Shown: positions 1-64,000 of the stretch, piece by piece | How the letters are laid out: every line of letters begins with the position of its first letter | Position numbering within the stretch: the first letter of the stretch is position 1 | Assembly (NCBI RefSeq): GCF_000340565.2 | Contig: NZ_CP007203.1 | Span: 5,112,807 to 5,176,806, forward strand | Source: Nodularia spumigena CCY9414 | GTDB lineage: Bacteria; Cyanobacteriota; Cyanobacteriia; Cyanobacteriales; Nostocaceae | Length of the DNA stretch: 64,000 nt | Direction: 5' to 3' | Translations under genes and position numbers: made by a program | Notes under the pieces: generated by a model | What the model saw: the letters and a program-made list of their open reading frames with translations, nothing else | Databases searched by the model: none | What the model was told of the DNA's origin: nothing

Positions 1-1404
1 TCAAGCTTGCAAAATTTCCCAGATCAACAGCCACAAGCAGCCTTACAAATGGCATTAGCTTCTAGTGGTCTAGGTTGGTGGAATTGGAATTTAGTTACCA
101 ATAAAACCTATTTTGACCCTCAGTGGAAGCACATTTTAGGGTATCAGCGAGAAGAAATTACCAACGCCTATGAATCCTTTGAAAAACTTGTACATCCAGA
201 GGATTTGTGGAAAGTCCAACAGGTATTACAAGAGTATCTTCAAGGATGCACACCTAAATTTGAAATTGAATTCAGAATGTTGGCTAAATCTGGCGAGTGG
301 AAATGGATTTTATCAGGTGGTTGTGTATTTGAGTGGGATGAATTTGGTAAACCCATATTGATGACAGGAACTCATAGAGATATTACCCAAGAGAAGTTGT
401 TTCAAGAAAGTTTGCAACAGGATAAAAAGCAAGAACAATTGTTAGCAGAAGCACAAATAAAAGAAAAGTCAGCACAACTGCAAATTACCCAAAGACAATT
501 ATTACAGAATGACCAAATGGCTAATCTCGGTCAAATCGTAGTCGAGATGGCTAACGAAATTTATCATCCTGTTAACTTTATTTATGATAATTTTCATCCC
601 ACAAGTCAGTATGCTGAAGAGTTAATTAAAGTAATTGAACTGTATCAATATTATTATCCCAAACCGAACTCAGAAATTACCTCATATTTGCAAGAGTTCG
701 ACTTTAGTCTGATAAAAACAGACTTTTTACAATTGCTTTGGTCAATGCAATCTGGCTCTGAGCGTCTTCAAGAGATTGTTTCGGCTCTGCGGAATTTCTC
801 GAACCTTGATGCAGATAAAATGCAAAAATCTAACCTACATGAGGGACTGGATAGTGTAATCAGGATATTGCAGCATCGCCTCAAAGAAAAGCCAGATAGA
901 CCAGGAATTGAAGTTATTAAAGAATTTGGAGAATTACCTTTAATTGACTGTTATCCTGGAGAGTTAAATCAGGTATTTATGAATATTCTAAATAATGCCA
1001 TTGATGCGTTAGAAGAAAGGATGAAACAAGATTATTCCTTGATTCCCCAGATTTTCATTCGCACAGAAGTTGTGAGCAGTCATTTATCATTAGTCACTAG
1101 TAATGAATCCCACAGAGTTGATAATCAGCTTGGGAAAAAGCAAAAAGTTGTGATTCATATTTATGACAATGGTAAAGGTATTCTTCCGCATATTAAAAGG
1201 CGGATTTTTGAACCTTTCTTTACTACTAAAGCAATGGGTAAAAGTAAGGGTCTAGGACTAGCAATTAGTCAACAAATTATTGTGGAAAAACATCATGGGA
1301 AACTTAGGTGTAATTCTCAATTAGGTCAAGGTACAGAGTTTGTTATTGAAATGAATACCACAGCGCGACACTATGCTGATATGAGAAGACACGCTAATTT
1401 TTAA
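1..1404 (+). CDS. PAS-domain sensor histidine kinase, 5' end cut by window; phosphoacceptor His apparently replaced
   Basis: The frame is open to the first base, so the gene starts upstream; the first in-window start is a TTG at 7. An N-terminal PAS fold with a PAC-like end (GTHRDIT) is followed by a coiled-coil linker (KLFQES to LLQND) and a kinase core. The ATP-binding half looks complete: N box (NQVFMNILNNAIDAL), G1 (DNGKGI), an F-box-like region and G2 (GLGLAIS). The H box reads MANLGQIVVEMANEIYHP, where this kinase subfamily usually has a His two residues after the Met-like position (AHEINNP); here it is Asn, codon 553-555. Either autophosphorylation is lost or another residue is used. 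No partner regulator lies within the window on this strand nearby. Confidence 0.85.
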   Translation, partial: SSLQNFPDQQPQAALQMALASSGLGWWNWNLVTNKTYFDPQWKHILGYQREEITNAYESFEKLVHPEDLWKVQQVLQEYLQGCTPKFEIEFRMLAKSGEWKWILSGGCVFEWDEFGKPILMTGTHRDITQEKLFQESLQQDKKQEQLLAEAQIKEKSAQLQITQRQLLQNDQMANLGQIVVEMANEIYHPVNFIYDNFHPTSQYAEELIKVIELYQYYYPKPNSEITSYLQEFDFSLIKTDFLQLLWSMQSGSERLQEIVSALRNFSNLDADKMQKSNLHEGLDSVIRILQHRLKEKPDRPGIEVIKEFGELPLIDCYPGELNQVFMNILNNAIDALEERMKQDYSLIPQIFIRTEVVSSHLSLVTSNESHRVDNQLGKKQKVVIHIYDNGKGILPHIKRRIFEPFFTTKAMGKSKGLGLAISQQIIVEKHHGKLRCNSQLGQGTEFVIEMNTTARHYADMRRHANF

Positions 1405-1429
1405 GTAATAAAGTCTGTGGAAGAAAATA

Positions 1430-1471
1430 AAGAACCTCACCCCCAGCCCCTCTCCTTAGTAAGGAGAGGGG
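1430..1471. repeat. Palindromic dispersed repeat, copy 1
   Basis: Perfect 12-bp arms (cccctctcctta at 1447-1458 and its complement at 1460-1471) surround a single G and are preceded by an aagaacctcaccccc tract. The same unit, inverted, is found at 55314-55355. It lies 26 bp after the kinase stop and could serve as a terminator, but its reuse elsewhere marks it as a dispersed repeat. Confidence 0.8.
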
Positions 1472-1938
1472 AGACTTTATACGTAGGTTGAAAGATTCGG
1501 CATTTTGGCATGACAAATCTTTCGGTTCCGGTTTTAATAATATATCAACAGGGATAACGGGAATGCGAAAACTGTCCGCAGTATAGGGTCAAGCCTTGTT
1601 TTCAATCCTCCCATCTCTATGCCAGTTGTTGATTTTGTGCTGTTGAACGGCTAAAATGGGTGAACAAGTCAATTCGCCGCACGAAGTCATCGCTTCATTA
1701 CAACTGGCTAAATATGTGACTAAATTAAATAAGTTAACAGTTATAGCGGTTCTCGGTTGAGTGAGATAGAAGAACCCCACCCCCAACCCCCTCCGGTGCA
1801 AGCGAGGAACCACTATGTACACACAAATAATCTGATCCCCCTAAATCCCCCTTAAAAAGGGGGACTTTGATTCTAGTTCCCCCCTTCTCAAGGCTACGGT
1901 GTACACACAAATGATTAAATTCTCAAAATCCTTTTTTT

Positions 1939-2018
1939 GTAGGGTGTGTTGTCGCGCAGCGCAACGCACCATCCCAAATTTGCGGTGCGTTAGGACTAAC
2001 GTCCATAACACACCCTAC
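1939..2018. repeat. 80-bp MITE-like inverted-repeat element
   Basis: The terminal arms gtagggtgtgtt (1939-1950) and aacacaccctac (2007-2018) are exact complements. Internal arms (gcaacgcacc and ggtgcgtta) continue the foldback, so the whole unit can form a long imperfect hairpin. It has no coding capacity. Similar 'ggtgcgtta...taacgcacc' foldbacks are scattered through Nostocales genomes (general knowledge); a degenerate relative occurs near 16366-16401. Confidence 0.7.
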
Positions 2019-2144
2019 CTAAATGAAAGGTTTTTGGACTTGTGTGTAGACCGTAGCGCAAGCGAGGAGGGGGCTATGATGTATTTCATTCAAGTGCATA
2101 GCACTATAACTGATAACTGTTAACTGTTAACTGATAACTGATAA

Positions 2145-5100
2145 CTATTCTGTGGGTGCTGGTTCTTCTACAGGGCGAATTATGGCTGGGGCTGGTGTGA
2201 CTTCTGGTTGGAAGATTCCTTCTAATGCTTGTTCTAATGTTGGAGCCATGACGATGCGGTTTTCAAAGGCGACGATTACTCGGACTAGGGTGGGTAGTCT
2301 GTTTTGGGTGGCTTCTAAATAAATTGGCTCGACGTATAATAATGATTGTTCTATGGGAATAATCAAGAGATTACCTTGAACGGCTCTTGAACCCTGGCGG
2401 TTCCATAGGGAAATTTGCTGGGAAATTACTGGGTCTTGGTTAATTCGGGCTTCTATTTGCTCTGGTCCGAAAATTAAGCGTTCTTTGGGAAATACATATA
2501 GTAGTAATTTACCGTAATTTTCACCGTCTGACCTTGCTGCTAACCAAGCGATTAAGTTGGAGCGTTGTCTGGGTGTGTAGGGTAATAATAAGATAAATTC
2601 TTCTGTACGAGGAGAATCGTTTTCAACGAAGGGAAGGGTGGGGAGGCTGGTTATTAAATAGTAGGGGTCTACTGGACGGGCTTCACTACCATAGATTTCG
2701 TTGGGTATTTGCCATTGGTCTTCTCGGTTATAGAATACCTGGGGGTCTGTCATGTGGTAGGTCATCAATCGCTCTGATTGAATTTTGAAGTAGTCTACCG
2801 GATAACGAATATGGCTGAGGAGGCTAGGGGGTAAATCGCTGAGGGGTTTGAAGGTGTTGGGAAATATTTTTGACCAAGTTTGAATTATCGGGTCACGGGT
2901 ATCGGCGATGTAAAAGTTAACTGTACCGTGGTAAGCATCGATGACTATTTTGACGGAGTTACGGATGTAGTTGATGTTTTCGCTGGTGGTGTCAGAGTAA
3001 GGATAGCGATCGCTTGTGGTATAAGCGTCTATAATCCAATAAAGGTAATTACCATTACTAGGAAAATCACCGTCGCCATTTTCTGGGTTGGCATCGGCAG
3101 CGACTAAGTAAGGGTCACTATCAAATTGTAAGAAAGGTGCGATCGCCTGAATACGTTCCTTAATATTTCGTCGGAATAATACCTTGGTATCTGGCAAAAA
3201 GTCCCGTGTAAACAGCATTTGCCAATCTTTCAAATACATAGAAAATAATAAGCGTCGCCACCCCGTACCAATGCGAACGCCCCCCAAACCATCATATATA
3301 GTGTAAACATTATCACTACCACTGGGAAAATCTAATTCTTTAACTCTTGTCCCAGTCATCACATAAGTATCACTGATTTCACCGAAATAAATTCGGGGCT
3401 GTCCAATGGGAACGCTGTCACGAATGGCTTCACTGGAGGTATTCAGGGCGCTTTCATTATTCCCAGCGATATCTTTAACAAAGTATTCTGGTAGTCCTCC
3501 TGGGCCTACAGTATTAACGGGACTGAGGGTAAACCCGTAGCCGTGGGTATAAATTAAATGACGATTTACCCAAGTCTGTGCCTGTTGAGGTACAGCAGTA
3601 TAGTCTAATTCTCGCGCCGAAATTAGAACTTGTCGCCGTTCTGTGGGCTGTGTCTGTTCTGGGTTGGCTTCTGTCACCTCTGTGGGTGCTGTCGGTCTTT
3701 GTGCGGGTGCTTCTTTCAAAAGTGTATAACGGTCAATGTCCGCATCTGGGAAGCGGTAGTAAAGTCGAATTTGTTGGAGTTGACGGTTAGTTTCTAGGAG
3801 TGGTTGTTGATCCCAAAGCCGAATATTGCGAATTGTTAAATCGTTTCTTTGAATATCGGCTTCTGTCAAGTCTCCTGTGGGGTTGAAGGTTTGAGCGTCG
3901 ATGACTTCTAAATCAAATGCTTGCCTAGTTAAGGCAATGGTACGCTCAATGTATGGTTGCTCTCGTTGTAATTCGTTGGGCTGAACAATTAAATACTGGA
4001 CTACAGTGGGGAGGACAAAATCGGCTGCTACAACTACGACTAAATACAGCCCCAAACTATAAAATATAAATTTGCGATATCGAGATTGGGATTTCCAAGC
4101 AAATGTTCGCCAGAGGAGGTAAACGGCAACTACTAAAGCGAAGACGGACAAAATTGTATAAACTGGCAATACAGCCGTGACATCGGTGTAACTAGCACCG
4201 TAAGTTACCCCACGTCTAGAATAAACGAGTTCAAAACGACTCAGCCAATAACTCAGGGCGACAACCAGCATGAATAAGCCACCCAAGCCGTATAGATGAC
4301 GCTGTTGTTCGGAGGAAAACCCTGGGAAAATTCCCTGACTAACACTATTTGCTGATAGAAGATAAGTTAGGCTGACAGCGATAAAAGCATATAAAAATAA
4401 TCCCATCCCCCATAGTTCTAACAGTTCCCAAAATGGCAGGGAAAATATATAAAAGCTAATATCTAGATTAAATAAAGGCTCAGAGGCGTTGAAGGTTGTG
4501 GGGCTAAAATATTGCAGTACCCTAGCCCAGTTGTGAGATATTACCCAAGCAAAGAGGACACTAAAAGCTAGTGCGATCGCATTCAAGAAAAAACCAGGAT
4601 AAGTTATAATTGCGATCGCCACTCCAGCAAATAAAGCCATATACCAAACTTGAGAGACAATTTGCACACTCATCAACCAAATTCGCTCAAGTCTAAATAG
4701 CGGTGGAACTGGTGGAATAGTCCTGAGAGTGGGAGAATGCCAATAACTAAGGGATATTTCACCATAATGAACCAGCATTAATCCCACTAAGACGCTGAAT
4801 ATCAAAGCTATAGGTAGCAACCAGAATAATCTTAATGGTTTAGTCCGAGATTTAGGTGTCTGTATTTCTTCACGTCTGGAATAATTAGGACTGAGAAAAT
4901 TTTGTAAATCGCTATCAATTGCTGCTTCCTCGCGCCGGACTTCCTTAATTTTCAAAGAATCAGGATATTTTAGCTGTTCTGCAAACCTGAGATTTCCCAG
5001 TAGAAAAGTAGCCGTAACACCAGAGACAAGTATCCACAAACCGCCCTGGGTAATTATCCGCAGCAGAAATACTTGCACATAGCCCACATTCTCAAACCAG

Positions 5101-5192
5101 AAAATTTCTGCTCCCAGACGCGAAACCAAATCCAGGAATAGCCAAACTCCCAGTATTATTATTAATAATCTAAAGCACCATTTCCATAACAT
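2145..5192 (-). CDS. UPF0182 family integral membrane protein
   Basis: This 1015-residue protein belongs to the UPF0182 family, whose members are large and have no established function. The N-terminal third carries several hydrophobic segments (for example [67 protein letters not shown]). It is followed by a long hydrophilic region that should be extracytoplasmic, with family-typical stretches such as [22 protein letters not shown] and RIYFGEIS. The C-terminus is Pro- and Glu-rich. Length matches the family. The stop lies next to a tandem repeat (2104-2145), and the next gene upstream on the strand, the P-type ATPase, is separated by 175 bp of STRR, so cotranscription is uncertain. Confidence 0.9.
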
Positions 5193-5340
5193 ATTTGGGG
5201 AGTGGGGAGTAGGGAGTAGGGAGTGGGGAGTGGGGAATAGGGAGTGGGGAATAGGGAATTATAAAAAGCCAAAATTACCTTAATTCCACCTTTCCCACCT
5301 TTCCACCTTTGCGCCTTTGCGCCTTTGCGCGAAACTAATC
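5193..5340. repeat. Short tandemly repeated repeats (STRR) between UPF0182 and ATPase genes
   Basis: From about 5197 to 5260 the sequence is a degenerate 7-bp tandem array (ggggagt, ggggaat, agggagt variants). From about 5288 to 5328 a second array of cctttccacc / cctttgcg units follows. Both types are typical of heterocystous cyanobacterial spacers. No gene is seen. Confidence 0.8.
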
Positions 5341-5367
5341 CATATTTTCCAACACCAAAGCCAAGAA

Positions 5368-8118
5368 TTACTCCGCAGGATCGATGCGATTAACAAACCA
5401 AGCTAAAGGAATCATCGGTAAAGCCGGAACCAAACAAATCAGCCATTGTTCTAAATTCAAGGGAGCAGTTCTAAACAAAGTATTCATCACACCCCATTGA
5501 CTAAAGATGATTTGCAGGATGACCGTGCAGACTATACCTAAAGCCATCGCCTTGCCATCATTAATTCTAGCAGCTTGACCTCTGAGTTTCCTAAATACCA
5601 CATTTGTTAACTGGCTGATGCTCAATAAATAAACAATTCGCCCAGCGACTAAAGCTTGAATTGCCATTGTTCGCGCCAGGTCAATATTACCTGTATTTTG
5701 ACGCACCCATTCAAACATCCCGAAAATCAGAATCCAGTTAAATATGGAAACTGCGGCTATACGCTGAAATAGTGTACCAGAAAGTAATGGCTCCCGTGGG
5801 TTGCGGGGCTTGAGCTTCATTACTCGATCTGATTTGGGTTCAAATGCTAAAGGTACAGTCATGGTGACTGAGTTCACCATGTTTAACCACAGGACTTGCA
5901 GTGATAGAATCGGTAAATCTCTGGCTAATAAGGCACTAATCAGAATTGTCATCGATTCGCCACCGTTGACAGGTAAGATAAAGGCGATCGCTTTGCGTAA
6001 GTTCTGATAAACTGTGCGCCCTTCCTCTACTGCGGCTTCAATGGAGGCAAAATTATCATCTGTGAGCAACATATCAGAAGCTTCTCTGGCGACATCTGTA
6101 CCTGCGCCACCCATTGCTATGCCAATATCAGCTTGTTTGAGTGCTGGCGCATCATTTACACCATCCCCAGTCATAGCGACAATTTCGCCTTGAGACTGCA
6201 ATGATTCCACTAACCGCAATTTTTGATCGGGAGCAACTCTAGCAAATACTACACCATGTTCTGCGGCTAGGGTGAGTTCATTATCATCCATTGCGGTGAG
6301 TTGTTTACCCTCGAAGGCGCGCACTTTACCGTCTTTTTCTAAACCAATTCTTTGTGCGATCGCCTTAGCTGTGGTAACATGATCACCTGTAATCATCTTA
6401 ACTTGAATCCCCGCAGTTTTACAGGCACGCACCGCAGCAATCACTTCTGGACGCGGTGGGTCAATCATTCCCTGTAAACCTAAGAAAATCAACCCGGTAG
6501 CTATATCTTCATGATCTACCGAATTTTGCTCATCTGGGACAACTTTCTTCGCAAAAGCCAATACCCGCATCCCTTGAGTAGCCAAGGCTTCTACTTGTTG
6601 TTCGATTAATTCCCGGTTAACTGGTTCTGGTTCAGCATTGGCATTGAGCATTTCCTGACAACGGCTCAAAATTGATTCTACAGAACCTTTCACATAAATA
6701 ATTTTCCCACCATCACCAGCTTTTTCTACAGACTCATGGCTATCATGTAGCGTCGCCATATATTGAAACTCAGATTCAAAGGGAATACCATCGATTCTGG
6801 GAATTAACTTCGCCATTTCGGACTGATTCCACCCGGCTTTATTCGCAACTGTAATTAAAGCCCCTTCAGTCGGATCACCCACCACAAGCCAATTCCCATT
6901 CTTTTGTTCTAAATGAGAATCTGTACAAAGTAACCCAGCCATCAAACAAGCTTTGAGAGTGGGGAAATTATCTGATTCTAAATCTACAGATTTCTGTTGA
7001 AATAGAATCTCCCCATCAGGATTATAACCTGTACCACTCACCGAAAAATTATTTCCACCAGCAAAAATTCCCTGGACAGTCATCTGATTTTCTGTCAGAG
7101 TTCCAGTTTTATCAGAACAAATTACCGTCGCTCCGCCTAAAGTTTCCACGGCTGGTAACTTCCGAATAATGGCGTGTCGTCGTGCCATTCTATTCACCCC
7201 AATGGCCATTGTGACTGTCACCACAGCCGGTAATCCTTCGGGAATCGCACTCACAGCTAAAGCCACAGCCGCTTCAAACATTGCTGGCCAAGTTTGTCCT
7301 TGACCCAAACCTACGGCAAAGGTCATAGCCGCTAGTGCCAAAATAATGTAAAGTAATTGGTGACTAAATTTATCAAACTTGCGAGTTAGGGGTGTACTCA
7401 GGTTTGTTTGCCGTTCTAAAGACTGGGATATCCGCCCCATTTCTGTAGCATTGGCGGTGGATACTACAATCCCGCTTCCTTGGCCAAAGGTGACAAAACT
7501 CCCTGCATAAGCCATGTTCACCCGTTCTGCTAAGGGAGTATCAGCACTGAGAGTTGTAGTATCTTTTTCCACAGGTACAGATTCCCCAGTCAAAGCTGAC
7601 TCATCTACCTGCAAATTCCGGGAATTGAATAACCGCAAATCAGCCGGAACCTTGTCACCAGAAGTCAGCAGCACAATATCCCCCGGAACTAATTCTGAGG
7701 AAGGAATGCGGGATTTCTGCCCATTGCGAATGACTGTAGCTTCTGTGGTGACTGCTTGAGCTAAAGCTGCGATCGCACCTTCAGCTTTTGATTCTTGCAC
7801 AAAGCCGATAATAGCATTAATCAGGGTTACACCCCAAATTACGGCGGCATTTGTCCATTGACCTAACAGGGCTTTAATTAACCCAGCAACCAGTAGAATA
7901 TATAGTAAAGCTTGATTAAATTGTAATACAAATCTCAACCAAGCAGGTTTTCCAGGTTTACCTTTAAGTTCATTTTTACCAAATTCTTCCAATCGCTTGT
8001 TTACTTCTGCTGGTGTTAAGCCCTTTTCTGGGTTACAATTTAGGGTTTGAGCAGCTTCTTGTGCTGCTATGGCGTGATATTCATGTAAGTGTTGTCCACC
8101 CATTGCAGTTGCAGACAT
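5368..8118 (-). CDS. P-type cation-transporting ATPase (Ca2+/PMCA-like, P2 subtype)
   Basis: The 916-residue protein shows the complete P-type ATPase order: an N-terminal cation-ATPase domain ([18 protein letters not shown]), an actuator loop with [10 protein letters not shown], the M4 motif [13 protein letters not shown], the phosphorylation site [12 protein letters not shown] (Asp336), the nucleotide-binding domain, [11 protein letters not shown], the hinge [21 protein letters not shown], and C-terminal membrane segments. PEGLPAVVT is characteristic of the P2 (Ca2+ and related) pumps rather than heavy-metal P1B pumps; no CPC motif is present. It should sit in the plasma membrane and export cations, Ca2+ being the most likely, though Na+/K+-type P2 pumps cannot be excluded. 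It is divergent from the cyclic-nucleotide-binding gene at 8362. Confidence 0.93.
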
Positions 8119-8361
8119 AAAATTTTCCGAAGTACTAAAGTGGTCAAAATCTGGTTAGTGCAGAAATTAAGTGTGGGATACCAACACTCAGAAGTTCATC
8201 ACTTGGATGTGGTTTGAATAATCTGTCAACAACTTTTGTGAGCAGGGTTTTTCTGTATATTACTATTTTTGTGTTCGCTTTTCTTCTTCCCCAGGCGATA
8301 GCTTATTCCCCAATGGATACTATTTTTGTTATTTTTATTGTATAAGTTGTAACTTTTAATT
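8119..8361. promoter_or_regulatory. Divergent intergenic region of ATPase and CNB genes
   Basis: These 243 bp separate two genes transcribed away from each other, so promoters for both must lie here or nearby. The sequence is AT-rich. No convincing ribosome-binding site precedes the plus-strand ATG at 8362; a weak purine stretch (cggaaaa) precedes the minus-strand start. No operator could be recognised with confidence. Confidence 0.45.
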
Positions 8362-8805
8362 ATGCTCAGTAGCGTTGACCGTTTATTATTTGTCCGGCGA
8401 GTGCCAATTTTTAAGGAGTTGCGAGATGATTTTATTGTGCGGCTGACTTCAGTGATGCATGAACTGCAATTTCCTGCTAATTATACTATTTTTAAACAGG
8501 GAGAAGAAGGGCGATCGCTTTATATTGTCGTCTCAGGTACGGTGAAAGTCCACATTGGCGAGAAAAAACTCGCAGAGGTAGAACAAGGAAAATACTTCGG
8601 TGAAATGGCAGTTTTTGATACTCAACCCCGTTCGGCTTCGGCGACTACTCTAGAACCTTGCGAATTTTTGGAATTGACTCAAGAGCAACTTTATGATGCC
8701 ATTGAGGAAACTCCCGAAATTGCGGTGAATATTATTCGTGAGTTATCCCGTTTGGTGCGGAAATTAAATGAGGATATGAATATGACTGCTTCTCGGAGTC
8801 GTTAG
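8362..8805 (+). CDS. Cyclic nucleotide-binding domain protein
   Basis: The 147-residue protein consists almost entirely of one cNMP-binding (Crp/cAMP-binding) beta-roll: FKELRDDFIVRLTSVM, FPANYTIFKQGEEGRSLYIV, VSGTVKVH, then the phosphate-binding cassette region GKYFGEMAVFDTQPRSASATT, which contains the Gly-Glu and Arg residues expected for nucleotide binding. No DNA-binding helix-turn-helix follows, so it is not a CRP-type regulator. It resembles stand-alone cNMP-sensing adaptors that act on partner proteins. The proximity of a divergent P-type ATPase suggests, without proof, a role in ion homeostasis or stress response. It ends 40 bp before the convergent cobB, with a cagaggcgcagaggcgcgga repeat between. 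Confidence 0.85.
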   Translation: MLSSVDRLLFVRRVPIFKELRDDFIVRLTSVMHELQFPANYTIFKQGEEGRSLYIVVSGTVKVHIGEKKLAEVEQGKYFGEMAVFDTQPRSASATTLEPCEFLELTQEQLYDAIEETPEIAVNIIRELSRLVRKLNEDMNMTASRSR

Positions 8806-8845
8806 TTAAGAAGTTTCACGCAGAGGCGCAGAGGCGCGGAGAGTT

Positions 8846-10237
8846 TTAAGATGAGTTTTTTTTGAGACATTGTTTGAGAAACTGTTTGGGTATTTCTCGG
8901 CTTTGTCCCCAGTGTAAGTGAATATAGGAGGCGTGGAGGTTTGAGGGTGAAGTCCATCCTTCTGTTCCCATGTTTTCGTCGCAGTCGTAGCGATACGTTT
9001 GAAACAAGGGACTCTGGGGATTTACATTTAAGCTAGAACGATGAAATTCATGTCCGTAAATGTTTGTATCTGCTGGGATGAGTAGATTATTTTGCAAGGC
9101 GACGGCGCGACGATACCCTAATGTTAAGCGTCCACCCATGACAGCAGATGTGGGTAATATTCCTACCATTGACCAGGATTTACCCTCAAAATCAATAATT
9201 TGCTCACATAAGTACATTAAGCCCCCACATTCGGCTATTGTGGGCATTCCTGCTAAAATTGCCGTTTTTACTGTTTGCAGGGCGCTGCTGTTGGCTGCAA
9301 GTGCCGATGCGTAGACTTCTGGGAACCCACCACCAAAGTACATTCCTTGCACATCCGGTGGTAGTTCGGCATCTTCTAAGGGACTCCAGAATACTAATTC
9401 TGCGCCTAAGTTTTGCAGTAAGTCGAGATTATCCTGATAGTAAAAATTAAAAGCGCGATCGCGTGCAATGGCAATCTTTATAGGGGACTGGGGACTGGGG
9501 ACTGGGGACTGGGGACTGGGGACTGGGGACTGGGGGGATTTTAAGAGGGGTAGTAAATATTGCCAATCAAAGCAAGTATCTCCTAAATCAGCCAGACGTT
9601 CAATTACAGTATCTAATTCGGGCAGTTCGGCGGTGGGGACTAAACCGAGATGACGATCAGGTATGGTAATATTATCTTGGCGACGCAATACGCCGAGTAT
9701 GGGTAATTGTAATGCTGCGAGGGCATCTTTGAGTAGGGATAAATGGCGATCGCTTCCCACCCGATTTAATACGACTCCAGCAATTTTAATTCTAGAATCA
9801 AAGGTACAATATCCGTGAGCGATCGCCGCCACAGAACCAGACAAGCGACTGCAATCAATCACTAACACCACAGGTAAATCTAACAGCCGTGAAACGTGAG
9901 CCGTACTAGCAAAATCAGTGTTAATTAAACATTCTTCCTGATTTTCAACATCCTTAACGCCATCAAATAGCCCCATCACCCCTTCAACCAGGGAATATTC
10001 ACAATTTGGACTATGTTCAGCAAAACATTTCTGTATATAAGCCTCAGAAGTCAACACCGCATCTAAATTGCGACAAGGACGACCAGTTACATAGCCGTGA
10101 AACATCGGGTCAATATAGTCCGGCCCCACCTTAAAAGATTGTACCGCTAAACCCCGACGACGTAAAGATGCTAAAAGGGTGAGCGTAACCGTTGTCTTAC
10201 CCACCCCACTCCGTTCTCCTGCAATAACTAAAGCCAT
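8846..10237 (-). CDS. cobB: Cobyrinate a,c-diamide synthase
   Basis: The 463-residue protein catalyses ATP- and glutamine-dependent amidation of carboxylates a and c of cobyrinic acid in B12 synthesis. The N-terminal domain is a P-loop synthetase of the dethiobiotin synthetase type (AGERSGVGKTTVTLTLLASL; KVGPDYIDP). The C-terminal domain is a type 1 glutamine amidotransferase with the nucleophile motif PTIAECGGLMYL and the later His region (YGHEFHRSS). The linker between the domains carries an unusual SPQSPVP-type repeat encoded by a seven-copy heptanucleotide STRR (9483-9531). The product would supply the cobalamin that the class II ribonucleotide reductase in this window requires. The gene starts at an ATG with no strong ribosome-binding site and follows the opcA terminator, so it likely has its own promoter. 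cbiA is the alternative name. Confidence 0.92.
   Translation of the reverse strand: MALVIAGERSGVGKTTVTLTLLASLRRRGLAVQSFKVGPDYIDPMFHGYVTGRPCRNLDAVLTSEAYIQKCFAEHSPNCEYSLVEGVMGLFDGVKDVENQEECLINTDFASTAHVSRLLDLPVVLVIDCSRLSGSVAAIAHGYCTFDSRIKIAGVVLNRVGSDRHLSLLKDALAALQLPILGVLRRQDNITIPDRHLGLVPTAELPELDTVIERLADLGDTCFDWQYLLPLLKSPQSPVPSPQSPVPSPQSPIKIAIARDRAFNFYYQDNLDLLQNLGAELVFWSPLEDAELPPDVQGMYFGGGFPEVYASALAANSSALQTVKTAILAGMPTIAECGGLMYLCEQIIDFEGKSWSMVGILPTSAVMGGRLTLGYRRAVALQNNLLIPADTNIYGHEFHRSSLNVNPQSPLFQTYRYDCDENMGTEGWTSPSNLHASYIHLHWGQSREIPKQFLKQCLKKNSS
9483..9531. repeat. Intragenic STRR, seven exact copies of ggggact inside cobB
   Basis: Seven exact tandem copies of ggggact fill 49 bp inside the cobB frame. 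Because three heptamers make 21 bp, the array reads in frame on the minus strand as repeats of Ser-Pro-Gln-Ser-Pro-Val-Pro. It falls between the synthetase and amidotransferase domains, where a flexible insert can be tolerated. Copy number changes that are not multiples of three would break the frame. Confidence 0.92.
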
Positions 10238-10306
10238 AAGCTGGGGGTAATGAAAAGTTTGTAGTGAGGACTTCAGTACTCTCTACCATACCCTATCGCG
10301 ATAGAC

Positions 10307-10331
10307 AAAAAGGGATGCATAAGCCATCCCT
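10307..10331 (-). terminator. Intrinsic terminator downstream of opcA
   Basis: Read on the minus strand, agggatg and catccct form a 7-bp stem with a 7-base loop, immediately followed by a run of five T. It lies 87 bp past the opcA stop and would end the fbp-tal-zwf-opcA transcript before cobB. Confidence 0.7.
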
Positions 10332-10417
10332 CTGACTAAAACACATCTACTTTACACCCATCAGATTCAATCAATATCTTGTGGGATGGGCATCTTGCCC
10401 GTCTTCATCATGCAAGG

Positions 10418-11779
10418 TCAATTACCCAAATTGAGAGTTCTAGCGATAACTGCCAAACTTTCCTCAAAAAGTGACTCCCGACCCCAACGCTGTACCTGTT
10501 GACTCAGCAAAGCCTCAGCCTTTTGTTCCGAAAGTGAACCCACCTGTTGAAACAGACCAGCAGCTTGTGCGCCACCGTGGGTTTCCATTCGCATACAACC
10601 GCCTGTTTCTGAACAAATTACTGTACCACAATCTGCTTCCAAATTTGTTGAACTCAGACGGATAGCAATTATATCACCCAGAACTTCACCGACATCAGCA
10701 ACTGGAACTCCAGCTAACTCAGCTTCCACCTGTCGCTGGTCTTGGGAAACAAAACGAATTTGAGTGATTTCATAATCTCCCGTTTCCTTTTTATACGAAA
10801 CTGGCGACCATTCTAACCGACTTGCCAACCAACCCAAAAACAGCAAAGCTTGGGCAGGATTGCCTTTTTCATAGTCAATCGTCACCCGGTCAATTTCCTT
10901 GAGTGCAGCGCGACGATGGGGTGAGTCATAAGCTTGAGCCGTCAATTCTTGCCATGCTGACAACCGTCGCCAGTTCAAATCAGCCAAAGGAATATTAGCT
11001 TTTACCAACTCTTGCAGACTGAGTAAATCAGTTTCAGGTTCGTTAAAGTCGCAAGAATCAACAATCACATTATTGCAAATTCCCGCCAATCGCTTGAATA
11101 GATTGTTATTGGGGTCTGGTGTCGCCTTCCACCAAAGAAACTTCGGCAAACCGCCAATTAATAAAGCCGGAATCATACCTCCGACTCGTTCCAAAGCAGC
11201 AGCAGTTCCACTCAAAGTAATGTATTCACAACAAATGAGTGTACTTGAGGATTGCTTTTGAATTGGACAGTAGGCAGAAACTTGAGCTTTTACCCCTTCA
11301 TCTTCCCCAGTAATGGGGAACAAAGCAATAATCCGGCAGGGATTACGCAGAGCAATTTCATCCGCAATCGTGGGACTTGCGGGACTGAAGTTATAGGAAG
11401 CACTTTCTCCTGTTTCTGTATTCCCCTGACGTTTAGCGAATTCCTCCCGCAATAAAGCCAAAGTTTCCGGTGTCGCGGTACCAGTTTCCGGTAGTCCATA
11501 TTTAACTTGTACTTGCCGTAGCGCCGCCGCCATTTGTGGACCGAGAATGCCATCAATCGGGCCTTCATAAAACCCCAACGCCGCTAACAGATACTGAGTT
11601 TCTTCTGGTTCGTAAACCACCAAAGTAAATGTTGTCGCCCTAGTAGCAGCAGGAAGCCCACCGTCATCACCGCTAATACCGTAACTTTGCCAAATTTGAT
11701 TCAGTTCCGTTTCTATTTCGGTCAGCGAAATATCCTTTGGTGCCTGAAGCGAAAAAATTGTAGGTGCTTGGGAAATCAT
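10418..11779 (-). CDS. opcA: Glucose-6-phosphate dehydrogenase assembly protein OpcA
   Basis: The 453-residue protein matches cyanobacterial OpcA, the allosteric effector that promotes assembly and redox-sensitive activation of glucose-6-phosphate dehydrogenase. Near the N-terminus it carries a peptidoglycan-binding-like fold (LGFYEGPIDGILGPQMAAAL), a feature of cyanobacterial OpcA. The rest matches the OpcA region, with blocks such as LLIGGLPKFLWWKATPDP, FLGWLASRLEW and ETHGGAQAAGLFQQ. It lies 86 bp downstream of zwf on the same strand; that spacer is filled by a cattggt-type tandem repeat. The order fbp-tal-zwf-opcA is the conserved heterocyst-cyanobacterial arrangement, in which the oxidative pentose phosphate pathway supplies NADPH in the dark and in heterocysts. 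Confidence 0.93.
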   Translation of the reverse strand: MISQAPTIFSLQAPKDISLTEIETELNQIWQSYGISGDDGGLPAATRATTFTLVVYEPEETQYLLAALGFYEGPIDGILGPQMAAALRQVQVKYGLPETGTATPETLALLREEFAKRQGNTETGESASYNFSPASPTIADEIALRNPCRIIALFPITGEDEGVKAQVSAYCPIQKQSSSTLICCEYITLSGTAAALERVGGMIPALLIGGLPKFLWWKATPDPNNNLFKRLAGICNNVIVDSCDFNEPETDLLSLQELVKANIPLADLNWRRLSAWQELTAQAYDSPHRRAALKEIDRVTIDYEKGNPAQALLFLGWLASRLEWSPVSYKKETGDYEITQIRFVSQDQRQVEAELAGVPVADVGEVLGDIIAIRLSSTNLEADCGTVICSETGGCMRMETHGGAQAAGLFQQVGSLSEQKAEALLSQQVQRWGRESLFEESLAVIARTLNLGN

Positions 11780-11785
11780 AGTAGT

Positions 11786-11842
11786 TTAGTCATTGGTTGT
11801 TGGTCATTGGTCATTAGTCATTGGTCATTGGTCATTTATTTT
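11786..11842. repeat. STRR between zwf and opcA
   Basis: A degenerate heptamer array of ggtcatt / agtcatt / ggttgtt units fills most of the 86-bp spacer. It lies just upstream of the opcA start and could affect spacing or RNA processing, but no function is shown. Confidence 0.8.
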
Positions 11843-11865
11843 TACTAATAACTAATGACTCATTT

Positions 11866-13395
11866 CTACAGTCTGCGCCAGTTACGACCATCTTGGTTAA
11901 TTAACAATTCCGCTTCTGCGGGTTCCCAAGTACCAGCTTCATACCGAGGAATAGTAGCTGGGTCTGTGGGCGCATCCCAAACAGAAAGCGCCGGAGTTAC
12001 TATTTGCCAAGCTGCTTCAACTTCATCCGCCCGTGTAAACAAAGTTTGATCGCCCATCATACAATCTAGAAATAGGCGGTCATAGGCATCAGAAGTTGCT
12101 TGAATACCAAAGGAACCATAACTAAAGTCCATATCCACAGAACGAGTGCGGAATTCTGCCCCTGGCATTTTCACATCAAAACGTAAAGAAATTCCTTCAT
12201 TCGGTTGAATCCGCATTGCTAAAATGTTGGCATTTCGCTGTTGAGAAGCAGATTGAAACATCCGAGAAGGAACATCGCGGAAGTGAATGGAAATTTCACT
12301 GACTTTTTTCGGCATCCGCTTACCTGTCCGTAGGTAAAAAGGAACACCCTGCCAGCGCCAGTTGTCAACCATAAACTTCATGGCTACATAGGTGGGTGTC
12401 CCGGAATTGGGGTCAACGCCTGGTTCATCGTGATATCCTGGAACTTGCTTACCCTTCATCCAGCCACCACTATATTGACCGCGCACTGCTGAACGTGACA
12501 GATTGGGAACATCAGCTAAACGGGTAGCTTGCAGTACCTTAACTTTTTCCGTGCGGATACTATCGGCATCCATTGAGTTAGGTGCTTCCATTGCTGTCAA
12601 GCAATACAGTTGCATGAGGTGATTTTGCAACATATCCCTGAGTGCGCCGGCTTTTTCATAGTAACCAGCCCGGTCTTCTACCCCTACGGTTTCAGCTACA
12701 GTAATTTGTACGTGGTCAACAAATTGACGATTCCACAACGGTTCAAATATCGCATTGGCGAAGCGGAATACCAGCAGATTCTGAACTGTTTCTTTACCTA
12801 AGTAGTGGTCAATCCGGTAAACTTGATTTTCTTTGCAATATTTTTGCACTATTTGGTTCAGACTTTGAGCTGATGCTAAGTCCCGACCAAAGGGTTTTTC
12901 AATTACCAGACGATGCTTGTAGGGGTCGTCTAGCATTCCGCCTCCCCCTAGTTGTCTGATGGCTTCAGGAAAGAAGTTAGGCGCGACGGAAAGGTAGAAC
13001 ATCCGGTTTCCCCGTGTGTTCCGTTTTTCGTCTAATTCGCTTAAAAAGGTCTTCAGCTTTTGATAGCTTTCCGGTTTGTCTATGTCCCCAGGACAGTAGA
13101 ATAAACCTTTAGAGAAGTCTTGCCAAAGTTCGTCTAAAGGGACACTAGCATGAGCTTCTTCCATGCCCTTTTGCATTTGTTCCCGAAAATACTCATGAGT
13201 CCACTCTCGACGTGCCACGCCGACAATAGTCGTCTCTGGTGGGATGCGTCCTTCTCGCCGCAATTTGTAAAGTGCTGGCACTAATTTACGCCAGGTAAGG
13301 TCGCCAGAAGCGCCAAAGATGACTATAATTTGGGGTTCGGGCATCCCTTGCTGTTGCAGACCAACGCGCAAGGGATTTTCTAGCAAACTAACCAT
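11866..13395 (-). CDS. zwf: Glucose-6-phosphate 1-dehydrogenase
   Basis: The 509-residue enzyme oxidises glucose 6-phosphate to 6-phosphogluconolactone with NADP+. It shows the Rossmann motif [16 protein letters not shown], the catalytic-site motif [10 protein letters not shown] (Lys of the EKPFG block and His of RIDHY), and the C-terminal structural-NADP region. Length is standard. It lies in the order fbp-tal-zwf-opcA with an 82-bp gap to tal. Cyanobacterial Zwf is controlled by OpcA and thioredoxin (family knowledge). No anomalies were seen. Confidence 0.97.
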
Positions 13396-13477
13396 AGAAG
13401 TTTTCAGTGGGGTGTTGTGTGGTGTGTTAATTAGACGCTTTCAAATCGCGTCTACAAAAGAGTTGTGCGTTTAAGGT

Positions 13478-14644
13478 CTATACTGGCGACAATAACTTGA
13501 CTTTGTTTTCTAAAGAGTTCATCAAGGACTCGTAAGGTTTAACGAATTTGTCAATACCTTCAACTAATAGTTCCTCCATGACCACATTTAGATCAATGTT
13601 AATGTCTGGATCTTTGAGGCTTTCCATCAGCTGGTAAGCTTCTTCAACGTCTGTTTCTAAGCGATTAGCGACATCGCAATGGTCAATACAAGCGGCAATT
13701 GTCGCCGGGGGTAAGGTGTTAACGGTGTCAAGGCCAATTAACTCTTCAACATACATGACATCTTTGTATTTTGGGTCTTTGGTGCTGGTGCTAGCCCAAA
13801 GTAACCGTTGTACGTTAGCTCCTTTTGCTGCTAAGGATTGCCATCTGTCGCTTTGAATAATTTTTTTGTATTCCTGGTACGCAATCTTAGCGTTAGCGAT
13901 TCCTACGGAGAGCTTCGCTAACGCCACCTTCCCCCTCACAGCTTGCAGTTTTGCCTGGTGGGAGATATCATCAATACCACGCTTCAATTTTTCATCAATT
14001 TTGGCATCAACGTTGCTATCAATGCGACTGAGAAAGAAGCTAGCCACGGCAGCAATTTTGCTAATATCTTTACCCTGTGCTAACCGTTTTTCTAAGCCAC
14101 ACATATAAGCCTCTGCTGTGTTGATGTAACTATCGACTGAAAACAGCAGCGTGGTATTAATATTAATACCTTCAGCGATCGCCTGTTCCACTGCTGGTAA
14201 ACCAGCTACTGTACCAGGAATTTTCACCATCAAATTTTCCCGCCCAATTTCTTGAAAATAGCGCCGGGCTTGCGCTATTGATGCTTCCGTATCATGGGCG
14301 ATGGTTGGCGGTACTTCTATACTAACGTAACCATCGAGTCTATTCGATGCTTCATATACAGGGCGCAGCATATCACAAGCGTTGCGAATATCTGCAAAAA
14401 CGAGGGATTCGTAAATTTTGTATGTAGGTAATCCAGCGCGAATACCAGCTTCGATATCGGCATCATACATCGCATTGTTAGATATGGCCGTTTCAAAGAT
14501 GGCTGGGTTAGAAGTAATCCCAGAGATACCCTGATTCTCTACCAAGTCTTTGAGTTCACCTGATTGAATAACCTCACGGTTCAAGTTATCCATCCAGATA
14601 CTTTGACCATATTGTTTAATCTCTAGTAAATGATTGGTCGCCAT
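13478..14644 (-). CDS. tal: Transaldolase
   Basis: The 388-residue protein moves a dihydroxyacetone unit between sugar phosphates in the pentose phosphate pathway. Family motifs are clear: NLNREVIQSGELKDLV, GISGITSNPAIFETAIS, ENLMVKIPGT (containing the Schiff-base Lys) and NINTTLLFSVDSY. It reads as the long TalB/Tal-type of cyanobacteria and Actinobacteria. An unusual nine-residue piece (LAKLSVGIA) sits before NAKIAYQEYKK. The DNA there is a palindromic repeat (13890-13924), which looks like an in-frame repeat insertion. It is the second gene of the fbp-tal-zwf-opcA group. Confidence 0.95.
   Translation of the reverse strand: MATNHLLEIKQYGQSIWMDNLNREVIQSGELKDLVENQGISGITSNPAIFETAISNNAMYDADIEAGIRAGLPTYKIYESLVFADIRNACDMLRPVYEASNRLDGYVSIEVPPTIAHDTEASIAQARRYFQEIGRENLMVKIPGTVAGLPAVEQAIAEGININTTLLFSVDSYINTAEAYMCGLEKRLAQGKDISKIAAVASFFLSRIDSNVDAKIDEKLKRGIDDISHQAKLQAVRGKVALAKLSVGIANAKIAYQEYKKIIQSDRWQSLAAKGANVQRLLWASTSTKDPKYKDVMYVEELIGLDTVNTLPPATIAACIDHCDVANRLETDVEEAYQLMESLKDPDINIDLNVVMEELLVEGIDKFVKPYESLMNSLENKVKLLSPV
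13890..13924. repeat. Palindromic repeat inside tal
   Basis: Perfect 10-bp arms (gcgttagcga / tcgctaacgc) enclose a 15-base loop (ttcctacggagagct). The element is read in frame through tal. The arm and loop resemble iterated palindromes of Nostocales spacers (general recollection). Confidence 0.75.
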
Positions 14645-14969
14645 AGCTCTAAATTTACTCCTGTTAATGATGTTTCTAAGTGAAAGAACGCAAAATACAT
14701 CTGATGTTGATGCTTACTGTTGAATTGTGGCGTTACTAATCACTTATGACATCGACCAGCTGAGGTAATTTTTAATTCATCACCAGGGCTATTGTGCATC
14801 CCCAATCCCAAATATTATCCAATCACACAGCCAAAATTCACTTCTCATTACTGGTAGAGGTTTATCCTATCTCATCCCGCGCCGTCTAAATAAAAGACAC
14901 ATTACACGTCAAATTGCTGACTTTTGACTTTTGACTTTTGACTTTTGAATTCCGCCTTCAGGCGGCTGG
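14645..14969. other. fbp-tal spacer with hairpin and STRR
   Basis: The 325-bp spacer contains a cttttga/gactttt heptamer array (about 14920-14950). Directly after the fbp stop is a ccgcc-ttca-ggcgg hairpin (14952-14965) that is followed on the minus strand by only a weak T tract. The hairpin might attenuate transcription between fbp and tal. No gene was seen. Confidence 0.6.
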
Positions 14970-16019
14970 TTAGTGTCCGTTTTGAATAAAAGACTCAACC
15001 TTAGCTACATCTTCTTTACTACCAATAATTAAAGGTGTGCGTTGATGCAGTTTCTTGGGTACTACATCTAAAATATCGACTAAACCTGTAGTCGCACGAC
15101 CACCAGCTTGTTCAATCAACATAGCCAAAGGAGCAGATTCATAAAGCAAGCGCAACTTACCTTCTGGGCTTTGAATTGTGCCTGGATAGAGAAAAACGCC
15201 ACCTTGAACTAAAATTCGATGAATATCACTCACCATCGCGCCACTATAACGAGCCGTATAGCCTTCAGTCCGATGGACGTAGCGGATATATTCCCGCATT
15301 GATTCTTCCCACTGCCAAAAATTCCCTTCGTTCACGCTGTAAACAGAACCGTGGTTAGGAATTGTGATATTTTCCTCCGACAGGATAAATTCCCCTAAGC
15401 TGGGGTCAAGGGTAAAAGAATGAACGCCATTACCCATAGTATAGACCAGCATTGTGCTAGGGCCATACAGTATATATCCGGCAGCGATTTGCTTACGTCC
15501 GTTGGTTAAAAGGTCAGTGGCTTTGTGATCAATATCATCGCCTTGTTGTTGACGAATAGAGAAAATCGAACCCAAACTCAGATTAGTATCTGTGTTCGAT
15601 GAGCCATCAATGGGGTCATAAAGCAAAGTATAGCGACCAACTGGGCAGTTTTCCGGGATATAGTAGGGTTCTTCCATTTCCTCGGAAGCGAGGCGACAGA
15701 CTAAGCCACTTTGCTTAAACACCGAGATAAATACGTCATTGGCATAGACATCCATCTTTTTGACAGATTCGCCTTGGACATTCACATCTCCTGAAAATCC
15801 CAGCACACCTTCCATTAAACCAGCACGGCTAAGACGACGAGCCACCAGCTTACCCGCCAAACCAATGCGATTCATCAGCATACTCAAGTCTTGTGCATCT
15901 GCTCCAAAACTTTGCATTTGCTGGAGTACGTGACGCGATAATGTTGTACAATCACGATCTAAGTTTTTATCTGTGGCATCATTCATAGACAAATCTAGAG
16001 ATTCTGGTGCTTGAGTCAT
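14970..16019 (-). CDS. fbp: Fructose-1,6-bisphosphatase class 1
   Basis: The 349-residue enzyme dephosphorylates fructose 1,6-bisphosphate in gluconeogenesis and the Calvin cycle. The metal- and substrate-binding motif [19 protein letters not shown] is intact, as are [18 protein letters not shown] and [21 protein letters not shown] purine-rich site (agggaata) precedes the ATG. It leads the fbp-tal-zwf-opcA set, consistent with recycling of pentose phosphate products back to glucose 6-phosphate for another turn of the oxidative pathway. Confidence 0.96.
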
Positions 16020-17177
16020 TTTTGTTATTCCCTAGCTTTTTGCTTGTGGGTCAGGTTTATCAATGGCAATTTTTAATTGCTGCCTCTATCTTAGAAAGGT
16101 ATTTTGATATCTTAAATATGATTTTAGATAAACTAAAGAATTGAAATTTTGGGGCGGCTTTTCCAAGAACCGCAAAGGCTCGGAGATTTTCGCTATTTTC
16201 GTAGGTTGGGTGACGCTCTCGCTAACCCACCATCAATAATCACCGCAAACTGATAGTAAATGTCGAAAATAGCAGTTTTTCATAGTTTTTCAATAAAAGG
16301 CTCTCATCGTTTCTCAAAGGAACAACTCAGCGCTAAACACTTTGGTTATGCTCAGTAACAATTGAAGGTGGGTTACGCTGCGCTAACGCACCCTACTGGC
16401 GTGGCAAGCTTAAAATAGTGCAATAGACAAAACTTTTGTGGGGGAGGGCAAGGACTGCCCGCCCAGAACAGGCAAGATGCCTGTTCCACAAGAAAATAAT
16501 TATAATGCAATAGAAAATGTTCGTAGTTGCGCTTTAGCGCGATTTCACTTAGAAATCTAATGCACTGTTTTAGCCTTGTCACACCACTACTTTATTGTTT
16601 CTAGTAAAGTTTAGCAAGTTAATCTTGGGTAACTAGAGAACAATATGCTATAATAACAAATTTAGTTAATTAATAATCTTGTTTGTTACTCTCCGTCAAG
16701 GGTTTTCGGCATATTATTTATAACTGATTGTGACATTTTTAAAAGTATGAGGTTTTACAATCTTTCATAACAACAAATTAGAAGTGCTGATATGTTTTTT
16801 GGTATACATTTTTTGCTGCTATTGTCACGAATTTTGACTTGACTGCAAAAGTATAGTAATCCGCTTTGATTTTTGATAGCTTGCGTGTCGTAGCCATACT
16901 TACTTGCGTAGGTGGTCCGTAGTCCGTGGTCTGTGGTCCGTGGGAAACAGCTTTTTGAGTTGTAAGCGCAAAGCGCAGGCTACGCCAACAGAAATCAAAT
17001 AGGAGTCCTATATTTTGAATCAATGCATTAATATAGGGCAGGCAAGATGCCTACCCCACAAGAATTTTTTTAAACAGGACTGAGTAGAAATCTATCGCAT
17101 CTTTGCTGTTGTCCGTTCCCCAGTTCTAACCCCACCTGTGAATTCTGGGTTAGTGGATTTTGAGATGCGCTGAAATT
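16020..17177. other. Long repeat-bearing spacer upstream of fbp
   Basis: This 1.16-kb AT-rich spacer should carry the fbp promoter near 16020-16140, but no clear -35/-10 pair could be assigned. Further out it holds an inverted-repeat element (16192-16273), a ggtgggttacgctgcgctaa foldback (16366-16401), and two ggcaagatgcc-type units with ccacaagaa ends (16431-16497 and about 17035-17065); a related ggcatcttgcc site is near 10386. A ccgtggtc-type tandem lies at about 16906-16945. No convincing gene is present. Confidence 0.6.
16192..16273. repeat. 82-bp MITE-like element
   Basis: Exact 10-bp ends gctattttcg (16192-16201) and cgaaaatagc (16264-16273) bound an internal ggttgggtg...aacccacc foldback. 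It has no coding capacity. Confidence 0.6.
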
Positions 17178-17396
17178 TCAGTCAATGGAAATTTGCTGAG
17201 GCCCGGTAGCTTTGCCATTGTGAGCTTCATTAGTTGGGGTAGTATAACCAGTTGAGTTGATTTGTTTATCCAGCCAGCTTTTTACGGGGTCATCCTTGAG
17301 GTTGAGTCTTAGCACACCAGAAAACAATCCCCCCATAAATGAAACTGGGTGCTTGGTCAATTGTTTAAATATTGGTGACAATTCATCAATGAACAT
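17178..17396 (-). CDS. Small hypothetical protein
   Basis: The 72-residue frame is preceded by a good ribosome-binding site (aggaga, 9 bases before the ATG on the minus strand). The product starts MFIDELSPIFKQLTKHPVSF and has an amphipathic N-terminal half (GGLFSGVLRLNLKDDPVKSWLDKQ) and a polar, Gly/Thr-rich tail. I think similar short proteins occur in other cyanobacteria but cannot verify this. No transmembrane segment or known catalytic motif is visible. It lies downstream of nrdJ but is separated from it by a strong terminator, so it is probably transcribed alone. Confidence 0.65.
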   Translation of the reverse strand: MFIDELSPIFKQLTKHPVSFMGGLFSGVLRLNLKDDPVKSWLDKQINSTGYTTPTNEAHNGKATGPQQISID

Positions 17397-17476
17397 ATTT
17401 CAGTGTCTCCTGTTGTTTGAATTGATCGTAACCTGGAAAGTTAAACACGCGATGAATCGCTTCTCTACAAAGAAAT

Positions 17477-17520
17477 GGGGAAGAAGCAGGGGAGTTCCAA
17501 ATCTCCCCTGCTTCTTCCCC
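17477..17520 (-). terminator. Strong hairpin terminator of nrdJ
   Basis: A perfect 18-bp stem (ggggaagaagcaggggag at 17477-17494, complement at 17503-17520) with an 8-base loop begins 5 bases past the nrdJ stop. On the minus strand it is followed by a moderately T-rich stretch (atttctttg). The arms are made of the same ggagcagggg-type motifs seen in the STRR at 50384-50520. Confidence 0.75.
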
Positions 17521-17525
17521 TATCT

Positions 17526-20500
17526 CTAGGACATTGGCCCCTGGTCGGGAAACATACACTTGTCAGAGTCACAGCCACTGGGGCCAGCTTCTGTTAACTC
17601 CCCGGAGTCATAGCGGCTGAGAACTGCACAGAAATCATCTGTGTTGCGTCGCTCTTTCACTTCTTGACTTAAAAGCTCATAGGTGAGTTTGTCTATTGGC
17701 TCAAATGGTAGTCTGGGGAATGATTGCAAGTCGTCAAACCGGGCTAAAAGTGCGGCTGAAATATAGCCTTCATCATTTTGGATGGTTTCGTAAATCTTCT
17801 GTCCCAGTCCTTCGACTTCTTCAGACCGCAATTCTAAGGTTGCTGATGTGTTGTGAGTCACATACCAGCGCTGAACTTGGAGGACAAAATCAAATTGAGC
17901 TAGTACAGAGAACTGAGAAACATCAATTTGGTCGGCTCCTGGTAAATCAGCCCAAGATACAGCTACGGGGATTTCTACCAGCCATTCACTAACGCGAGGA
18001 TCAAAAGGATCATTTAATAAGTTTCCCTGTTCATCTTTGTCAGATTGAGAGGGGATTACACTGTAACCGTAGTCAATGCAGGCTAGGGCTACGGGGTCAT
18101 TTTTGCCAAAAGTGATTCGGCGAATAAATCTTTGGGCTTTGGGGGGATGCCAGCCCGAACTAGCGCCGGTGAGCAATGATTTAGTGCCACTGGGTTGGAC
18201 TGTAGTACAGCGATTGGGTCGTTTTATTTGATGGCGATCGCAATATTCCCACACAACTCGATGCACCGTATCTTTCCAGAAGGTTAAATATTTCTGTTCC
18301 TCCTGCTTAAAGGCTAATCCTTGGGGAGTTTCCGGTCTTCCTTCTGACCACCAATGCAGCCAGTCAACACCAAAAGCATGAACAAAGAAATCAAATAAAC
18401 CTGTGAAAGAAACCCCCACAATCGGGTCAAGTTCTCGACTATATTGATAGCGAGGTTCTAGGAATTTGTGATTTAAAAGTGCTGCTACAGATATAGCCCC
18501 AGCCGTAAAAGCCTCCTCTTGTTCTTTATAGTTCTTGGGATCAATTTGATTTAAGTGTATCTCCGCCAAGTTACAGTGAAAATTGCTACCAATAATTTCT
18601 CCGCAGTTGTGAGTAATACAACCGTTAGCAATGAAGGAATGAGTCAGGGGAACATGAAGATCATAAACAGGTTCTTCGCCAAATTCTTCTATGCTTTGAA
18701 CTTTTGAACTGAACCTACGACTAATAATAGCTTGACTATATTTCCTTGATGATGGCTTGTTAGCTAGTGTTGCTAAACGTCCTTGCTTATCAGGTGTGAG
18801 AGGAAAACCAATAAATTCCCAAAATTTTCTGGCTTCATTTCCTGAATAAATTATTAGTCTCCAGCTACCCCGATTTTGACTGATTTTTTTAGTTCCATCT
18901 TTTAATGTGTATGGAACTCCTATACTTCCTGGCTTTTGTTTGATTAGGAGACTACTTTTGATGCCTAAGTTAAGTAGAATGATCTGAATTTGACTTAGTA
19001 ATTGCCGTGAACGATTACGCAGTTCAATATTTCTACCTTTGACATTCACGCAACCGTCTGCGGAAAACAATCCCTGTAGGAAACCAATGATTACGTCTCT
19101 TGATTGAGAGAAAAATTGATCCGGTAAACAGTCTTTTGACTGTACACCTAGTTTCTTGAGAAATGAATCCATTAAAAATGAGCCACTATGAAATGTATAA
19201 ACACCTTTCACTAGACTTGGCTTGTGACTATAACCTGTCAAAGATTCCACGGCGGAGTTCAAAAGAGGAAAAGCAGTTTCGTATTCATTTGTATTGATGT
19301 AGAATACAGCGTCTAATCCTTTAGAACCCTTGTAAATTGAGCCATCACCGTATAACCAACCAAGCATTTGTGCTTGTTCAACCGTGATAGTACCCTGACC
19401 AAAGTATCCTGCTCCTTTTTGGATATAGATATGATGCTCAGATGTTAAGTCTTTAGTTGTTACCCATCCGTGATTGGTAAAGTGTTGATGTTCAGCCGTG
19501 CATCTCATTTGCTGGCCATTTGCTAAACTAATTACATAAGTTGTTTGTACTCCTGTAGGAAAAGCGATCGCATCAGTTAATTTGACTCCATCTAATCCTA
19601 CAGAACGCAAGTCAACTAAAGCTTGAAATGGTTTACCAACTAAATCTTTAATGGGTACTAATCCCTGATTAGTAGATACTAGGGTATCACCTGCATGACA
19701 GGGGTTTAAGCCGTATCTACCCAAACGATGTTTTAATTCTGGAGCATCAATATTTGGGTAACGTTCTTGTATCCATTCTTTAGCTTTTCCTTCGTGATAT
19801 GCTTGCAGAAATTCTGTTTTCAGTTCTGGTGTATTTAGCAAATCACAGTTGGATCGAGCGACTGCTTCTCCTGCCCATTGAATCGCACCTTCGCCACTGT
19901 AATACTGTTTGCGAACAGCTTCTACACATTCTTCTAATGTGGGCTTATGGTGAAATACACGGCTATGGTTGGCCATGCGTAAAGCGTCACGCTCAGGATC
20001 AATGCGCCAGTTGCCATTTTCATCCTGTTGCCAGAGGTTATCTTTGGCAGTTGCGCCTTGTTCATCGTCAGAAACGAACTGACGAATCCCCGCACTTCTT
20101 CTAATATTACCTGCAACAATTGTCACAGCAGCTTGATCAATTAATAAACAGCATTCCACTGAATTTAATTGTCGTCCTCTGGCTTTATTGAGGATGGATA
20201 CACAACGCTGATAGAGTCCTGGCAACTTGATAGGATTAGCCACCCCGCCAAAGCCCTTGAGAGTTTCTCCTGACTGACGAACATCACTCAGATCAACGAC
20301 TACTTCCACTTCTGCTGTAAATCGTTCATCTGTGGAAAGTTCCAATAAGCTTTTATAGGATTCTACCCAACCTTCCCGGCTATCTCCCACATGGATGATA
20401 ACGTTGTTACCTTCTATTTCGGTTTGAGTGTATTCACGGCGTAATTCTGGAGATGTGCTACCAATTTCTCCATTTACCGTCACATTTAAGTAATTGCGGA

Positions 20501-20921
20501 TGGGAGGTAATTGATTAATATATTGCGGTTCTATAACGGCTCCAGTCCCACAGCCCATCATGGCTAAATCCATCATCAACCCGAAGGCACTCCAGTCTTG
20601 CAGGTTGGTTGAGGTGCAGTTATAAGCCCCGGAGAAGTTTTTGGGTTTGCTGATCCATTCTGTACCACCTACCCATAACCAGCGTCCACTGGGTAAGGCT
20701 TTGAGGTTACGTTGCATATTTTCTAGGATAGCTATTTCGGCTGGGTTGAGCTTCCCTAACTCAATGATGCCTTGGATCGTGCGATCGCATACCTCCTCCC
20801 ATGTTTCCCTCAGCCCTGCCTTTGTGCGACGGCTGTAGGTTCTAAAAAATACAGGATTGGCAGCTGGGGCGGTTTCTGGAAATTCTGCACTCTGACGTTT
20901 TCTTTCTAGCTCTCGAACCAT
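17526..20921 (-). CDS. nrdJ: Adenosylcobalamin-dependent (class II) ribonucleoside-triphosphate reductase, intein-containing
   Basis: The precursor is 1131 residues from the ATG at 20921 (a TTG two codons upstream is possible). Removing a 365-residue intein leaves about 766 residues, normal for class II reductases. Extein motifs include FFRTYSRRTKAGLRETWEEVCDR-like N-terminal sequence, DWSAFGLMMDLAMMGCGTGA, GNIRRSAGIRQF and the active-site motif NPCGEI split by the intein. TVQPSGTKSLLTGASSGWHP and the C-terminal GCDSDKCMFPDQ, which may carry the redox Cys, follow. The enzyme makes deoxyribonucleotides using adenosylcobalamin, linking it to cobB in this window. There is no oxygen requirement, which suits cyanobacteria and heterocysts. 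No cobalamin riboswitch was recognised upstream. It is closed by the terminator at 17477-17520. Confidence 0.95.
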   Translation of the reverse strand: MVRELERKRQSAEFPETAPAANPVFFRTYSRRTKAGLRETWEEVCDRTIQGIIELGKLNPAEIAILENMQRNLKALPSGRWLWVGGTEWISKPKNFSGAYNCTSTNLQDWSAFGLMMDLAMMGCGTGAVIEPQYINQLPPIRNYLNVTVNGEIGSTSPELRREYTQTEIEGNNVIIHVGDSREGWVESYKSLLELSTDERFTAEVEVVVDLSDVRQSGETLKGFGGVANPIKLPGLYQRCVSILNKARGRQLNSVECCLLIDQAAVTIVAGNIRRSAGIRQFVSDDEQGATAKDNLWQQDENGNWRIDPERDALRMANHSRVFHHKPTLEECVEAVRKQYYSGEGAIQWAGEAVARSNCDLLNTPELKTEFLQAYHEGKAKEWIQERYPNIDAPELKHRLGRYGLNPCHAGDTLVSTNQGLVPIKDLVGKPFQALVDLRSVGLDGVKLTDAIAFPTGVQTTYVISLANGQQMRCTAEHQHFTNHGWVTTKDLTSEHHIYIQKGAGYFGQGTITVEQAQMLGWLYGDGSIYKGSKGLDAVFYINTNEYETAFPLLNSAVESLTGYSHKPSLVKGVYTFHSGSFLMDSFLKKLGVQSKDCLPDQFFSQSRDVIIGFLQGLFSADGCVNVKGRNIELRNRSRQLLSQIQIILLNLGIKSSLLIKQKPGSIGVPYTLKDGTKKISQNRGSWRLIIYSGNEARKFWEFIGFPLTPDKQGRLATLANKPSSRKYSQAIISRRFSSKVQSIEEFGEEPVYDLHVPLTHSFIANGCITHNCGEIIGSNFHCNLAEIHLNQIDPKNYKEQEEAFTAGAISVAALLNHKFLEPRYQYSRELDPIVGVSFTGLFDFFVHAFGVDWLHWWSEGRPETPQGLAFKQEEQKYLTFWKDTVHRVVWEYCDRHQIKRPNRCTTVQPSGTKSLLTGASSGWHPPKAQRFIRRITFGKNDPVALACIDYGYSVIPSQSDKDEQGNLLNDPFDPRVSEWLVEIPVAVSWADLPGADQIDVSQFSVLAQFDFVLQVQRWYVTHNTSATLELRSEEVEGLGQKIYETIQNDEGYISAALLARFDDLQSFPRLPFEPIDKLTYELLSQEVKERRNTDDFCAVLSRYDSGELTEAGPSGCDSDKCMFPDQGPMS
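18606..19700 (-). mobile_element. Intein with LAGLIDADG homing endonuclease inside NrdJ
   Basis: The 365-residue intein begins at Cys408 (CHAGDTLVSTNQG, block A) and ends with ...FIANGCITHN before Cys+1 of the C-extein (CGEIIG). It also shows block B (TAEHQHFTNHGWV), two dodecapeptide motifs of a DOD homing endonuclease (MLGWLYGDGS near 19340-19366 and FLQGLFSADGC near 19049-19081), and block F (EPVYDLHVPLTHSFIANG). All splicing residues (Cys1, penultimate His, terminal Asn, Cys+1) are present, so it should be active. Both acidic residues of the endonuclease motifs remain. It is inserted directly before the thiyl-radical Cys of the reductase. Confidence 0.95.
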
Positions 20922-21216
20922 AATCAAGTCTTGTTGCTTGCGAACAGATTATGACTATACGCTAACTAGATTTCGGATTAAAGATTGCCAAATTTTCCAC
21001 TTTGCGCTAGCACTAGTGGCGTACTAATTACAACTTAAATCTATCATGTATAATGTCCTTACCACTTAGTGACAGATTTGATACAGCGTTAAAATAAATA
21101 CATTTATTGAAAAGGTGCAAGGAATAAAACTTGTGAAGATAAAAAGTTATGCATTAGCTGATAATTCACTGATTACTGTATTGTAAAGATATCTTGCATA
21201 GTTTTCTGAATACACC
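20922..21216. promoter_or_regulatory. Spacer upstream of nrdJ
   Basis: About 295 bp of AT-rich sequence (TTTCGGATTAAAGATTGCC near 20970) must carry the nrdJ promoter on the minus strand. No NtcA-type GTA-N8-TAC site or B12-box was found by eye. Confidence 0.35.
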
Positions 21217-21399
21217 ATGCTTACAGTAGCAATAACCATAATCCGCGAAATGCGGCTGTTTTTAATTATCTGGTTAGGACAGGTGATTACCTTTGTCGGT
21301 TCTAGCATTACCGCTTTTGCTCTGGTAATGTTCTTGCGATTACCAGAAATCAGAAATACCAATGAACCAGTCAAAGCCAACTCCTTCTCAATACTGTAG
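21217..21399 (+). pseudogene. Broken MFS exporter, N-terminal plus central fragment
   Basis: The frame starts at ATG 21217 and encodes EMRLFLIIWLGQVITFVGSS, the first helix of an MFS exporter of the type often found with cyanobacterial peptide clusters. It then jumps to VMFLRLPEIRNTN, which in intact relatives belongs to the middle of the protein. It stops after 60 residues, where intact transporters have more than 400. An internal deletion and later truncation are inferred. It lies upstream of, and co-oriented with, the peptide cluster, so it may be the relic of its exporter. Confidence 0.65.
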
Positions 21400-21547
21400 C
21401 CAAATTACGAGGGTGAGATGATAATGCTTCAACCATGAACTCCCGTTTCTTGCTAGGCTTGGCAAAAACAATCAGTCCTAAAAATTCCTTGAAGGTTTCC
21501 CACAAGGGTTTTTTAATGTATTGACGGTAGGATAAGGGTTTTAGATT
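21371..21547 (-). pseudogene. C-terminal remnant of an unidentified gene
   Basis: On the minus strand, a frame bounded upstream by a stop at 21548-21550 reads NLKPLSYRQYIKKPLWETF, continues with LGLIVFAKPSKKREFMVEAL and ends in LATVLRRSWL. It has no start codon near its open end, and its amino acid composition looks like real protein. It lies between the two pieces of the MFS exporter. I do not recognise the family. It is probably the tail of a gene brought in by rearrangement. Confidence 0.4.
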
Positions 21548-21642
21548 CTAAACAACCTTTTTCTCGAAACGCTTATGTATGCTTGTTTTTGCCGTTTTTG
21601 CCAAAAATTATCAAGGCTCTTATTTTGGCTAAGGTATTGAGC

Positions 21643-21901
21643 AGAAAAAGTATTTGAACCTTTAATGCAAGGTAATAATTTTTTAACTAATACCATTGGA
21701 CAAATTATTGGTGTCGGTGCTGGCCGAGGAATGAGTCTTTTATTAGTCATTTTAGGAACTATCACCATGATTCCCACCTGCTTTGCTTATCTCTCTCCCC
21801 GCCTAAGATTAATCGAAGAAGAATTACCAGATATTGTTTTAGACACAGAAGAAAATATAATAACAATTTCTGAACCAGTTGCTTCTGCATCTTCCAACTA
21901 A
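21643..21901 (+). pseudogene. Broken MFS exporter, C-terminal fragment
   Basis: After an in-frame stop the sequence reads AEKVFEPLMQGNNFLTNTIG, then QIIGVGAGRGMSLLLVILGTI, a last transmembrane helix, and a PRLRLIEEELPD tail. These match the C-terminal end of the same MFS exporter type as the fragment at 21217-21399. The middle of the gene is missing. The longest ATG frame is 21665-21901. It ends 64 bp before the first NRPS gene. Confidence 0.65.
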
Positions 21902-21965
21902 AACTGTAAATAATAAATTTGTCCCTCACATTTAAACTTAATTCATTTATTCTCCCCATAGTTTC

Positions 21966-24900
21966 ATGAACACTAAAGATAATTATTTCAACAACCAAAA
22001 GCGCGATTTACTCAAACTTATCTTAAACAAAAAAGGTATTTCTCTTAATACAGAAACAATCCCCCGTCGTTCCCACACCGAACCAGCACCCCTCTCTTTT
22101 AGTCAAGAACAACTCTGGTTTTTATATCAACTCGACCAGGGAAAAACTACTTATAATATGCCTTGTGCATTACAAATTAGTGGTAGTTTAAATATATCAG
22201 TTCTAGAACAATCAATCAAAGAAATAGTACGACGGCATGAAATTTTACGTACCAATTTTCGACAAATAGATGGTAAAAATTTACAGGTAATTAATCCAGA
22301 AGTTAATACTAACTTACGATTAGTTGATTTAGAGCATATACCAACGACTGAACAATTACCAACCGTACAGAACTTAGTTAATCAAAAAATCCAAAAAACT
22401 TTTAATTTAAGTCAAGATGTTCTATTTCAACCTACACTTTACCAACTCAACCAAAATTCCTATGTATTGCTTTTAAATATGCACCATATCATCTCCGATG
22501 GTTGGTCTGTAGGAATTTTATTGCAAGAATTATCTGCCCTTTATTCAGCCTATCTCTCAGGAGATAAATCACCTTTACCAGATTTATTGATTCAATATGC
22601 TGATTATGCCATTTGGCAAAGACAAAAATTAACGCCAGAAGTTAGAGAAAAACAACTCAATTACTGGAAACAACAATTAGCAGATGCACCACCATTATTA
22701 GAATTACCTACAGATAAACCACGTCCTCCCATGCAATCTTTTAGCGGTGGTGCTTTGTTATTTCACATTAATACTGATTTAAGTGAAAAGATTAAAGCCT
22801 TGGGTCAAAAGTCCGACGCTACGTTATTTATGATCATGTTAGCAGCTTTCGTGATTTTGCTCTATCGCTACAGTGGTCAGAATGATATTTTAGTTGGTTC
22901 TCCAATGGCTAATAGAAACCGTCAGGAAGCACAATCATTAATTGGTTATTTCGTGAATACTGTAGTTTTAAGAACGCAATTAACCGAAAATCCTAATTTT
23001 TGGGAAGTCCTCAACCGCGTGCGTAAAGTAGCTACAGATGCTCACACTTATCAAGATATACCTTATGATCAAGTAGTAGAAGCATTACAACCACAGCGTA
23101 ACCTCAGCTATAATCCTTTATTTCAAATATTGTTTGACGTTCAGCATTCCCTGACAGATAAATTAAAACTTCCAGAACTAAATTTACAAACTTTTCCGCA
23201 AGGACACTCAATCTCCAAATTTGATTTATCTTTAATCATAGAAGATACGGGTACAGAATTAATGGGTGGCTGGGAATATAGCAGCGATTTATTTACAGTG
23301 GACACCATCACCCGTTTAACAGATAATTTTCAAACTTTGTTGGCGGGAATTGTTGCAAATCCTGAAATCCCTATTCATGAATTACCGATAATTTCAGCAA
23401 ATGAAAAACAGCAGATTTTGCTAGAATGGAACAACACACAAAAAGATTATCCTGATTATTCCTATATTCATCAATTATTTACAGAACAAGCTATTAAAAC
23501 ACCCAATGCTGTAGCTGTTAGGTTTGGTAATGCAGAATTAACTTATACTGAATTAAATCAAAAAGCTAATCAATTAGCTAATTATTTAAAAACCTGTTGT
23601 GTAGCACCAGAAGTATTAGTAGGATTTTATTTAGAACGTTCTCTAGATGTCTTAATAGTCATCTTAGCAATTCTTAAAGCTGGTGGTGCATATCTGCCTT
23701 TAGATCCTCATTATCCTCAAGAAAGATTAGCAGATATTTTAGATGATTCTCAAGCATCTCTAATCTTAACCCAAGAAAGCCTATTAACATCACTACCAGA
23801 ATATTCAGGAAAAGTAATCTTATTAGATACAGACTTAACTGTTATTTCTCAGCAAAGTCTAGAAACACCAGTTAGCGCAGTTAAACCAGAAAATTTAGCT
23901 TATGTAATTTATACTTCCGGTTCTACTGGTAAACCCAAAGGGGTAATGATTACCCATCAAAATATAGTTAATCATGCCACAAGCATAATTGAAAAATATC
24001 AAGTTAATAACCATGATAGAATCTTGCAATTTTCCACTTTTATCTTTGATGTCGCAGCAGAAGAAATTTTTCCCACTTGGTTAACTGGTGCAACTTTGGT
24101 AATGCGTCCCAAAGAAATGTTTGCAAGTTTGGTAGAGTTTAACCAATTTTTGGCACAAGAAAGCTTAACAGTAATAAATCTACCTGCACCATATTGGCAA
24201 GAATGGGTATTAGAATTAGAACGAAAATCTATACAAATTCCTGATAGTTTACGCTTAGTTGTTACAGGTAGCGAACAAGTTCTAGCAGAAAAATTATTAT
24301 TATGGCAAAAATTAGTAGGAGAAAAAGTACAATGGGTAAATGCCTATGGTCCAACTGAAGCTACTATTACTGCAACAATTTATCAACTTACAGCCAATTC
24401 TCAATTAAGTGGGATAAATTCTGTATCTATTGGTAGTCCTATTGCTAATACAGAAATCTACATTCTTGATCAAAACCTTCAACCTGTTCCTATTGGTGTT
24501 TTTGGAGAATTACATATTGGTGGTGCTGGTTTAGCTAGAGGATATTTAAACCGACCAGAATTAACGCATGAAAAATTTATATCTAATCTTATTCCCACTG
24601 CAAAATCATCAAGATTATATAAAACTGGTGATTTAGCTAGGTATTTACCAGATGGCAATATCGAATTTTTAGGTCGCATTGATTATCAAGTTAAAATTCG
24701 TGGTTTCAGAATTGAGTTAGGAGAAATTGAAGCTGTTTTAGCACAACATCCTCTAGTGAAAACATCAGCAGTAATTGTTAGAGAAATCCAACTAGGAAGC
24801 AAACAAATAGTAGCTTATGTTGTAACTCAAGAAGATGCTGATATTCAAACTAATTTCCGCTCTTTTCTCCAGGAAAAATTACCCGATTATATGATTCCTG

Positions 24901-26438
24901 CTTTCTTTGTCAGATTAGCAGAATTACCGTTAACAACTACAGGAAAAATCAACCGTCCTGCTTTATCTGCGCTGCATTTAGAATTAAACCATGAAACAAA
25001 TTACATATTACCGCGCAACCCTCTTGAACAGCAAATAGCAGAAATTTGGTGTCAAGTTTTAGGATTAGAAAAAATTAGTATTGATGAAAATTTCTTTGAA
25101 TTGGGTGGACATTCTTTAGCAACTATGCAGGTTATATCTAGATTACAAGAAACTTTACAGGTAGATTTACCATTAAAATATTTATTTGCAGAACCAACAA
25201 TAGCCAGATTAGGGACAGTAATTGATCAATTATTACAAAAGGAAAATACTACCGATACTATTGATGATTTTTATGCTGATGCTATTTTAGACTCAACAAT
25301 TCAACCGCAAAATCTGCCTAAACTATTTATTAGTCAACCTCAAAATATCTTTTTAACTGGTGCGACTGGTTTTTTAGGTGTTCATTTACTACACGAACTC
25401 TTAGAAAAAACATCAGCCAATATCTACTGTTTATTGCGGGCTAAAAATGCTTTAGATGGGAGGGGTAAGTTAAAAGATAAACTATGTTTTTATCAACTAG
25501 GGAAGGATGAGTATAGTAGTAGAATCATTCCTATAATTGGAGATTTAGGGGAAAATATATTAGGTCTATCTGTACAAGAATTTCAAGATTTAGCTAGTAA
25601 AATAGATGTAATTTATCATAATGGTGCTTCTGTGAATTTGATTTATCCCTATTCAGTTTTAAAAGCACCTAATGTCTTGGGTACTCAGGAAATTTTGCGT
25701 TTAGCAAGTCACATTAAGGTTAAACCAGTACATTTTGTTTCTACTACTTCTGTTTTCTGTCCAGAAAGTTACGGTGAAGATGAAATGTTATTAGAATCAG
25801 ACTCTCTGGAATATTATCAAGGATTGGTGGGTGGATATCGTCAAAGTAAATGGGTAGCAGAAAAGTTGGTAATGCAGGCACGCGATCGCGGCCTTCCTGT
25901 TACGATATACAGAGCAGCCAGAATTATCGGTCATAGTCAAATCGGTATCTGTAATACTGAAGACATATTTTGCAGAATTATTAAGACTTGTATCCAACTC
26001 GGAAAAACCCCGGACGTTGACTGGGAAGATAATTTAACACCTGTAGATTATGTCAGTCAAGCAATAGTGTATTTGTCTCAACAACAGGAATCTACAGGTA
26101 AAGCATTTCATCTGTTAAACCCGCAAATCAGCCGCATGAATGACTTATTTAATTTTATGGGTGAATGGGGCTATCCATTGCCACAAATTTCATACGCTAA
26201 ATGGTATTCAGAATTAATGAATATGGTACAAACATCAGCAGATAGAAACTTGGAAGTTATGTCTGCATTTTTCCCAGCAATTCAACCCGCAAAAATTCAA
26301 GAACCAAAATTTAATGATCAAAATACTATGAATGGATTGTTGAATACAAATATTAGTTGTTCTCCTATTGAGGAAAAATTACTGCAAAGATATTTTCAAT
26401 ACTTTCTCAATAGCGGCTTTTTAGTATCCCCTGAATAA
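21966..26438 (+). CDS. NRPS, C-A-T-reductase (terminal module, aeruginosin type)
   Basis: The 1490-residue single-module synthetase has four domains. The condensation domain (about 40-480) opens with PLSFSQEQLWFLYQ and has the intact active site HHIISDGWS (173-181). The adenylation domain (about 500-980) has A3 YTSGSTGKPKG at 649 and FDVAAEE at 694. The carrier protein has LGGHS with phosphopantetheine Ser1050. The C-terminal thioester reductase (about 1125-1490) has a Rossmann motif GATGFLG (1132) and catalytic Tyr1291-x3-Lys1295 (GGYRQSKW). Reading the specificity positions by eye gives D-V-E-N-V-T-A-I-T. The acidic E fits a basic substrate such as Arg, but this is not decisive. The reductase would release an aldehyde or alcohol, as in argininal or argininol aeruginosins and spumigins. 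It is first in gene order but must act last. Confidence 0.93.
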   Translation: MNTKDNYFNNQKRDLLKLILNKKGISLNTETIPRRSHTEPAPLSFSQEQLWFLYQLDQGKTTYNMPCALQISGSLNISVLEQSIKEIVRRHEILRTNFRQIDGKNLQVINPEVNTNLRLVDLEHIPTTEQLPTVQNLVNQKIQKTFNLSQDVLFQPTLYQLNQNSYVLLLNMHHIISDGWSVGILLQELSALYSAYLSGDKSPLPDLLIQYADYAIWQRQKLTPEVREKQLNYWKQQLADAPPLLELPTDKPRPPMQSFSGGALLFHINTDLSEKIKALGQKSDATLFMIMLAAFVILLYRYSGQNDILVGSPMANRNRQEAQSLIGYFVNTVVLRTQLTENPNFWEVLNRVRKVATDAHTYQDIPYDQVVEALQPQRNLSYNPLFQILFDVQHSLTDKLKLPELNLQTFPQGHSISKFDLSLIIEDTGTELMGGWEYSSDLFTVDTITRLTDNFQTLLAGIVANPEIPIHELPIISANEKQQILLEWNNTQKDYPDYSYIHQLFTEQAIKTPNAVAVRFGNAELTYTELNQKANQLANYLKTCCVAPEVLVGFYLERSLDVLIVILAILKAGGAYLPLDPHYPQERLADILDDSQASLILTQESLLTSLPEYSGKVILLDTDLTVISQQSLETPVSAVKPENLAYVIYTSGSTGKPKGVMITHQNIVNHATSIIEKYQVNNHDRILQFSTFIFDVAAEEIFPTWLTGATLVMRPKEMFASLVEFNQFLAQESLTVINLPAPYWQEWVLELERKSIQIPDSLRLVVTGSEQVLAEKLLLWQKLVGEKVQWVNAYGPTEATITATIYQLTANSQLSGINSVSIGSPIANTEIYILDQNLQPVPIGVFGELHIGGAGLARGYLNRPELTHEKFISNLIPTAKSSRLYKTGDLARYLPDGNIEFLGRIDYQVKIRGFRIELGEIEAVLAQHPLVKTSAVIVREIQLGSKQIVAYVVTQEDADIQTNFRSFLQEKLPDYMIPAFFVRLAELPLTTTGKINRPALSALHLELNHETNYILPRNPLEQQIAEIWCQVLGLEKISIDENFFELGGHSLATMQVISRLQETLQVDLPLKYLFAEPTIARLGTVIDQLLQKENTTDTIDDFYADAILDSTIQPQNLPKLFISQPQNIFLTGATGFLGVHLLHELLEKTSANIYCLLRAKNALDGRGKLKDKLCFYQLGKDEYSSRIIPIIGDLGENILGLSVQEFQDLASKIDVIYHNGASVNLIYPYSVLKAPNVLGTQEILRLASHIKVKPVHFVSTTSVFCPESYGEDEMLLESDSLEYYQGLVGGYRQSKWVAEKLVMQARDRGLPVTIYRAARIIGHSQIGICNTEDIFCRIIKTCIQLGKTPDVDWEDNLTPVDYVSQAIVYLSQQQESTGKAFHLLNPQISRMNDLFNFMGEWGYPLPQISYAKWYSELMNMVQTSADRNLEVMSAFFPAIQPAKIQEPKFNDQNTMNGLLNTNISCSPIEEKLLQRYFQYFLNSGFLVSPE

Positions 26439-26503
26439 TTCGGGCATAGCAAAAGCATCTAATTTGAGATTTTTTTTACTGAATTAGGAACATTCTTACA
26501 AAC

Positions 26504-29500
26504 ATGATTACAAATAATACTCGTTTTTATCCTTTATCTCACGGACAGCAAGCCCTTTGGTTTTTACACCAAAACGACCCGGAGAATACAGCATATAATC
26601 TATTTATGACACTCCGTTTAAGTTCAGAACTAGATATAAAGTCTCTCCAGCGAACTTGGCAGAAAATTTACGATCGCCATCCCATTCTCCGCACCACTTA
26701 CACCACCCATCAAGGTCAACCAGTTCAGCAAATCCACCCAAACCAAGCAGTTAAAATCCCAGTTATAGATGCAACAAAATGGAGTGAGGAGGAACTGAAG
26801 GCAGAAATCTTGATTGAGGTTGATCGTCCCTTTGATTTAGAACAAGGTCCCATCCAAAGATTAATACTATTTACCCGCACACCAACAGAAAATATTTTTG
26901 TAATAGCCATGCACCACATCGCATCTGATATGTGGTCTTATGATGTCATGCTTTCAGAGATGTTAGTGTTATATGAAAACGAGACAGAACATACTCTACC
27001 AGAAAGTTTACCCTACACAGATTTTGTGCATTGGCAATCAGAAATGCTGTCTAGTTCCGAAGGGGAAAAGTGGTGGAAATATTGGCAGCAGAAATTAAAT
27101 GGCAAACCAACAATTTTAAATTTGCCTTTAGATAAACCCCGTCCTCCAGTACCAACTTATAACGGAATTTCTCATACATTTAAAATTAATGAACAACTAA
27201 CAACTGATTTAAAATCTTTAGCTGCCAAAGAAGGTGTTACCCCATTTACAATTTTACTTTCTGCCTTCCAAGTATTTCTACATCGCTACTCTGGACAAAA
27301 AGAAATTCTCATTGGTGTTCCTTTAGCTGGTCGGACTGGAAAGCAGTTTAAACAAACTGTTGGTTACTGTGCTAACCCAGTAGTTTTACAGGCAGATTTG
27401 ATCAATAATTATGTATTTAAAGAACTGCTGATCTATAACCGTCGTCAATTATTTACGGCTTTAAAACATCAATATTATCCTTTTACTCTATTAGTAAAAA
27501 ATCTAGAAATTCCCCGTGATTCTAGTTACTTTCCTTTGTTTCAGGTGTCTTTCACTTCCCAGAAACACCGTTGGTATGAGCCGGACGATAAAAAATTATA
27601 TTTAGAAAAGGGAAAAAAGCTGCACATAGAACCATACTTCATTGGACAAAGAGGAGCAGCGTTTGATTTAGATTTAGTATTGATTGAAACAGGCGAAACT
27701 CTGGAGTTATGTTGGCAATATAACACCGATTTATTTACAGATGCTACCATCCAACGAATGATGGCTAATTTTCAAGTTTTATTAGCAGGGATAATTGCCA
27801 ATCCAGAACAGCATATTTCTCAATTGCCCATCCTCACAGATGTAGAACAAAATCAAATATTAAAAGAGTGGAATCAGACTCAAAGAGATTATCCCCAAGA
27901 TAAATGTATTCATCATTTATTTGAGGAACAGGTAAAACAGAATCCTGATGCTGTTGCGCTAATTTATGAAGATGAAAAACTCACCTATCAAGAATTAAAT
28001 AAAAAAGCCAATCAACTCTCGCATTATTTACAACATTTAGGGGTAAAACCAGAAACTTTAGTCGGGATTTGTGTAGAGCGATCACTCGAACTCATTATTA
28101 GTATACTAGCAGTCCTCAAAGCTGGTGGCGCTTATGTCCCACTTGATCCCGCCTATCCCCAAGAAAGATTAAACTTCATTCTGCAAGATGCCCAACTACC
28201 CATTATCCTCACACAGCAACACTTCATCACCAAACTATTACCTACATCTGCAAAAATCATCTGTACAGATATAGATATTCATTCCCAACCTAGTGATAAC
28301 CCCTCCAGTTCGGTTAAATCTGATAACTTAGCTTATGTGATTTATACCTCCGGTTCTACGGGTAAACCAAAAGGGGTTATGGTTGCTCATCGGGGCTTAT
28401 GTAATTTAGCCACAGCACAAATTAAACTATTTGAAGTCAGACCAGATAGCTCCGTCCTCCAGTTTGCATCTATCAGTTTTGACGCTTCCATTTCCGAAAT
28501 AGTCATGGCTATTTGTGCCGGTGCAAAGTTATGTTTAGCAACAAGGGACTCACTGCAACCTGGACAACCTCTACAGAAACTATTGCAAATACAAAATATT
28601 AGCCATGTCACCCTAGTACCATCAGCCCTAGCAGCTTTGTCACCCCAAGACCTGCCTAACCTAAAAAATCTTATCGTTGCTGGTGAACCATGTCCAGGAG
28701 ATTTAGCCGCTTCTTGGGCTGTGGGACGGCAGTTTTTTAACGCCTATGGACCAACAGAAGCCACAGTGTGCGCTACCGTCTTATTGTATCAACCAGGAAT
28801 GAAAATTTCTATTGGTCAGGCGATCGCTCACACTCAAATTTATATTCTTGATCACTATCTTCAACCCGTCCCCATCGGTGTACCAGGAGAACTGCACATT
28901 GCTGGAGTAGGATTAGCGCGGGGATACCTCAATCAGCCTGATTTAACTGCCCAAAAATTTATTCCCAATCCTTTTAGTAATGACACTAACTCTCGTCTCT
29001 ACAAAACCGGTGATTTAGGGCGCTACTTACCAGATGGTAACATCGAATTTCTAGGTCGCATTGACAATCAAGTGAAAATTCGTGGTTTTCGGATAGAGTT
29101 AGAAGAAATTGAAACCACCATTGTCCAACATCCGCAAATACAACAAGCGATCGCCATTGTTAGGGAAGATATACCGGGTACTAAACGCCTCGTTGCTTAT
29201 ATTGTCCCCCATCAACAACATTCTCTCAATAGCAATGAAATATGGGAATACCTAAAACACAAGTTACCAGAGTATATGATCCCGGCGATCTTCGTGTTTT
29301 TAGACTCCCTACCCCTCACCCCCAATGGCAAAATAGATCGAAAATCCCTTCCTATTCCCTCAACAGTCCATCAATCAGACAACTTTACTGCACCACGCAA
29401 TCCCATAGAAACAGCCTTAGTAGAAATTTGGCAGCAAGTTTTACGGGTAGAAAAAATTGGTATTCACGATAACTTCTTTGCCCTTGGTGGAGACTCGATT

Positions 29501-31060
29501 ATTAGTATTCAAATCATCGATCAGTCTCATCAACAAGGCATACAAATAACCAGTAAACAGTTATTTCAATACCAAACCATAGCCCAACTAGCCAACATAG
29601 TTACTATCAACAAAACCATCTCACCCCTACAAAGTTTAGTCACAGGAGAAATACCCCTAACTCCCAGCCAGCATTGGTTTTTTGAACAAAACTCTCCCCA
29701 ACCCCATTATTTTAATCAAACAATGATGCTAGAAGTATCAGCAGATACTCAACCAGCATTATTAGAACAGGCAATTAAAACCCTTCTAATCCATCATGAT
29801 GCCCTAAGAATGCGGTTTATCAAACATGAATCGGGATGGCAACAAATTAATTCTGATCAATATGAACCTGTACCTTTTCAAGTGTTTGACTTCTCAGCCT
29901 TACCAGCCACAGAACAAACCCAGTCTATAGAAACCATCGCCCAAGAGTTGCAATCCAGCTTAAATTTAACCACAGGTCCAGTCATTCGAGTAGCACTGTT
30001 TCAGCTAGGGACTGAGAAAAATGGCAGACTATTACTAATTTGCCAACATCTAGTTACAGATGCCATCTCACTCAAGATTCTCCTAGCAGATTTAGTCACA
30101 GCCTACAAACAACTGCAAAGAGAAGAAACTATCCAACTACCACCCAAAACCACATCTTTTAAAGATTGGGCTATTCGTCAACAAAAATACGGTCAGTCCC
30201 AGACTCTCGAACAAGAATTAAAGCATTGGTTAGCCCAGTACAGTGCGGATATTTCACCCTTACCCTTAGATTATCCCCTCAAACCAGGACTAAATCTGGA
30301 AGGTAGCACTCAAGCTGTAGGAGTTTCCTTAACACCAGCAGAAACCCATAATCTTTTACAAGCAGTACCACAAGCTTACAGCACCACAACTGAGGAAATC
30401 TTTCTCACAGCTTTAGTTCAGACTATCACCAGTTGGACAGGTTCTCATTCTCTATTTATTGATTTGGAGGGACACAGACAACCAGAACTCTTTGCAAATG
30501 TAGATTTATCCCGTACCGTGGGCTGGTTTACTATCATCTATCCGGCGCTGCTGCAATTAAATAATACTGATGATTGCGGAGTAGCTATAAAAACAATCAA
30601 GGAACAAATACGACAAATTCCCCATCATGGGATAGGTTTTAGTAACCTCCGTTACTATAGCCAAAATCCAGATATCCGCCAAAAACTGCAATCATTACCC
30701 AAACCACAAATATCTTTTTACCATTGGGGAACATTTGAGCAAATCCAGGCAGAGTCCATTTTACTGGGACTAGCTCCAGAGAATGTCGGCTATATGTTTA
30801 GTCCCCAAGCAGAACGCAGCTATTTACTAAATGTAGTCAGTGCAGTAGTTGAAAACCAATTACAAATTAGTTGGCTGTACAGTGGGGATATTCATCAGCA
30901 AAGAACCATTGAAAGTTTAGCTCACAACTACATAACCTATTTAAGAAAATTAATTCAGCACTGCCAATCACCAGAAGCAGGAGGATATACACCTGCGGAT
31001 TTCCCTGATGCTGATTTGAGTCAAGACGAACTTGACAATTTATTATCTGAGCTTGAATAA
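26504..31060 (+). CDS. aerB: NRPS, C-A-T-epimerase (loading/extension module, aeruginosin type)
   Basis: The 1518-residue protein starts with a condensation domain (PLSHGQQALWFLHQ; active site HHIASDMWS at 137) of the kind seen in lipo-initiated cyanobacterial lines. An adenylation domain follows (YTSGSTGKPKG at 614; FDASISE at 659), then a carrier protein with LGGDS (Ser998), the variant that precedes epimerases. The C-terminal epimerization domain (about 1030-1490) has EGHRQPE, DLSRTVGWFT and GIGFSNLRY. The epimerase HH motif is altered to Gln-His (1181-1182), keeping the second His and Asp1186. Specificity residues read D-A-S-L-I-A-A-V-C, close to Tyr/Phe-type codes, so a D-Tyr or D-homotyrosine residue is expected. 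The N-terminal C domain probably attaches an acyl or hydroxyphenyl-lactate-like starter. The symbol follows position in known aer clusters. Confidence 0.9.
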   Translation: MITNNTRFYPLSHGQQALWFLHQNDPENTAYNLFMTLRLSSELDIKSLQRTWQKIYDRHPILRTTYTTHQGQPVQQIHPNQAVKIPVIDATKWSEEELKAEILIEVDRPFDLEQGPIQRLILFTRTPTENIFVIAMHHIASDMWSYDVMLSEMLVLYENETEHTLPESLPYTDFVHWQSEMLSSSEGEKWWKYWQQKLNGKPTILNLPLDKPRPPVPTYNGISHTFKINEQLTTDLKSLAAKEGVTPFTILLSAFQVFLHRYSGQKEILIGVPLAGRTGKQFKQTVGYCANPVVLQADLINNYVFKELLIYNRRQLFTALKHQYYPFTLLVKNLEIPRDSSYFPLFQVSFTSQKHRWYEPDDKKLYLEKGKKLHIEPYFIGQRGAAFDLDLVLIETGETLELCWQYNTDLFTDATIQRMMANFQVLLAGIIANPEQHISQLPILTDVEQNQILKEWNQTQRDYPQDKCIHHLFEEQVKQNPDAVALIYEDEKLTYQELNKKANQLSHYLQHLGVKPETLVGICVERSLELIISILAVLKAGGAYVPLDPAYPQERLNFILQDAQLPIILTQQHFITKLLPTSAKIICTDIDIHSQPSDNPSSSVKSDNLAYVIYTSGSTGKPKGVMVAHRGLCNLATAQIKLFEVRPDSSVLQFASISFDASISEIVMAICAGAKLCLATRDSLQPGQPLQKLLQIQNISHVTLVPSALAALSPQDLPNLKNLIVAGEPCPGDLAASWAVGRQFFNAYGPTEATVCATVLLYQPGMKISIGQAIAHTQIYILDHYLQPVPIGVPGELHIAGVGLARGYLNQPDLTAQKFIPNPFSNDTNSRLYKTGDLGRYLPDGNIEFLGRIDNQVKIRGFRIELEEIETTIVQHPQIQQAIAIVREDIPGTKRLVAYIVPHQQHSLNSNEIWEYLKHKLPEYMIPAIFVFLDSLPLTPNGKIDRKSLPIPSTVHQSDNFTAPRNPIETALVEIWQQVLRVEKIGIHDNFFALGGDSIISIQIIDQSHQQGIQITSKQLFQYQTIAQLANIVTINKTISPLQSLVTGEIPLTPSQHWFFEQNSPQPHYFNQTMMLEVSADTQPALLEQAIKTLLIHHDALRMRFIKHESGWQQINSDQYEPVPFQVFDFSALPATEQTQSIETIAQELQSSLNLTTGPVIRVALFQLGTEKNGRLLLICQHLVTDAISLKILLADLVTAYKQLQREETIQLPPKTTSFKDWAIRQQKYGQSQTLEQELKHWLAQYSADISPLPLDYPLKPGLNLEGSTQAVGVSLTPAETHNLLQAVPQAYSTTTEEIFLTALVQTITSWTGSHSLFIDLEGHRQPELFANVDLSRTVGWFTIIYPALLQLNNTDDCGVAIKTIKEQIRQIPHHGIGFSNLRYYSQNPDIRQKLQSLPKPQISFYHWGTFEQIQAESILLGLAPENVGYMFSPQAERSYLLNVVSAVVENQLQISWLYSGDIHQQRTIESLAHNYITYLRKLIQHCQSPEAGGYTPADFPDADLSQDELDNLLSELE

Positions 31061-31167
31061 TTTACTCATTTCCTGGTATTAATATTATGGCAGCCAAGCA
31101 GCCAGGTATTAAGATTGAATATTTTACTAAAAATTAACAAAAAATTAATCTCACAGGTAGCTGATTT

Positions 31168-31764
31168 ATGTTGAAGTTTTCAATGGAATTTAACTACTCC
31201 GTTCCGTCATCCAATATCTTAAGTGTTGGCACATTGGGACCTAGTGGAACGAGCAGCGAAGAAGCCTTAAATTATATTAAAAAGCAAATCCAACCCAAGG
31301 ATATAGAAATCACAGTTAAGCTATTTGATGAATTTTTAGCTTTACGAGAAGCATTACGAAACAATGAAGTAGATTTAGCCCTAGTTCCCCATGCTTACGA
31401 TAAGATTAACGAGTTTTATATGGAACCTAACTTTGATTTAGGTTTTATATTTGTCTATCCAACTCCTGTTTATGGATTAGCTAAGAAAAAAGATCAAGAA
31501 GTCAAATTTATTGGTAGTAAGATTGTCACTCATCCTGCACCATTACCCTTACTATCACAACTTTTACCGACTGGATATAATCAACAAGAAATTACCGTAG
31601 AATTAGCCAACTCTACCAGTGCGGCTGCTCAACAAGTACATCAAGGTTTAGCTGACTTAGCTATCACCAATGACAAAGCACGGCAATCCTATGATTTAGA
31701 ATTTGTGGCAATTTATGGGACAATACCCATGAGTTGGTCTATTTTTTATAAAAAACCTATTTAG
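31168..31764 (+). CDS. aerD: AerD/BacA-like prephenate decarboxylase
   Basis: The 198-residue protein resembles the BacA/AerD family, which decarboxylates prephenate without aromatisation to give dihydro-4-hydroxyphenylpyruvate, the first step to anticapsin (bacilysin) or to Choi (aeruginosins). It carries the prephenate-dehydratase-derived core: VGTLGPSGTSSEEALNYIKK, ALVPHAYDKIN, FVYPTPVYGLA and LANSTSAAAQQVHQGLADLAITN. Its length equals the family (about 200). The start could be 31168 or the internal ATG at 31183, as no strong ribosome-binding site distinguishes them. It is followed after 3 bp by the AerE-like gene, so the two are translationally linked. Confidence 0.85.
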   Translation: MLKFSMEFNYSVPSSNILSVGTLGPSGTSSEEALNYIKKQIQPKDIEITVKLFDEFLALREALRNNEVDLALVPHAYDKINEFYMEPNFDLGFIFVYPTPVYGLAKKKDQEVKFIGSKIVTHPAPLPLLSQLLPTGYNQQEITVELANSTSAAAQQVHQGLADLAITNDKARQSYDLEFVAIYGTIPMSWSIFYKKPI

Positions 31765-31767
31765 TTC

Positions 31768-32403
31768 ATGTCTAAATTTTTTCCCCAACATCAAAACATC
31801 AAAGTTAGTGATGTAGATTTAGCGGCTTTTCAGTGCCAAGACATTGTTTTTCAATTTGCCTACATTGCTCCGGGTGCTAGATTTGCACTACATCAACATC
31901 CAGAAAGTCAAATGGGAATGGTAATTTCTGGTAATTTGGAAATGAATGTTAATGGTAAAAAAGAATTTTTGCAACCATTACAACAAGTCTATACTGCTGG
32001 AGCTAATGTTCCTCATGGTTCAATTAATTATTCTGGGGAATCTATCTTTTGTTTCGATGTCAAACGACTCACTAATTTATCGGGTCAGGAAGCGGATTTT
32101 TTTGACCTCAAACCCGACAAGGATGAAGTTACCAATTTACCTATTCAGTTAGCAGTGGGTTCTTGGTTTAAAACTATGATCTTGCAAATTCCCCCTGGTG
32201 AAAAAATCCCCACTCAGCAATCTGATAGTGAAGAAATAGGCATTATTCTGAATGGTCAAATGGTGATTAATGTAGGAGGAGAACAACAACTAGTCAAAAA
32301 AAGTGAAATTTATTATGCTCCTGTTAATGTAACTCATTCAGGTTACAATTCAACATCGGAACCAGTCACATTAATTAAAATTTTGCTACCACACCATCCT
32401 TAA
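31768..32403 (+). CDS. aerE: AerE/BacB-like bicupin isomerase
   Basis: The 211-residue double cupin resembles BacB/AerE, metal-dependent isomerases that move a double bond in dihydro-hydroxyphenylpyruvate. The first cupin shows GARFALHQHPESQMGMV and PHGSINYSGE with His residues for a metal; the second shows GEKIPTQQSDSEEIGIIL and VTHSGYN. The second cupin seems to have fewer His ligands (QQSDSE where H-x-H is usual), so the N-terminal cupin is likely the main metal site. It starts 3 bp after aerD and 23 bp before the SDR, forming a tight operon segment. Confidence 0.85.
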   Translation: MSKFFPQHQNIKVSDVDLAAFQCQDIVFQFAYIAPGARFALHQHPESQMGMVISGNLEMNVNGKKEFLQPLQQVYTAGANVPHGSINYSGESIFCFDVKRLTNLSGQEADFFDLKPDKDEVTNLPIQLAVGSWFKTMILQIPPGEKIPTQQSDSEEIGIILNGQMVINVGGEQQLVKKSEIYYAPVNVTHSGYNSTSEPVTLIKILLPHHP

Positions 32404-32426
32404 ACTGCTGCATAGAGGCTTATTTC

Positions 32427-33227
32427 ATGGATTTAGGATTAAAAGGAAAAGTTGCTTTAGTGACAGGAGCGAGTGCTGGTATAGGTCTAGCTGTAGCTCA
32501 AACACTAGCACAGGAAGGATGTAAATTAGTTATTTGTGGACGTGGATTAGAAAAAATTCAACAAACTGAAAGATTACTAATTCAAGAAAATGCCAATTTA
32601 GAAATATTGAGTTTAGTAGCTGATGTTCACAAAGCTGAGGATTCCCAAAATTTAGTAAATGCCGCTTTAAATAAATTTGGAAAAATTGATATTTTAATCA
32701 ATAATTCTGAAGGTGCGTCCTTTGCTAGTGATGCAGTAGAAACATTATCTGATGATGATTGGCGGCTGGTATTTGAAGCTAAATTAATGGGTTATATCCG
32801 CATGACTAATTTAGTTTTACCAGGGATGAAAAATCAAAATTGGGGGAGGATTATTAATATTGTGGGGACATCGGGAAAAGAACCTTCACCAAGGTTAATT
32901 AAATCAGGTGTGGCTAATGCGGCTTTAATGAATTTCACAAAATCAGTTTCTAGTCAAACTGCCAAATTTAACGTTTTGATGACTACAGTTAATCCTGGTT
33001 TAATTGACACACCTAGACATCGCCAGTATTTAGAAATTGCTGCACAGGAGGAAAATCAATCAGTTGATGTAATTAAATCTCGCATTGCTGGTAAAATTCC
33101 TGTTGGTCGTTTGGGTTCATCTGATGAAGTAGCCAATTTAGTAGTATTCTTAGCTTCAGAATGTGCTAGTTACATTACTGGGGTGACAATTTCTATAGAT
33201 GGAGGATTATCTGTTTCTGCTTTTTAA
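32427..33227 (+). CDS. aerF: SDR-family reductase of the Choi branch (AerF-like)
   Basis: The 266-residue short-chain dehydrogenase has the cofactor motif TGASAGIGLAVAQ and a C-terminal YITGVTISIDGG. The usual catalytic Tyr-x3-Lys is absent: the region reads SGVANAALMNFTKS, with Ser and Asn where Tyr and Lys are expected. This feature also occurs in a subgroup of SDRs that includes bacilysin-type conjugate reductases such as BacG (my recollection). Hence it may reduce a C=C bond by hydride addition rather than a ketone. It follows aerD-aerE directly, which supports the role of reducing the Choi precursor. Confidence 0.8.
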   Translation: MDLGLKGKVALVTGASAGIGLAVAQTLAQEGCKLVICGRGLEKIQQTERLLIQENANLEILSLVADVHKAEDSQNLVNAALNKFGKIDILINNSEGASFASDAVETLSDDDWRLVFEAKLMGYIRMTNLVLPGMKNQNWGRIINIVGTSGKEPSPRLIKSGVANAALMNFTKSVSSQTAKFNVLMTTVNPGLIDTPRHRQYLEIAAQEENQSVDVIKSRIAGKIPVGRLGSSDEVANLVVFLASECASYITGVTISIDGGLSVSAF

Positions 33228-33326
33228 TAAAGGCTCTATGGCTTCCTTTAAATGATATATTTGCTGATGAGTAGTAAATTTAGTGTCTGTACATAATCCA
33301 TAAGTCAACAGGTTGGGTAAGGGTCA

Positions 33327-36300
33327 ATGGTAGTTGCACAAAAGGCGAGTAACAAAAATATTGAAGCTATTTATCCCTTGTCACCAATGCAGCAGGGGAT
33401 GTTGTTTCATAGTTTATATAATCCTGAATCCAAGGCTTATTTATCACAAATTTCCATTAGTTTAAAAGGTAATTTAGATATATTAGCTTTTGAGCAAGCT
33501 TGGCGCAAGGTAATAGAACGGCATCCAGCTTTGCGGACTGTGTTTGTGTGGAAAAACCGCAAACAACCTTTACAAGTAGTACAAAAACAAGTTAATGTTC
33601 CTTGGGTAAATTTAGATTGGCGATCTTTATCTTCTGAAGAAAAAAAGAGTCAATTAGATAGTTTTCGTCAATCTGACCGTGAGAAATATTTTGCACTGGA
33701 TAAAGCTCCTTTATTGCGATTTACTCTGATCAGAATGACTGATGAGAGTTATGATTTTATTTTTAGTGTGCATCATATTCTGGCTGATGGTTGGAGTTTA
33801 TCGGTATTAGAACAGGAGGTTTGGCTGTTTTATCAGGCGATATGTAAGGGTGAAGAGTTGAATTTAGTAACTCCTCGTCCTTATCGAGATTATATTGCTT
33901 GGTTGCAACAGCAAGATTTAGGAGAAGCTGAGAAATATTGGCGAAAAACTTTACAAGGGTTTAGTTCACCTACACCTCTAGTTGTGGATAAGGTGAAAGG
34001 AAAAAATGAAAATCCCAGTAAAACTTATGATCATCAATATTTTTCTCTATCTAAAGAAGCAACAGCAACTATCAGGAATTTTGCTCAAACAAATTATTTA
34101 ACGGTTTTCACTTTAGTACAAGCTGCTTGGGGAATATTATTAAGTCGTTATAGTGGGGAGTCTGATGTAGTTTTTGGTGCAACTGTGGCGGGTCGTCCTG
34201 CGACTTTATCGGGTGTACAATCAATGGTAGGGTTGTTTGTGAATACTTTACCTGTGCGATCGCAACTTCCCCACACAGAAATATTACCCTGGTTAAAACA
34301 GCTACAAGAAAAGCAACTTGAACGGGAAGAATACGCATATAGTCCACTGGTAGAAATTCAAGCCTGGAGCGATTTGCAGCCTGGTGAATCTCTATTTGAA
34401 AGTTTTGTGGTGTTTGAAAATTTACCAGTTTATAAAGAACTGTCAGGAATTGATGATTTACAAATTGGTTCAACGAGAGATACTGGAAACGCTGATTATC
34501 CTTTGACCTTGATGGTGATTCCTGAAGAGGAATTGCAGCTAACATTGATTTATGCCAGCGATCGCTTTTCTGAAGATACCATCAAGAGAATAGCCGGTCA
34601 TCTGCAAACTATTTTACTGGGAATTACGGCTAATCCTCATGGTTTACCCGGAGAGTTACCACTGTTAACTTCGGAAGAAGAGAGATTAATACTCAGAGAT
34701 TGGAATCAAACGGAAGCAGAAAATCCTCTGTCAGCGAGTCTACATGAATTAGTTATTAAACAAGCAGAAAAAACACCTGATGCTGTAGCTTTGGTATTTA
34801 ATCAACAACAATTAACTTATCAGGAATTGAGCGATCGCGCAAATCAATTAGCTCATTATTTGCAAAAATTAGGAGTAGGTGCAGATGTACCTGTAGGTTT
34901 GTGTTTAGAGAGAGGTTTAGAAGTAGCGATCGCTATTTTAGCAATTCTCAAAGCTGGTGGCGTTTGTGTACCTCTTGATCCTAGCTATCCCCCAGAAAGG
35001 TTAGAGTTAATTTTACAAGATACTCAAGTCCCTGTTCTGATTACTCAAACAAATTTACAAGCTTTATTAAAATGTGATTTTCCTCATCATCGGTTGATTT
35101 TAGAACAGGAATGGACAGAAATTAGTTTAGAATCAAAAACTAACCCAACTACTCAAATTACATCAGAAAACTTAGCCTATATAGTTTATAGTTCCGGTTC
35201 TACAGGTAAACCCAAAGGAATTGCAGTTCCTCATTATTCCATTACAAATTTAATTGAACATCACTTAGCAAAAATGGCTTGTGGTGTAGGTGTTTTACAA
35301 TTTGCACCGTTGAGTTTTGATGTCAGTTATCACGAAATAGCCGCCGCTTGGGGTACTGGTGGAACTCTCTACATGATTCCTGAAGAAACCCGTTTAGATT
35401 TAGATAAGTTAGTGCAATTATGGGCAAATCATCCTATTCAAAAAGTCATTCTTCCTGTGAGTTTATTACAACAATTAGCGGAAGTTTATGGACAACAACC
35501 AGAACTTTTACAAAATTTACGAGAAATTTGTGCGGCCGGTGAACAATTACAAATTACTCAACCAATGATAGAGTTATTTAAACAGTTGCCAAATTGTCGT
35601 TTGTATAATTTCTATGGACCAACAGAAGCAGATTTAGTCACAGCTTACGCATTTGACCAAAATCCAGAAAAATGGCCAATTTATGCACCAATTGGTCAAG
35701 CGGCTGTCAATGTCAAAGTTTATATTTTGGACAAGAATTTGCAACCTGTACCCGTAGGAATTGTAGGAGAATTATACGTTAGTGGTTATGGTTTAGCCAG
35801 AGGATATTTTAACCGTTCAGAGTTAACAAATGAGAAATTTATCTCTAATCCTTTTGGTCAATTTCCCTATCATCGTCTGTACAAAACTGGAGATTTAGTC
35901 AGATATTTACCAGATGGAAATATTGAGTTTTTAGGACGAATAGATGATGTGGTAAAAATTCGCGGTTATCGGGTTGATTTAGGTGAATTAGAAGCAATTT
36001 TAAGTAAACATCCTCAAATTAGCCAAGCAGTTACCACTACTCATGGAGAAAATGCTAAAGAAAAATTTCTAGCGGCGTATTTTATTCCTGTAGTTGGACA
36101 AACGGTTACTGCTTCAGAGTTGAGAAAATTCTTAGCTGCACAATTGCCAGATTATATGATTCCTTCCGCATTTGTACAAATGGAATCTTTTCCTTTGAGT
36201 CCCAATGGCAAAGTTAACCGCAAAGTTTTACCAATTCCTAATCATGACAGACCAGAGTTAAATCAAAACTACATCGCACCACAAAATCCAACCCAGGAAT

Positions 36301-36599
36301 TATTAGCAGAAATTTGGTCAGAAGTGTTAGGAATAGAACGTATAGGAATAGATGATAATTTCTTTTATTTAGGAGGACATTCGCTCAAAGCCATACAATT
36401 AATTGGTCAGATTCATAAAACTTACGAATTAGATATTACTGTCCGTCATTTGTTTAATTATCCCACTATCGGAGAATTAGCAACTGTACTGGGAGAATTA
36501 GTAGGTGGAGAACAAATTATTGATGAAATTTCGAGAACTATCCAAGAAATTTCTCAACTTTCACCGGAACAAGTGCAAGCAATGTTAGCACAACAGTAA
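33327..36599 (+). CDS. aerG: NRPS, C-A-T (Choi-incorporating module, aeruginosin type)
   Basis: The 1090-residue one-module synthetase begins IYPLSPMQQGMLFHSL, the signature of a condensation domain that accepts a D-configured upstream residue, matching the epimerase of the previous protein. The active site is HHILADGWS (149-157). The adenylation domain has YSSGSTGKPKG at 621 and FDVSYHE at 664; specificity residues read D-V-H-I-C-A-F-L-V, which I could not match to a proteinogenic residue. By position it should activate the bicyclic amino acid Choi. The carrier protein ends with LGGHS (Ser1019) and a short C-terminal helix (SQLSPEQVQAMLAQQ) that may dock with the next protein. Confidence 0.88.
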   Translation: MVVAQKASNKNIEAIYPLSPMQQGMLFHSLYNPESKAYLSQISISLKGNLDILAFEQAWRKVIERHPALRTVFVWKNRKQPLQVVQKQVNVPWVNLDWRSLSSEEKKSQLDSFRQSDREKYFALDKAPLLRFTLIRMTDESYDFIFSVHHILADGWSLSVLEQEVWLFYQAICKGEELNLVTPRPYRDYIAWLQQQDLGEAEKYWRKTLQGFSSPTPLVVDKVKGKNENPSKTYDHQYFSLSKEATATIRNFAQTNYLTVFTLVQAAWGILLSRYSGESDVVFGATVAGRPATLSGVQSMVGLFVNTLPVRSQLPHTEILPWLKQLQEKQLEREEYAYSPLVEIQAWSDLQPGESLFESFVVFENLPVYKELSGIDDLQIGSTRDTGNADYPLTLMVIPEEELQLTLIYASDRFSEDTIKRIAGHLQTILLGITANPHGLPGELPLLTSEEERLILRDWNQTEAENPLSASLHELVIKQAEKTPDAVALVFNQQQLTYQELSDRANQLAHYLQKLGVGADVPVGLCLERGLEVAIAILAILKAGGVCVPLDPSYPPERLELILQDTQVPVLITQTNLQALLKCDFPHHRLILEQEWTEISLESKTNPTTQITSENLAYIVYSSGSTGKPKGIAVPHYSITNLIEHHLAKMACGVGVLQFAPLSFDVSYHEIAAAWGTGGTLYMIPEETRLDLDKLVQLWANHPIQKVILPVSLLQQLAEVYGQQPELLQNLREICAAGEQLQITQPMIELFKQLPNCRLYNFYGPTEADLVTAYAFDQNPEKWPIYAPIGQAAVNVKVYILDKNLQPVPVGIVGELYVSGYGLARGYFNRSELTNEKFISNPFGQFPYHRLYKTGDLVRYLPDGNIEFLGRIDDVVKIRGYRVDLGELEAILSKHPQISQAVTTTHGENAKEKFLAAYFIPVVGQTVTASELRKFLAAQLPDYMIPSAFVQMESFPLSPNGKVNRKVLPIPNHDRPELNQNYIAPQNPTQELLAEIWSEVLGIERIGIDDNFFYLGGHSLKAIQLIGQIHKTYELDITVRHLFNYPTIGELATVLGELVGGEQIIDEISRTIQEISQLSPEQVQAMLAQQ

Positions 36600-36623
36600 A
36601 TTAATATCTCAGGAGATAAAAAA

Positions 36624-37583
36624 ATGAAAATTGCTTTTTTTAGTTATCCATTTGGTTATGCTGAACCTCCCAAGATTGGTTCATTAGCCATAATTGCTTA
36701 TCAATTAGGACTGCGTTTAGCTGCTGCTAATAATGAAGTTCTATTCTATGGTTCTAAAGTTCCCCACTCCCTGGAGTTAGAATACTCTGAGGATGGTATT
36801 ACTTATCGGGGAATACCTGAATTTTGCCCAGATAAAATCATATCTACTATTTTAGAAAAATTGGATGAATGGAAAATTTCTCATTCTCTACGTCCTTTCT
36901 GTCATTCTATTCTCTATTATTTCGGGTTTTACTGGCAAGTTGCTAGGAATTTAAAAGCTAAAAAATGTGAAATTGTACATATTATTGCTGTTTCACAAAC
37001 TGTTAGTTTAGTGCGCTTTTTTAATCCTCAAGCCAAAATTGTTTTACACGCACAGACTGAGTGGTTAAGCTATTACGATCAGGCAATGATGGAAAAGCAA
37101 GTTAATCAAGCTGATCTAGTAATTGGGTGTAGCAATTATGTAACTGATAGAATTCGTATTGATCAAGGTAAATATTTATCACAATTAAAAAATATAATTT
37201 CTCCCACTGCTGCTAATTCCGTATCTTTTTTGGGAGCAGTTAATTACCAAGATTTAATTAAATATTATCAAGAAACAGATATTTTTATATTTCCATCTGT
37301 GTGGAATGAACCATTTGGAATGCCAATTGTAGAAGCTATGTCTGTGGAGTTACCCGTGATTGCAACTGATGGGGGTGCTTTCCCAGAATTAGTAGATGAA
37401 GGAAAAACCGGTTTGTTGGTTGAAAGGGGTAATTCTCATGCTTTAGCGGAGGCGATTTTGTGTTTATTGAAAGATGAAAATCTCTGTCAAGAAATGGGTA
37501 AAGCCGGTAGACAAAAAGTTGTAGAAAATTTTACTTGGGAGCGCATTAGTGAAAAACTTTTTAAGTTATATCAAGATTTATAG
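36624..37583 (+). CDS. aerI: GT4-type glycosyltransferase with probable internal deletion
   Basis: The 319-residue protein has the GT-B N-terminal domain (MKIAFFSYPFGYAEPPKIGS; VHIIAVSQTVSL) and the last part of the donor domain with the E-x7-E motif (NEPFGMPIVEA) and FPELVDEGKTGLLV. Between NYVTDRIRI and DQGKYLSQLKN about 80-100 residues that normally include the NGVD and VGR...EKG segments seem missing, without a frame break. Intact relatives are near 400 residues. A deletion around 37150-37170 is inferred and would damage the sugar-nucleotide site. Aeruginosin clusters commonly contain a glycosyltransferase (AerI), so the symbol is positional. It is preceded by a good ribosome-binding site (aggaga before the ATG at 36624). 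Confidence 0.75.
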   Translation: MKIAFFSYPFGYAEPPKIGSLAIIAYQLGLRLAAANNEVLFYGSKVPHSLELEYSEDGITYRGIPEFCPDKIISTILEKLDEWKISHSLRPFCHSILYYFGFYWQVARNLKAKKCEIVHIIAVSQTVSLVRFFNPQAKIVLHAQTEWLSYYDQAMMEKQVNQADLVIGCSNYVTDRIRIDQGKYLSQLKNIISPTAANSVSFLGAVNYQDLIKYYQETDIFIFPSVWNEPFGMPIVEAMSVELPVIATDGGAFPELVDEGKTGLLVERGNSHALAEAILCLLKDENLCQEMGKAGRQKVVENFTWERISEKLFKLYQDL

Positions 37584-37630
37584 CCGCTTTCTAGAAGTAG
37601 AAAATAATGTATCCTTTACAAGGAAAAGCA

Positions 37631-38407
37631 ATGAAAAATGACCTTTTTGATTTAACGGGTAAAGTAGCTATTATTACAGGTGCAGCTAGGGGAATTGGCA
37701 AAGCGATCGCCCAAGGATTAGCCGATGCAGGTGTAAAAGTAGTAGTTGCCGATATTAAACAGGCTGAAGCAGAAGCAACAGTGGAAATCATTCAAGATGC
37801 TGGTGGAGAAGCCGTAGCATTTCATACTGATGTAACTAAGCGTGGAGATTGCCAAAATTTAATTCAACAAACTGTTAATTATTACAACCGTTTAGATATT
37901 TTGGTTTGTAATGCGGGAATTGATATTCTCAAACCTTTAATTGCTTTAGAAGAAGATGAATGGGATGCAATTATTAATGTTGATTTGAAGGGGTATTTTA
38001 ATTGTGTTCAGTTAGCAGCTAAACAAATGATTGCACAAGGTACAGGTGGTTCAATTATTATGAACTCCTCCATAGCAGGTGTGATTGGGATTGCTGATTC
38101 TGCGGCTTATACTGCGGCTAAAGGGGGTGTAAATCAGTTAGTTAAATCCCTTGCTGTAGAATGGGCAAATTATAACATTCGTGTGAATGCTTTTGCCCCT
38201 GGATATATCAATAATATTATGGAAGGAACAGAACAATTCCGTTTACCTTCAGAACAAGATCAAGAACATTTAAAAAGAGTTATTCCCATGAAAAGAAGAG
38301 GTGAACCACAAGAATTAGTTGGTCCAGTAATTTTCCTAGCTTCTGAAGCTGCGGCCTATGTTACAGGTACAATTTTAATGGTAGATGGTGGTTACAGTGC
38401 GATTTAA
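37631..38407 (+). CDS. SDR-family oxidoreductase, FabG-like
   Basis: The start at 37631 is chosen because aaggaaa lies 6-7 bases upstream; an ATG eight codons earlier (37607) lacks a site. The 258-residue protein has VAIITGAARGIGKAIAQG, the NAGI motif, catalytic Ser in MNSSIAGV and an intact Tyr-x3-Lys (AYTAAKGGV), with a C-terminal YVTGTILMVDGG. It should reduce a carbonyl with NAD(P)H. Possible tasks are the remaining ketone reduction in Choi synthesis or reduction of a released aldehyde to an alcohol; the sequence does not decide. It is last in the cluster, 47 bp after the glycosyltransferase. Confidence 0.85.
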   Translation: MKNDLFDLTGKVAIITGAARGIGKAIAQGLADAGVKVVVADIKQAEAEATVEIIQDAGGEAVAFHTDVTKRGDCQNLIQQTVNYYNRLDILVCNAGIDILKPLIALEEDEWDAIINVDLKGYFNCVQLAAKQMIAQGTGGSIIMNSSIAGVIGIADSAAYTAAKGGVNQLVKSLAVEWANYNIRVNAFAPGYINNIMEGTEQFRLPSEQDQEHLKRVIPMKRRGEPQELVGPVIFLASEAAAYVTGTILMVDGGYSAI

Positions 38408-38883
38408 TTAACTGTAGGGAATAGGACAATTTTCAATACTGCTCGGTTAAGGAAAAAAAAGGGGGTAAGATAGAGGAAAATATTCACGTTTTGATCACGA
38501 GAACTCAGAGCGAACGATAAATCAAGATTTTTGGCAATTATTGCGTAAGTCCTGAATAAATTAGAAACTCACTTAATTTTATCAGGGCGAGTAGGATTAT
38601 GCTCAGAAAAAGATATATAGGACTCCTATTTGATTATTGAACAAGACCCAGTACATACTGAAACCCTTCTTTCGGTGTTCCCTGTTCCCTGCCTCTACGA
38701 AAGATTCATAAATCAAACCGAATTCCTATAGAAATGATTCTTAACTTAAAAGAGGAAAGGAGAATGATTATTACTATTATTAAAAACCTAGAAAACTAAA
38801 AAATTTTTACTGTTACCTGTCTCCTGGGTTTTTAGTATAACATAAAAAATACAATAAACCCGAAATATAAAGGAGCTAAAAAA
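38408..38883. other. Spacer after the peptide cluster with repeat remnants
   Basis: The 476-bp spacer has a half copy of the tgcgtaagtcct repeat (about 38545-38556), a tataggactcctatttgat unit (about 38621-38639) that recurs inverted near 16997-17015, and taaaaacc/ggttttta arms near 38781-38836 that could form a loose hairpin. A strong ribosome-binding site (aaaggag, 38869-38875) lies at its end. No gene was seen. Confidence 0.6.
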
Positions 38884-40479
38884 ATAGATAAGAATATTCA
38901 GGAAAATGAAGCTAGGTTTAGAGCAATTTCCCAAGCCATTCCTGTGCCATTAATTATTTCACGCTTATCTGACGGGTTAATTTTATATGCTAATCCAGAA
39001 TTGCTCCAAACATTTGGTTGTTTGTCAGAGGATTTAGCTAATCGTTCAGTTTCAGATTTATACTATGATCCGACTCAGAGAAAAGCAATTTTAGCAGCGC
39101 TTATCCAACATGACTCAGTGCAAAATTATGAACTTTTACTTAAGAGAGCCGACGGAAGTTATTTCTGGGCGATCGCATCACTTCAATATTTAAATTTTAA
39201 TGGTGAATCGGCAATATTAGCTGTGTTCTCCGACATTACAGAACGCAAGCAAGCTGAACTAGCTTTTAAAGCTCAGGCTGAACGTGAACAATTGATGCGA
39301 ACTGTAGCTCAACGAATTCGACAATCTTTAAATCTACAAGAGATTCTGAATACGACAGTTGAAGAAGTGCGGAATTTACTCAGGGTTGATCGAGTTGTAG
39401 TTTATCAGTTCGCCCCAGATATGAGCGGTACTATTGTCGCCGAATCTGTGGGACAAGGATGGACAGTGGCGTTAGGGGTAAAAATTGAAGATACCTGTTT
39501 TCAGACGGGTGGAGGTGTAGAGTATCACCAAGGACGCAAGCGGGCGATCGCTAATATTTACGAAGCTGGATTGACTGATTGTCATCTTCACTTATTAGAA
39601 CAGTTTGAAGTTCAAGCTAATTTAGTTGTGCCGATTCTGCTCAAAATAGATGAAGAAAATACTGGCTCATGTTTGTGGGGTTTGTTGGTGGCGCACCAAT
39701 GCTCTAGTCAGCGCAATTGGGAAGATCATCAATTGGATTTGCTGGATCAACTGACAGTGCAAATTGCGATCGCTATTCAACAATCAAGCATATTTCAACA
39801 AGCTCAGAATGAATTGGCTGAGAGACAAAAAGCCGAAATGAACTTAAGAGCTGCATTAGTAGAAAAAGAAGTTCTATTAAAAGAAGTTCATCATCGCGTC
39901 AAAAATAACTTACAAATTGTATCAAGTCTCTTACAACTCCAGTCTCAAACCCTCAAAGATCCAGAAATCAGCCGAGTCTTCCAAGATAGCCAAAACCGCA
40001 TTGACTCCATTTCTCTGATTCACAAGAACTTATACATTTCACCCAATATCGGTAAACTGGATGTTGTTGACTATGTACAAAATCTAGTCACCAGTATCCT
40101 AATTTCTTATCAAATAGAACCAGGGAAGATTTCCCTAGAAACTAATATAGATGCAGTAAATTTGGATATTGATCAAGCTATCGGCTGTGGGCTGGTGATC
40201 AATGAATTATTATCAAATTCTCTCAAACACGCTTTTCCTGGTCAAAAAAAAGGTAAAATTACTATTGAGTTACGTAATATTGATAACGACATTGAGATGC
40301 TTATTCAAGATAATGGCGTTGGGTTACCAGATAACTTAGATTGGAGTAGTACTGATTCTTTAGGCCTCTCATTAGTTTATGACTTGGTGACAGAACAACT
40401 AGAAGGCAGCATTAATGTAGAACGTGATCATGGCACAGTATTTAAAATCCAATTTCCCAATTTAACATTGCATCAATAA
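38884..40479 (+). CDS. Cyanobacteriochrome-type sensor kinase (PAS-GAF-HisKA_2-HATPase)
   Basis: Coding sense (NEARFRAISQAIPVPLIISR) extends upstream of the first standard start (GTG 38944) to an ATA codon at 38884, 8 bases after an AGGAG. No ATG, GTG or TTG lies between that site and 38944 in frame, so I place the start at the ATA. Domains: PAS, then a GAF with DTCF (Cys codon 39496-39498) and AGLTDCHLHLL (Cys-His, codon 39580-39582), the two-Cys pattern of DXCF cyanobacteriochromes that bind phycoviolobilin-type chromophores. A HisKA_2 H box (EVHHRVKNNLQIVSSLL) and HATPase follow (INELLSNSLKHAFPG; DNGVGLP). It should be a light-regulated kinase. A gene for REC-PAS-kinase follows 7 bp later. 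Confidence 0.85.
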   Translation: MDKNIQENEARFRAISQAIPVPLIISRLSDGLILYANPELLQTFGCLSEDLANRSVSDLYYDPTQRKAILAALIQHDSVQNYELLLKRADGSYFWAIASLQYLNFNGESAILAVFSDITERKQAELAFKAQAEREQLMRTVAQRIRQSLNLQEILNTTVEEVRNLLRVDRVVVYQFAPDMSGTIVAESVGQGWTVALGVKIEDTCFQTGGGVEYHQGRKRAIANIYEAGLTDCHLHLLEQFEVQANLVVPILLKIDEENTGSCLWGLLVAHQCSSQRNWEDHQLDLLDQLTVQIAIAIQQSSIFQQAQNELAERQKAEMNLRAALVEKEVLLKEVHHRVKNNLQIVSSLLQLQSQTLKDPEISRVFQDSQNRIDSISLIHKNLYISPNIGKLDVVDYVQNLVTSILISYQIEPGKISLETNIDAVNLDIDQAIGCGLVINELLSNSLKHAFPGQKKGKITIELRNIDNDIEMLIQDNGVGLPDNLDWSSTDSLGLSLVYDLVTEQLEGSINVERDHGTVFKIQFPNLTLHQ

Positions 40480-40486
40480 ATTTCTA

Positions 40487-42007
40487 ATGGATAAAGTGAG
40501 AATTTTAGTCGTTGAAGATGAAGTGATTGTAGCCAGAACCATTGCCAATCAACTTAATCAGTTAGGGTACACGGTTACAGGTAAAGCGTCTTCGGGAGAG
40601 GTGGCGATCGCCAAAGCATTAGAAACTAAGCCACAACTGGTTTTAATGGATATTATCCTCAAAGGTAATATGGATGGGATTACAGCTGCTGCTAGTATTC
40701 GTGAGCAGTTAGATATTCCCGTAATTTTCCTCACAGCTTATGGTGACGACAAGACTTTACAACGTGCAAAACTCACTCAACCCTTTGGATATGTAGTTAA
40801 ACCATTTACTTCTAAAGATTTAAGAATAGCTGTTGAAATCGGTTTATTAAAACACCAACTAGAACAGGATCTGCGAGAGAATCGAGATAAATTAGCCACG
40901 CTTTTAAACTCAATGAGCGATGCTGTAATTGCTACCAATGAGCAAGCAAAAGTAACATTCATGAATCCTGCGGCTGAATTGCTGACTGGCTGGAAACAAG
41001 CAGATGCTCAGGGAAAAGACATAACAATAATTTTTAATATTGTCGATGAAATTACAGAAGCTGCACTAGAAAACCCAGTCCTAAAAGTCCTCAGAGATCA
41101 AAAAGTTGTTTATTTAGGGGAATTCACATCTCTGATTACCAAAGATGGCAAAAAAGTTCCCATTGGGGATAGTGCTTCACCCATAATGCGACGACCTAAT
41201 CAGATAGATGGTGTCGTGGTTGTTTTCTGGGATCTCAGTGAACGTCGTCAAACAGAATTTCTAGAGCGAGCCTTGAATCAAGAGCGCGAACTCAATCATC
41301 TTAAATCCCTATTTATATCTACAGTTTCTCATGATTTTCGTAATCCCCTGACTGTCATCCAAACAGCAGTAGAACTCATAGAAATCCAAGGAGATAGTTT
41401 AACAGCAACCAAAAAAACCACCTACTTAAAACGAATAAAAGGTGCTGTCGAATCCATGAAACAATTAATGGAAGATGTCTTGTTCATGGGGAGGTCAGAT
41501 GTAGGAAAAGTTGAATGCCATCCTGATATAATAAACTTGGAGCAACTCTGTAGAGAAGTGATTGCAGAATTTTCTCTTGTTACCAATGGTGGACATGAAA
41601 TTATATTTACCTGTCATAGTAAATGCACAGATGCTTTGATAGATGAAAAACTCTTAAATTACATATTGATTAATTTACTTTCTAACGCCGTTAAGTATTC
41701 TCCTCAAAATCAAAATATTCATGTAGATTTAAACTGTGATTACAGAGAACAAATTGTAATCTTGCGGGTTCAAGACCAAGGAATTGGCATTCCTGAAGTA
41801 GATCAAAAGCGACTGTTTGAATCATTTTATCGCGCTTCCAATGTGCAATCAATTCAGGGTACAGGACTAGGGTTATTGATTGTTAAAAGGTGCGTTGAAG
41901 CTCACCAAGGTGAAATCAGTTTTACCAGTCAAGTTGGTGTTGGGACAACATTCACAGTAATTTTGCCCCTCAATTATTCTGTTGCACACCATCCACAACA
42001 GGCTTAA
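40487..42007 (+). CDS. Hybrid response regulator-histidine kinase (REC-PAS-HisKA-HATPase)
   Basis: The 506-residue protein begins with a receiver domain (VRILVVEDEVIVARTI, acceptor Asp in LVLMDIIL, FLTAYGDD, YVVKPF), then a PAS domain (LLNSMSDAVIATNEQAKVTF), a HisKA domain with an intact H box (FISTVSHDFRNPLTVIQ) and a HATPase (LINLLSNAVKYSP; DQGIGIP; GTGLGLLIVKR). REC at the N-terminus is expected to receive phosphate from the upstream kinase, since the genes are 7 bp apart. The pair would form a light-to-phosphorelay module. Its 3' end overlaps the convergent OstA-like gene by 38 bp. Confidence 0.92.
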   Translation: MDKVRILVVEDEVIVARTIANQLNQLGYTVTGKASSGEVAIAKALETKPQLVLMDIILKGNMDGITAAASIREQLDIPVIFLTAYGDDKTLQRAKLTQPFGYVVKPFTSKDLRIAVEIGLLKHQLEQDLRENRDKLATLLNSMSDAVIATNEQAKVTFMNPAAELLTGWKQADAQGKDITIIFNIVDEITEAALENPVLKVLRDQKVVYLGEFTSLITKDGKKVPIGDSASPIMRRPNQIDGVVVVFWDLSERRQTEFLERALNQERELNHLKSLFISTVSHDFRNPLTVIQTAVELIEIQGDSLTATKKTTYLKRIKGAVESMKQLMEDVLFMGRSDVGKVECHPDIINLEQLCREVIAEFSLVTNGGHEIIFTCHSKCTDALIDEKLLNYILINLLSNAVKYSPQNQNIHVDLNCDYREQIVILRVQDQGIGIPEVDQKRLFESFYRASNVQSIQGTGLGLLIVKRCVEAHQGEISFTSQVGVGTTFTVILPLNYSVAHHPQQA

Positions 42008-44492
42008 CTTCTCTCCCAGAAAATGGATCTGTACCACCAGTCCAGTTAAAGTCACTAATGCGGATGCTGAAACCGCCTAATTCCAATACTGGGTTATAAC
42101 GCAAACTGATTCCATAGGTACGGCGGCTATATTCTAAAATATAATCGGTGCTAGTTTCTTTACCAGTGTCCAAGTTAACTGCTGTTTGAAAGCCTAAACG
42201 AAATGGCCCATAAATTTGCTGTGAGATTCCAGCACCTAGCACTTTATTATCAACGGAACGGTCAAACAAAAAGGGTGATAAACCGCTATTTAAACCTTGA
42301 GAATAAGTGACATTAAAGGCGGTATAGTCTAAATAGGGGCGAGAAAAATTACCAAATTGCCCTAGTAAGCCGACTGTACCAGTGAGGGTACTTTGATTTT
42401 CGTTATTAGTGTAATAACTGCTTGTACCTGTGACACTGGCAATTGTCTGTACGTAAGGAACTACAGGGTTTGCTGTGTATTTTAATCCCTCTGTGGGGGT
42501 AGGTGGTAATGGTTTACCCTGCCATAGTAAAAAGCCCTTACTGAGGCTAGCACTTCCTTGTAAGCGACCGAGAGCAATTCGATCATTTGTGCGGTTTGCT
42601 TCTAATAAGTCTAGGCGGTCAGTATTGGCATTGATATATTGTACACCTGCCTGATAGTTGAGGTTAATGCCAGTATTGCCTAAAGTAATCACAGGAGAGC
42701 TAATGAGACCACCAATACTACTCTGGACAGTTTGAAAACCGAGAGTACCGTTATACAAGCGATCGCGATAGCTATATTCTAAATTTAATATGTGGGGATT
42801 GCGATCGCCTAATTCCTGGCGCATTCGCAAACTCCCCCGCAAATTGTCTTCTACTTTGTTTAAGTCAAGACTGGTTAATTCTCCAGAACCTTCAATTTTT
42901 GCCCGTGGGTTTAAAACTGCATTGTAATTCGTTTTCACACCAAATAAGCCGGCTAAATCATCTGTGCCTTCTTGTAAGGCTCTTTGCACAAATAATTGGG
43001 GCGTGATTCTCCAACGAGTCTCCTCGGTATCGACTGGTGTGAAACTTCGCTCCACAAAAAAACCACCCCGTTTATCCCCATCAAAGCCGGGGGAAACGAT
43101 AAATGGTGAAGCCTCCCGTTCAAAACGGTCAATGGTCTGTCGATCTACGGGAATTGGTAAGGATACTTTTTGGTCAAAGACTAAACGCTGTCCCCGTGTA
43201 GTGATGGTTTCTACTAAAGGGGACTCCCGTTTGGAAGTCACTTGAGAGGCTCGTAACTCTAATTCTGGGGGTGAAAACGGGTCGTTAGTAATCCGCACAT
43301 CCGAACCTTGCCAGCCTCTTGGATAAAACTCAATGCGTTTAGCTTCAAACCGCAATCGCCTAACTTTACCCCCTGTTTCTAGTTGGGGTAAATTACTCGC
43401 TTGTGTACCACCTAATGTAAAGTTAATACCGCCTAATGTAAAGTTAATACCACCGGGGCTGCTGATTCCAGAAAGAGGCTGATTTCTTCTGACAGCATCG
43501 CTCAGGGGAGGCTGAATTGCACTTGGTGTAACATCGGTGGATGAAAAAGCTAAATCTCTTTGGGCTGAGGGTACGAAGATTTCCCCACTGGCGTTTTCGA
43601 TTTCTCCGTTGTCTTGGATGAAATTATAGTTAAAGCGTTCTCCCCGCAATACTTGATCCCCTCGTGTTAAGGCCACATTACCTGAACCCACAGCAATTAA
43701 ATTATCTAAATTTACTTGCAGGCGATCGGCATCCACCACAGAACCATCAAATCGCACCACTACATTACCTTCCGCCGTGATAATTCGCCGTTGTTCATCA
43801 TACTCCTGCCGATCAGAGATCACTTCTATCGTCCTCTGTCTCGCTGGCGGCGTAGGTGTAGGCTGTTGAGCTTGTGGGGTAGGTGATTTGAATTCTATAG
43901 TTGAGGGCGTAGAGGTTTCGTTGCTACGGTTACGAGATTTAAACTCTAGAGTATTTTGTACTGGTTGAGAACTCGGTACATAATTGGGTTGATCAACAGA
44001 AATATTGATACTATCGGGAAATTGTTGTACAGGAATATTGCTTTCCGGCTCTTGTGGAGTTGCTTTTTCTGCTGCGACTTGCGCCTTGGGTGTAGTGGTG
44101 GGCGCATCAAACTGCTGTCCGGAATAACCAACTGTTTGGGATTTACCCAAATTTGCAGCACTCTTAGAGGCCGTAAAAGGAGAAAATTCTGGCGGGAAGG
44201 TTTTTGGTGTATTCGGTGTGGCTAGAGTTTGAGCAGATAAGTTATCCCTAGTGGAGTTGATGGGTGTTGACAAACCCAAAGCAGGTTCAGCATCTCCCAC
44301 ATTTGATATCTGTGGAATTCTTTGTAGTGGCGGGGATTTTTTTTTGTCGCCTTGAGTATCAGTCTGATTGGTGACAACTGAGGGAAACTGAGAATCCCTA
44401 GCATAGAGACTAGAATTTGCCGATGGTACTGGTTCGACAATGGAAAGCGTTGCTGGTGGCGGAATTGGATGAAGCATATCAGGGCAAATCAA
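41970..44492 (-). CDS. DUF3769/OstA-like outer membrane protein
   Basis: The 840-residue protein has a long low-complexity, Pro/Ser/Gln-rich N-terminus, then an OstA/LptA-like beta-jellyroll segment (ISDRQEYDEQRRIITAEGNV, VVRFDGSVVDADRLQVNLDN) and a C-terminal region with alternating strands like an outer-membrane barrel (LRMRQELGDRNPHILNLEYSY). This resembles cyanobacterial proteins annotated DUF3769, related to LptD/OstA that move lipopolysaccharide to the outer leaflet. No typical signal peptide is obvious at the chosen start, so the start is uncertain. A 21-bp tandem duplication (43411-43452) encodes a repeated LGGINFT. psbI lies 148 bp upstream on the same strand. Confidence 0.8.
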   Translation of the reverse strand: MICPDMLHPIPPPATLSIVEPVPSANSSLYARDSQFPSVVTNQTDTQGDKKKSPPLQRIPQISNVGDAEPALGLSTPINSTRDNLSAQTLATPNTPKTFPPEFSPFTASKSAANLGKSQTVGYSGQQFDAPTTTPKAQVAAEKATPQEPESNIPVQQFPDSINISVDQPNYVPSSQPVQNTLEFKSRNRSNETSTPSTIEFKSPTPQAQQPTPTPPARQRTIEVISDRQEYDEQRRIITAEGNVVVRFDGSVVDADRLQVNLDNLIAVGSGNVALTRGDQVLRGERFNYNFIQDNGEIENASGEIFVPSAQRDLAFSSTDVTPSAIQPPLSDAVRRNQPLSGISSPGGINFTLGGINFTLGGTQASNLPQLETGGKVRRLRFEAKRIEFYPRGWQGSDVRITNDPFSPPELELRASQVTSKRESPLVETITTRGQRLVFDQKVSLPIPVDRQTIDRFEREASPFIVSPGFDGDKRGGFFVERSFTPVDTEETRWRITPQLFVQRALQEGTDDLAGLFGVKTNYNAVLNPRAKIEGSGELTSLDLNKVEDNLRGSLRMRQELGDRNPHILNLEYSYRDRLYNGTLGFQTVQSSIGGLISSPVITLGNTGINLNYQAGVQYINANTDRLDLLEANRTNDRIALGRLQGSASLSKGFLLWQGKPLPPTPTEGLKYTANPVVPYVQTIASVTGTSSYYTNNENQSTLTGTVGLLGQFGNFSRPYLDYTAFNVTYSQGLNSGLSPFLFDRSVDNKVLGAGISQQIYGPFRLGFQTAVNLDTGKETSTDYILEYSRRTYGISLRYNPVLELGGFSIRISDFNWTGGTDPFSGREVKPVVDGVQQNN
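43411..43452. repeat. 21-bp tandem duplication in the OstA-like gene
   Basis: Two adjacent 21-bp units starting cctaatgtaaagttaatacc differ only at the last base. They add seven residues in frame (LGGINFT twice). Confidence 0.85.
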
Positions 44493-44640
44493 GCTAACAA
44501 ATAGCCAATTGATAGCCGGAAGGATGAATTACACCTTTCGCCTTCCGACATTTGCTTTTTGCCTAAATATAGCAAGCTGCCAAGAGAAGGAGATTTGGTG
44601 TTTTCCGTCTTCCGGCAGTTGTGGATAATTTATCGTAATC

Positions 44641-44757
44641 CTATTCTGAGTCCCGCCGTCCGGGGTTACGAGCTGGATCGTTTGACAAAAATCCGAAGAC
44701 GAAGATAGCCACGAAGGTAGCAACAACAATATAAACAGCGATTTTTAAAGTCACCAT
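44641..44757 (-). CDS. psbI: Photosystem II reaction centre protein I
   Basis: This 38-codon gene reads [19 protein letters not shown], then [19 protein letters not shown]. It contains the PsbI hallmarks: the LKIxVY start, one transmembrane helix and the [14 protein letters not shown] tail. PsbI is a small thylakoid-membrane subunit next to D1 that helps assemble photosystem II. A GGAGA ribosome-binding site stands 7 bases before the ATG on the minus strand. The small size makes it easy to overlook. Confidence 0.96.
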
Positions 44758-45026
44758 AGAAATATCTCCAAAGGGTGTGAGAAAAAACTTGCTCTTTAAG
44801 TATCTGCTATACAGAAAATATAGCTACTTTATATTACCGAAATCTCGTCCCTTTTTGAGATGAATCTTGTCAATGCCCCTCAGATGTTTTTTGCTCGTTA
44901 CTCTAGAGACGTTTACTCTCAACGGAAGTTTCCCGTTTTCAGACAGGGCTATTTTTGCTCTCCACAGTCTGCCATCTTTCCTCGCCCAACCGCAACCCAG
45001 ACCATTGCCCATCAATCAGACAGTTA

Positions 45027-45719
45027 CTACGCTGATGCTACCAAATCCTTGCTCCCTCGGCTTTTGATGACTCGTACAGGCGCACCTACGGCCACAGAGT
45101 AAGGGGGAATATCTTTATTGACAACTGATCCTGCGCCAATCACACTGCCTTTACCGATAGTAACACCATCTAACACTGTTACCCCATGCCCTAGCCAACA
45201 GTCATCTTCAATCACGATTCCCTTACGAGTCACTCCTTGGTGTCTTATGGGTTTTGTTGTATCTGTAAATTTGTGGCTATTGGCATATATTCCTGAATGG
45301 GCTGCTATCATACAATGCTTACCAATTCTGATGTTTCCCGGCCCAGCAATACAGACATCAGGAGCAATAAAAGTTTCATCATCAATGGATATGCAAGTGT
45401 CATCCAAACACCCAATATCAACGTAGCGCTCAATGGCTACTCCATTGCCTAAATAAATTTTATTATTTGGGTGTCCTTGGCCATCCATGCGGACACCTTT
45501 AAAAATATGTACCCCATTCCCCATCTCAATGGCAGAAGCTCCCAAAAATTCCACGCCGTTTTGAATATAAATTTGTCTACCCATCCGAGAAAAAATCTGA
45601 GGATATACCAGATTTCGCAGTTTAGAACCAAGGGCAATTGTGGGAATATCTCCTAACAACGTAGTGATTAATAATTCTTGTAATCGCTGCCATTTTGACG
45701 CATATCGTTTGTTATTCAT
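45027..45719 (-). CDS. Hexapeptide-repeat acyltransferase (colanic/serine acetyltransferase-like)
   Basis: The 230-residue protein is built of left-handed beta-helix hexapeptide repeats, for example AIEMGNGVHIFKGVRM, YVDIGCLDDTCISID, NIRIGKHCMIAAHSGI and IVIEDDCWLGHGVTVLDGVT, ending in IGAGSVVNKDIPPYSVAVG, typical of the WcaF/maltose/serine O-acetyltransferase group. The conserved His (AHSGIYANSH) is in place. It likely acetylates a sugar of an exopolysaccharide or cell-surface glycan; the neighbours give no further hint. It is separated from psbI by 269 bp in which no convincing gene is seen. Confidence 0.85.
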   Translation of the reverse strand: MNNKRYASKWQRLQELLITTLLGDIPTIALGSKLRNLVYPQIFSRMGRQIYIQNGVEFLGASAIEMGNGVHIFKGVRMDGQGHPNNKIYLGNGVAIERYVDIGCLDDTCISIDDETFIAPDVCIAGPGNIRIGKHCMIAAHSGIYANSHKFTDTTKPIRHQGVTRKGIVIEDDCWLGHGVTVLDGVTIGKGSVIGAGSVVNKDIPPYSVAVGAPVRVIKSRGSKDLVASA

Positions 45720-46374
45720 GATTAAATATCTCTGCTATTGAGTGTTCTTGAAACAACTATTGAAGGCTTATGGAAAATGTATCCTGTGTTCTGGTAGTAG
45801 CACTTATACTGATATTATTAACTTCATGAATTTGATGTTCAGGTATACAAAACATTTCCCTAATTATTAGTTAGTCTCCTAAGCAAATAGAAACCTATTT
45901 CCTGAATTTGACTAATTTAGGAATTATCCCACCCAAATCTTGACAGATTGATTAGCATGGGAAACAGTGACTCGATTTTCCGGCACAATAAGGCTTTGGA
46001 GCATTCAAACTTTTTCCCTATTTTTTTGTATCAGTTAAGTAAAAATTATGCTATTTACTAGACTGATTACTACAGGAATACGCAGTGATTTACAGCGCCA
46101 AGCATCAACGTATTAAATTAGGTAATTGGTTGTTGTCAAATATGCCAATTGTACTTTTTTGGCGAATTTGAATCGATATATATACTACTGTTATCTAATT
46201 TTTCGCCTTGAAACGGCTTTCTGTCAACAACCAACTTCAACAAGCTTGTTTCAACGCAATTACATTTTTACTGGTGTACTAGGTGATCTCAAATTTGGTA
46301 AATAAATTTACCCACACATTCAAATGTAATTCACCTTGAATTTTTATTAGTGTTCTTACACAAGCCCATCAAAC

Positions 46375-46503
46375 TTAGGGTGGAGTATCACCGACTTCAG
46401 CCATCACATTAAAATTCAGCATCGGTGCAAACAAATAAGCGCTTCCACGATTGCGATGACGACTTTCTTGCAACGAATTTCTAGAGTATGCTGCGCTAAT
46501 CAT
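46375..46503 (-). CDS. Possible 42-residue small protein
   Basis: The frame reads MISAAYSRNSLQESRHRNR, then GSAYLFAPMLNFNVMAEVG and a short DTPP end. Base composition is clearly richer in G+C than the surrounding spacer, and the residue pattern (Arg-rich start, then SAYLFAPMLNF) does not look random. There is no visible ribosome-binding site. It could be a real small gene, the remnant of a longer one, or part of a structured RNA. Confidence 0.3.
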   Translation of the reverse strand: MISAAYSRNSLQESRHRNRGSAYLFAPMLNFNVMAEVGDTPP

Positions 46504-46800
46504 GTTGCAGACCGATGAGTTATAGGCAACCAGATCACAATTATAATTACATTAATGATTTTTTGTGATATTTGTTCTTAATATTAACACGTTTTTTTAG
46601 ATTGAACCACTCTTAATAAATAAGTTCTTGCCAATTTGACGGAACCATGTTTCTTCAGAATTAAAACAACATTAGACTTTACGTAAAAATTACTAATAAC
46701 TATTTTTATACCTAGATAAAAAACACCTTTTTTAAGTTAATATATTGCACGTTCTCACATTTACTATATATATTGCAAGAAGTAATCACGGCACATTTAT

Positions 46801-46892
46801 AGGACTTACGCACAAATTACGGAATAACGAACCACACCAGACGCAGAGGACACAGAGGAATAAGGGTTTGAGAGGGTTTTTGCGTAAGTCCT
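46801..46892. repeat. 92-bp MITE with 12-bp perfect terminal repeats
   Basis: The ends aggacttacgca (46801-46812) and tgcgtaagtcct (46881-46892) are exact complements. The interior includes a gacgcagaggacacagagg stretch. A half-site (tgcgtaagtcct) is present at about 38545. It has no coding capacity and depends on an element elsewhere for mobility. Confidence 0.75.
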
Positions 46893-47818
46893 GATTTAAA
46901 AAAAAATGTATTTGAAATAATGTCAATAAATTACAACTGGGGTTAGCTATTTTACCCCAGACATAACTGATATAGTAAGTTTTCTTTTAGGTACGGCTTT
47001 TAATTGACTATACTATCAAGCAACGATACTGCGGTTAAATACAATTGCCAAAAAATGTTAAATTAGTGACAGCAATTTCCTCAAATACTGGACAATTAGG
47101 TGCATTAGCAGCAACAATATTTTATTTCATGCTTTAGACCTATATATCCGGATGCTATGCAAATTAATATGACTTTATATCACAAAACAAGACTCACATA
47201 ATTTAGGGAAAAGAAGGTTTGAATTAACGAAATTGTGCAACCAGCTTTCACTGCGGTCTATGTGAGTATTACATTTCAAAACCAAATACAGCTGATACTT
47301 CAAAAAAGCTATGATTGGGAAGATTTAGATGCCTTGAGTATTTGACAGGGATATATGGTGGTTGTTGACACTCTTTGCCAAACGTAAGTATATCTCCAAA
47401 AACTCTTGAATATAGATATAATTGATATTTATTTATTTAATTTTTCTTCGTCCAGCGATCGCCTGTAACCAACTCACTTCTTTCCTCATGCTTTTGATTT
47501 GAGAGACTAGAAGCGGATAAATACTGTTATAATTTATCTGTTTGAGTAAATTTTGTAGCAAATAATACAAATATTCAAAATGATTGTTAAATTTTAATAT
47601 CCTAAATTTTAATATACTAAGTACATATTGGAGGGTAATCCATAGACTTAGAAGTGCCCTTAGTGTAAACTTTATCAGCGATGGAAAGAATAACTCTCAA
47701 TGCTGAACAAAGTCATCGCCATTTTACAGACACCGTAAACAGAATTGGCCACATTGGATAGAGACAGTAATACATACGTAAACAATAGCCAATATTAAAC
47801 CTGGAGTTTTACCAACCT

Positions 47819-50383
47819 ATGCAGCCAATTCGCACATTTAACGTTTCCCCTTCCTTACCATCTCGACTTGAACCCTTGCGACAACTAGCATATAACTTGC
47901 ACTGGGATTGGAACGTTGAGAGCAAAGATTTATTTCGTCGTTTAGACACCGATTTATGGGAGTCTAGCCGCCACAACCCGGTCTTAATGCTGGGTACAAT
48001 CAGTCAAGAGCGGCTGTTGGAAGTTGTGGAAGATGAAGGCTTTCTAGCACAAATGGATCGGGCGGCTCGCCAGTTAGAAGAATACTTACACGAACGCACC
48101 TGGTATCAGAAACAACGCAGCCAAAAGCCAAAAGAATGCTACGCCTATTTTTCGGCTGAATTCGGACTTGTAGATTGTTTACCTGTCTATTCAGGTGGTT
48201 TGGGTGTTTTAGCGGGGGATCACCTCAAATCTGCTAGCGACTTGGGTTTACCTCTGGTTGGTGTGGGGTTATTGTATCAACAAGGGTACTTTGCTCAATA
48301 CCTGAATGCAGATGGTTGGCAGCAAGAACGCTACCCCATGAACGATTTCTATAATATGCCCTTGCATCTAGAGCGTAATCCTGATGGTTCAGAATTGCGG
48401 ATTGCGGTAGATTACCCAGGACGCAAAGTTTACGCCAGAGTATGGCGCGTACAGGTGGGAATGGTGCCACTTTATATGCTGGATACCAACATTGAACCCA
48501 ATAACCCTTACGACCACGACATCACAGATCAACTGTATGGTGGCGACATCGATATGCGAATCCACCAGGAAATTATGCTGGGGATCGGTGGTGTCCAGAT
48601 GTTGAAAGCACTGGGTTATGATGTCACGGCTTACCACATGAATGAAGGCCATGCGGCATTCTCGGCTTTAGAGCGCATCCGCATCTTAATTCAAGAAGCA
48701 GGATTGAGTTATAAGCAAGCCAAACAGGTGGTAGCTTCTAGCAATATCTTCACTACCCACACCCCAGTCCCCGCCGGGATAGACTTGTTCGCTCCCGATA
48801 AAATTTCCTATTACCTGGGTTACTATGCAGAAATCTTTGGCTTGCCTAAAGAGCAATTTTTAGGACTGGGGCGAGAAAATACAGGTGATTTATCTGCTCC
48901 TTTCAGTATGGCAGTTTTGGCCTTGAAGATGGCGACATTTTCTAATGGTGTGGCACAGTTACACGGTGTGGTATCACGCCAGATGTTCCAGGGTTTGTGG
49001 AAAAAGGTTCCAGTGGAAGAAGTACCAATTGCCGCAATTACCAATGGTGTTCATGCTCGCAGTTGTGTGGCTAAATCAACTCAAGAGTTGTACGATCGCT
49101 ACTTAGGACCAAACTGGTCATCAGCAGCTCCAGACAGTCCATTATGGGATCGGATGGATGCGATCCCCGATGAGGAATTGTGGCGCAATCACGAACGCTG
49201 TCGCTTAGACATGGTTGTATATGTTAGAGAACATTTGGTTAAGCATTTGCGCGATCGCGGTGCTTCAGCCTCGGAAATTGACCAAGCCCAAGAAGTTCTC
49301 GATCCCAACGTTTTAACCATTGGCTTTGCTCGACGTTTTGCTACCTACAAACGCGCTACCCTCTGGATGCGTGATTTGAATAGAATTAAGCAGATTTTGC
49401 TGAGTAACAAAGATCGCAAAGTGCAGTTTGTGATTGCTGGTAAGGCTCACCCCAAAGATATCCCAGGGAAAGAACTAATCCGCGACATCAATCACTTTAT
49501 CCGTGAACAACACTTGGAAAAACAAGTCGTGTTTGTGCCTAATTACGATATTCACATTGCTCGGTTAATGGTAGCTGGCTGTGATGTCTGGTTAAATACA
49601 CCACGTCGTCCACGGGAAGCTTCCGGTACTAGCGGGATGAAAGCCGCAATGAATGGACTGCTGAATTTAAGTGTTCTTGATGGTTGGTGGGATGAAGCTG
49701 ATTATGTCCGCACTGGTTGGTCAATTGGACATGGTGAGAATTACGATGATCCTAATTACCAGGATGAGGTAGAAGCCAACGCTCTGTATGAGTTGTTAGA
49801 GAAGGAAGTTGTGCCTCTATTCTACGAGCATCAGGATGTTGATGGTTTACCCCGGTCGTGGATTGCCAAAATGAAGGATGCAATTCGCTTGAATTGTCCT
49901 TTCTTTAATACAGCCCGGATGGTAGGAGAATATGCTCAACGGGCTTATTTTCCAGCAAGCGATCGCTTTACAATTCTGACTGCTGATAATTACGCCCCAG
50001 CGAAGGAATTAGCTAGTTGGAAAGCCAAACTCAGCGAACAGTGGTTTAACATCAAAATCAAAGATATTGATGTATCCACAGGTGCGGATATTGAGGTGAA
50101 CCAAACCGTCGCTGTCAAAGCCAAGGTTGATTTAGCCACTTTGACTAATGATGATGTCCGGGTGGAATTATACCAAGGTACGATTGATGCCAATGGTGAC
50201 ATTACGAATGCTGTGCCTGTAGTCATGGATTACCAAGGACAAGATCCAGAAAACTTGAGTATTTACACGGGTAATATTACCTATACTGCTTCTGGTTTGC
50301 AGGGCTTGTCTTTGCGGGTTTTACCGCAGCACCAACACTTAGCTAGTCCCTATGAGCCAAGATTGATTGCTTGGGCGGAATAG
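47819..50383 (+). CDS. glgP: Alpha-glucan (glycogen) phosphorylase
   Basis: The 854-residue protein is of the short GT35 group that starts with a DUF3417-type N-terminus (PSRLEPLRQLAYNLHWDW). It shows SAEFGLVDCLPVYSGGLGVL, FTTHTPVPAGIDLF, GFARRFATYKRATL and the pyridoxal-phosphate region EASGTSGMKAAMNGLLNLSV with its Lys. It releases glucose 1-phosphate from glycogen, which suits dark metabolism and feeds the oxidative pentose phosphate genes upstream. The start ATG has a poorly placed GGAG. The gene ends at STRR sequences shared with the converging DUF429 gene. Confidence 0.95.
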   Translation: MQPIRTFNVSPSLPSRLEPLRQLAYNLHWDWNVESKDLFRRLDTDLWESSRHNPVLMLGTISQERLLEVVEDEGFLAQMDRAARQLEEYLHERTWYQKQRSQKPKECYAYFSAEFGLVDCLPVYSGGLGVLAGDHLKSASDLGLPLVGVGLLYQQGYFAQYLNADGWQQERYPMNDFYNMPLHLERNPDGSELRIAVDYPGRKVYARVWRVQVGMVPLYMLDTNIEPNNPYDHDITDQLYGGDIDMRIHQEIMLGIGGVQMLKALGYDVTAYHMNEGHAAFSALERIRILIQEAGLSYKQAKQVVASSNIFTTHTPVPAGIDLFAPDKISYYLGYYAEIFGLPKEQFLGLGRENTGDLSAPFSMAVLALKMATFSNGVAQLHGVVSRQMFQGLWKKVPVEEVPIAAITNGVHARSCVAKSTQELYDRYLGPNWSSAAPDSPLWDRMDAIPDEELWRNHERCRLDMVVYVREHLVKHLRDRGASASEIDQAQEVLDPNVLTIGFARRFATYKRATLWMRDLNRIKQILLSNKDRKVQFVIAGKAHPKDIPGKELIRDINHFIREQHLEKQVVFVPNYDIHIARLMVAGCDVWLNTPRRPREASGTSGMKAAMNGLLNLSVLDGWWDEADYVRTGWSIGHGENYDDPNYQDEVEANALYELLEKEVVPLFYEHQDVDGLPRSWIAKMKDAIRLNCPFFNTARMVGEYAQRAYFPASDRFTILTADNYAPAKELASWKAKLSEQWFNIKIKDIDVSTGADIEVNQTVAVKAKVDLATLTNDDVRVELYQGTIDANGDITNAVPVVMDYQGQDPENLSIYTGNITYTASGLQGLSLRVLPQHQHLASPYEPRLIAWAE

Positions 50384-50520
50384 CGAAGAAGCAGGGGAGC
50401 AGGGAGCAGGGTGCAAGGGGGAATAAGAAATTATTTTCAACTTCCGGTTACTTAACAACCATTCTTCTTCTCCCCTGCCCCCTGCCCCCTGCTCCCGTTC
50501 CTCTTCTCCCCACTCCCCAT
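50384..50520. repeat. Facing STRR arrays between glgP and DUF429 gene
   Basis: A ggggagcagggagcagggtg-type array (50390-50420) faces its complement ctcccctgccccctgccccc (50470 onwards). They can pair into a long imperfect stem that may act as a terminator for both convergent genes. The DUF429 frame runs through the second array, so its last 20 or so residues are repeat-encoded. Confidence 0.75.
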
Positions 50521-51246
50521 TTTTCCAGGGATGACTATATAGCCTGTGGTGCGATCGCCTAACACTAAATTACGTTGTTCTGCCCAATACCACCAGTGGG
50601 CTGCTACATAGGCACAAATTAAGCTATCTAGTTTGTCTTCGGCTGCTTTGAGTGCTGCGCCTGTGGTGGGGATTTCGGAAAACGAACGACAGAGGCGCAG
50701 AGTACACAGAGAAGGTGTTAGGGTGGGGAGAATATTGAGAATATAATTTTGTAGTTTAATTAATTCTAAGCGACGCTCATTGATGCGTCCTTTTTTATAT
50801 TTAAGAATGCGTTCTAATTTGAATAAGTTAACTATGGCTGGATGGGGAAAAACTTCTATTTGATATCTGCCAAGTTTTTGGGGATCAATTGTGGGTGCAT
50901 GATCAAATCCACGCGATTCTAGTTCTAAACCAAAGTTGACTGTGCGTTCTGCAAAGGGTAATTTTTGATTAGCTGGATAGCAGCCGGCGTGATATTTACC
51001 AAAGTATTTGTGAGTGAGTTTATCGGGGAGACGACTCCCGATAGCGTTGGGGATCAAGGTAGGTGCGTCTACACCAATTATGGCTGGTTCGTTTGGTTCT
51101 ACAGTTTTATCTATCCAAGCAAGAATATCTGCAATCAATTCTATGCGATCTAAATCTATTATTTGCAGTTCTCCTGCTATTAATTCTAAACAGCATAAGC
51201 CGCTTGGTTGAGATTTCCAGCCTAAATCAATACCGATAAATTTCAT
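50452..51246 (-). CDS. DUF429 protein with repeat-derived segments
   Basis: The 264-residue protein starts MKFIGIDLGWKSQPSGLCCL, the RNase H-like/actin-like fold beginning of DUF429 proteins, which may act as nucleases. Conserved blocks include IGVDAPTLIPN, KYHAGCYPANQ and DSLICAYVAAHWWYW. Two parts look repeat-born: an internal SLCTLRLCRSF encoded by the cgacagaggcgcagagtac repeat (50687-50715) and a C-terminal tail (MGSGEKRNGSRGQGAGEK) read from the STRR at 50452-50520. The ancestral end was probably near VIPGK. The gene may still be functional since both changes keep the frame. Confidence 0.8.
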   Translation of the reverse strand: MKFIGIDLGWKSQPSGLCCLELIAGELQIIDLDRIELIADILAWIDKTVEPNEPAIIGVDAPTLIPNAIGSRLPDKLTHKYFGKYHAGCYPANQKLPFAERTVNFGLELESRGFDHAPTIDPQKLGRYQIEVFPHPAIVNLFKLERILKYKKGRINERRLELIKLQNYILNILPTLTPSLCTLRLCRSFSEIPTTGAALKAAEDKLDSLICAYVAAHWWYWAEQRNLVLGDRTTGYIVIPGKMGSGEKRNGSRGQGAGEKKNGC

Positions 51247-51370
51247 TTTTGGAGATTATTTATGTGTGTGCTTATTATTTATGGCATTTTTTCTTAATTT
51301 TCTCAGCAATCAGCTCTAATGTGACACATCGTCCGTAGACTGATAGTCCGTAGAGATTCACAATCGGTAC

Positions 51371-51616
51371 ATGAATGAGTCGAAACAAAAGATTCTGTGT
51401 GCTTTGGGTTCTCTAGTGAGGAAATGCAGAACAGAACAGGGGATTTCACAAGAAGAGTTAGGACTACGTGCTAACTTAGACCGGACATACATATCCGGCG
51501 TGGAACGTGGAGTCAGAAACCCTTCCCTGACTGCTCTGGTAAGTCTTGCTAATGGCTTAGGGATTAGTGTTTCTATTCTTCTCGAAAATCTAGAAATAGA
51601 AGCAGATAAAATATAG
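51371..51616 (+). CDS. XRE/HTH_3 regulator, probable controller protein of an R-M system
   Basis: The 81-residue protein is a single helix-turn-helix domain (LGSLVRKCRTEQGISQEEL, GLRANLDRTYISGVERG, NPSLTALVSLANGLG). Its size and shape match controller (C) proteins of type II restriction-modification systems. Its stop codon overlaps the GTG of the next gene (TAGTG), so translation is coupled. Direct repeats of gtccgtag upstream (about 51331-51352) could be its operator. Confidence 0.8.
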   Translation: MNESKQKILCALGSLVRKCRTEQGISQEELGLRANLDRTYISGVERGVRNPSLTALVSLANGLGISVSILLENLEIEADKI

Positions 51617-51894
51617 TGAACAACAAACAAAATTTCGGAGAAACAATTCGGCATCAGTTGAATAAAGCCCCAACCCAATTGAAAGTCTTTAATTTGTTAT
51701 CAGATCAAAAATGGCATTGTCGTGGACATGAAACAAAAGAAATTGGATCTGATCAGTATGCAGGTGGGGGTGGTATTCAAGGATTACAACGTGGAAATAA
51801 ACAGCGACCTGGACTTGTTATTGAAACTGAAAGTAAATATTGTGAAATTTGCGGCAAGAAAACAAAGTGGGATCTTAATCAATCTGCTCAATAA
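51616..51894 (+). CDS. Small protein coupled to the C-protein gene, possible truncated restriction endonuclease
   Basis: From the GTG at 51616 the 92-residue frame reads FGETIRHQLNKAPTQLKVFN, then WHCRGHETKEIGSDQYAGGG and CEICGKKTKWD before the stop. It holds four Cys/His-type residues (WHC, CEIC) that could bind a metal. By position it should be the restriction endonuclease, but such proteins are normally at least 200 residues, and its end runs into the converging methyltransferase gene (20 bp overlap). I infer a truncated endonuclease; a complete small partner protein is the alternative. The family was not recognised. Confidence 0.6.
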   Translation: MNNKQNFGETIRHQLNKAPTQLKVFNLLSDQKWHCRGHETKEIGSDQYAGGGGIQGLQRGNKQRPGLVIETESKYCEICGKKTKWDLNQSAQ

Positions 51895-53056
51895 TACTAG
51901 CTTTAACTAAGTTTTGGGAATTAATTGTAATATCCTTTAAATAAGGAATAAGTGCATAACCAATACACTCGGCTAAACGTGGTGGGACTGCATTACCAAT
52001 TTGCCACATAGCTTTTTTCATAGTTCCTTCAAAAATAAATGAATCAGGAAAGGTTTGCAATCTTGCCATTTCTCGTGCTGAAATTACCCGATTTAAATAT
52101 GGGTGAATATGAGTACCACCATGATTTTCTTTTACAGTCATACTTGGTTTACCAGTATATTGCCGTTTGAACGCATCTACAAATTTTTTATATAAGGAAC
52201 CACCAGGGGGAACTTGAGCCAGACGTTCCATATATTCTGGTGAATGTTTAGTCCACTCATGGTTAATTTCCGGTATGGGAGTGTATTCTGGTAAGTCAGA
52301 AATTGCTGACTCAATAGGTTTGTATTCTTCAATGGTTAATTGAGATTTAGGATAAGGGTTTGGCATTCCAAATCTATTAGCAATAAAAATAGCTCTTGGT
52401 CGAATCTGCGGTACTCCATAAGCAGCAGATTCCAGAATTGCTACAGAAATATGAGGATAACCAATAGACTTAAAAGCTTCAATAATTGCTGTTTTCACAC
52501 TGCCTTTTTGAATTGTCAAAATCCCTGGGACATTTTCCATCACTACATACCAAGGGCGGATTTCTGAAACAACACGCACAAATTCATAAAATAACCGATT
52601 GCGAGGATCTTTGGGGTCACGTTTTCCGGCTACTGAAAATCCTTGACATGGTGGACCACCAACCACAACATTTACTTCAGGTGAGCCAATCTGTTGCAGC
52701 CAATCTTGGGCAGAAAATTGTTCAATATCTCCACAAAAGTGATGACATTGGGGGAAATTTTTTTTGTGAGTAGCAGAAGCAATTGGGCTAATTTCTACAC
52801 TAGCTAATGGTGTAAATCCAGCTTGGGATAACCCTTGTGTGATTCCCCCCGCACCACAAAATAGATCGACAAAAGTATATTTAGATAATAAACCTGGTGG
52901 AGAACTAATATCAACAAATGTCTTATATTGATCAGAATTATCTTTATCTAGTTCGCGTTGAATACGCTGATAACGTCCTAACTTTGGCTGCTTTTGCTTT
53001 TTGATAGGATTACGCTCATCCTCATGAGGAAAAAGGTCAAGTTGTGTTCCTTGCAT
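51875..53056 (-). CDS. C5-cytosine DNA methyltransferase
   Basis: The 393-residue enzyme has the ordered m5C-methyltransferase motifs: I (FVDLFCGAGGITQGLSQAG), IV with the catalytic Cys (GGPPCQGFSVAGKRDP), VI (VVMENVPGIL), VIII (QIRPRAIFI), IX and X (ARLQTFPDSF; QIGNAVPP). The target-recognition region lies between motifs VIII and IX and does not reveal the target site. It methylates a cytosine in a short DNA sequence, protecting DNA from a cognate enzyme. The converging short gene and the HTH gene suggest a once-complete type II system. A 16-bp palindrome lies 36 bp upstream of the start. Confidence 0.93.
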   Translation of the reverse strand: MQGTQLDLFPHEDERNPIKKQKQPKLGRYQRIQRELDKDNSDQYKTFVDISSPPGLLSKYTFVDLFCGAGGITQGLSQAGFTPLASVEISPIASATHKKNFPQCHHFCGDIEQFSAQDWLQQIGSPEVNVVVGGPPCQGFSVAGKRDPKDPRNRLFYEFVRVVSEIRPWYVVMENVPGILTIQKGSVKTAIIEAFKSIGYPHISVAILESAAYGVPQIRPRAIFIANRFGMPNPYPKSQLTIEEYKPIESAISDLPEYTPIPEINHEWTKHSPEYMERLAQVPPGGSLYKKFVDAFKRQYTGKPSMTVKENHGGTHIHPYLNRVISAREMARLQTFPDSFIFEGTMKKAMWQIGNAVPPRLAECIGYALIPYLKDITINSQNLVKASIIEQID

Positions 53057-53091
53057 TGGATGTTTGATATTAACGTCTGGCTAAGTGTGAC

Positions 53092-53107
53092 ATATTGTCT
53101 ACAATAT
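53092..53107 (-). promoter_or_regulatory. Palindrome upstream of the methyltransferase, possible C-protein operator
   Basis: atattgt-ct-acaatat is an exact palindrome with 7-bp arms, 36 bp before the methyltransferase start. The tgtgaca preceding it (53086) resembles tgtgaca at 51320 upstream of the HTH gene, so one regulator might bind both. No binding data exist. Confidence 0.4.
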
Positions 53108-53302
53108 ATCAAGCATACCTCATCGTCCAAAGGAGGGGCTAGACTAATGAAAAACATATATTTTCGTCAGCTTACTGTCCAAAATGCTTGAGATAAAAAT
53201 CATCACTTAACAGCCAGTTGTCCGAGAAAGTGTCAAAATTAAATGAGTTTTGTAACCGCCACTTGACAGAGAGCGGATTTGAGATAAATTAAGTTGAAAT
53301 TT

Positions 53303-54313
53303 ATGGGCAAGCAGCGTATTCTTTCTGGAGTTCAACCAACGGGTAATTACCATCTGGGTAACTACTTAGGAGCCATTCGCAACTGGGTAGAAGGTCAGAG
53401 CGAATACGATAATTACCTCTTTGTGGCTGATTTGCACGCGATTACAGTCCCACATGACCCCAAACTGTTAGCGTCTGATACCTATACCCTGGTGGCGCTT
53501 TATCTGGCTTGTGGTCTGGATTTAAATCACTCTACTATTTTTGTGCAATCTCACGTTTCTGCCCACAGTGAACTTACTTGGTTGTTTAATTGCATTACAC
53601 CTTTAAACTGGTTGCAAGACATGATTCAGTTTAAGGAAAAGGCGATTAAGCAGGGTGAAAATGTGAATGTCGGCTTGTTGGACTATCCTGTGCTGATGGC
53701 TGCTGATATTTTGCTGTATCAAGCTGATAAAGTGCCAGTGGGTGAAGACCAAAAGCAACACTTGGAATTGACAAGGGATATTGTGAACAGATTTAATCAC
53801 CAATTTGGTAAACCTGATCAGCCTGTGATTAAGTTACCAGAGCCTTTAATTCGTAAGGAAGGGGCTAGGGTGATGAGTTTGGCGGATGGTACACGCAAAA
53901 TGTCCAAGTCTGATCCGTCTGATTTAAGCCGGATTAATTTACTAGATCCACCAGATCAGATTCAATATAAGATTAAGCGCTGTAAAACTGATCAGGTTCG
54001 AGGTTTGACCTTCGATGATCCAGAGCGTCCAGAGTGTAACAATTTGTTAAGTTTGTATATGCTGCTATCTGGAAAGAAGAAGAACGAGGTAGCCGCAGAA
54101 TGTCAAGATATGGGTTGGGGACAATTTAAACCTTTGTTGACAGAAACCACAATTAATGCTCTAACACCTATCCAAGAAAAATATCAAGCGGTGATGGCAG
54201 ATAAAGCTTATCTAGACTCGGTTTTGCGGGAAGGACGGCAAAAAGCTGAGGCGATCGCCAATCAAACTCTCACAGAGGTAAAAACTGCTTTGGGCTACAC
54301 TCTTCCCCTTTAA
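53303..54313 (+). CDS. trpS: Tryptophanyl-tRNA synthetase
   Basis: The 336-residue class I synthetase charges tRNA-Trp. It shows the HIGH-like motif PTGNYHLGNYLGAIRNW, the tryptophan-pocket region ADLHAITVPHDP, DYPVLMAADILLYQAD, VPVGEDQKQHLELTRDI and KMSKSDPSDLS. The start is put at the ATG (53303); a TTG three codons upstream extends the frame but is less likely. It is followed after 59 bp by the metF-like gene. Confidence 0.96.
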   Translation: MGKQRILSGVQPTGNYHLGNYLGAIRNWVEGQSEYDNYLFVADLHAITVPHDPKLLASDTYTLVALYLACGLDLNHSTIFVQSHVSAHSELTWLFNCITPLNWLQDMIQFKEKAIKQGENVNVGLLDYPVLMAADILLYQADKVPVGEDQKQHLELTRDIVNRFNHQFGKPDQPVIKLPEPLIRKEGARVMSLADGTRKMSKSDPSDLSRINLLDPPDQIQYKIKRCKTDQVRGLTFDDPERPECNNLLSLYMLLSGKKKNEVAAECQDMGWGQFKPLLTETTINALTPIQEKYQAVMADKAYLDSVLREGRQKAEAIANQTLTEVKTALGYTLPL

Positions 54314-54372
54314 GGGTTTCACTTTTGGCCATAATTCGTTATAGCCTTTAAGGAAACCGAAACATTAATGTT

Positions 54373-55296
54373 ATGCAGGATACCCAAAATCCCACAGTTT
54401 TAAATTCCTTTCGTCGAGCCGCGCAAGCAGGCGAATTTTTAGTTACAGCCGAGGTAGCACCCCCCAAAGGGGTAGATGTCACACACATGATTTCAATGGC
54501 GGCGACCCTTAAGGGGAGGGTTCATGCTGTCAATATTACCGATGGTAGCCGCGCCGTATTGCGGATGTCTTCTTTGGTAGCGTCAGCGATTTTGTTACAA
54601 AATGGCATTGAGCCGATTTGTCAGATGGCTTGCCGCGATCGCAATAGAATTGGTTTACAAGCTGATTTAATGGGCGCTCATGCTTTGGGTATCCGCAACA
54701 TTTTAGCTTTGACTGGCGACCCGGTGAAAGTAGGCGATCACCCCCATGCTAAAGCCGTGTTTGATTTGGAATCTGTGCGACTGCTGCAACTAATTAGGAA
54801 GTTGAATCAGGGCGTTGATGATAATGAAAAGCCTCTTCCAGATGGGGAGACTGATTTATTTGCTGGTGCGGCTGTAGATCCGCAGTCTGACAGTTGGTCA
54901 GGTTTGCAAAAGCGATTTGAACGCAAAATCGAAGCCGGAGCGCAGTTTTTCCAAAGTCAGATGATTACAGATTTTGAGCGGCTAGAAAAATTTATGGACA
55001 CCGTAGCCGTTAATTATGAAAAACCAATTTTGGCAGGAATTTTTCTGTTGAAATCGGCAAAAAATGCTCAGTTTATTAATAGGTATGTTCCGGGTGTAAA
55101 TATTCCCCAGCACATTATTGATAGATTAGCGCAAGCAAAAGATCCCCTTGAAGAAGGAATGAAAATTGCAGCCGAACAAGTGCAGATTGCCCGCCAATTA
55201 TGTCAGGGTGTCCATATGATGGCTGTGAAGCGGGAAGATTTAATTGCGCCAATTTTAGATTTAGCCGGAGTTACACCAGTAACAAATGTTAATTAA
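54373..55296 (+). CDS. metF: Methylenetetrahydrofolate reductase family protein
   Basis: The 307-residue protein matches the MetF TIM barrel: VTAEVAPPKGVDVTHMISMA, HAVNITDGSRAVLRMSSL, IEPICQMACRDRNRIGLQAD, IRNILALTGDPVKVGDH, and FFQSQMITDFERLEKFMD. It should reduce 5,10-methylene- to 5-methyl-tetrahydrofolate for methionine synthesis. The motif CRDRNR and the lack of a long C-terminal domain fit cyanobacterial MetF. Confidence 0.85.
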   Translation: MQDTQNPTVLNSFRRAAQAGEFLVTAEVAPPKGVDVTHMISMAATLKGRVHAVNITDGSRAVLRMSSLVASAILLQNGIEPICQMACRDRNRIGLQADLMGAHALGIRNILALTGDPVKVGDHPHAKAVFDLESVRLLQLIRKLNQGVDDNEKPLPDGETDLFAGAAVDPQSDSWSGLQKRFERKIEAGAQFFQSQMITDFERLEKFMDTVAVNYEKPILAGIFLLKSAKNAQFINRYVPGVNIPQHIIDRLAQAKDPLEEGMKIAAEQVQIARQLCQGVHMMAVKREDLIAPILDLAGVTPVTNVN

Positions 55297-55313
55297 ATAA
55301 CCAGTCAAACTCT

Positions 55314-55355
55314 CCCCTCTCCTTAATAAGGAGAGGGGCAGGGGGTGAGGTTCTT
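55314..55355. repeat. Palindromic dispersed repeat, copy 2
   Basis: The cccctctcctta-a-taaggagagggg palindrome (55314-55338) continues with a caggggg tract and gaggttctt (to 55355), the inverse of the unit at 1430-1471. It lies between the metF-like gene and prfC. The rest of this 180-bp spacer has no other visible feature. Confidence 0.8.
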
Positions 55356-55476
55356 TACATTTGCACTTTTTAAGCGGCTGGTGGCTTTTACAACTCATCC
55401 GGGTAGTGCAATCGCCCATTCTTTTTCATAAGAAAAAATTAAAATAAATTAAGGAACAAGGAAAACAATACAGTTT

Positions 55477-57105
55477 ATGTCAACTGAAATTCAGACTGAA
55501 CTGCATCAAGCAGTGGAACAGCGTCGCAATTTTGCGATTATTTCTCACCCTGACGCGGGTAAAACTACCCTGACAGAAAAATTACTGTTGTACGGGGGTG
55601 CTATTCACGAAGCTGGGGCAGTTAAAGCCCGGAGGGCGCAACGTAAGGCGACTTCAGACTGGATGGCCATGGAACAGCAACGGGGCATTTCTATTACCTC
55701 GACGGTGTTACAATTCGCCTACCAAAATTGTCAAATCAATTTACTCGATACACCCGGACACCAAGATTTTAGTGAAGATACTTATCGCACTCTAGCAGCC
55801 GCAGATAATGCAGTGATGCTGATTGACGTGGCTAAAGGTTTGGAACCCCAAACGCGGAAGTTATTTGAAGTCTGTAAGTTAAAAGGTTTACCCATTTTTA
55901 CATTTGTAAATAAACTCGACCGTCCGGGTAGAGAAGCACTGGAACTGTTAGATGAAATTGAGCAGGAATTAGGTTTACAAACCTATGCAGTTAACTGGCC
56001 GATTGGGATGGGCGATCGCTTTAAAGGTGTATTTGACCGCCACGAGCAAAAAATTCACTTATTTGAACGTAGCGCCCACGGTAGCCGAGAAGCCCGCGAT
56101 ACGACTTTAGATTTAGGTGATGCCAAAATTGCGGAACTGCTAGAAGATGAGCTTTACCACCAATTAAAAGATGAGCTCGAACTTTTAGAAGGAGTTGGAC
56201 CAGAACTGGATTTGGACTTGGTACATCAAGGAAAAATGACTCCAGTGTTTTTTGGCAGCGCCATGACTAACTTTGGGGTAGAGTTATTCCTCAATTACTT
56301 CCTGAAGTATGCCCTGAAGCCTGGGGCGCATAATAGCAGCGTGGGTGAAATTCCCCCCACATATCCCGATTTTTCGGGGTTTGTCTTCAAACTGCAAGCC
56401 AATATGGACCCCAAACACCGCGACCGTGTGGCATTTATCCGGGTTTGCACAGGAAAGTTTGAAAAAGATATGACAGTGAATCATGCACGCACTGGCAAAG
56501 TCGTCCGCCTGTCTCGTCCGCAAAAACTTTTTGCCCAGGAACGTGAATCGATTGATACAGCTTATCCTGGCGATGTGATTGGTTTAAACAATCCGGGTGT
56601 GTTTGCGATTGGTGATACCATCTACACAGGGCAGAAGCTGGAATATGAAGGAATTCCCTATTTTTCGCCGGAACTGTTTGCATCTCTGAGAAATCCCAAC
56701 CCCTCGAAGTTTAAGCAATTTCAAAAAGGGATTTCAGAATTGCGCGAAGAGGGTGCAGTGCAAATTATGTATTCGGCTGATGAAGCCAAACGTGACCCGA
56801 TTATGGCTGCGGTGGGTCAACTGCAATTTGAAGTGGTGCAGTTTCGGTTGCAAAACGAGTATGGTGTAGAAACCATATTAGAGTTACTGCCCTACAGTGT
56901 CGCCCGTTGGGTGGAAGGTGGATGGGAAGCTTTGAATAAAGTGGGACGAATTTTTAACACCACGACTGTCAAAGATAATATGGGACGGCCAGTTTTGCTC
57001 TTCCGCAATGAATGGAATTGCCAACAGTTACAGGGAGACCATCCAGAGTTGAAATTAAGCGCGATCGCCCCGGTGTATTCTGGTCAACAACCAGTGGAGG
57101 AATAA
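55477..57105 (+). CDS. prfC: Peptide chain release factor 3
   Basis: The 542-residue translational GTPase recycles release factors after termination. GTP-binding motifs are G1 [21 protein letters not shown]2 [13 protein letters not shown]3 [14 protein letters not shown] and G4 [13 protein letters not shown]. The sequence [11 protein letters not shown] and the length fit RF3 rather than EF-G. It is preceded by a modest aaggaacaagg site. Confidence 0.95.
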
Positions 57106-57217
57106 TTCACTTGATTTGATGGGACTAACCGGGTGCAATTGATGTCCACGGCATTAAAGATTGGCGCTTGTATACCACCGTGGATCAGTTAGTAGACATT
57201 GGAGTGCCAAAATTTCT

Positions 57218-59503
57218 ATGCATTCAGATGGCGAACTGTCTTTGGAGGCCGGTTTAGTTGCCCTCAAACAAGGAAATTATCAAACTGCGATCGCTAAACT
57301 TATACCTGTAGCTAGTCGTCAAGAAGATTCTACTGCTAACTTACAGGCACGAGTTGGTTTAGTCATGGCTTACGCACGCACTGGGCAAATTCGCAAGGCG
57401 ATCGCCCTGTGTCAACTTCTCACCCAAAGCCAAAATACACAAGTGAAAGAATGGGCTGAACTTGCTCTTACTCACTTGACAAAACGCAAAAAAAGTAGTA
57501 TTCATCCCAAAAATACCTCCACTGGATTTGTGGCTTTTGAAAATTCTCAAACCGCTACTGCATCAAAACACAAACCACAGGATACAGTTGCAGAAACTAC
57601 AAACGGGCAAAATTCATCTGGTGTGAAATCAGGTAACTGGCAAAATCCGGTTATACCGTCTGTTGGTTATCGAAACACCATGAAAGCAGAAGCACCTGTG
57701 AGCATAACAGGTAATTTGTTCGGTTCCACCAGCTATACACAAACTCCATCATCAAGTATTTATTGGCGACAAGCAAAACGCGCCAAGGTATGGCAGCCTT
57801 TGCGTAAGCCTAATTTAATTCCCTTGCGGTTGCTAGCCGTCGGCACATTCGTGGCTGTGTTTTGGGTACTGCGAGAAATACTCAATTGGACTACGGGATT
57901 TATTAACTTTGCTTTAGTCAAACTACCTTATCTACAGCCATTACAGTTTCTCTACCGCAACCCTAACTCATTTTTATTGATAGTTTTATTCATAATGATT
58001 GGACTATCACCCTGGTTGCTAGATTGGCTATTAGCAAATTTTTATGGACAGCGAGAATTGTCCAAAGATGTCTTACATAGTCACAGTCGCGAAACAACTA
58101 GGGTACTACAACGTTACTGCCAACAGCGTCGCTGGCAATCTCCTAAACTGCGAATTCTGCCCATAGCAGCACCAATGGCGCTGACTTATGGGAATATGGC
58201 TCGCAACGCCCGAATTGTGGTCAGTCAGGGACTATTAGAGCAACTGGCAGATGATGAAATTGCTACTATCTATGCAACACAGTTAGGACATATTGCTCAC
58301 TGGGATTTTGTGGTGATGTCTCTGGTGTTGCTGCTTTCATTACCAATTCATCAGCTATATCAGCAAATATCAACTTGGGGAAACAAGAAATCAGAGGGGA
58401 TTTGGTATAAGCCAATAACCATTTTGGCTAGTGTGATTTATGGATTTTGGTGTTTGTTGACTGGTATTAGTTTATGGTTGTCGCGGTTGCGGCTGTATTA
58501 TAGCGATCGCCTCGCCTCGGAAATTACTGGTAATCCCAATGCTTTGACTCGCGCCTTACTCAAAATTGCCATTGGTATTTCTGTTGATATCCAAAAATCA
58601 GATCAAACTAGTTGGCATTTGTCAAGTTTAAATTTATTCCTACCAGTCGGTTATCAACAGAGTCTTTCTTTGGGTAGTATTGCAGGTCAACTGCCCTTTG
58701 AATCTATACTGATGTGGGATGCTGTTAATCCATATCGCTACTGGTTTGCAATTAATAATAGCCATCCCTTATTAGGCGATCGTATTCAACGTCTAAGTCA
58801 AATTGCCCGCCATTGGCATATAGACCCGGAAGTACATTTAACTAGCCTGGGACCCAAGGAAGCCGAAGCCCAACAAACTTTGCAGGTAAAGCGTAAGTCC
58901 TTCTTATTACAAATTGCTCCCTTTTTGGGCATTCCCCTCGGCTTGGTGTTTGCGGGTCTGATCTGGTTAACTTGGCAAACTGCTTTCACTTTCAGGTTGT
59001 TAAATTTAAAGTGGATATACGAAGATTGGACTTTTGTTACAGGTTGCCTACTGATTGGCTTTAGCATCGGTATGGTATTCCGGATGAATTTGTTTTTTCC
59101 AGACATCAAAACCAATAGTGTCCATAATCATCAAAGCCTGCCTTACCTATTAGCTAATCCATCTACTATTCCTATTGATAGCATTAGTGTCCGGCTTGTC
59201 GGTAAGCTATTGGGTCGGCGAGGTGCTGGCAATTGCTTAGGACAAGACTTAATCTTACAGTCTAGTACAGGGCTAGTGAAATTACACCACATTCCCTTGG
59301 GACAGTCAGTGAATCCCCAAGATTTAATTGGTCGGCAAATTATAGTCACAGGCTGGTTCCGCCGGGGAGCAACACCCTGGATTGATATTCACACAGTCCA
59401 AACTCAAAGTGGTAAAACCATTCAGAGCCAACATCCCATTTGGTCTACTTTTGTAGCAGTTGCCGCACAAGCTTGGGGCGCATACATCTTTCTTACAGGC
59501 TAG
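57218..59503 (+). CDS. M48-peptidase-like membrane protein with degenerate active site
   Basis: Start placed at the ATG 57218; the frame extends to a TTG at 57161 with less typical sequence. The 761-residue protein begins with a TPR-like segment (EAGLVALKQGNYQTAIAKLI; VMAYARTGQIRKAIALC), a Ser/Thr/Gln-rich linker, transmembrane segments (LLAVGTFVAVFWVL; LLIVLFIMIGLSPWLL), an M48-like domain and a C-terminal hydrophobic region. In M48 enzymes the zinc site is HExxH plus a later Glu; here the first reads T354-Q-L-G-H358 (YATQLGHIAHWD), and the later site reads LYYSDRLA where Glu is expected (Leu426). Two of three metal ligands and the catalytic Glu are gone. It is probably a pseudoprotease or scaffold. 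Confidence 0.8.
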   Translation: MHSDGELSLEAGLVALKQGNYQTAIAKLIPVASRQEDSTANLQARVGLVMAYARTGQIRKAIALCQLLTQSQNTQVKEWAELALTHLTKRKKSSIHPKNTSTGFVAFENSQTATASKHKPQDTVAETTNGQNSSGVKSGNWQNPVIPSVGYRNTMKAEAPVSITGNLFGSTSYTQTPSSSIYWRQAKRAKVWQPLRKPNLIPLRLLAVGTFVAVFWVLREILNWTTGFINFALVKLPYLQPLQFLYRNPNSFLLIVLFIMIGLSPWLLDWLLANFYGQRELSKDVLHSHSRETTRVLQRYCQQRRWQSPKLRILPIAAPMALTYGNMARNARIVVSQGLLEQLADDEIATIYATQLGHIAHWDFVVMSLVLLLSLPIHQLYQQISTWGNKKSEGIWYKPITILASVIYGFWCLLTGISLWLSRLRLYYSDRLASEITGNPNALTRALLKIAIGISVDIQKSDQTSWHLSSLNLFLPVGYQQSLSLGSIAGQLPFESILMWDAVNPYRYWFAINNSHPLLGDRIQRLSQIARHWHIDPEVHLTSLGPKEAEAQQTLQVKRKSFLLQIAPFLGIPLGLVFAGLIWLTWQTAFTFRLLNLKWIYEDWTFVTGCLLIGFSIGMVFRMNLFFPDIKTNSVHNHQSLPYLLANPSTIPIDSISVRLVGKLLGRRGAGNCLGQDLILQSSTGLVKLHHIPLGQSVNPQDLIGRQIIVTGWFRRGATPWIDIHTVQTQSGKTIQSQHPIWSTFVAVAAQAWGAYIFLTG

Positions 59504-59528
59504 CACCGCTAGGCGTTCGTCAAAAGGA

Positions 59529-59569
59529 GCCAGTGCGTTGGGCGGCTATGCCGACTTGAAGCAACTGGC
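59529..59569. repeat. REP-like foldback unit
   Basis: gccagtgcgttg at 59529-59540 and caactggc at 59562-59569 form an imperfect hairpin just after the M48-like gene. It resembles an iterated 'gccagtgcg...gcaactggc' unit common in Nostocales spacers (my recollection). Confidence 0.5.
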
Positions 59570-59599
59570 GTTCAAAAGTTATCCTGCTATATAAAACCT

Positions 59600-59797
59600 A
59601 GACAAAACTAGACTTTACTTTCTACTTCAACGGGAGCATGGGAGCAGTTATCCCTCAGTAGACTTTCACGCCTTAGCCAGACGCGATTGTGTTCCAATTA
59701 AGTTTCTGAAAAAGACTACCACCATCATTACTTTTAGGGCGGTGAGTGTCAACCTCCCTATACAGCAGAAAATCTACCAGCCAATGGCTGGTTTTTG
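59600..59797 (+). ncRNA. Candidate structured RNA, 6S-RNA-like
   Basis: No protein frame fits here. A near-continuous stem joins 59661-59675 (gactttcacgcctta) with 59735-59750 (tagggcggtgagtgtc), about 14 pairs with one mismatch and one bulge. Outside it gggag (59632-59636) pairs with ctccc (59754-59758), leaving an internal loop; the apical part holds about 60 bases. The stretch ends in an intrinsic terminator (59776-59800). Length near 190 bases, a rod-like fold with a central bubble, and a terminator match 6S RNA, but other small RNAs would also. A tgctatataaaa sequence at 59585 may be a -10 region. Confidence 0.5.
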
Positions 59798-59800
59798 TTT
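59776..59800 (+). terminator. Intrinsic terminator after the candidate RNA
   Basis: accagcc-aat-ggctggt forms a 7-bp stem with a 3-base loop followed by ttttgttt. It points on the plus strand and is separated from the next gene (60202) by 400 bp, so it should end a transcript that begins upstream. Confidence 0.75.
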
Positions 59801-60201
59801 CTAATAATCTTTCTTGATAAAAAAATGTATTTTATGCTACGATATATTAATGCTATGGTGAAAAATGTATGCTCTGAACTAGCTACGTAGATAATACCGT
59901 GGTAATCTAAGGAATGGTATTTAATTCTGCGGGCAAGGTCATCAAAGAAGATATTTACTTTAACAAGCCAAGGCTTATAAATTTACGATTCTTAGAATTA
60001 AGGTGGTATTAGCCGAGCGTTGTATGCGCTTTTGTATTAAACAAGCTTCATCCCAACGAAAAACTGTATTGTATAGGTTGACAGTTTGGAGTAAAAAATT
60101 TGGTTGACGGCAGTCTTGGTCAATAGCATCTATTTAACAGCCAAAGCCAAGTGATTGTTTTCTTGCCTTGCCATGTTCGTTCAACTCTGGAGGTATAGTT
60201 C
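59801..60201. promoter_or_regulatory. Leader region of the RRM-protein gene
   Basis: About 400 bp of AT-rich sequence without a gene. A good ribosome-binding site (ggaggt, 60189-60194) lies just before ATG 60202. Genes of this family in cyanobacteria often have long, cold-regulated leaders (family knowledge); no specific element was identified. Confidence 0.45.
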
Positions 60202-60699
60202 ATGTCCGTTCGCCTATATATAGGCAATTTGCCAAAAGAAGAAATAGATCGTCAGGATCTACAAGCAGTTTTTGCCGAAGAAGGCGATGCTGTGACTACA
60301 AAACTCATTAAAGACCGCAAAACTGGTAAATGCCGTGGTTTCGGTTTTCTGACAGTGAACAATGACGAACAAGCTGATCAAATTATTGAAAAGTATAATG
60401 GTCAATTGTTCAAAGAGACTCCCATAAAGCTAGAAAAAGCATTACCTCGCACAAAAGGTGAAGAGGGTGAAGAGCAAGCTCCTAAACCAGTGAGTAGTGC
60501 TACCAGTCATCCGGCTCCTACTATCCAAAAAGAAGGTAGCCGTCGGGAGAAAGGCGCTAAGAAGTCGCGGCGTGGCGGCGGCGGTGGTGTTCGTGAAAGC
60601 AGCCCAAGTGCTGACTCGGATACTATTCGTCCAGATCCGCGTTGGGCTTCTGAATTAGAAAAGCTCAAGGAAATGCTAGCAGCGCAAACTACGAATTGA
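60202..60699 (+). CDS. RNA-binding protein, RRM type
   Basis: The 165-residue protein has one RRM with RNP2 LYIGNLP and RNP1 KCRGFGFLTV in the expected order, binding single-stranded RNA. The C-terminal half is low-complexity: a Lys/Arg-rich patch (SRREKGAKKSRRGGGGG) and a final helix-like segment (WASELEKLKEMLAAQ). This is longer than the usual short cyanobacterial Rbp proteins of about 100 residues, which end in a Gly-rich tail, so it may be a separate branch. A hairpin at 60704-60759 may end the transcript. Confidence 0.92.
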   Translation: MSVRLYIGNLPKEEIDRQDLQAVFAEEGDAVTTKLIKDRKTGKCRGFGFLTVNNDEQADQIIEKYNGQLFKETPIKLEKALPRTKGEEGEEQAPKPVSSATSHPAPTIQKEGSRREKGAKKSRRGGGGGVRESSPSADSDTIRPDPRWASELEKLKEMLAAQTTN

Positions 60700-60703
60700 G
60701 TCT

Positions 60704-60759
60704 ATGGGGATAGGAATTAAAACTTCAAAATTGCGGTTTTGAGGTTTTGATTCCCCATG
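60704..60759 (+). terminator. Hairpin after the RRM gene
   Basis: atgggga (60704-60710) pairs with tccccat (60752-60758), and aattaaaac pairs with gttttgatt nearby; the following sequence is only weakly T-rich. It begins 5 bases after the stop codon, suggesting a terminator of moderate strength. Confidence 0.5.
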
Positions 60760-61144
60760 ATTCTCTGTTTGTCTAGTTATCAATCAAATGAGGATTCAGC
60801 CATTCTTAGCTATGCTAGCCGCAGGCATCGCACTTTCACTAAAAAAATATTATGTTCAGATGGTAATTCCCACCTCAGAGCCAGTTTTGGGGGGGTGGGT
60901 TGCTTTTATGACAGTTAAATCGAAGTTTATCTATCAAAAGCATTAGATATCAGTATAGTCATTTATGTATAAAGAAAATCCAGAGAATTACTGTGTAAAT
61001 AACTATAGACCGGGTAGCCAACAGATTAAAATATTTGACATAATTAAATTAAAATAAAGATTACTCAAAGTTCCTAAATAGTTTAGTTAAGTTTGCGCGG
61101 CGAAACTTTGACAATACATTCCTAGAATTAGCAACACACAAACT
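60760..61144. other. Spacer with a dispersed palindrome
   Basis: AT-rich spacer containing atgctagccgcaggcatcgc (60812-60831), a near-identical copy (19 of 20) of a segment inside the NFACT gene at 63749-63768, and a G-rich tract (gggggggtggg near 60889). The promoter of the glycosyltransferase must lie close to 61100, but none is obvious. Confidence 0.55.
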
Positions 61145-62410
61145 ATGAACGCTACTACCGACAAACGTATTGCCTTAATTTCTGTTCATGGAGATCCGGC
61201 GATTGAAATTGGTAAGGAAGAAGCTGGTGGACAAAATGTTTATGTGCGTAATGTGGGTGAAGCACTAGCACAGCTAGGATGGCAAGTTGATACGTTTACC
61301 CGCAAAGTGAGTATAGAGCAAGAGACAATTGTTCAACTTAGCCAAAATTGTCGCACGATTCGTCTAGCAGCAGGCCCTGTAGAGTTTGTGCCACGAGATG
61401 AGCTTTTGGAATATATGCCGGAATTTTTGGCTAATTTCCTCCAATTCCAAAAAGAGAATCAGATAACGTATCAGTTAGTTCACACAAACTACTGGCATTC
61501 TAGCTGGATAGGGATGCAACTGAAGAAAATCCAAGGTACGCAGCAGATTCATACCTACCATTCTTTAGGAGCAGTTAAGTACAATACAATAGAAACGATT
61601 CCTCTGATTGCGAGTCAGCGATTAGCAGTGGAAAAAGAGGTATTGGAGACAGCAGAATGCATTGTAGCCACAAGTCCCCAAGAACAGAAACATATGCGAT
61701 CGCTCGTTTCCACTCAAGGTAATATAGAGATTATTCCCTGCGGTACAGATATTCGCCGGTTTGGTTCGGTTGAGCGCCCAGCAGCTAGGTTAGAATTAGG
61801 AATTGCTCCAGAAACTAAAGTGGTGTTATATGTAGGACGTTTTGATCGACGCAAAGGGATAGAAACCCTAGTGCGCGCAGTCAACGAATCTCAGTTACGT
61901 GGCGATAACAACCTGAAGTTAATTATCGGTGGTGGTAGCACTCCAGGTAATAGTGATGGTATTGAGCGCGATCGCATCGAGAATATAATCAACGAATTAG
62001 GGATGAGTGAATTTACCATCCTCCCCGGTCGCCTCAGTCAGGAAATACTGCCTACTTACTACGCTGCGGCTGATGTTTGCGTCGTTCCCAGTCACTATGA
62101 ACCCTTTGGACTCGTGGCCATTGAAGCCATGGCCAGTGGTACACCTGTAGTAGCCAGTGATGTGGGTGGACTTCAGTTTACTGTAGTTCCCGAAGTCACA
62201 GGTTTATTGGCTCCACCACAAGATGTAGCCGCCTTTGCAGCTGCTATTGACCGCATTTTATTAAATCCACAATGGGGAAAAGAATTAGGTAAGGCTGGCA
62301 GAAAACGCGTAGAAAGTAAGTTTAGTTGGGATGGTGTAGCCACTCAGCTAGGTGAACTTTATACCGAAATTTTGCAGCAAACGGTGAAAGAACCAGCATT
62401 GGTTCAGTAA
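61145..62410 (+). CDS. GT4 glycosyltransferase, sucrose-phosphate-synthase-like
   Basis: The 421-residue protein is a complete GT-B enzyme. The N-terminal domain starts IALISVHGDPAIEIGKEEAG, followed by GQNVYVRNVGEALAQLGWQV, as in the sucrose-phosphate synthase / MshA-like branch of GT4. The donor domain holds VLYVGRFDRRKGIETLV, IIGGGSTPGN, and the E-x7-E motif (HYEPFGLVAIEAM). It likely uses a nucleotide sugar, perhaps in sucrose or a related osmolyte or surface glycan pathway; the true acceptor is unclear. It lacks the phosphatase-like domain of long sucrose-phosphate synthases. Contrast with the shortened glycosyltransferase at 36624, which lacks the VGR segment. Confidence 0.85.
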   Translation: MNATTDKRIALISVHGDPAIEIGKEEAGGQNVYVRNVGEALAQLGWQVDTFTRKVSIEQETIVQLSQNCRTIRLAAGPVEFVPRDELLEYMPEFLANFLQFQKENQITYQLVHTNYWHSSWIGMQLKKIQGTQQIHTYHSLGAVKYNTIETIPLIASQRLAVEKEVLETAECIVATSPQEQKHMRSLVSTQGNIEIIPCGTDIRRFGSVERPAARLELGIAPETKVVLYVGRFDRRKGIETLVRAVNESQLRGDNNLKLIIGGGSTPGNSDGIERDRIENIINELGMSEFTILPGRLSQEILPTYYAAADVCVVPSHYEPFGLVAIEAMASGTPVVASDVGGLQFTVVPEVTGLLAPPQDVAAFAAAIDRILLNPQWGKELGKAGRKRVESKFSWDGVATQLGELYTEILQQTVKEPALVQ

Positions 62411-62512
62411 TTTTAGATTTTGGATTTTGGATTTTGGATTGATTCCACAGATAAATCAGAGGGCTTGTACTATTAAAGAACTATTGGTCAGTAATACGTA
62501 ACATTAACTCTT
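62411..62512. repeat. Short tandem repeat between glycosyltransferase and NFACT genes
   Basis: A ggatttt heptamer array (about 62417-62440) opens this spacer. It is typical of STRRs. The NFACT start follows at 62513. Confidence 0.7.
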
Positions 62513-64000
62513 GTGCAACCAGTTGACTATACTACTCTCACAGCTTCTTGTAGCGAACTACGCGCACACTGGCTGCCATCTCGATTAGAACAAGTTTATC
62601 AGCGCGATCGCTATACTATTGCTGTGGCATTACGCACGCTAAAACAAAGGGATTGGCTAGAGATTTCTTGGCATCCCCAAGGGGCGCGTATTTGTATTGG
62701 CGAACCACCACCAAGATTACCAGATACCTTTACCTTTAGCCAACAATTAGTACATCAATTGGGTGGTTTGGCCTTGGTGGACATTCAAGCGATCGCGCCT
62801 TGGGAGCGTGTTGTTGATTTGCAATTTGCCCGCCGTCCCGGAGAAGAAGCATTATACCATATATATGTGGAAGTGATGGGCAAATACAGCAACGCCATCC
62901 TCACCGATGCCAGCAAGATGATTATCACAGCTGCCCATCAAGTTGGTCAGCATCAGTCTAGCGTCCGTCCCATCCAAACCGGACAGTCTTATGAAACCCC
63001 ACCAAAATTAACTGGTCCGGTTCCCAGTTTGAGTGAAACCCCAGAACGCTGGCAAGAAAGGGTAAGCTTAGTCCCAGGAGCAATCAAGCGTCAGTTATTA
63101 AAAAGTTATAGCGGCTTGAGTTCTGCACTGGTGGAATCTATGGTAATTGCAGCCGATTTAGCCCCAGATACTACCACAGATCAGCTTAAACCTGAAGACT
63201 GGCAAAGACTATTTGCGCGATGGCAAGAATGGCTACAAGCTTTGGATTTAAGTAAATTTCAACCAGCTTGGACAGCAAATGGTTATACCGTCATGGGTTG
63301 GGGCGCAGTTGCACCAGAAAAAAACATCCAAACCTTACTGAATAGGTACTACACTGACCAATCAAATCAGCAAGTATTTGCTCATTTACGGCATCAATTA
63401 AACCAGAAATTACATAATATTTTAGTAAAATTACGTAATAAAGGGCAAACTTTTTCAGAACGCTTGCAGCAATCAGATCAAGCGGATGAATATCGAGCCA
63501 AAGCTGATTTGTTGATGTCTAACCTGCAAAAATGGCAACCAGGGATGAAAGAAATTATCTTACCTGATTTTGAGACAGATCAGCCTATTGCGATCGCTCT
63601 ACAACCAGATAAAAACGCCGTCCAAAATGCTCAACGCCTTTATAAACAGCATCAAAAACTTAAACGCGCTCGTGCTGCTGTGGAACCGTTGCTTTTTGAT
63701 GTACAATCAGAGATTAGCTATTTAGAACAAGTAGAAGCTGCGATAGCCATGCTAGCCGAAGGCATCGCTCAGATAGAAAACTACCAAGCAGCAGCAGATT
63801 TACAGGCTTTAGAAGAAATCCGCGACGAGTTAATTGGACAAAAATATTTAGAAGATCCAGGATATCGCAGCCGCAGCGCCAGCGAAACAGCCGCTACAAA
63901 CTTTCATCGTTACCGTACCCCCAACAATTTTGAAGTCTTAATTGGTAGGAACAATCGCCAAAATGATCAATTAAGCTTTCGGGTAGCTGGAGATTATGAT
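62513..64000 (+). CDS. NFACT family protein (RqcH/Rqc2-like), 3' end cut by window
   Basis: From GTG 62513 the frame stays open to the last base (496 codons shown). It reads MQPVDYTTLTASCSELRAHW with NFACT-N blocks (RYTIAVALRTLKQRDWLEIS, RICIGEPPPRLPDTFTFSQQ, VMGKYSNAILTD), a long coiled-coil (LYKQHQKLKRARAAVEPLLF) and the beginning of the NFACT-R domain (YRTPNNFEVLIGRNNRQNDQ). Relatives join stalled 50S ribosomes and add Ala tails (RqcH) or were named fibronectin-binding. A short segment (MLAEGIA, 63749-63768) is encoded by a dispersed palindrome, likely an in-frame insertion. No good ribosome-binding site precedes the GTG. Confidence 0.9.
   Translation, partial: MQPVDYTTLTASCSELRAHWLPSRLEQVYQRDRYTIAVALRTLKQRDWLEISWHPQGARICIGEPPPRLPDTFTFSQQLVHQLGGLALVDIQAIAPWERVVDLQFARRPGEEALYHIYVEVMGKYSNAILTDASKMIITAAHQVGQHQSSVRPIQTGQSYETPPKLTGPVPSLSETPERWQERVSLVPGAIKRQLLKSYSGLSSALVESMVIAADLAPDTTTDQLKPEDWQRLFARWQEWLQALDLSKFQPAWTANGYTVMGWGAVAPEKNIQTLLNRYYTDQSNQQVFAHLRHQLNQKLHNILVKLRNKGQTFSERLQQSDQADEYRAKADLLMSNLQKWQPGMKEIILPDFETDQPIAIALQPDKNAVQNAQRLYKQHQKLKRARAAVEPLLFDVQSEISYLEQVEAAIAMLAEGIAQIENYQAAADLQALEEIRDELIGQKYLEDPGYRSRSASETAATNFHRYRTPNNFEVLIGRNNRQNDQLSFRVAGDYD
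63740..63768. repeat. Dispersed palindrome inside the NFACT gene
   Basis: gcgatagcc ... ggcatcgc forms imperfect arms around atgctagccgaa. The core atgctagccgaaggcatcgc differs by one base from the spacer copy at 60812-60831. It is read in frame as AIAMLAEGIA within a helical region. Confidence 0.75.

What the first reader, a model, noticed from the sequence alone, without database searches (positions are those of the whole stretch)
21966..38407. Aeruginosin-type cluster with reductive chain release and non-colinear gene order
Seen: three one-module NRPS genes (C-A-T-R, C-A-T-E, C-A-T), AerD/BacA-like, AerE/BacB-like and SDR genes, a GT4 and a second SDR. Known: aerD-E-F type genes supply Choi, the diagnostic residue of aeruginosins; terminal reductases release aldehydes or alcohols. 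Inferred: the order of action is C-A-T-E, then the D-accepting C-A-T, then C-A-T-R, so the last-acting module is encoded first. No AerA-like loading PKS and no halogenase are present. The expected product is acyl or aryl starter, D-Tyr/Hty-like residue, Choi, then a reduced basic residue (argininal or argininol), a protease-inhibitor type.
Basis: partly seen in the sequence, partly recalled or inferred. Interest (0 to 1): 0.75.

Follow-up and report, generated by a model that had tools for sequence, protein, structure and literature searches.

The report
Known aeruginosin cluster with decayed epimerase
This is the already published gene cluster with which a brackish-water cyanobacterium makes the protease inhibitors called aeruginosins; what is new is that two of its enzymes look broken, which would explain two oddities of the published molecules: an amino acid of unflipped handedness and a missing sugar.

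Summary
The published product is short fatty acid, L-Tyr, L-Choi, argininal/argininol: the predicted D-Tyr is contradicted, the acyl starter confirmed.

[quoted passage not shown] The sequence suggests a cause for both. AerB's epimerase domain is full-length but altered in three motifs (QHLVTDAISL, EGHRQP, FYHWGT); 41 of 164 otherwise conserved positions differ, against 39 of 634 in six other segments (T domain: 5 of 32). The next condensation domain still groups with D-accepting ones. AerI lacks 93-98 residues, including a GRxSPEKG motif present in 11 of 11 relatives compared. My searches found neither point in print.

The catalytic His and Glu survive, so loss of epimerase activity is inferred. 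Inactive epimerases before L-accepting DCL-clade domains are known in glycopeptide synthetases (PMC1894796). The cluster is known; the explanation is new and testable.

The parts
21966..26438 (+). aerM: NRPS C-A-T-R, last-acting module; A-domain code DVENVGAIT (published as Arg); reductase 25344-26423
   Evidence: (TIGR01746 338.4 bits, cut-off 213.35); R-domain motifs present; PMC3765200 Table 2
26504..31060 (+). aerB: NRPS C-A-T-E with a starter-type C domain, first-acting module; A-domain code DASTIAAVC (published as Tyr)
   Evidence: PMC3765200 (ATP-PPi assay for L-Tyr)
29612..31003 (+). degenerate epimerase domain of AerB (residues 1037-1500); altered motifs at 30044-30073 (QHLVTDAISL), 30467-30484 (EGHRQP), 30716-30733 (FYHWGT)
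31168..31764 (+). aerD: prephenate decarboxylase-like, Choi pathway
31768..32403 (+). aerE: bicupin, BacB-like, Choi pathway
32427..33227 (+). aerF: SDR, Choi pathway
33327..36599 (+). aerG: NRPS C-A-T, Choi module, code DVHICAFLV; C domain 33363-34691 lies in the clade of C domains that follow E domains (DCL type)
   Evidence: PMC3765200 Table 2
36624..37583 (+). aerI remnant: GT4 glycosyltransferase with an internal in-frame deletion of about 95 codons (junction about 37158-37166)
37607..38407 (+). SDR, ORF1 of PMC3765200 (my working label AerK in the scripts is recalled)

Best explanation
This is the published aer operon of N. spumigena CCY9414. AerB's starter C domain joins a short fatty acyl group (C2-C10) to L-Tyr. 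AerD, AerE and AerF make Choi, AerG adds it, AerM adds Arg, and AerM's reductase domain releases the chain as argininal, part of which becomes argininol (published, or domain logic). New here, inferred from sequence: AerB's epimerase domain is a folded pseudoenzyme that no longer flips Tyr, so acyl-L-Tyr is handed on; AerG's condensation domain, by descent a D-donor (DCL) type, takes the L donor. AerI is a deletion remnant without its conserved GRxSPEKG segment, so this strain leaves Choi without its pentose.
For: Identity: same scaffold length, gene order, AerE and AerF lengths (211, 266 aa) and A-domain codes as PMC3765200. E domain: 41 of 164 conserved columns altered, against 39 of 634 pooled over AerB-A, AerG-C, AerG-A, AerD, AerE and AerF (Fisher P 8e-11, without correction for descent). 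HHxxxDGxSW is found in 44 of 48 E domains, an EGHGR-type motif in 47 of 48, F[ND]Y in 47 of 48; only the window lacks all three. The nearest relative L009 shares part of the decay and groups with it. Product L-Tyr by acid hydrolysis and chiral derivatisation (PMC3765200, work on strain AV1). AerG C groups with C domains that follow E. AerI: 93-98 residues missing against 11 relatives, 11 of 11 with GR[IV]SPEKG; no intact copy was found in the genome. The paper names only CH307, CH311 and P38 as pentosylating strains.
Against: The His (H1182) and Glu (E1322) named as the active-site pair are retained. The E domain is full-length; its root-to-tip distance (0.76) lies inside the range of the others (0.53-1.14); it scores 690 bits with an E-domain HMM, though that HMM was built with it included. 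Another E domain, L051, has 26 of 173 conserved columns changed with intact motifs, so the count alone does not prove loss. The T domain also shows raised change (5 of 32; not different from E, Fisher P 0.36). Stereochemistry was measured in AV1, the sequence is from CCY9414. The paper detects aerI by PCR in all its Baltic N. spumigena strains although only three strains are pentosylated; whether the others carry the deletion is unknown. No other N. spumigena genome was reached, so an assembly error in aerI cannot be wholly excluded.
Confidence: 0.8

Rival explanations
1. The epimerase domain is still active and makes a D/L mixture, but AerG's condensation domain draws off only the L form, so the stereochemistry is set by the C-domain gate and not by E-domain loss.
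For: His1182 and Glu1322 are retained; the E domain is full-length and still recognised by an E-domain HMM.
Against: AerG C lies in the D-accepting clade and shows no marked loss of conserved positions (11 of 118), whereas E shows 41 of 164. The E changes hit three conserved motifs.
Confidence: 0.17
2. One reading: a new cluster making a D-Tyr/Hty-containing aeruginosin aldehyde.
For: C-A-T-E followed by a DCL-clade C domain is the textbook layout for a D residue.
Against: The cluster and product are published, with L-Tyr (PMC3765200); E motifs are degenerate.
Confidence: 0.03
3. AerI is a working, shortened glycosyltransferase, and CCY9414 lacks pentosides for another reason, such as no sugar donor.
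For: The frame is open, and the EPFGMPIVEA segment of the C-terminal half is kept. The paper finds aerI by PCR in all its Baltic strains, although only three of its 16 strains have pentosides.
Against: The missing block holds the GRxSPEKG segment kept in 11 of 11 relatives compared.
Confidence: 0.06

Closest known systems
aer cluster of Nodularia spumigena CCY9414 (Fewer et al. 2013, PMC3765200), aeruginosins NAL/NOL
   Same: The same locus: scaffold length, gene order, A-domain codes and two short upstream ORFs agree.
   Different: The paper calls the epimerase 'apparently functional' and lists AerI as 133 aa without remark in the parts read; here the E core is degenerate and AerI is a 319-aa internally deleted frame.
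   Same: AerB, AerD-F, AerG and AerM homologs.
   Different: Published as loading through AerA. In L065 and L072 the E motifs are intact and the AerM-like gene follows the ORF1-like SDR gene instead of standing first.
aer cluster on plasmid1 of Cylindrospermum sp. NIES-4074 (L009)
   Same: AerB 58% identical, C domain in the same clade, and a partly degenerate E domain (HHLVIDRVSL, FDYMGN).
   Different: A-domain code DFWNIGMVH, a Thr-like code by recall; second motif kept as ESHGRE; no GT4 or AerM homolog listed in the 20.6 kb seen.
Glycopeptide NRPS modules with inactive E domains (complestatin, A47934; Rausch et al. 2007, PMC1894796, section 26 read)
   Same: E domains thought inactive, followed by a DCL-clade C domain that works on an L donor.
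   Different: Actinobacterial glycopeptide synthetases; an unrelated instance.
Linear gramicidin synthetase LgrA inactive E domain (PMC8150014, passage in a figure legend)
   Same: A retained but inactive E domain.
   Different: Different synthetase; passage read only.

Membership tests
Aeruginosin biosynthetic cluster | AerD, AerE, AerF Choi genes | tested here: met
Aeruginosin biosynthetic cluster | AerG C-A-T with Choi-type A-domain code | tested here: met
   DVHICAFLV, as published for Choi (PMC3765200 Table 2); no A-domain phylogeny run
Aeruginosin biosynthetic cluster | AerB C-A-T-E | tested here: met
   domain order met, E core degenerate
Aeruginosin biosynthetic cluster | Choi in the product | not testable with these tools
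   published for AV1, CCY9414 and CH307 (PMC3765200 Table 3)
Functional NRPS epimerase domain | HHxxxDGxSW, EGHGRE, FNYLGQ motifs | tested here: not met
   second His and Glu retained
DCL condensation domain (AerG) | groups with C domains that follow E domains | tested here: met
   five of five other such domains of this genome that were in the tree fall in its clade; one FastTree tree, midpoint root, no support values shown, no named reference sequences
DCL condensation domain (AerG) | D-specific donor site | not testable with these tools
   published L-Tyr product argues against it
Starter C domain (AerB) | position at N-terminus, separate clade | tested here: inconclusive
   own clade with L009, no reference starter domains in the tree; PMC3765200 places it with NosA/McnA
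Thioester reductase domain (AerM) | TIGR01746 and SDR motifs | tested here: met
GT4 glycosyltransferase AerI | whole two-lobed protein with GRxSPEKG | tested here: not met

The most novel reading that the evidence does not exclude
AerB of Nodularia (and partly its Cylindrospermum relative) carries an epimerase pseudoenzyme kept as a scaffold or docking platform, and a condensation domain of D-accepting descent has come to take an L donor. This would be a second, cyanobacterial origin of the inactive-E plus DCL-turned-LCL state known from glycopeptide synthetases, and would explain the published L-Tyr. A separate lesion in aerI would explain the lost pentose.
Probability: 0.72. Interest if true: 0.5.

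Novelty: already known. Interest (0 to 1): 0.38.

Why it matters
The cluster itself is ordinary and published. If the two lesions are real, two unexplained points of the 2013 paper, of which PMC10143770 repeats the missing glycosylation and PMC5128752 the L-Tyr (passages), get a genetic cause that single assays can test. The case also gives a small, three-module system in which to ask how a condensation domain changes its stereo-preference, which Rausch et al. 2007 left open. It also shows that an E-domain model still scores this domain as an E domain, so automatic annotation may predict the wrong stereochemistry.

Tried and rejected
Rejected: a new cluster (it is published); the D-Tyr prediction; a marked decay of AerG's C domain (13 of 141 conserved columns, 11 of 118); an intact AerI copy elsewhere in the genome (the best hits are the two halves at aerI, the next a 34% GT4 match). 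Rfam found nothing in the window at gathering thresholds. A first automatic reading of the AerB A-domain code was off by one position and was corrected; the relatives' fourth code position depends on the alignment and is not relied on. Plasmid searches with AerI, the E domain and aerB gave no closer relative. A paper search for motif numbering in GrsA gave nothing. Not done: structure prediction and fold search, judged unable to decide activity; A-domain phylogeny.

Rows dropped: three C domains that had slipped into the E-domain set. In one search the AerG rows of L051 (no AerG listed for it) and L019 (truncated) are wrong picks; they were left in, and change which columns count as conserved. 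The tree left out the nine loci L011-L019 (L013 duplicates a genome that was kept; not all the others are otherwise represented) and used six of the eleven E domains found. Of 69 other genomes with an aerI DNA match, 12 were fetched, all AerD-bearing. One of these (L112, G126) has its frame interrupted and was left out of the alignment, so 11 were compared; the frame of L116 ends early. The AerI protein search scored only 5 candidates in each genome listed and found no relative at E 1e-60, which is why DNA was used.

Full report
WHAT IT IS. The window lies in a genome of one 5,462,271-base contig. That is the scaffold length given for Nodularia spumigena CCY9414 in PMC3610870 (start of abstract in a listing) and PMC3765200 (methods). 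Fewer et al. 2013 (PMC3765200; abstract, introduction, results, discussion and part of the methods read) describe its aer cluster as one operon; Table 1 lists AerM, AerB, AerD, AerE, AerF, AerG, AerI and an oxidoreductase. The eight frames found here follow that order; AerE (211 aa) and AerF (266 aa) have the published lengths. The A-domain codes read here, DVENVGAIT (AerM), DASTIAAVC (AerB) and DVHICAFLV (AerG), equal the first nine positions of the published codes for Arg, Tyr and Choi. Two upstream ORFs of 60 and 78 aa also match Table 1. Other published lengths differ from the frames seen here: AerB 1451 against 1518, AerM 1469 against 1490, AerD 196 against 198, AerG 1093 against 1090, AerI 133 against 319, ORF1 259 against 266.

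OBSERVATION. The Choi genes are supported by PDB relatives for AerE and AerF; AerD has none. AerD matches with E at or below 1e-60 occur in 27 of 388 genomes of the order, own genome included (48 of 388 at E 0.001, the weak ones mostly longer frames that look like ordinary prephenate dehydratases), and at E 1e-30 or better in 34 of 217 of the family. So the cluster kind is widespread.

HOW IT WORKS. Published: hexanoyl (C2-C10)-L-Tyr-L-Choi-argininal/argininol; L-Tyr activation by AerB's A domain in vitro; pentose on Choi in 3 of 16 strains, named as CH307, CH311 and P38 (the held text of Table 3 loses empty cells). [quoted passage not shown] It gives no cause in the parts I read.

THE EPIMERASE. 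Aligned with other E domains, the window's core is altered in three conserved motifs: QHLVTDAISL for HHxxxDGxSW, EGHRQP for EGHGRE, FYHWGT for FNYLGQ. In 48 E domains in hand (window included; five others from the same genome, the rest from other cyanobacterial genomes, some closely alike), the first motif is canonical in 44 (not in the window, L009, L147, L148), an EGHGR type is present in 47 and F[ND]Y in 47, the exact FNYLGQ in 45 (not in the window, L009, L156); the window alone lacks all three. PDB relatives PvdL and TycB carry the canonical forms. Leave-one-out over 39 non-redundant E domains: 24 of 115 conserved columns changed in the window; the next highest are 15 of 121 (a distant domain of the same genome with intact HHxxxDG) and 13 of 115 (L009). 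Control over other parts of the same cluster, 34 rows each: E 41 of 164; AerB-A 9 of 131; AerB-T 5 of 32; AerG-C 11 of 118; AerG-A 11 of 146; AerD 2 of 77; AerE 2 of 40; AerF 4 of 122. E against the pooled others without T (39 of 634): Fisher P 8e-11; against T alone P 0.36. The test ignores shared descent. L009 (Cylindrospermum NIES-4074 plasmid) shows 31 of 164 in E and 1 to 10 changes in each other segment. L051 shows 26 of 173 in E with its motifs intact, so a high count does not by itself mean loss. L147/L148, whose AerD, AerF and AerG are among the closest seen, have only the first His changed in these motifs (QHLVVDGVSW). The tree, shown without support values, groups the window with L009, then with L147/L148, which suggests stepwise decay.

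Against a simple 'dead' verdict: the second His and the Glu, named as the active-site pair in PMC7551626 (passage; second His also in PMC3897469, passage), are retained; the window's root-to-tip distance, 0.76, is inside the range of 0.53-1.14, though its own branch (0.44) is longer than its sister's (0.33); and the domain scores 690 bits with an E-domain HMM that was built with it included. I read this as a folded pseudoenzyme. That residues equivalent to the lost Asn-Tyr and Arg matter for catalysis in GrsA/TycA is recalled, not from a call.

THE NEXT CONDENSATION DOMAIN. In a tree of C domains from this genome and chosen relatives, AerG C falls with the C domains that follow E domains, five of five others of this genome that were in the tree (in L077, L078, L079 twice, L080), and with the AerG C domains of relatives: the DCL type (definition in PMC1894796, passages). 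L077 and L078 are taken as spumigin and nodulapeptin from their distances to aer in PMC3765200. The published L-Tyr product then means a DCL-clade domain taking an L donor. Rausch et al. 2007 (section 26 read) describe the same state in glycopeptide synthetases with E domains thought inactive. This is therefore a new instance, not a new principle.

AERI. The intact homolog of G339 finds 39 matches in the whole genome; the two best are two halves at aerI (query 1-176 and 276-412), the next a 34% GT4 match. Against 11 relatives from AerD-bearing genomes, 93-98 residues are missing, and with them GR[IV]SPEKG, present in 11 of 11. The paper lists AerI as 133 aa. PMC10143770 (passages) repeats that the gene is present without glycosylation of NAL2. 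PMC7150779 (passages) reports aerI absent or incomplete in CENA596 and the cluster otherwise nearly the same in CCY9414 and UHCC 0039. The 2013 paper detects aerI by PCR in all its Baltic N. spumigena strains; whether those carry the deletion is not known. I found no report of the CCY9414 deletion.

LITERATURE LIMITS. Searches, and passages of PMC10143770, PMC10744761, PMC5853447, PMC7150779, PMC8609519 and PMC5128752, show no mention of the degenerate E motifs or the aerI deletion in this strain. Other papers in those listings were not opened for this point, supplements were not readable, and the library holds open-licence papers only.

VERDICT.

Noticed in passing
window 17526-20927 (-): B12-dependent ribonucleotide reductase interrupted by an intein with a LAGLIDADG domain (Pfam Intein_splicing, LAGLIDADG_3, RNR-II_ins_dom).
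   Followed up: partly
window 21217-21399 and 21665-21901 (+): Two short ORFs (60 and 78 aa) of the lengths that PMC3765200 Table 1 lists as MFS-1 similar; no Pfam hit at E 0.05. Possibly remnants of a transporter gene just upstream of aerM.
   Followed up: partly
L112 (G126), also in L062: The aerI homolog of another aer-bearing genome is split into frames of 186 and 235 aa that abut at one codon in the same frame, so apparently by a stop: perhaps a second, independent loss of AerI.
   Followed up: no
L009, plasmid1 of Cylindrospermum sp. NIES-4074: aer cluster on a plasmid with an AerB C domain like the window's, partly degenerate E domain and A-domain code DFWNIGMVH; no AerM or GT4 homolog listed in the 20.6 kb seen.
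   Followed up: partly
L147, L148 (G421, G422): Clusters with close AerD/F/G relatives have the order D-E-F-G-B-SDR, different again from the window, and E domains with QHLVVDGVSW.
   Followed up: no
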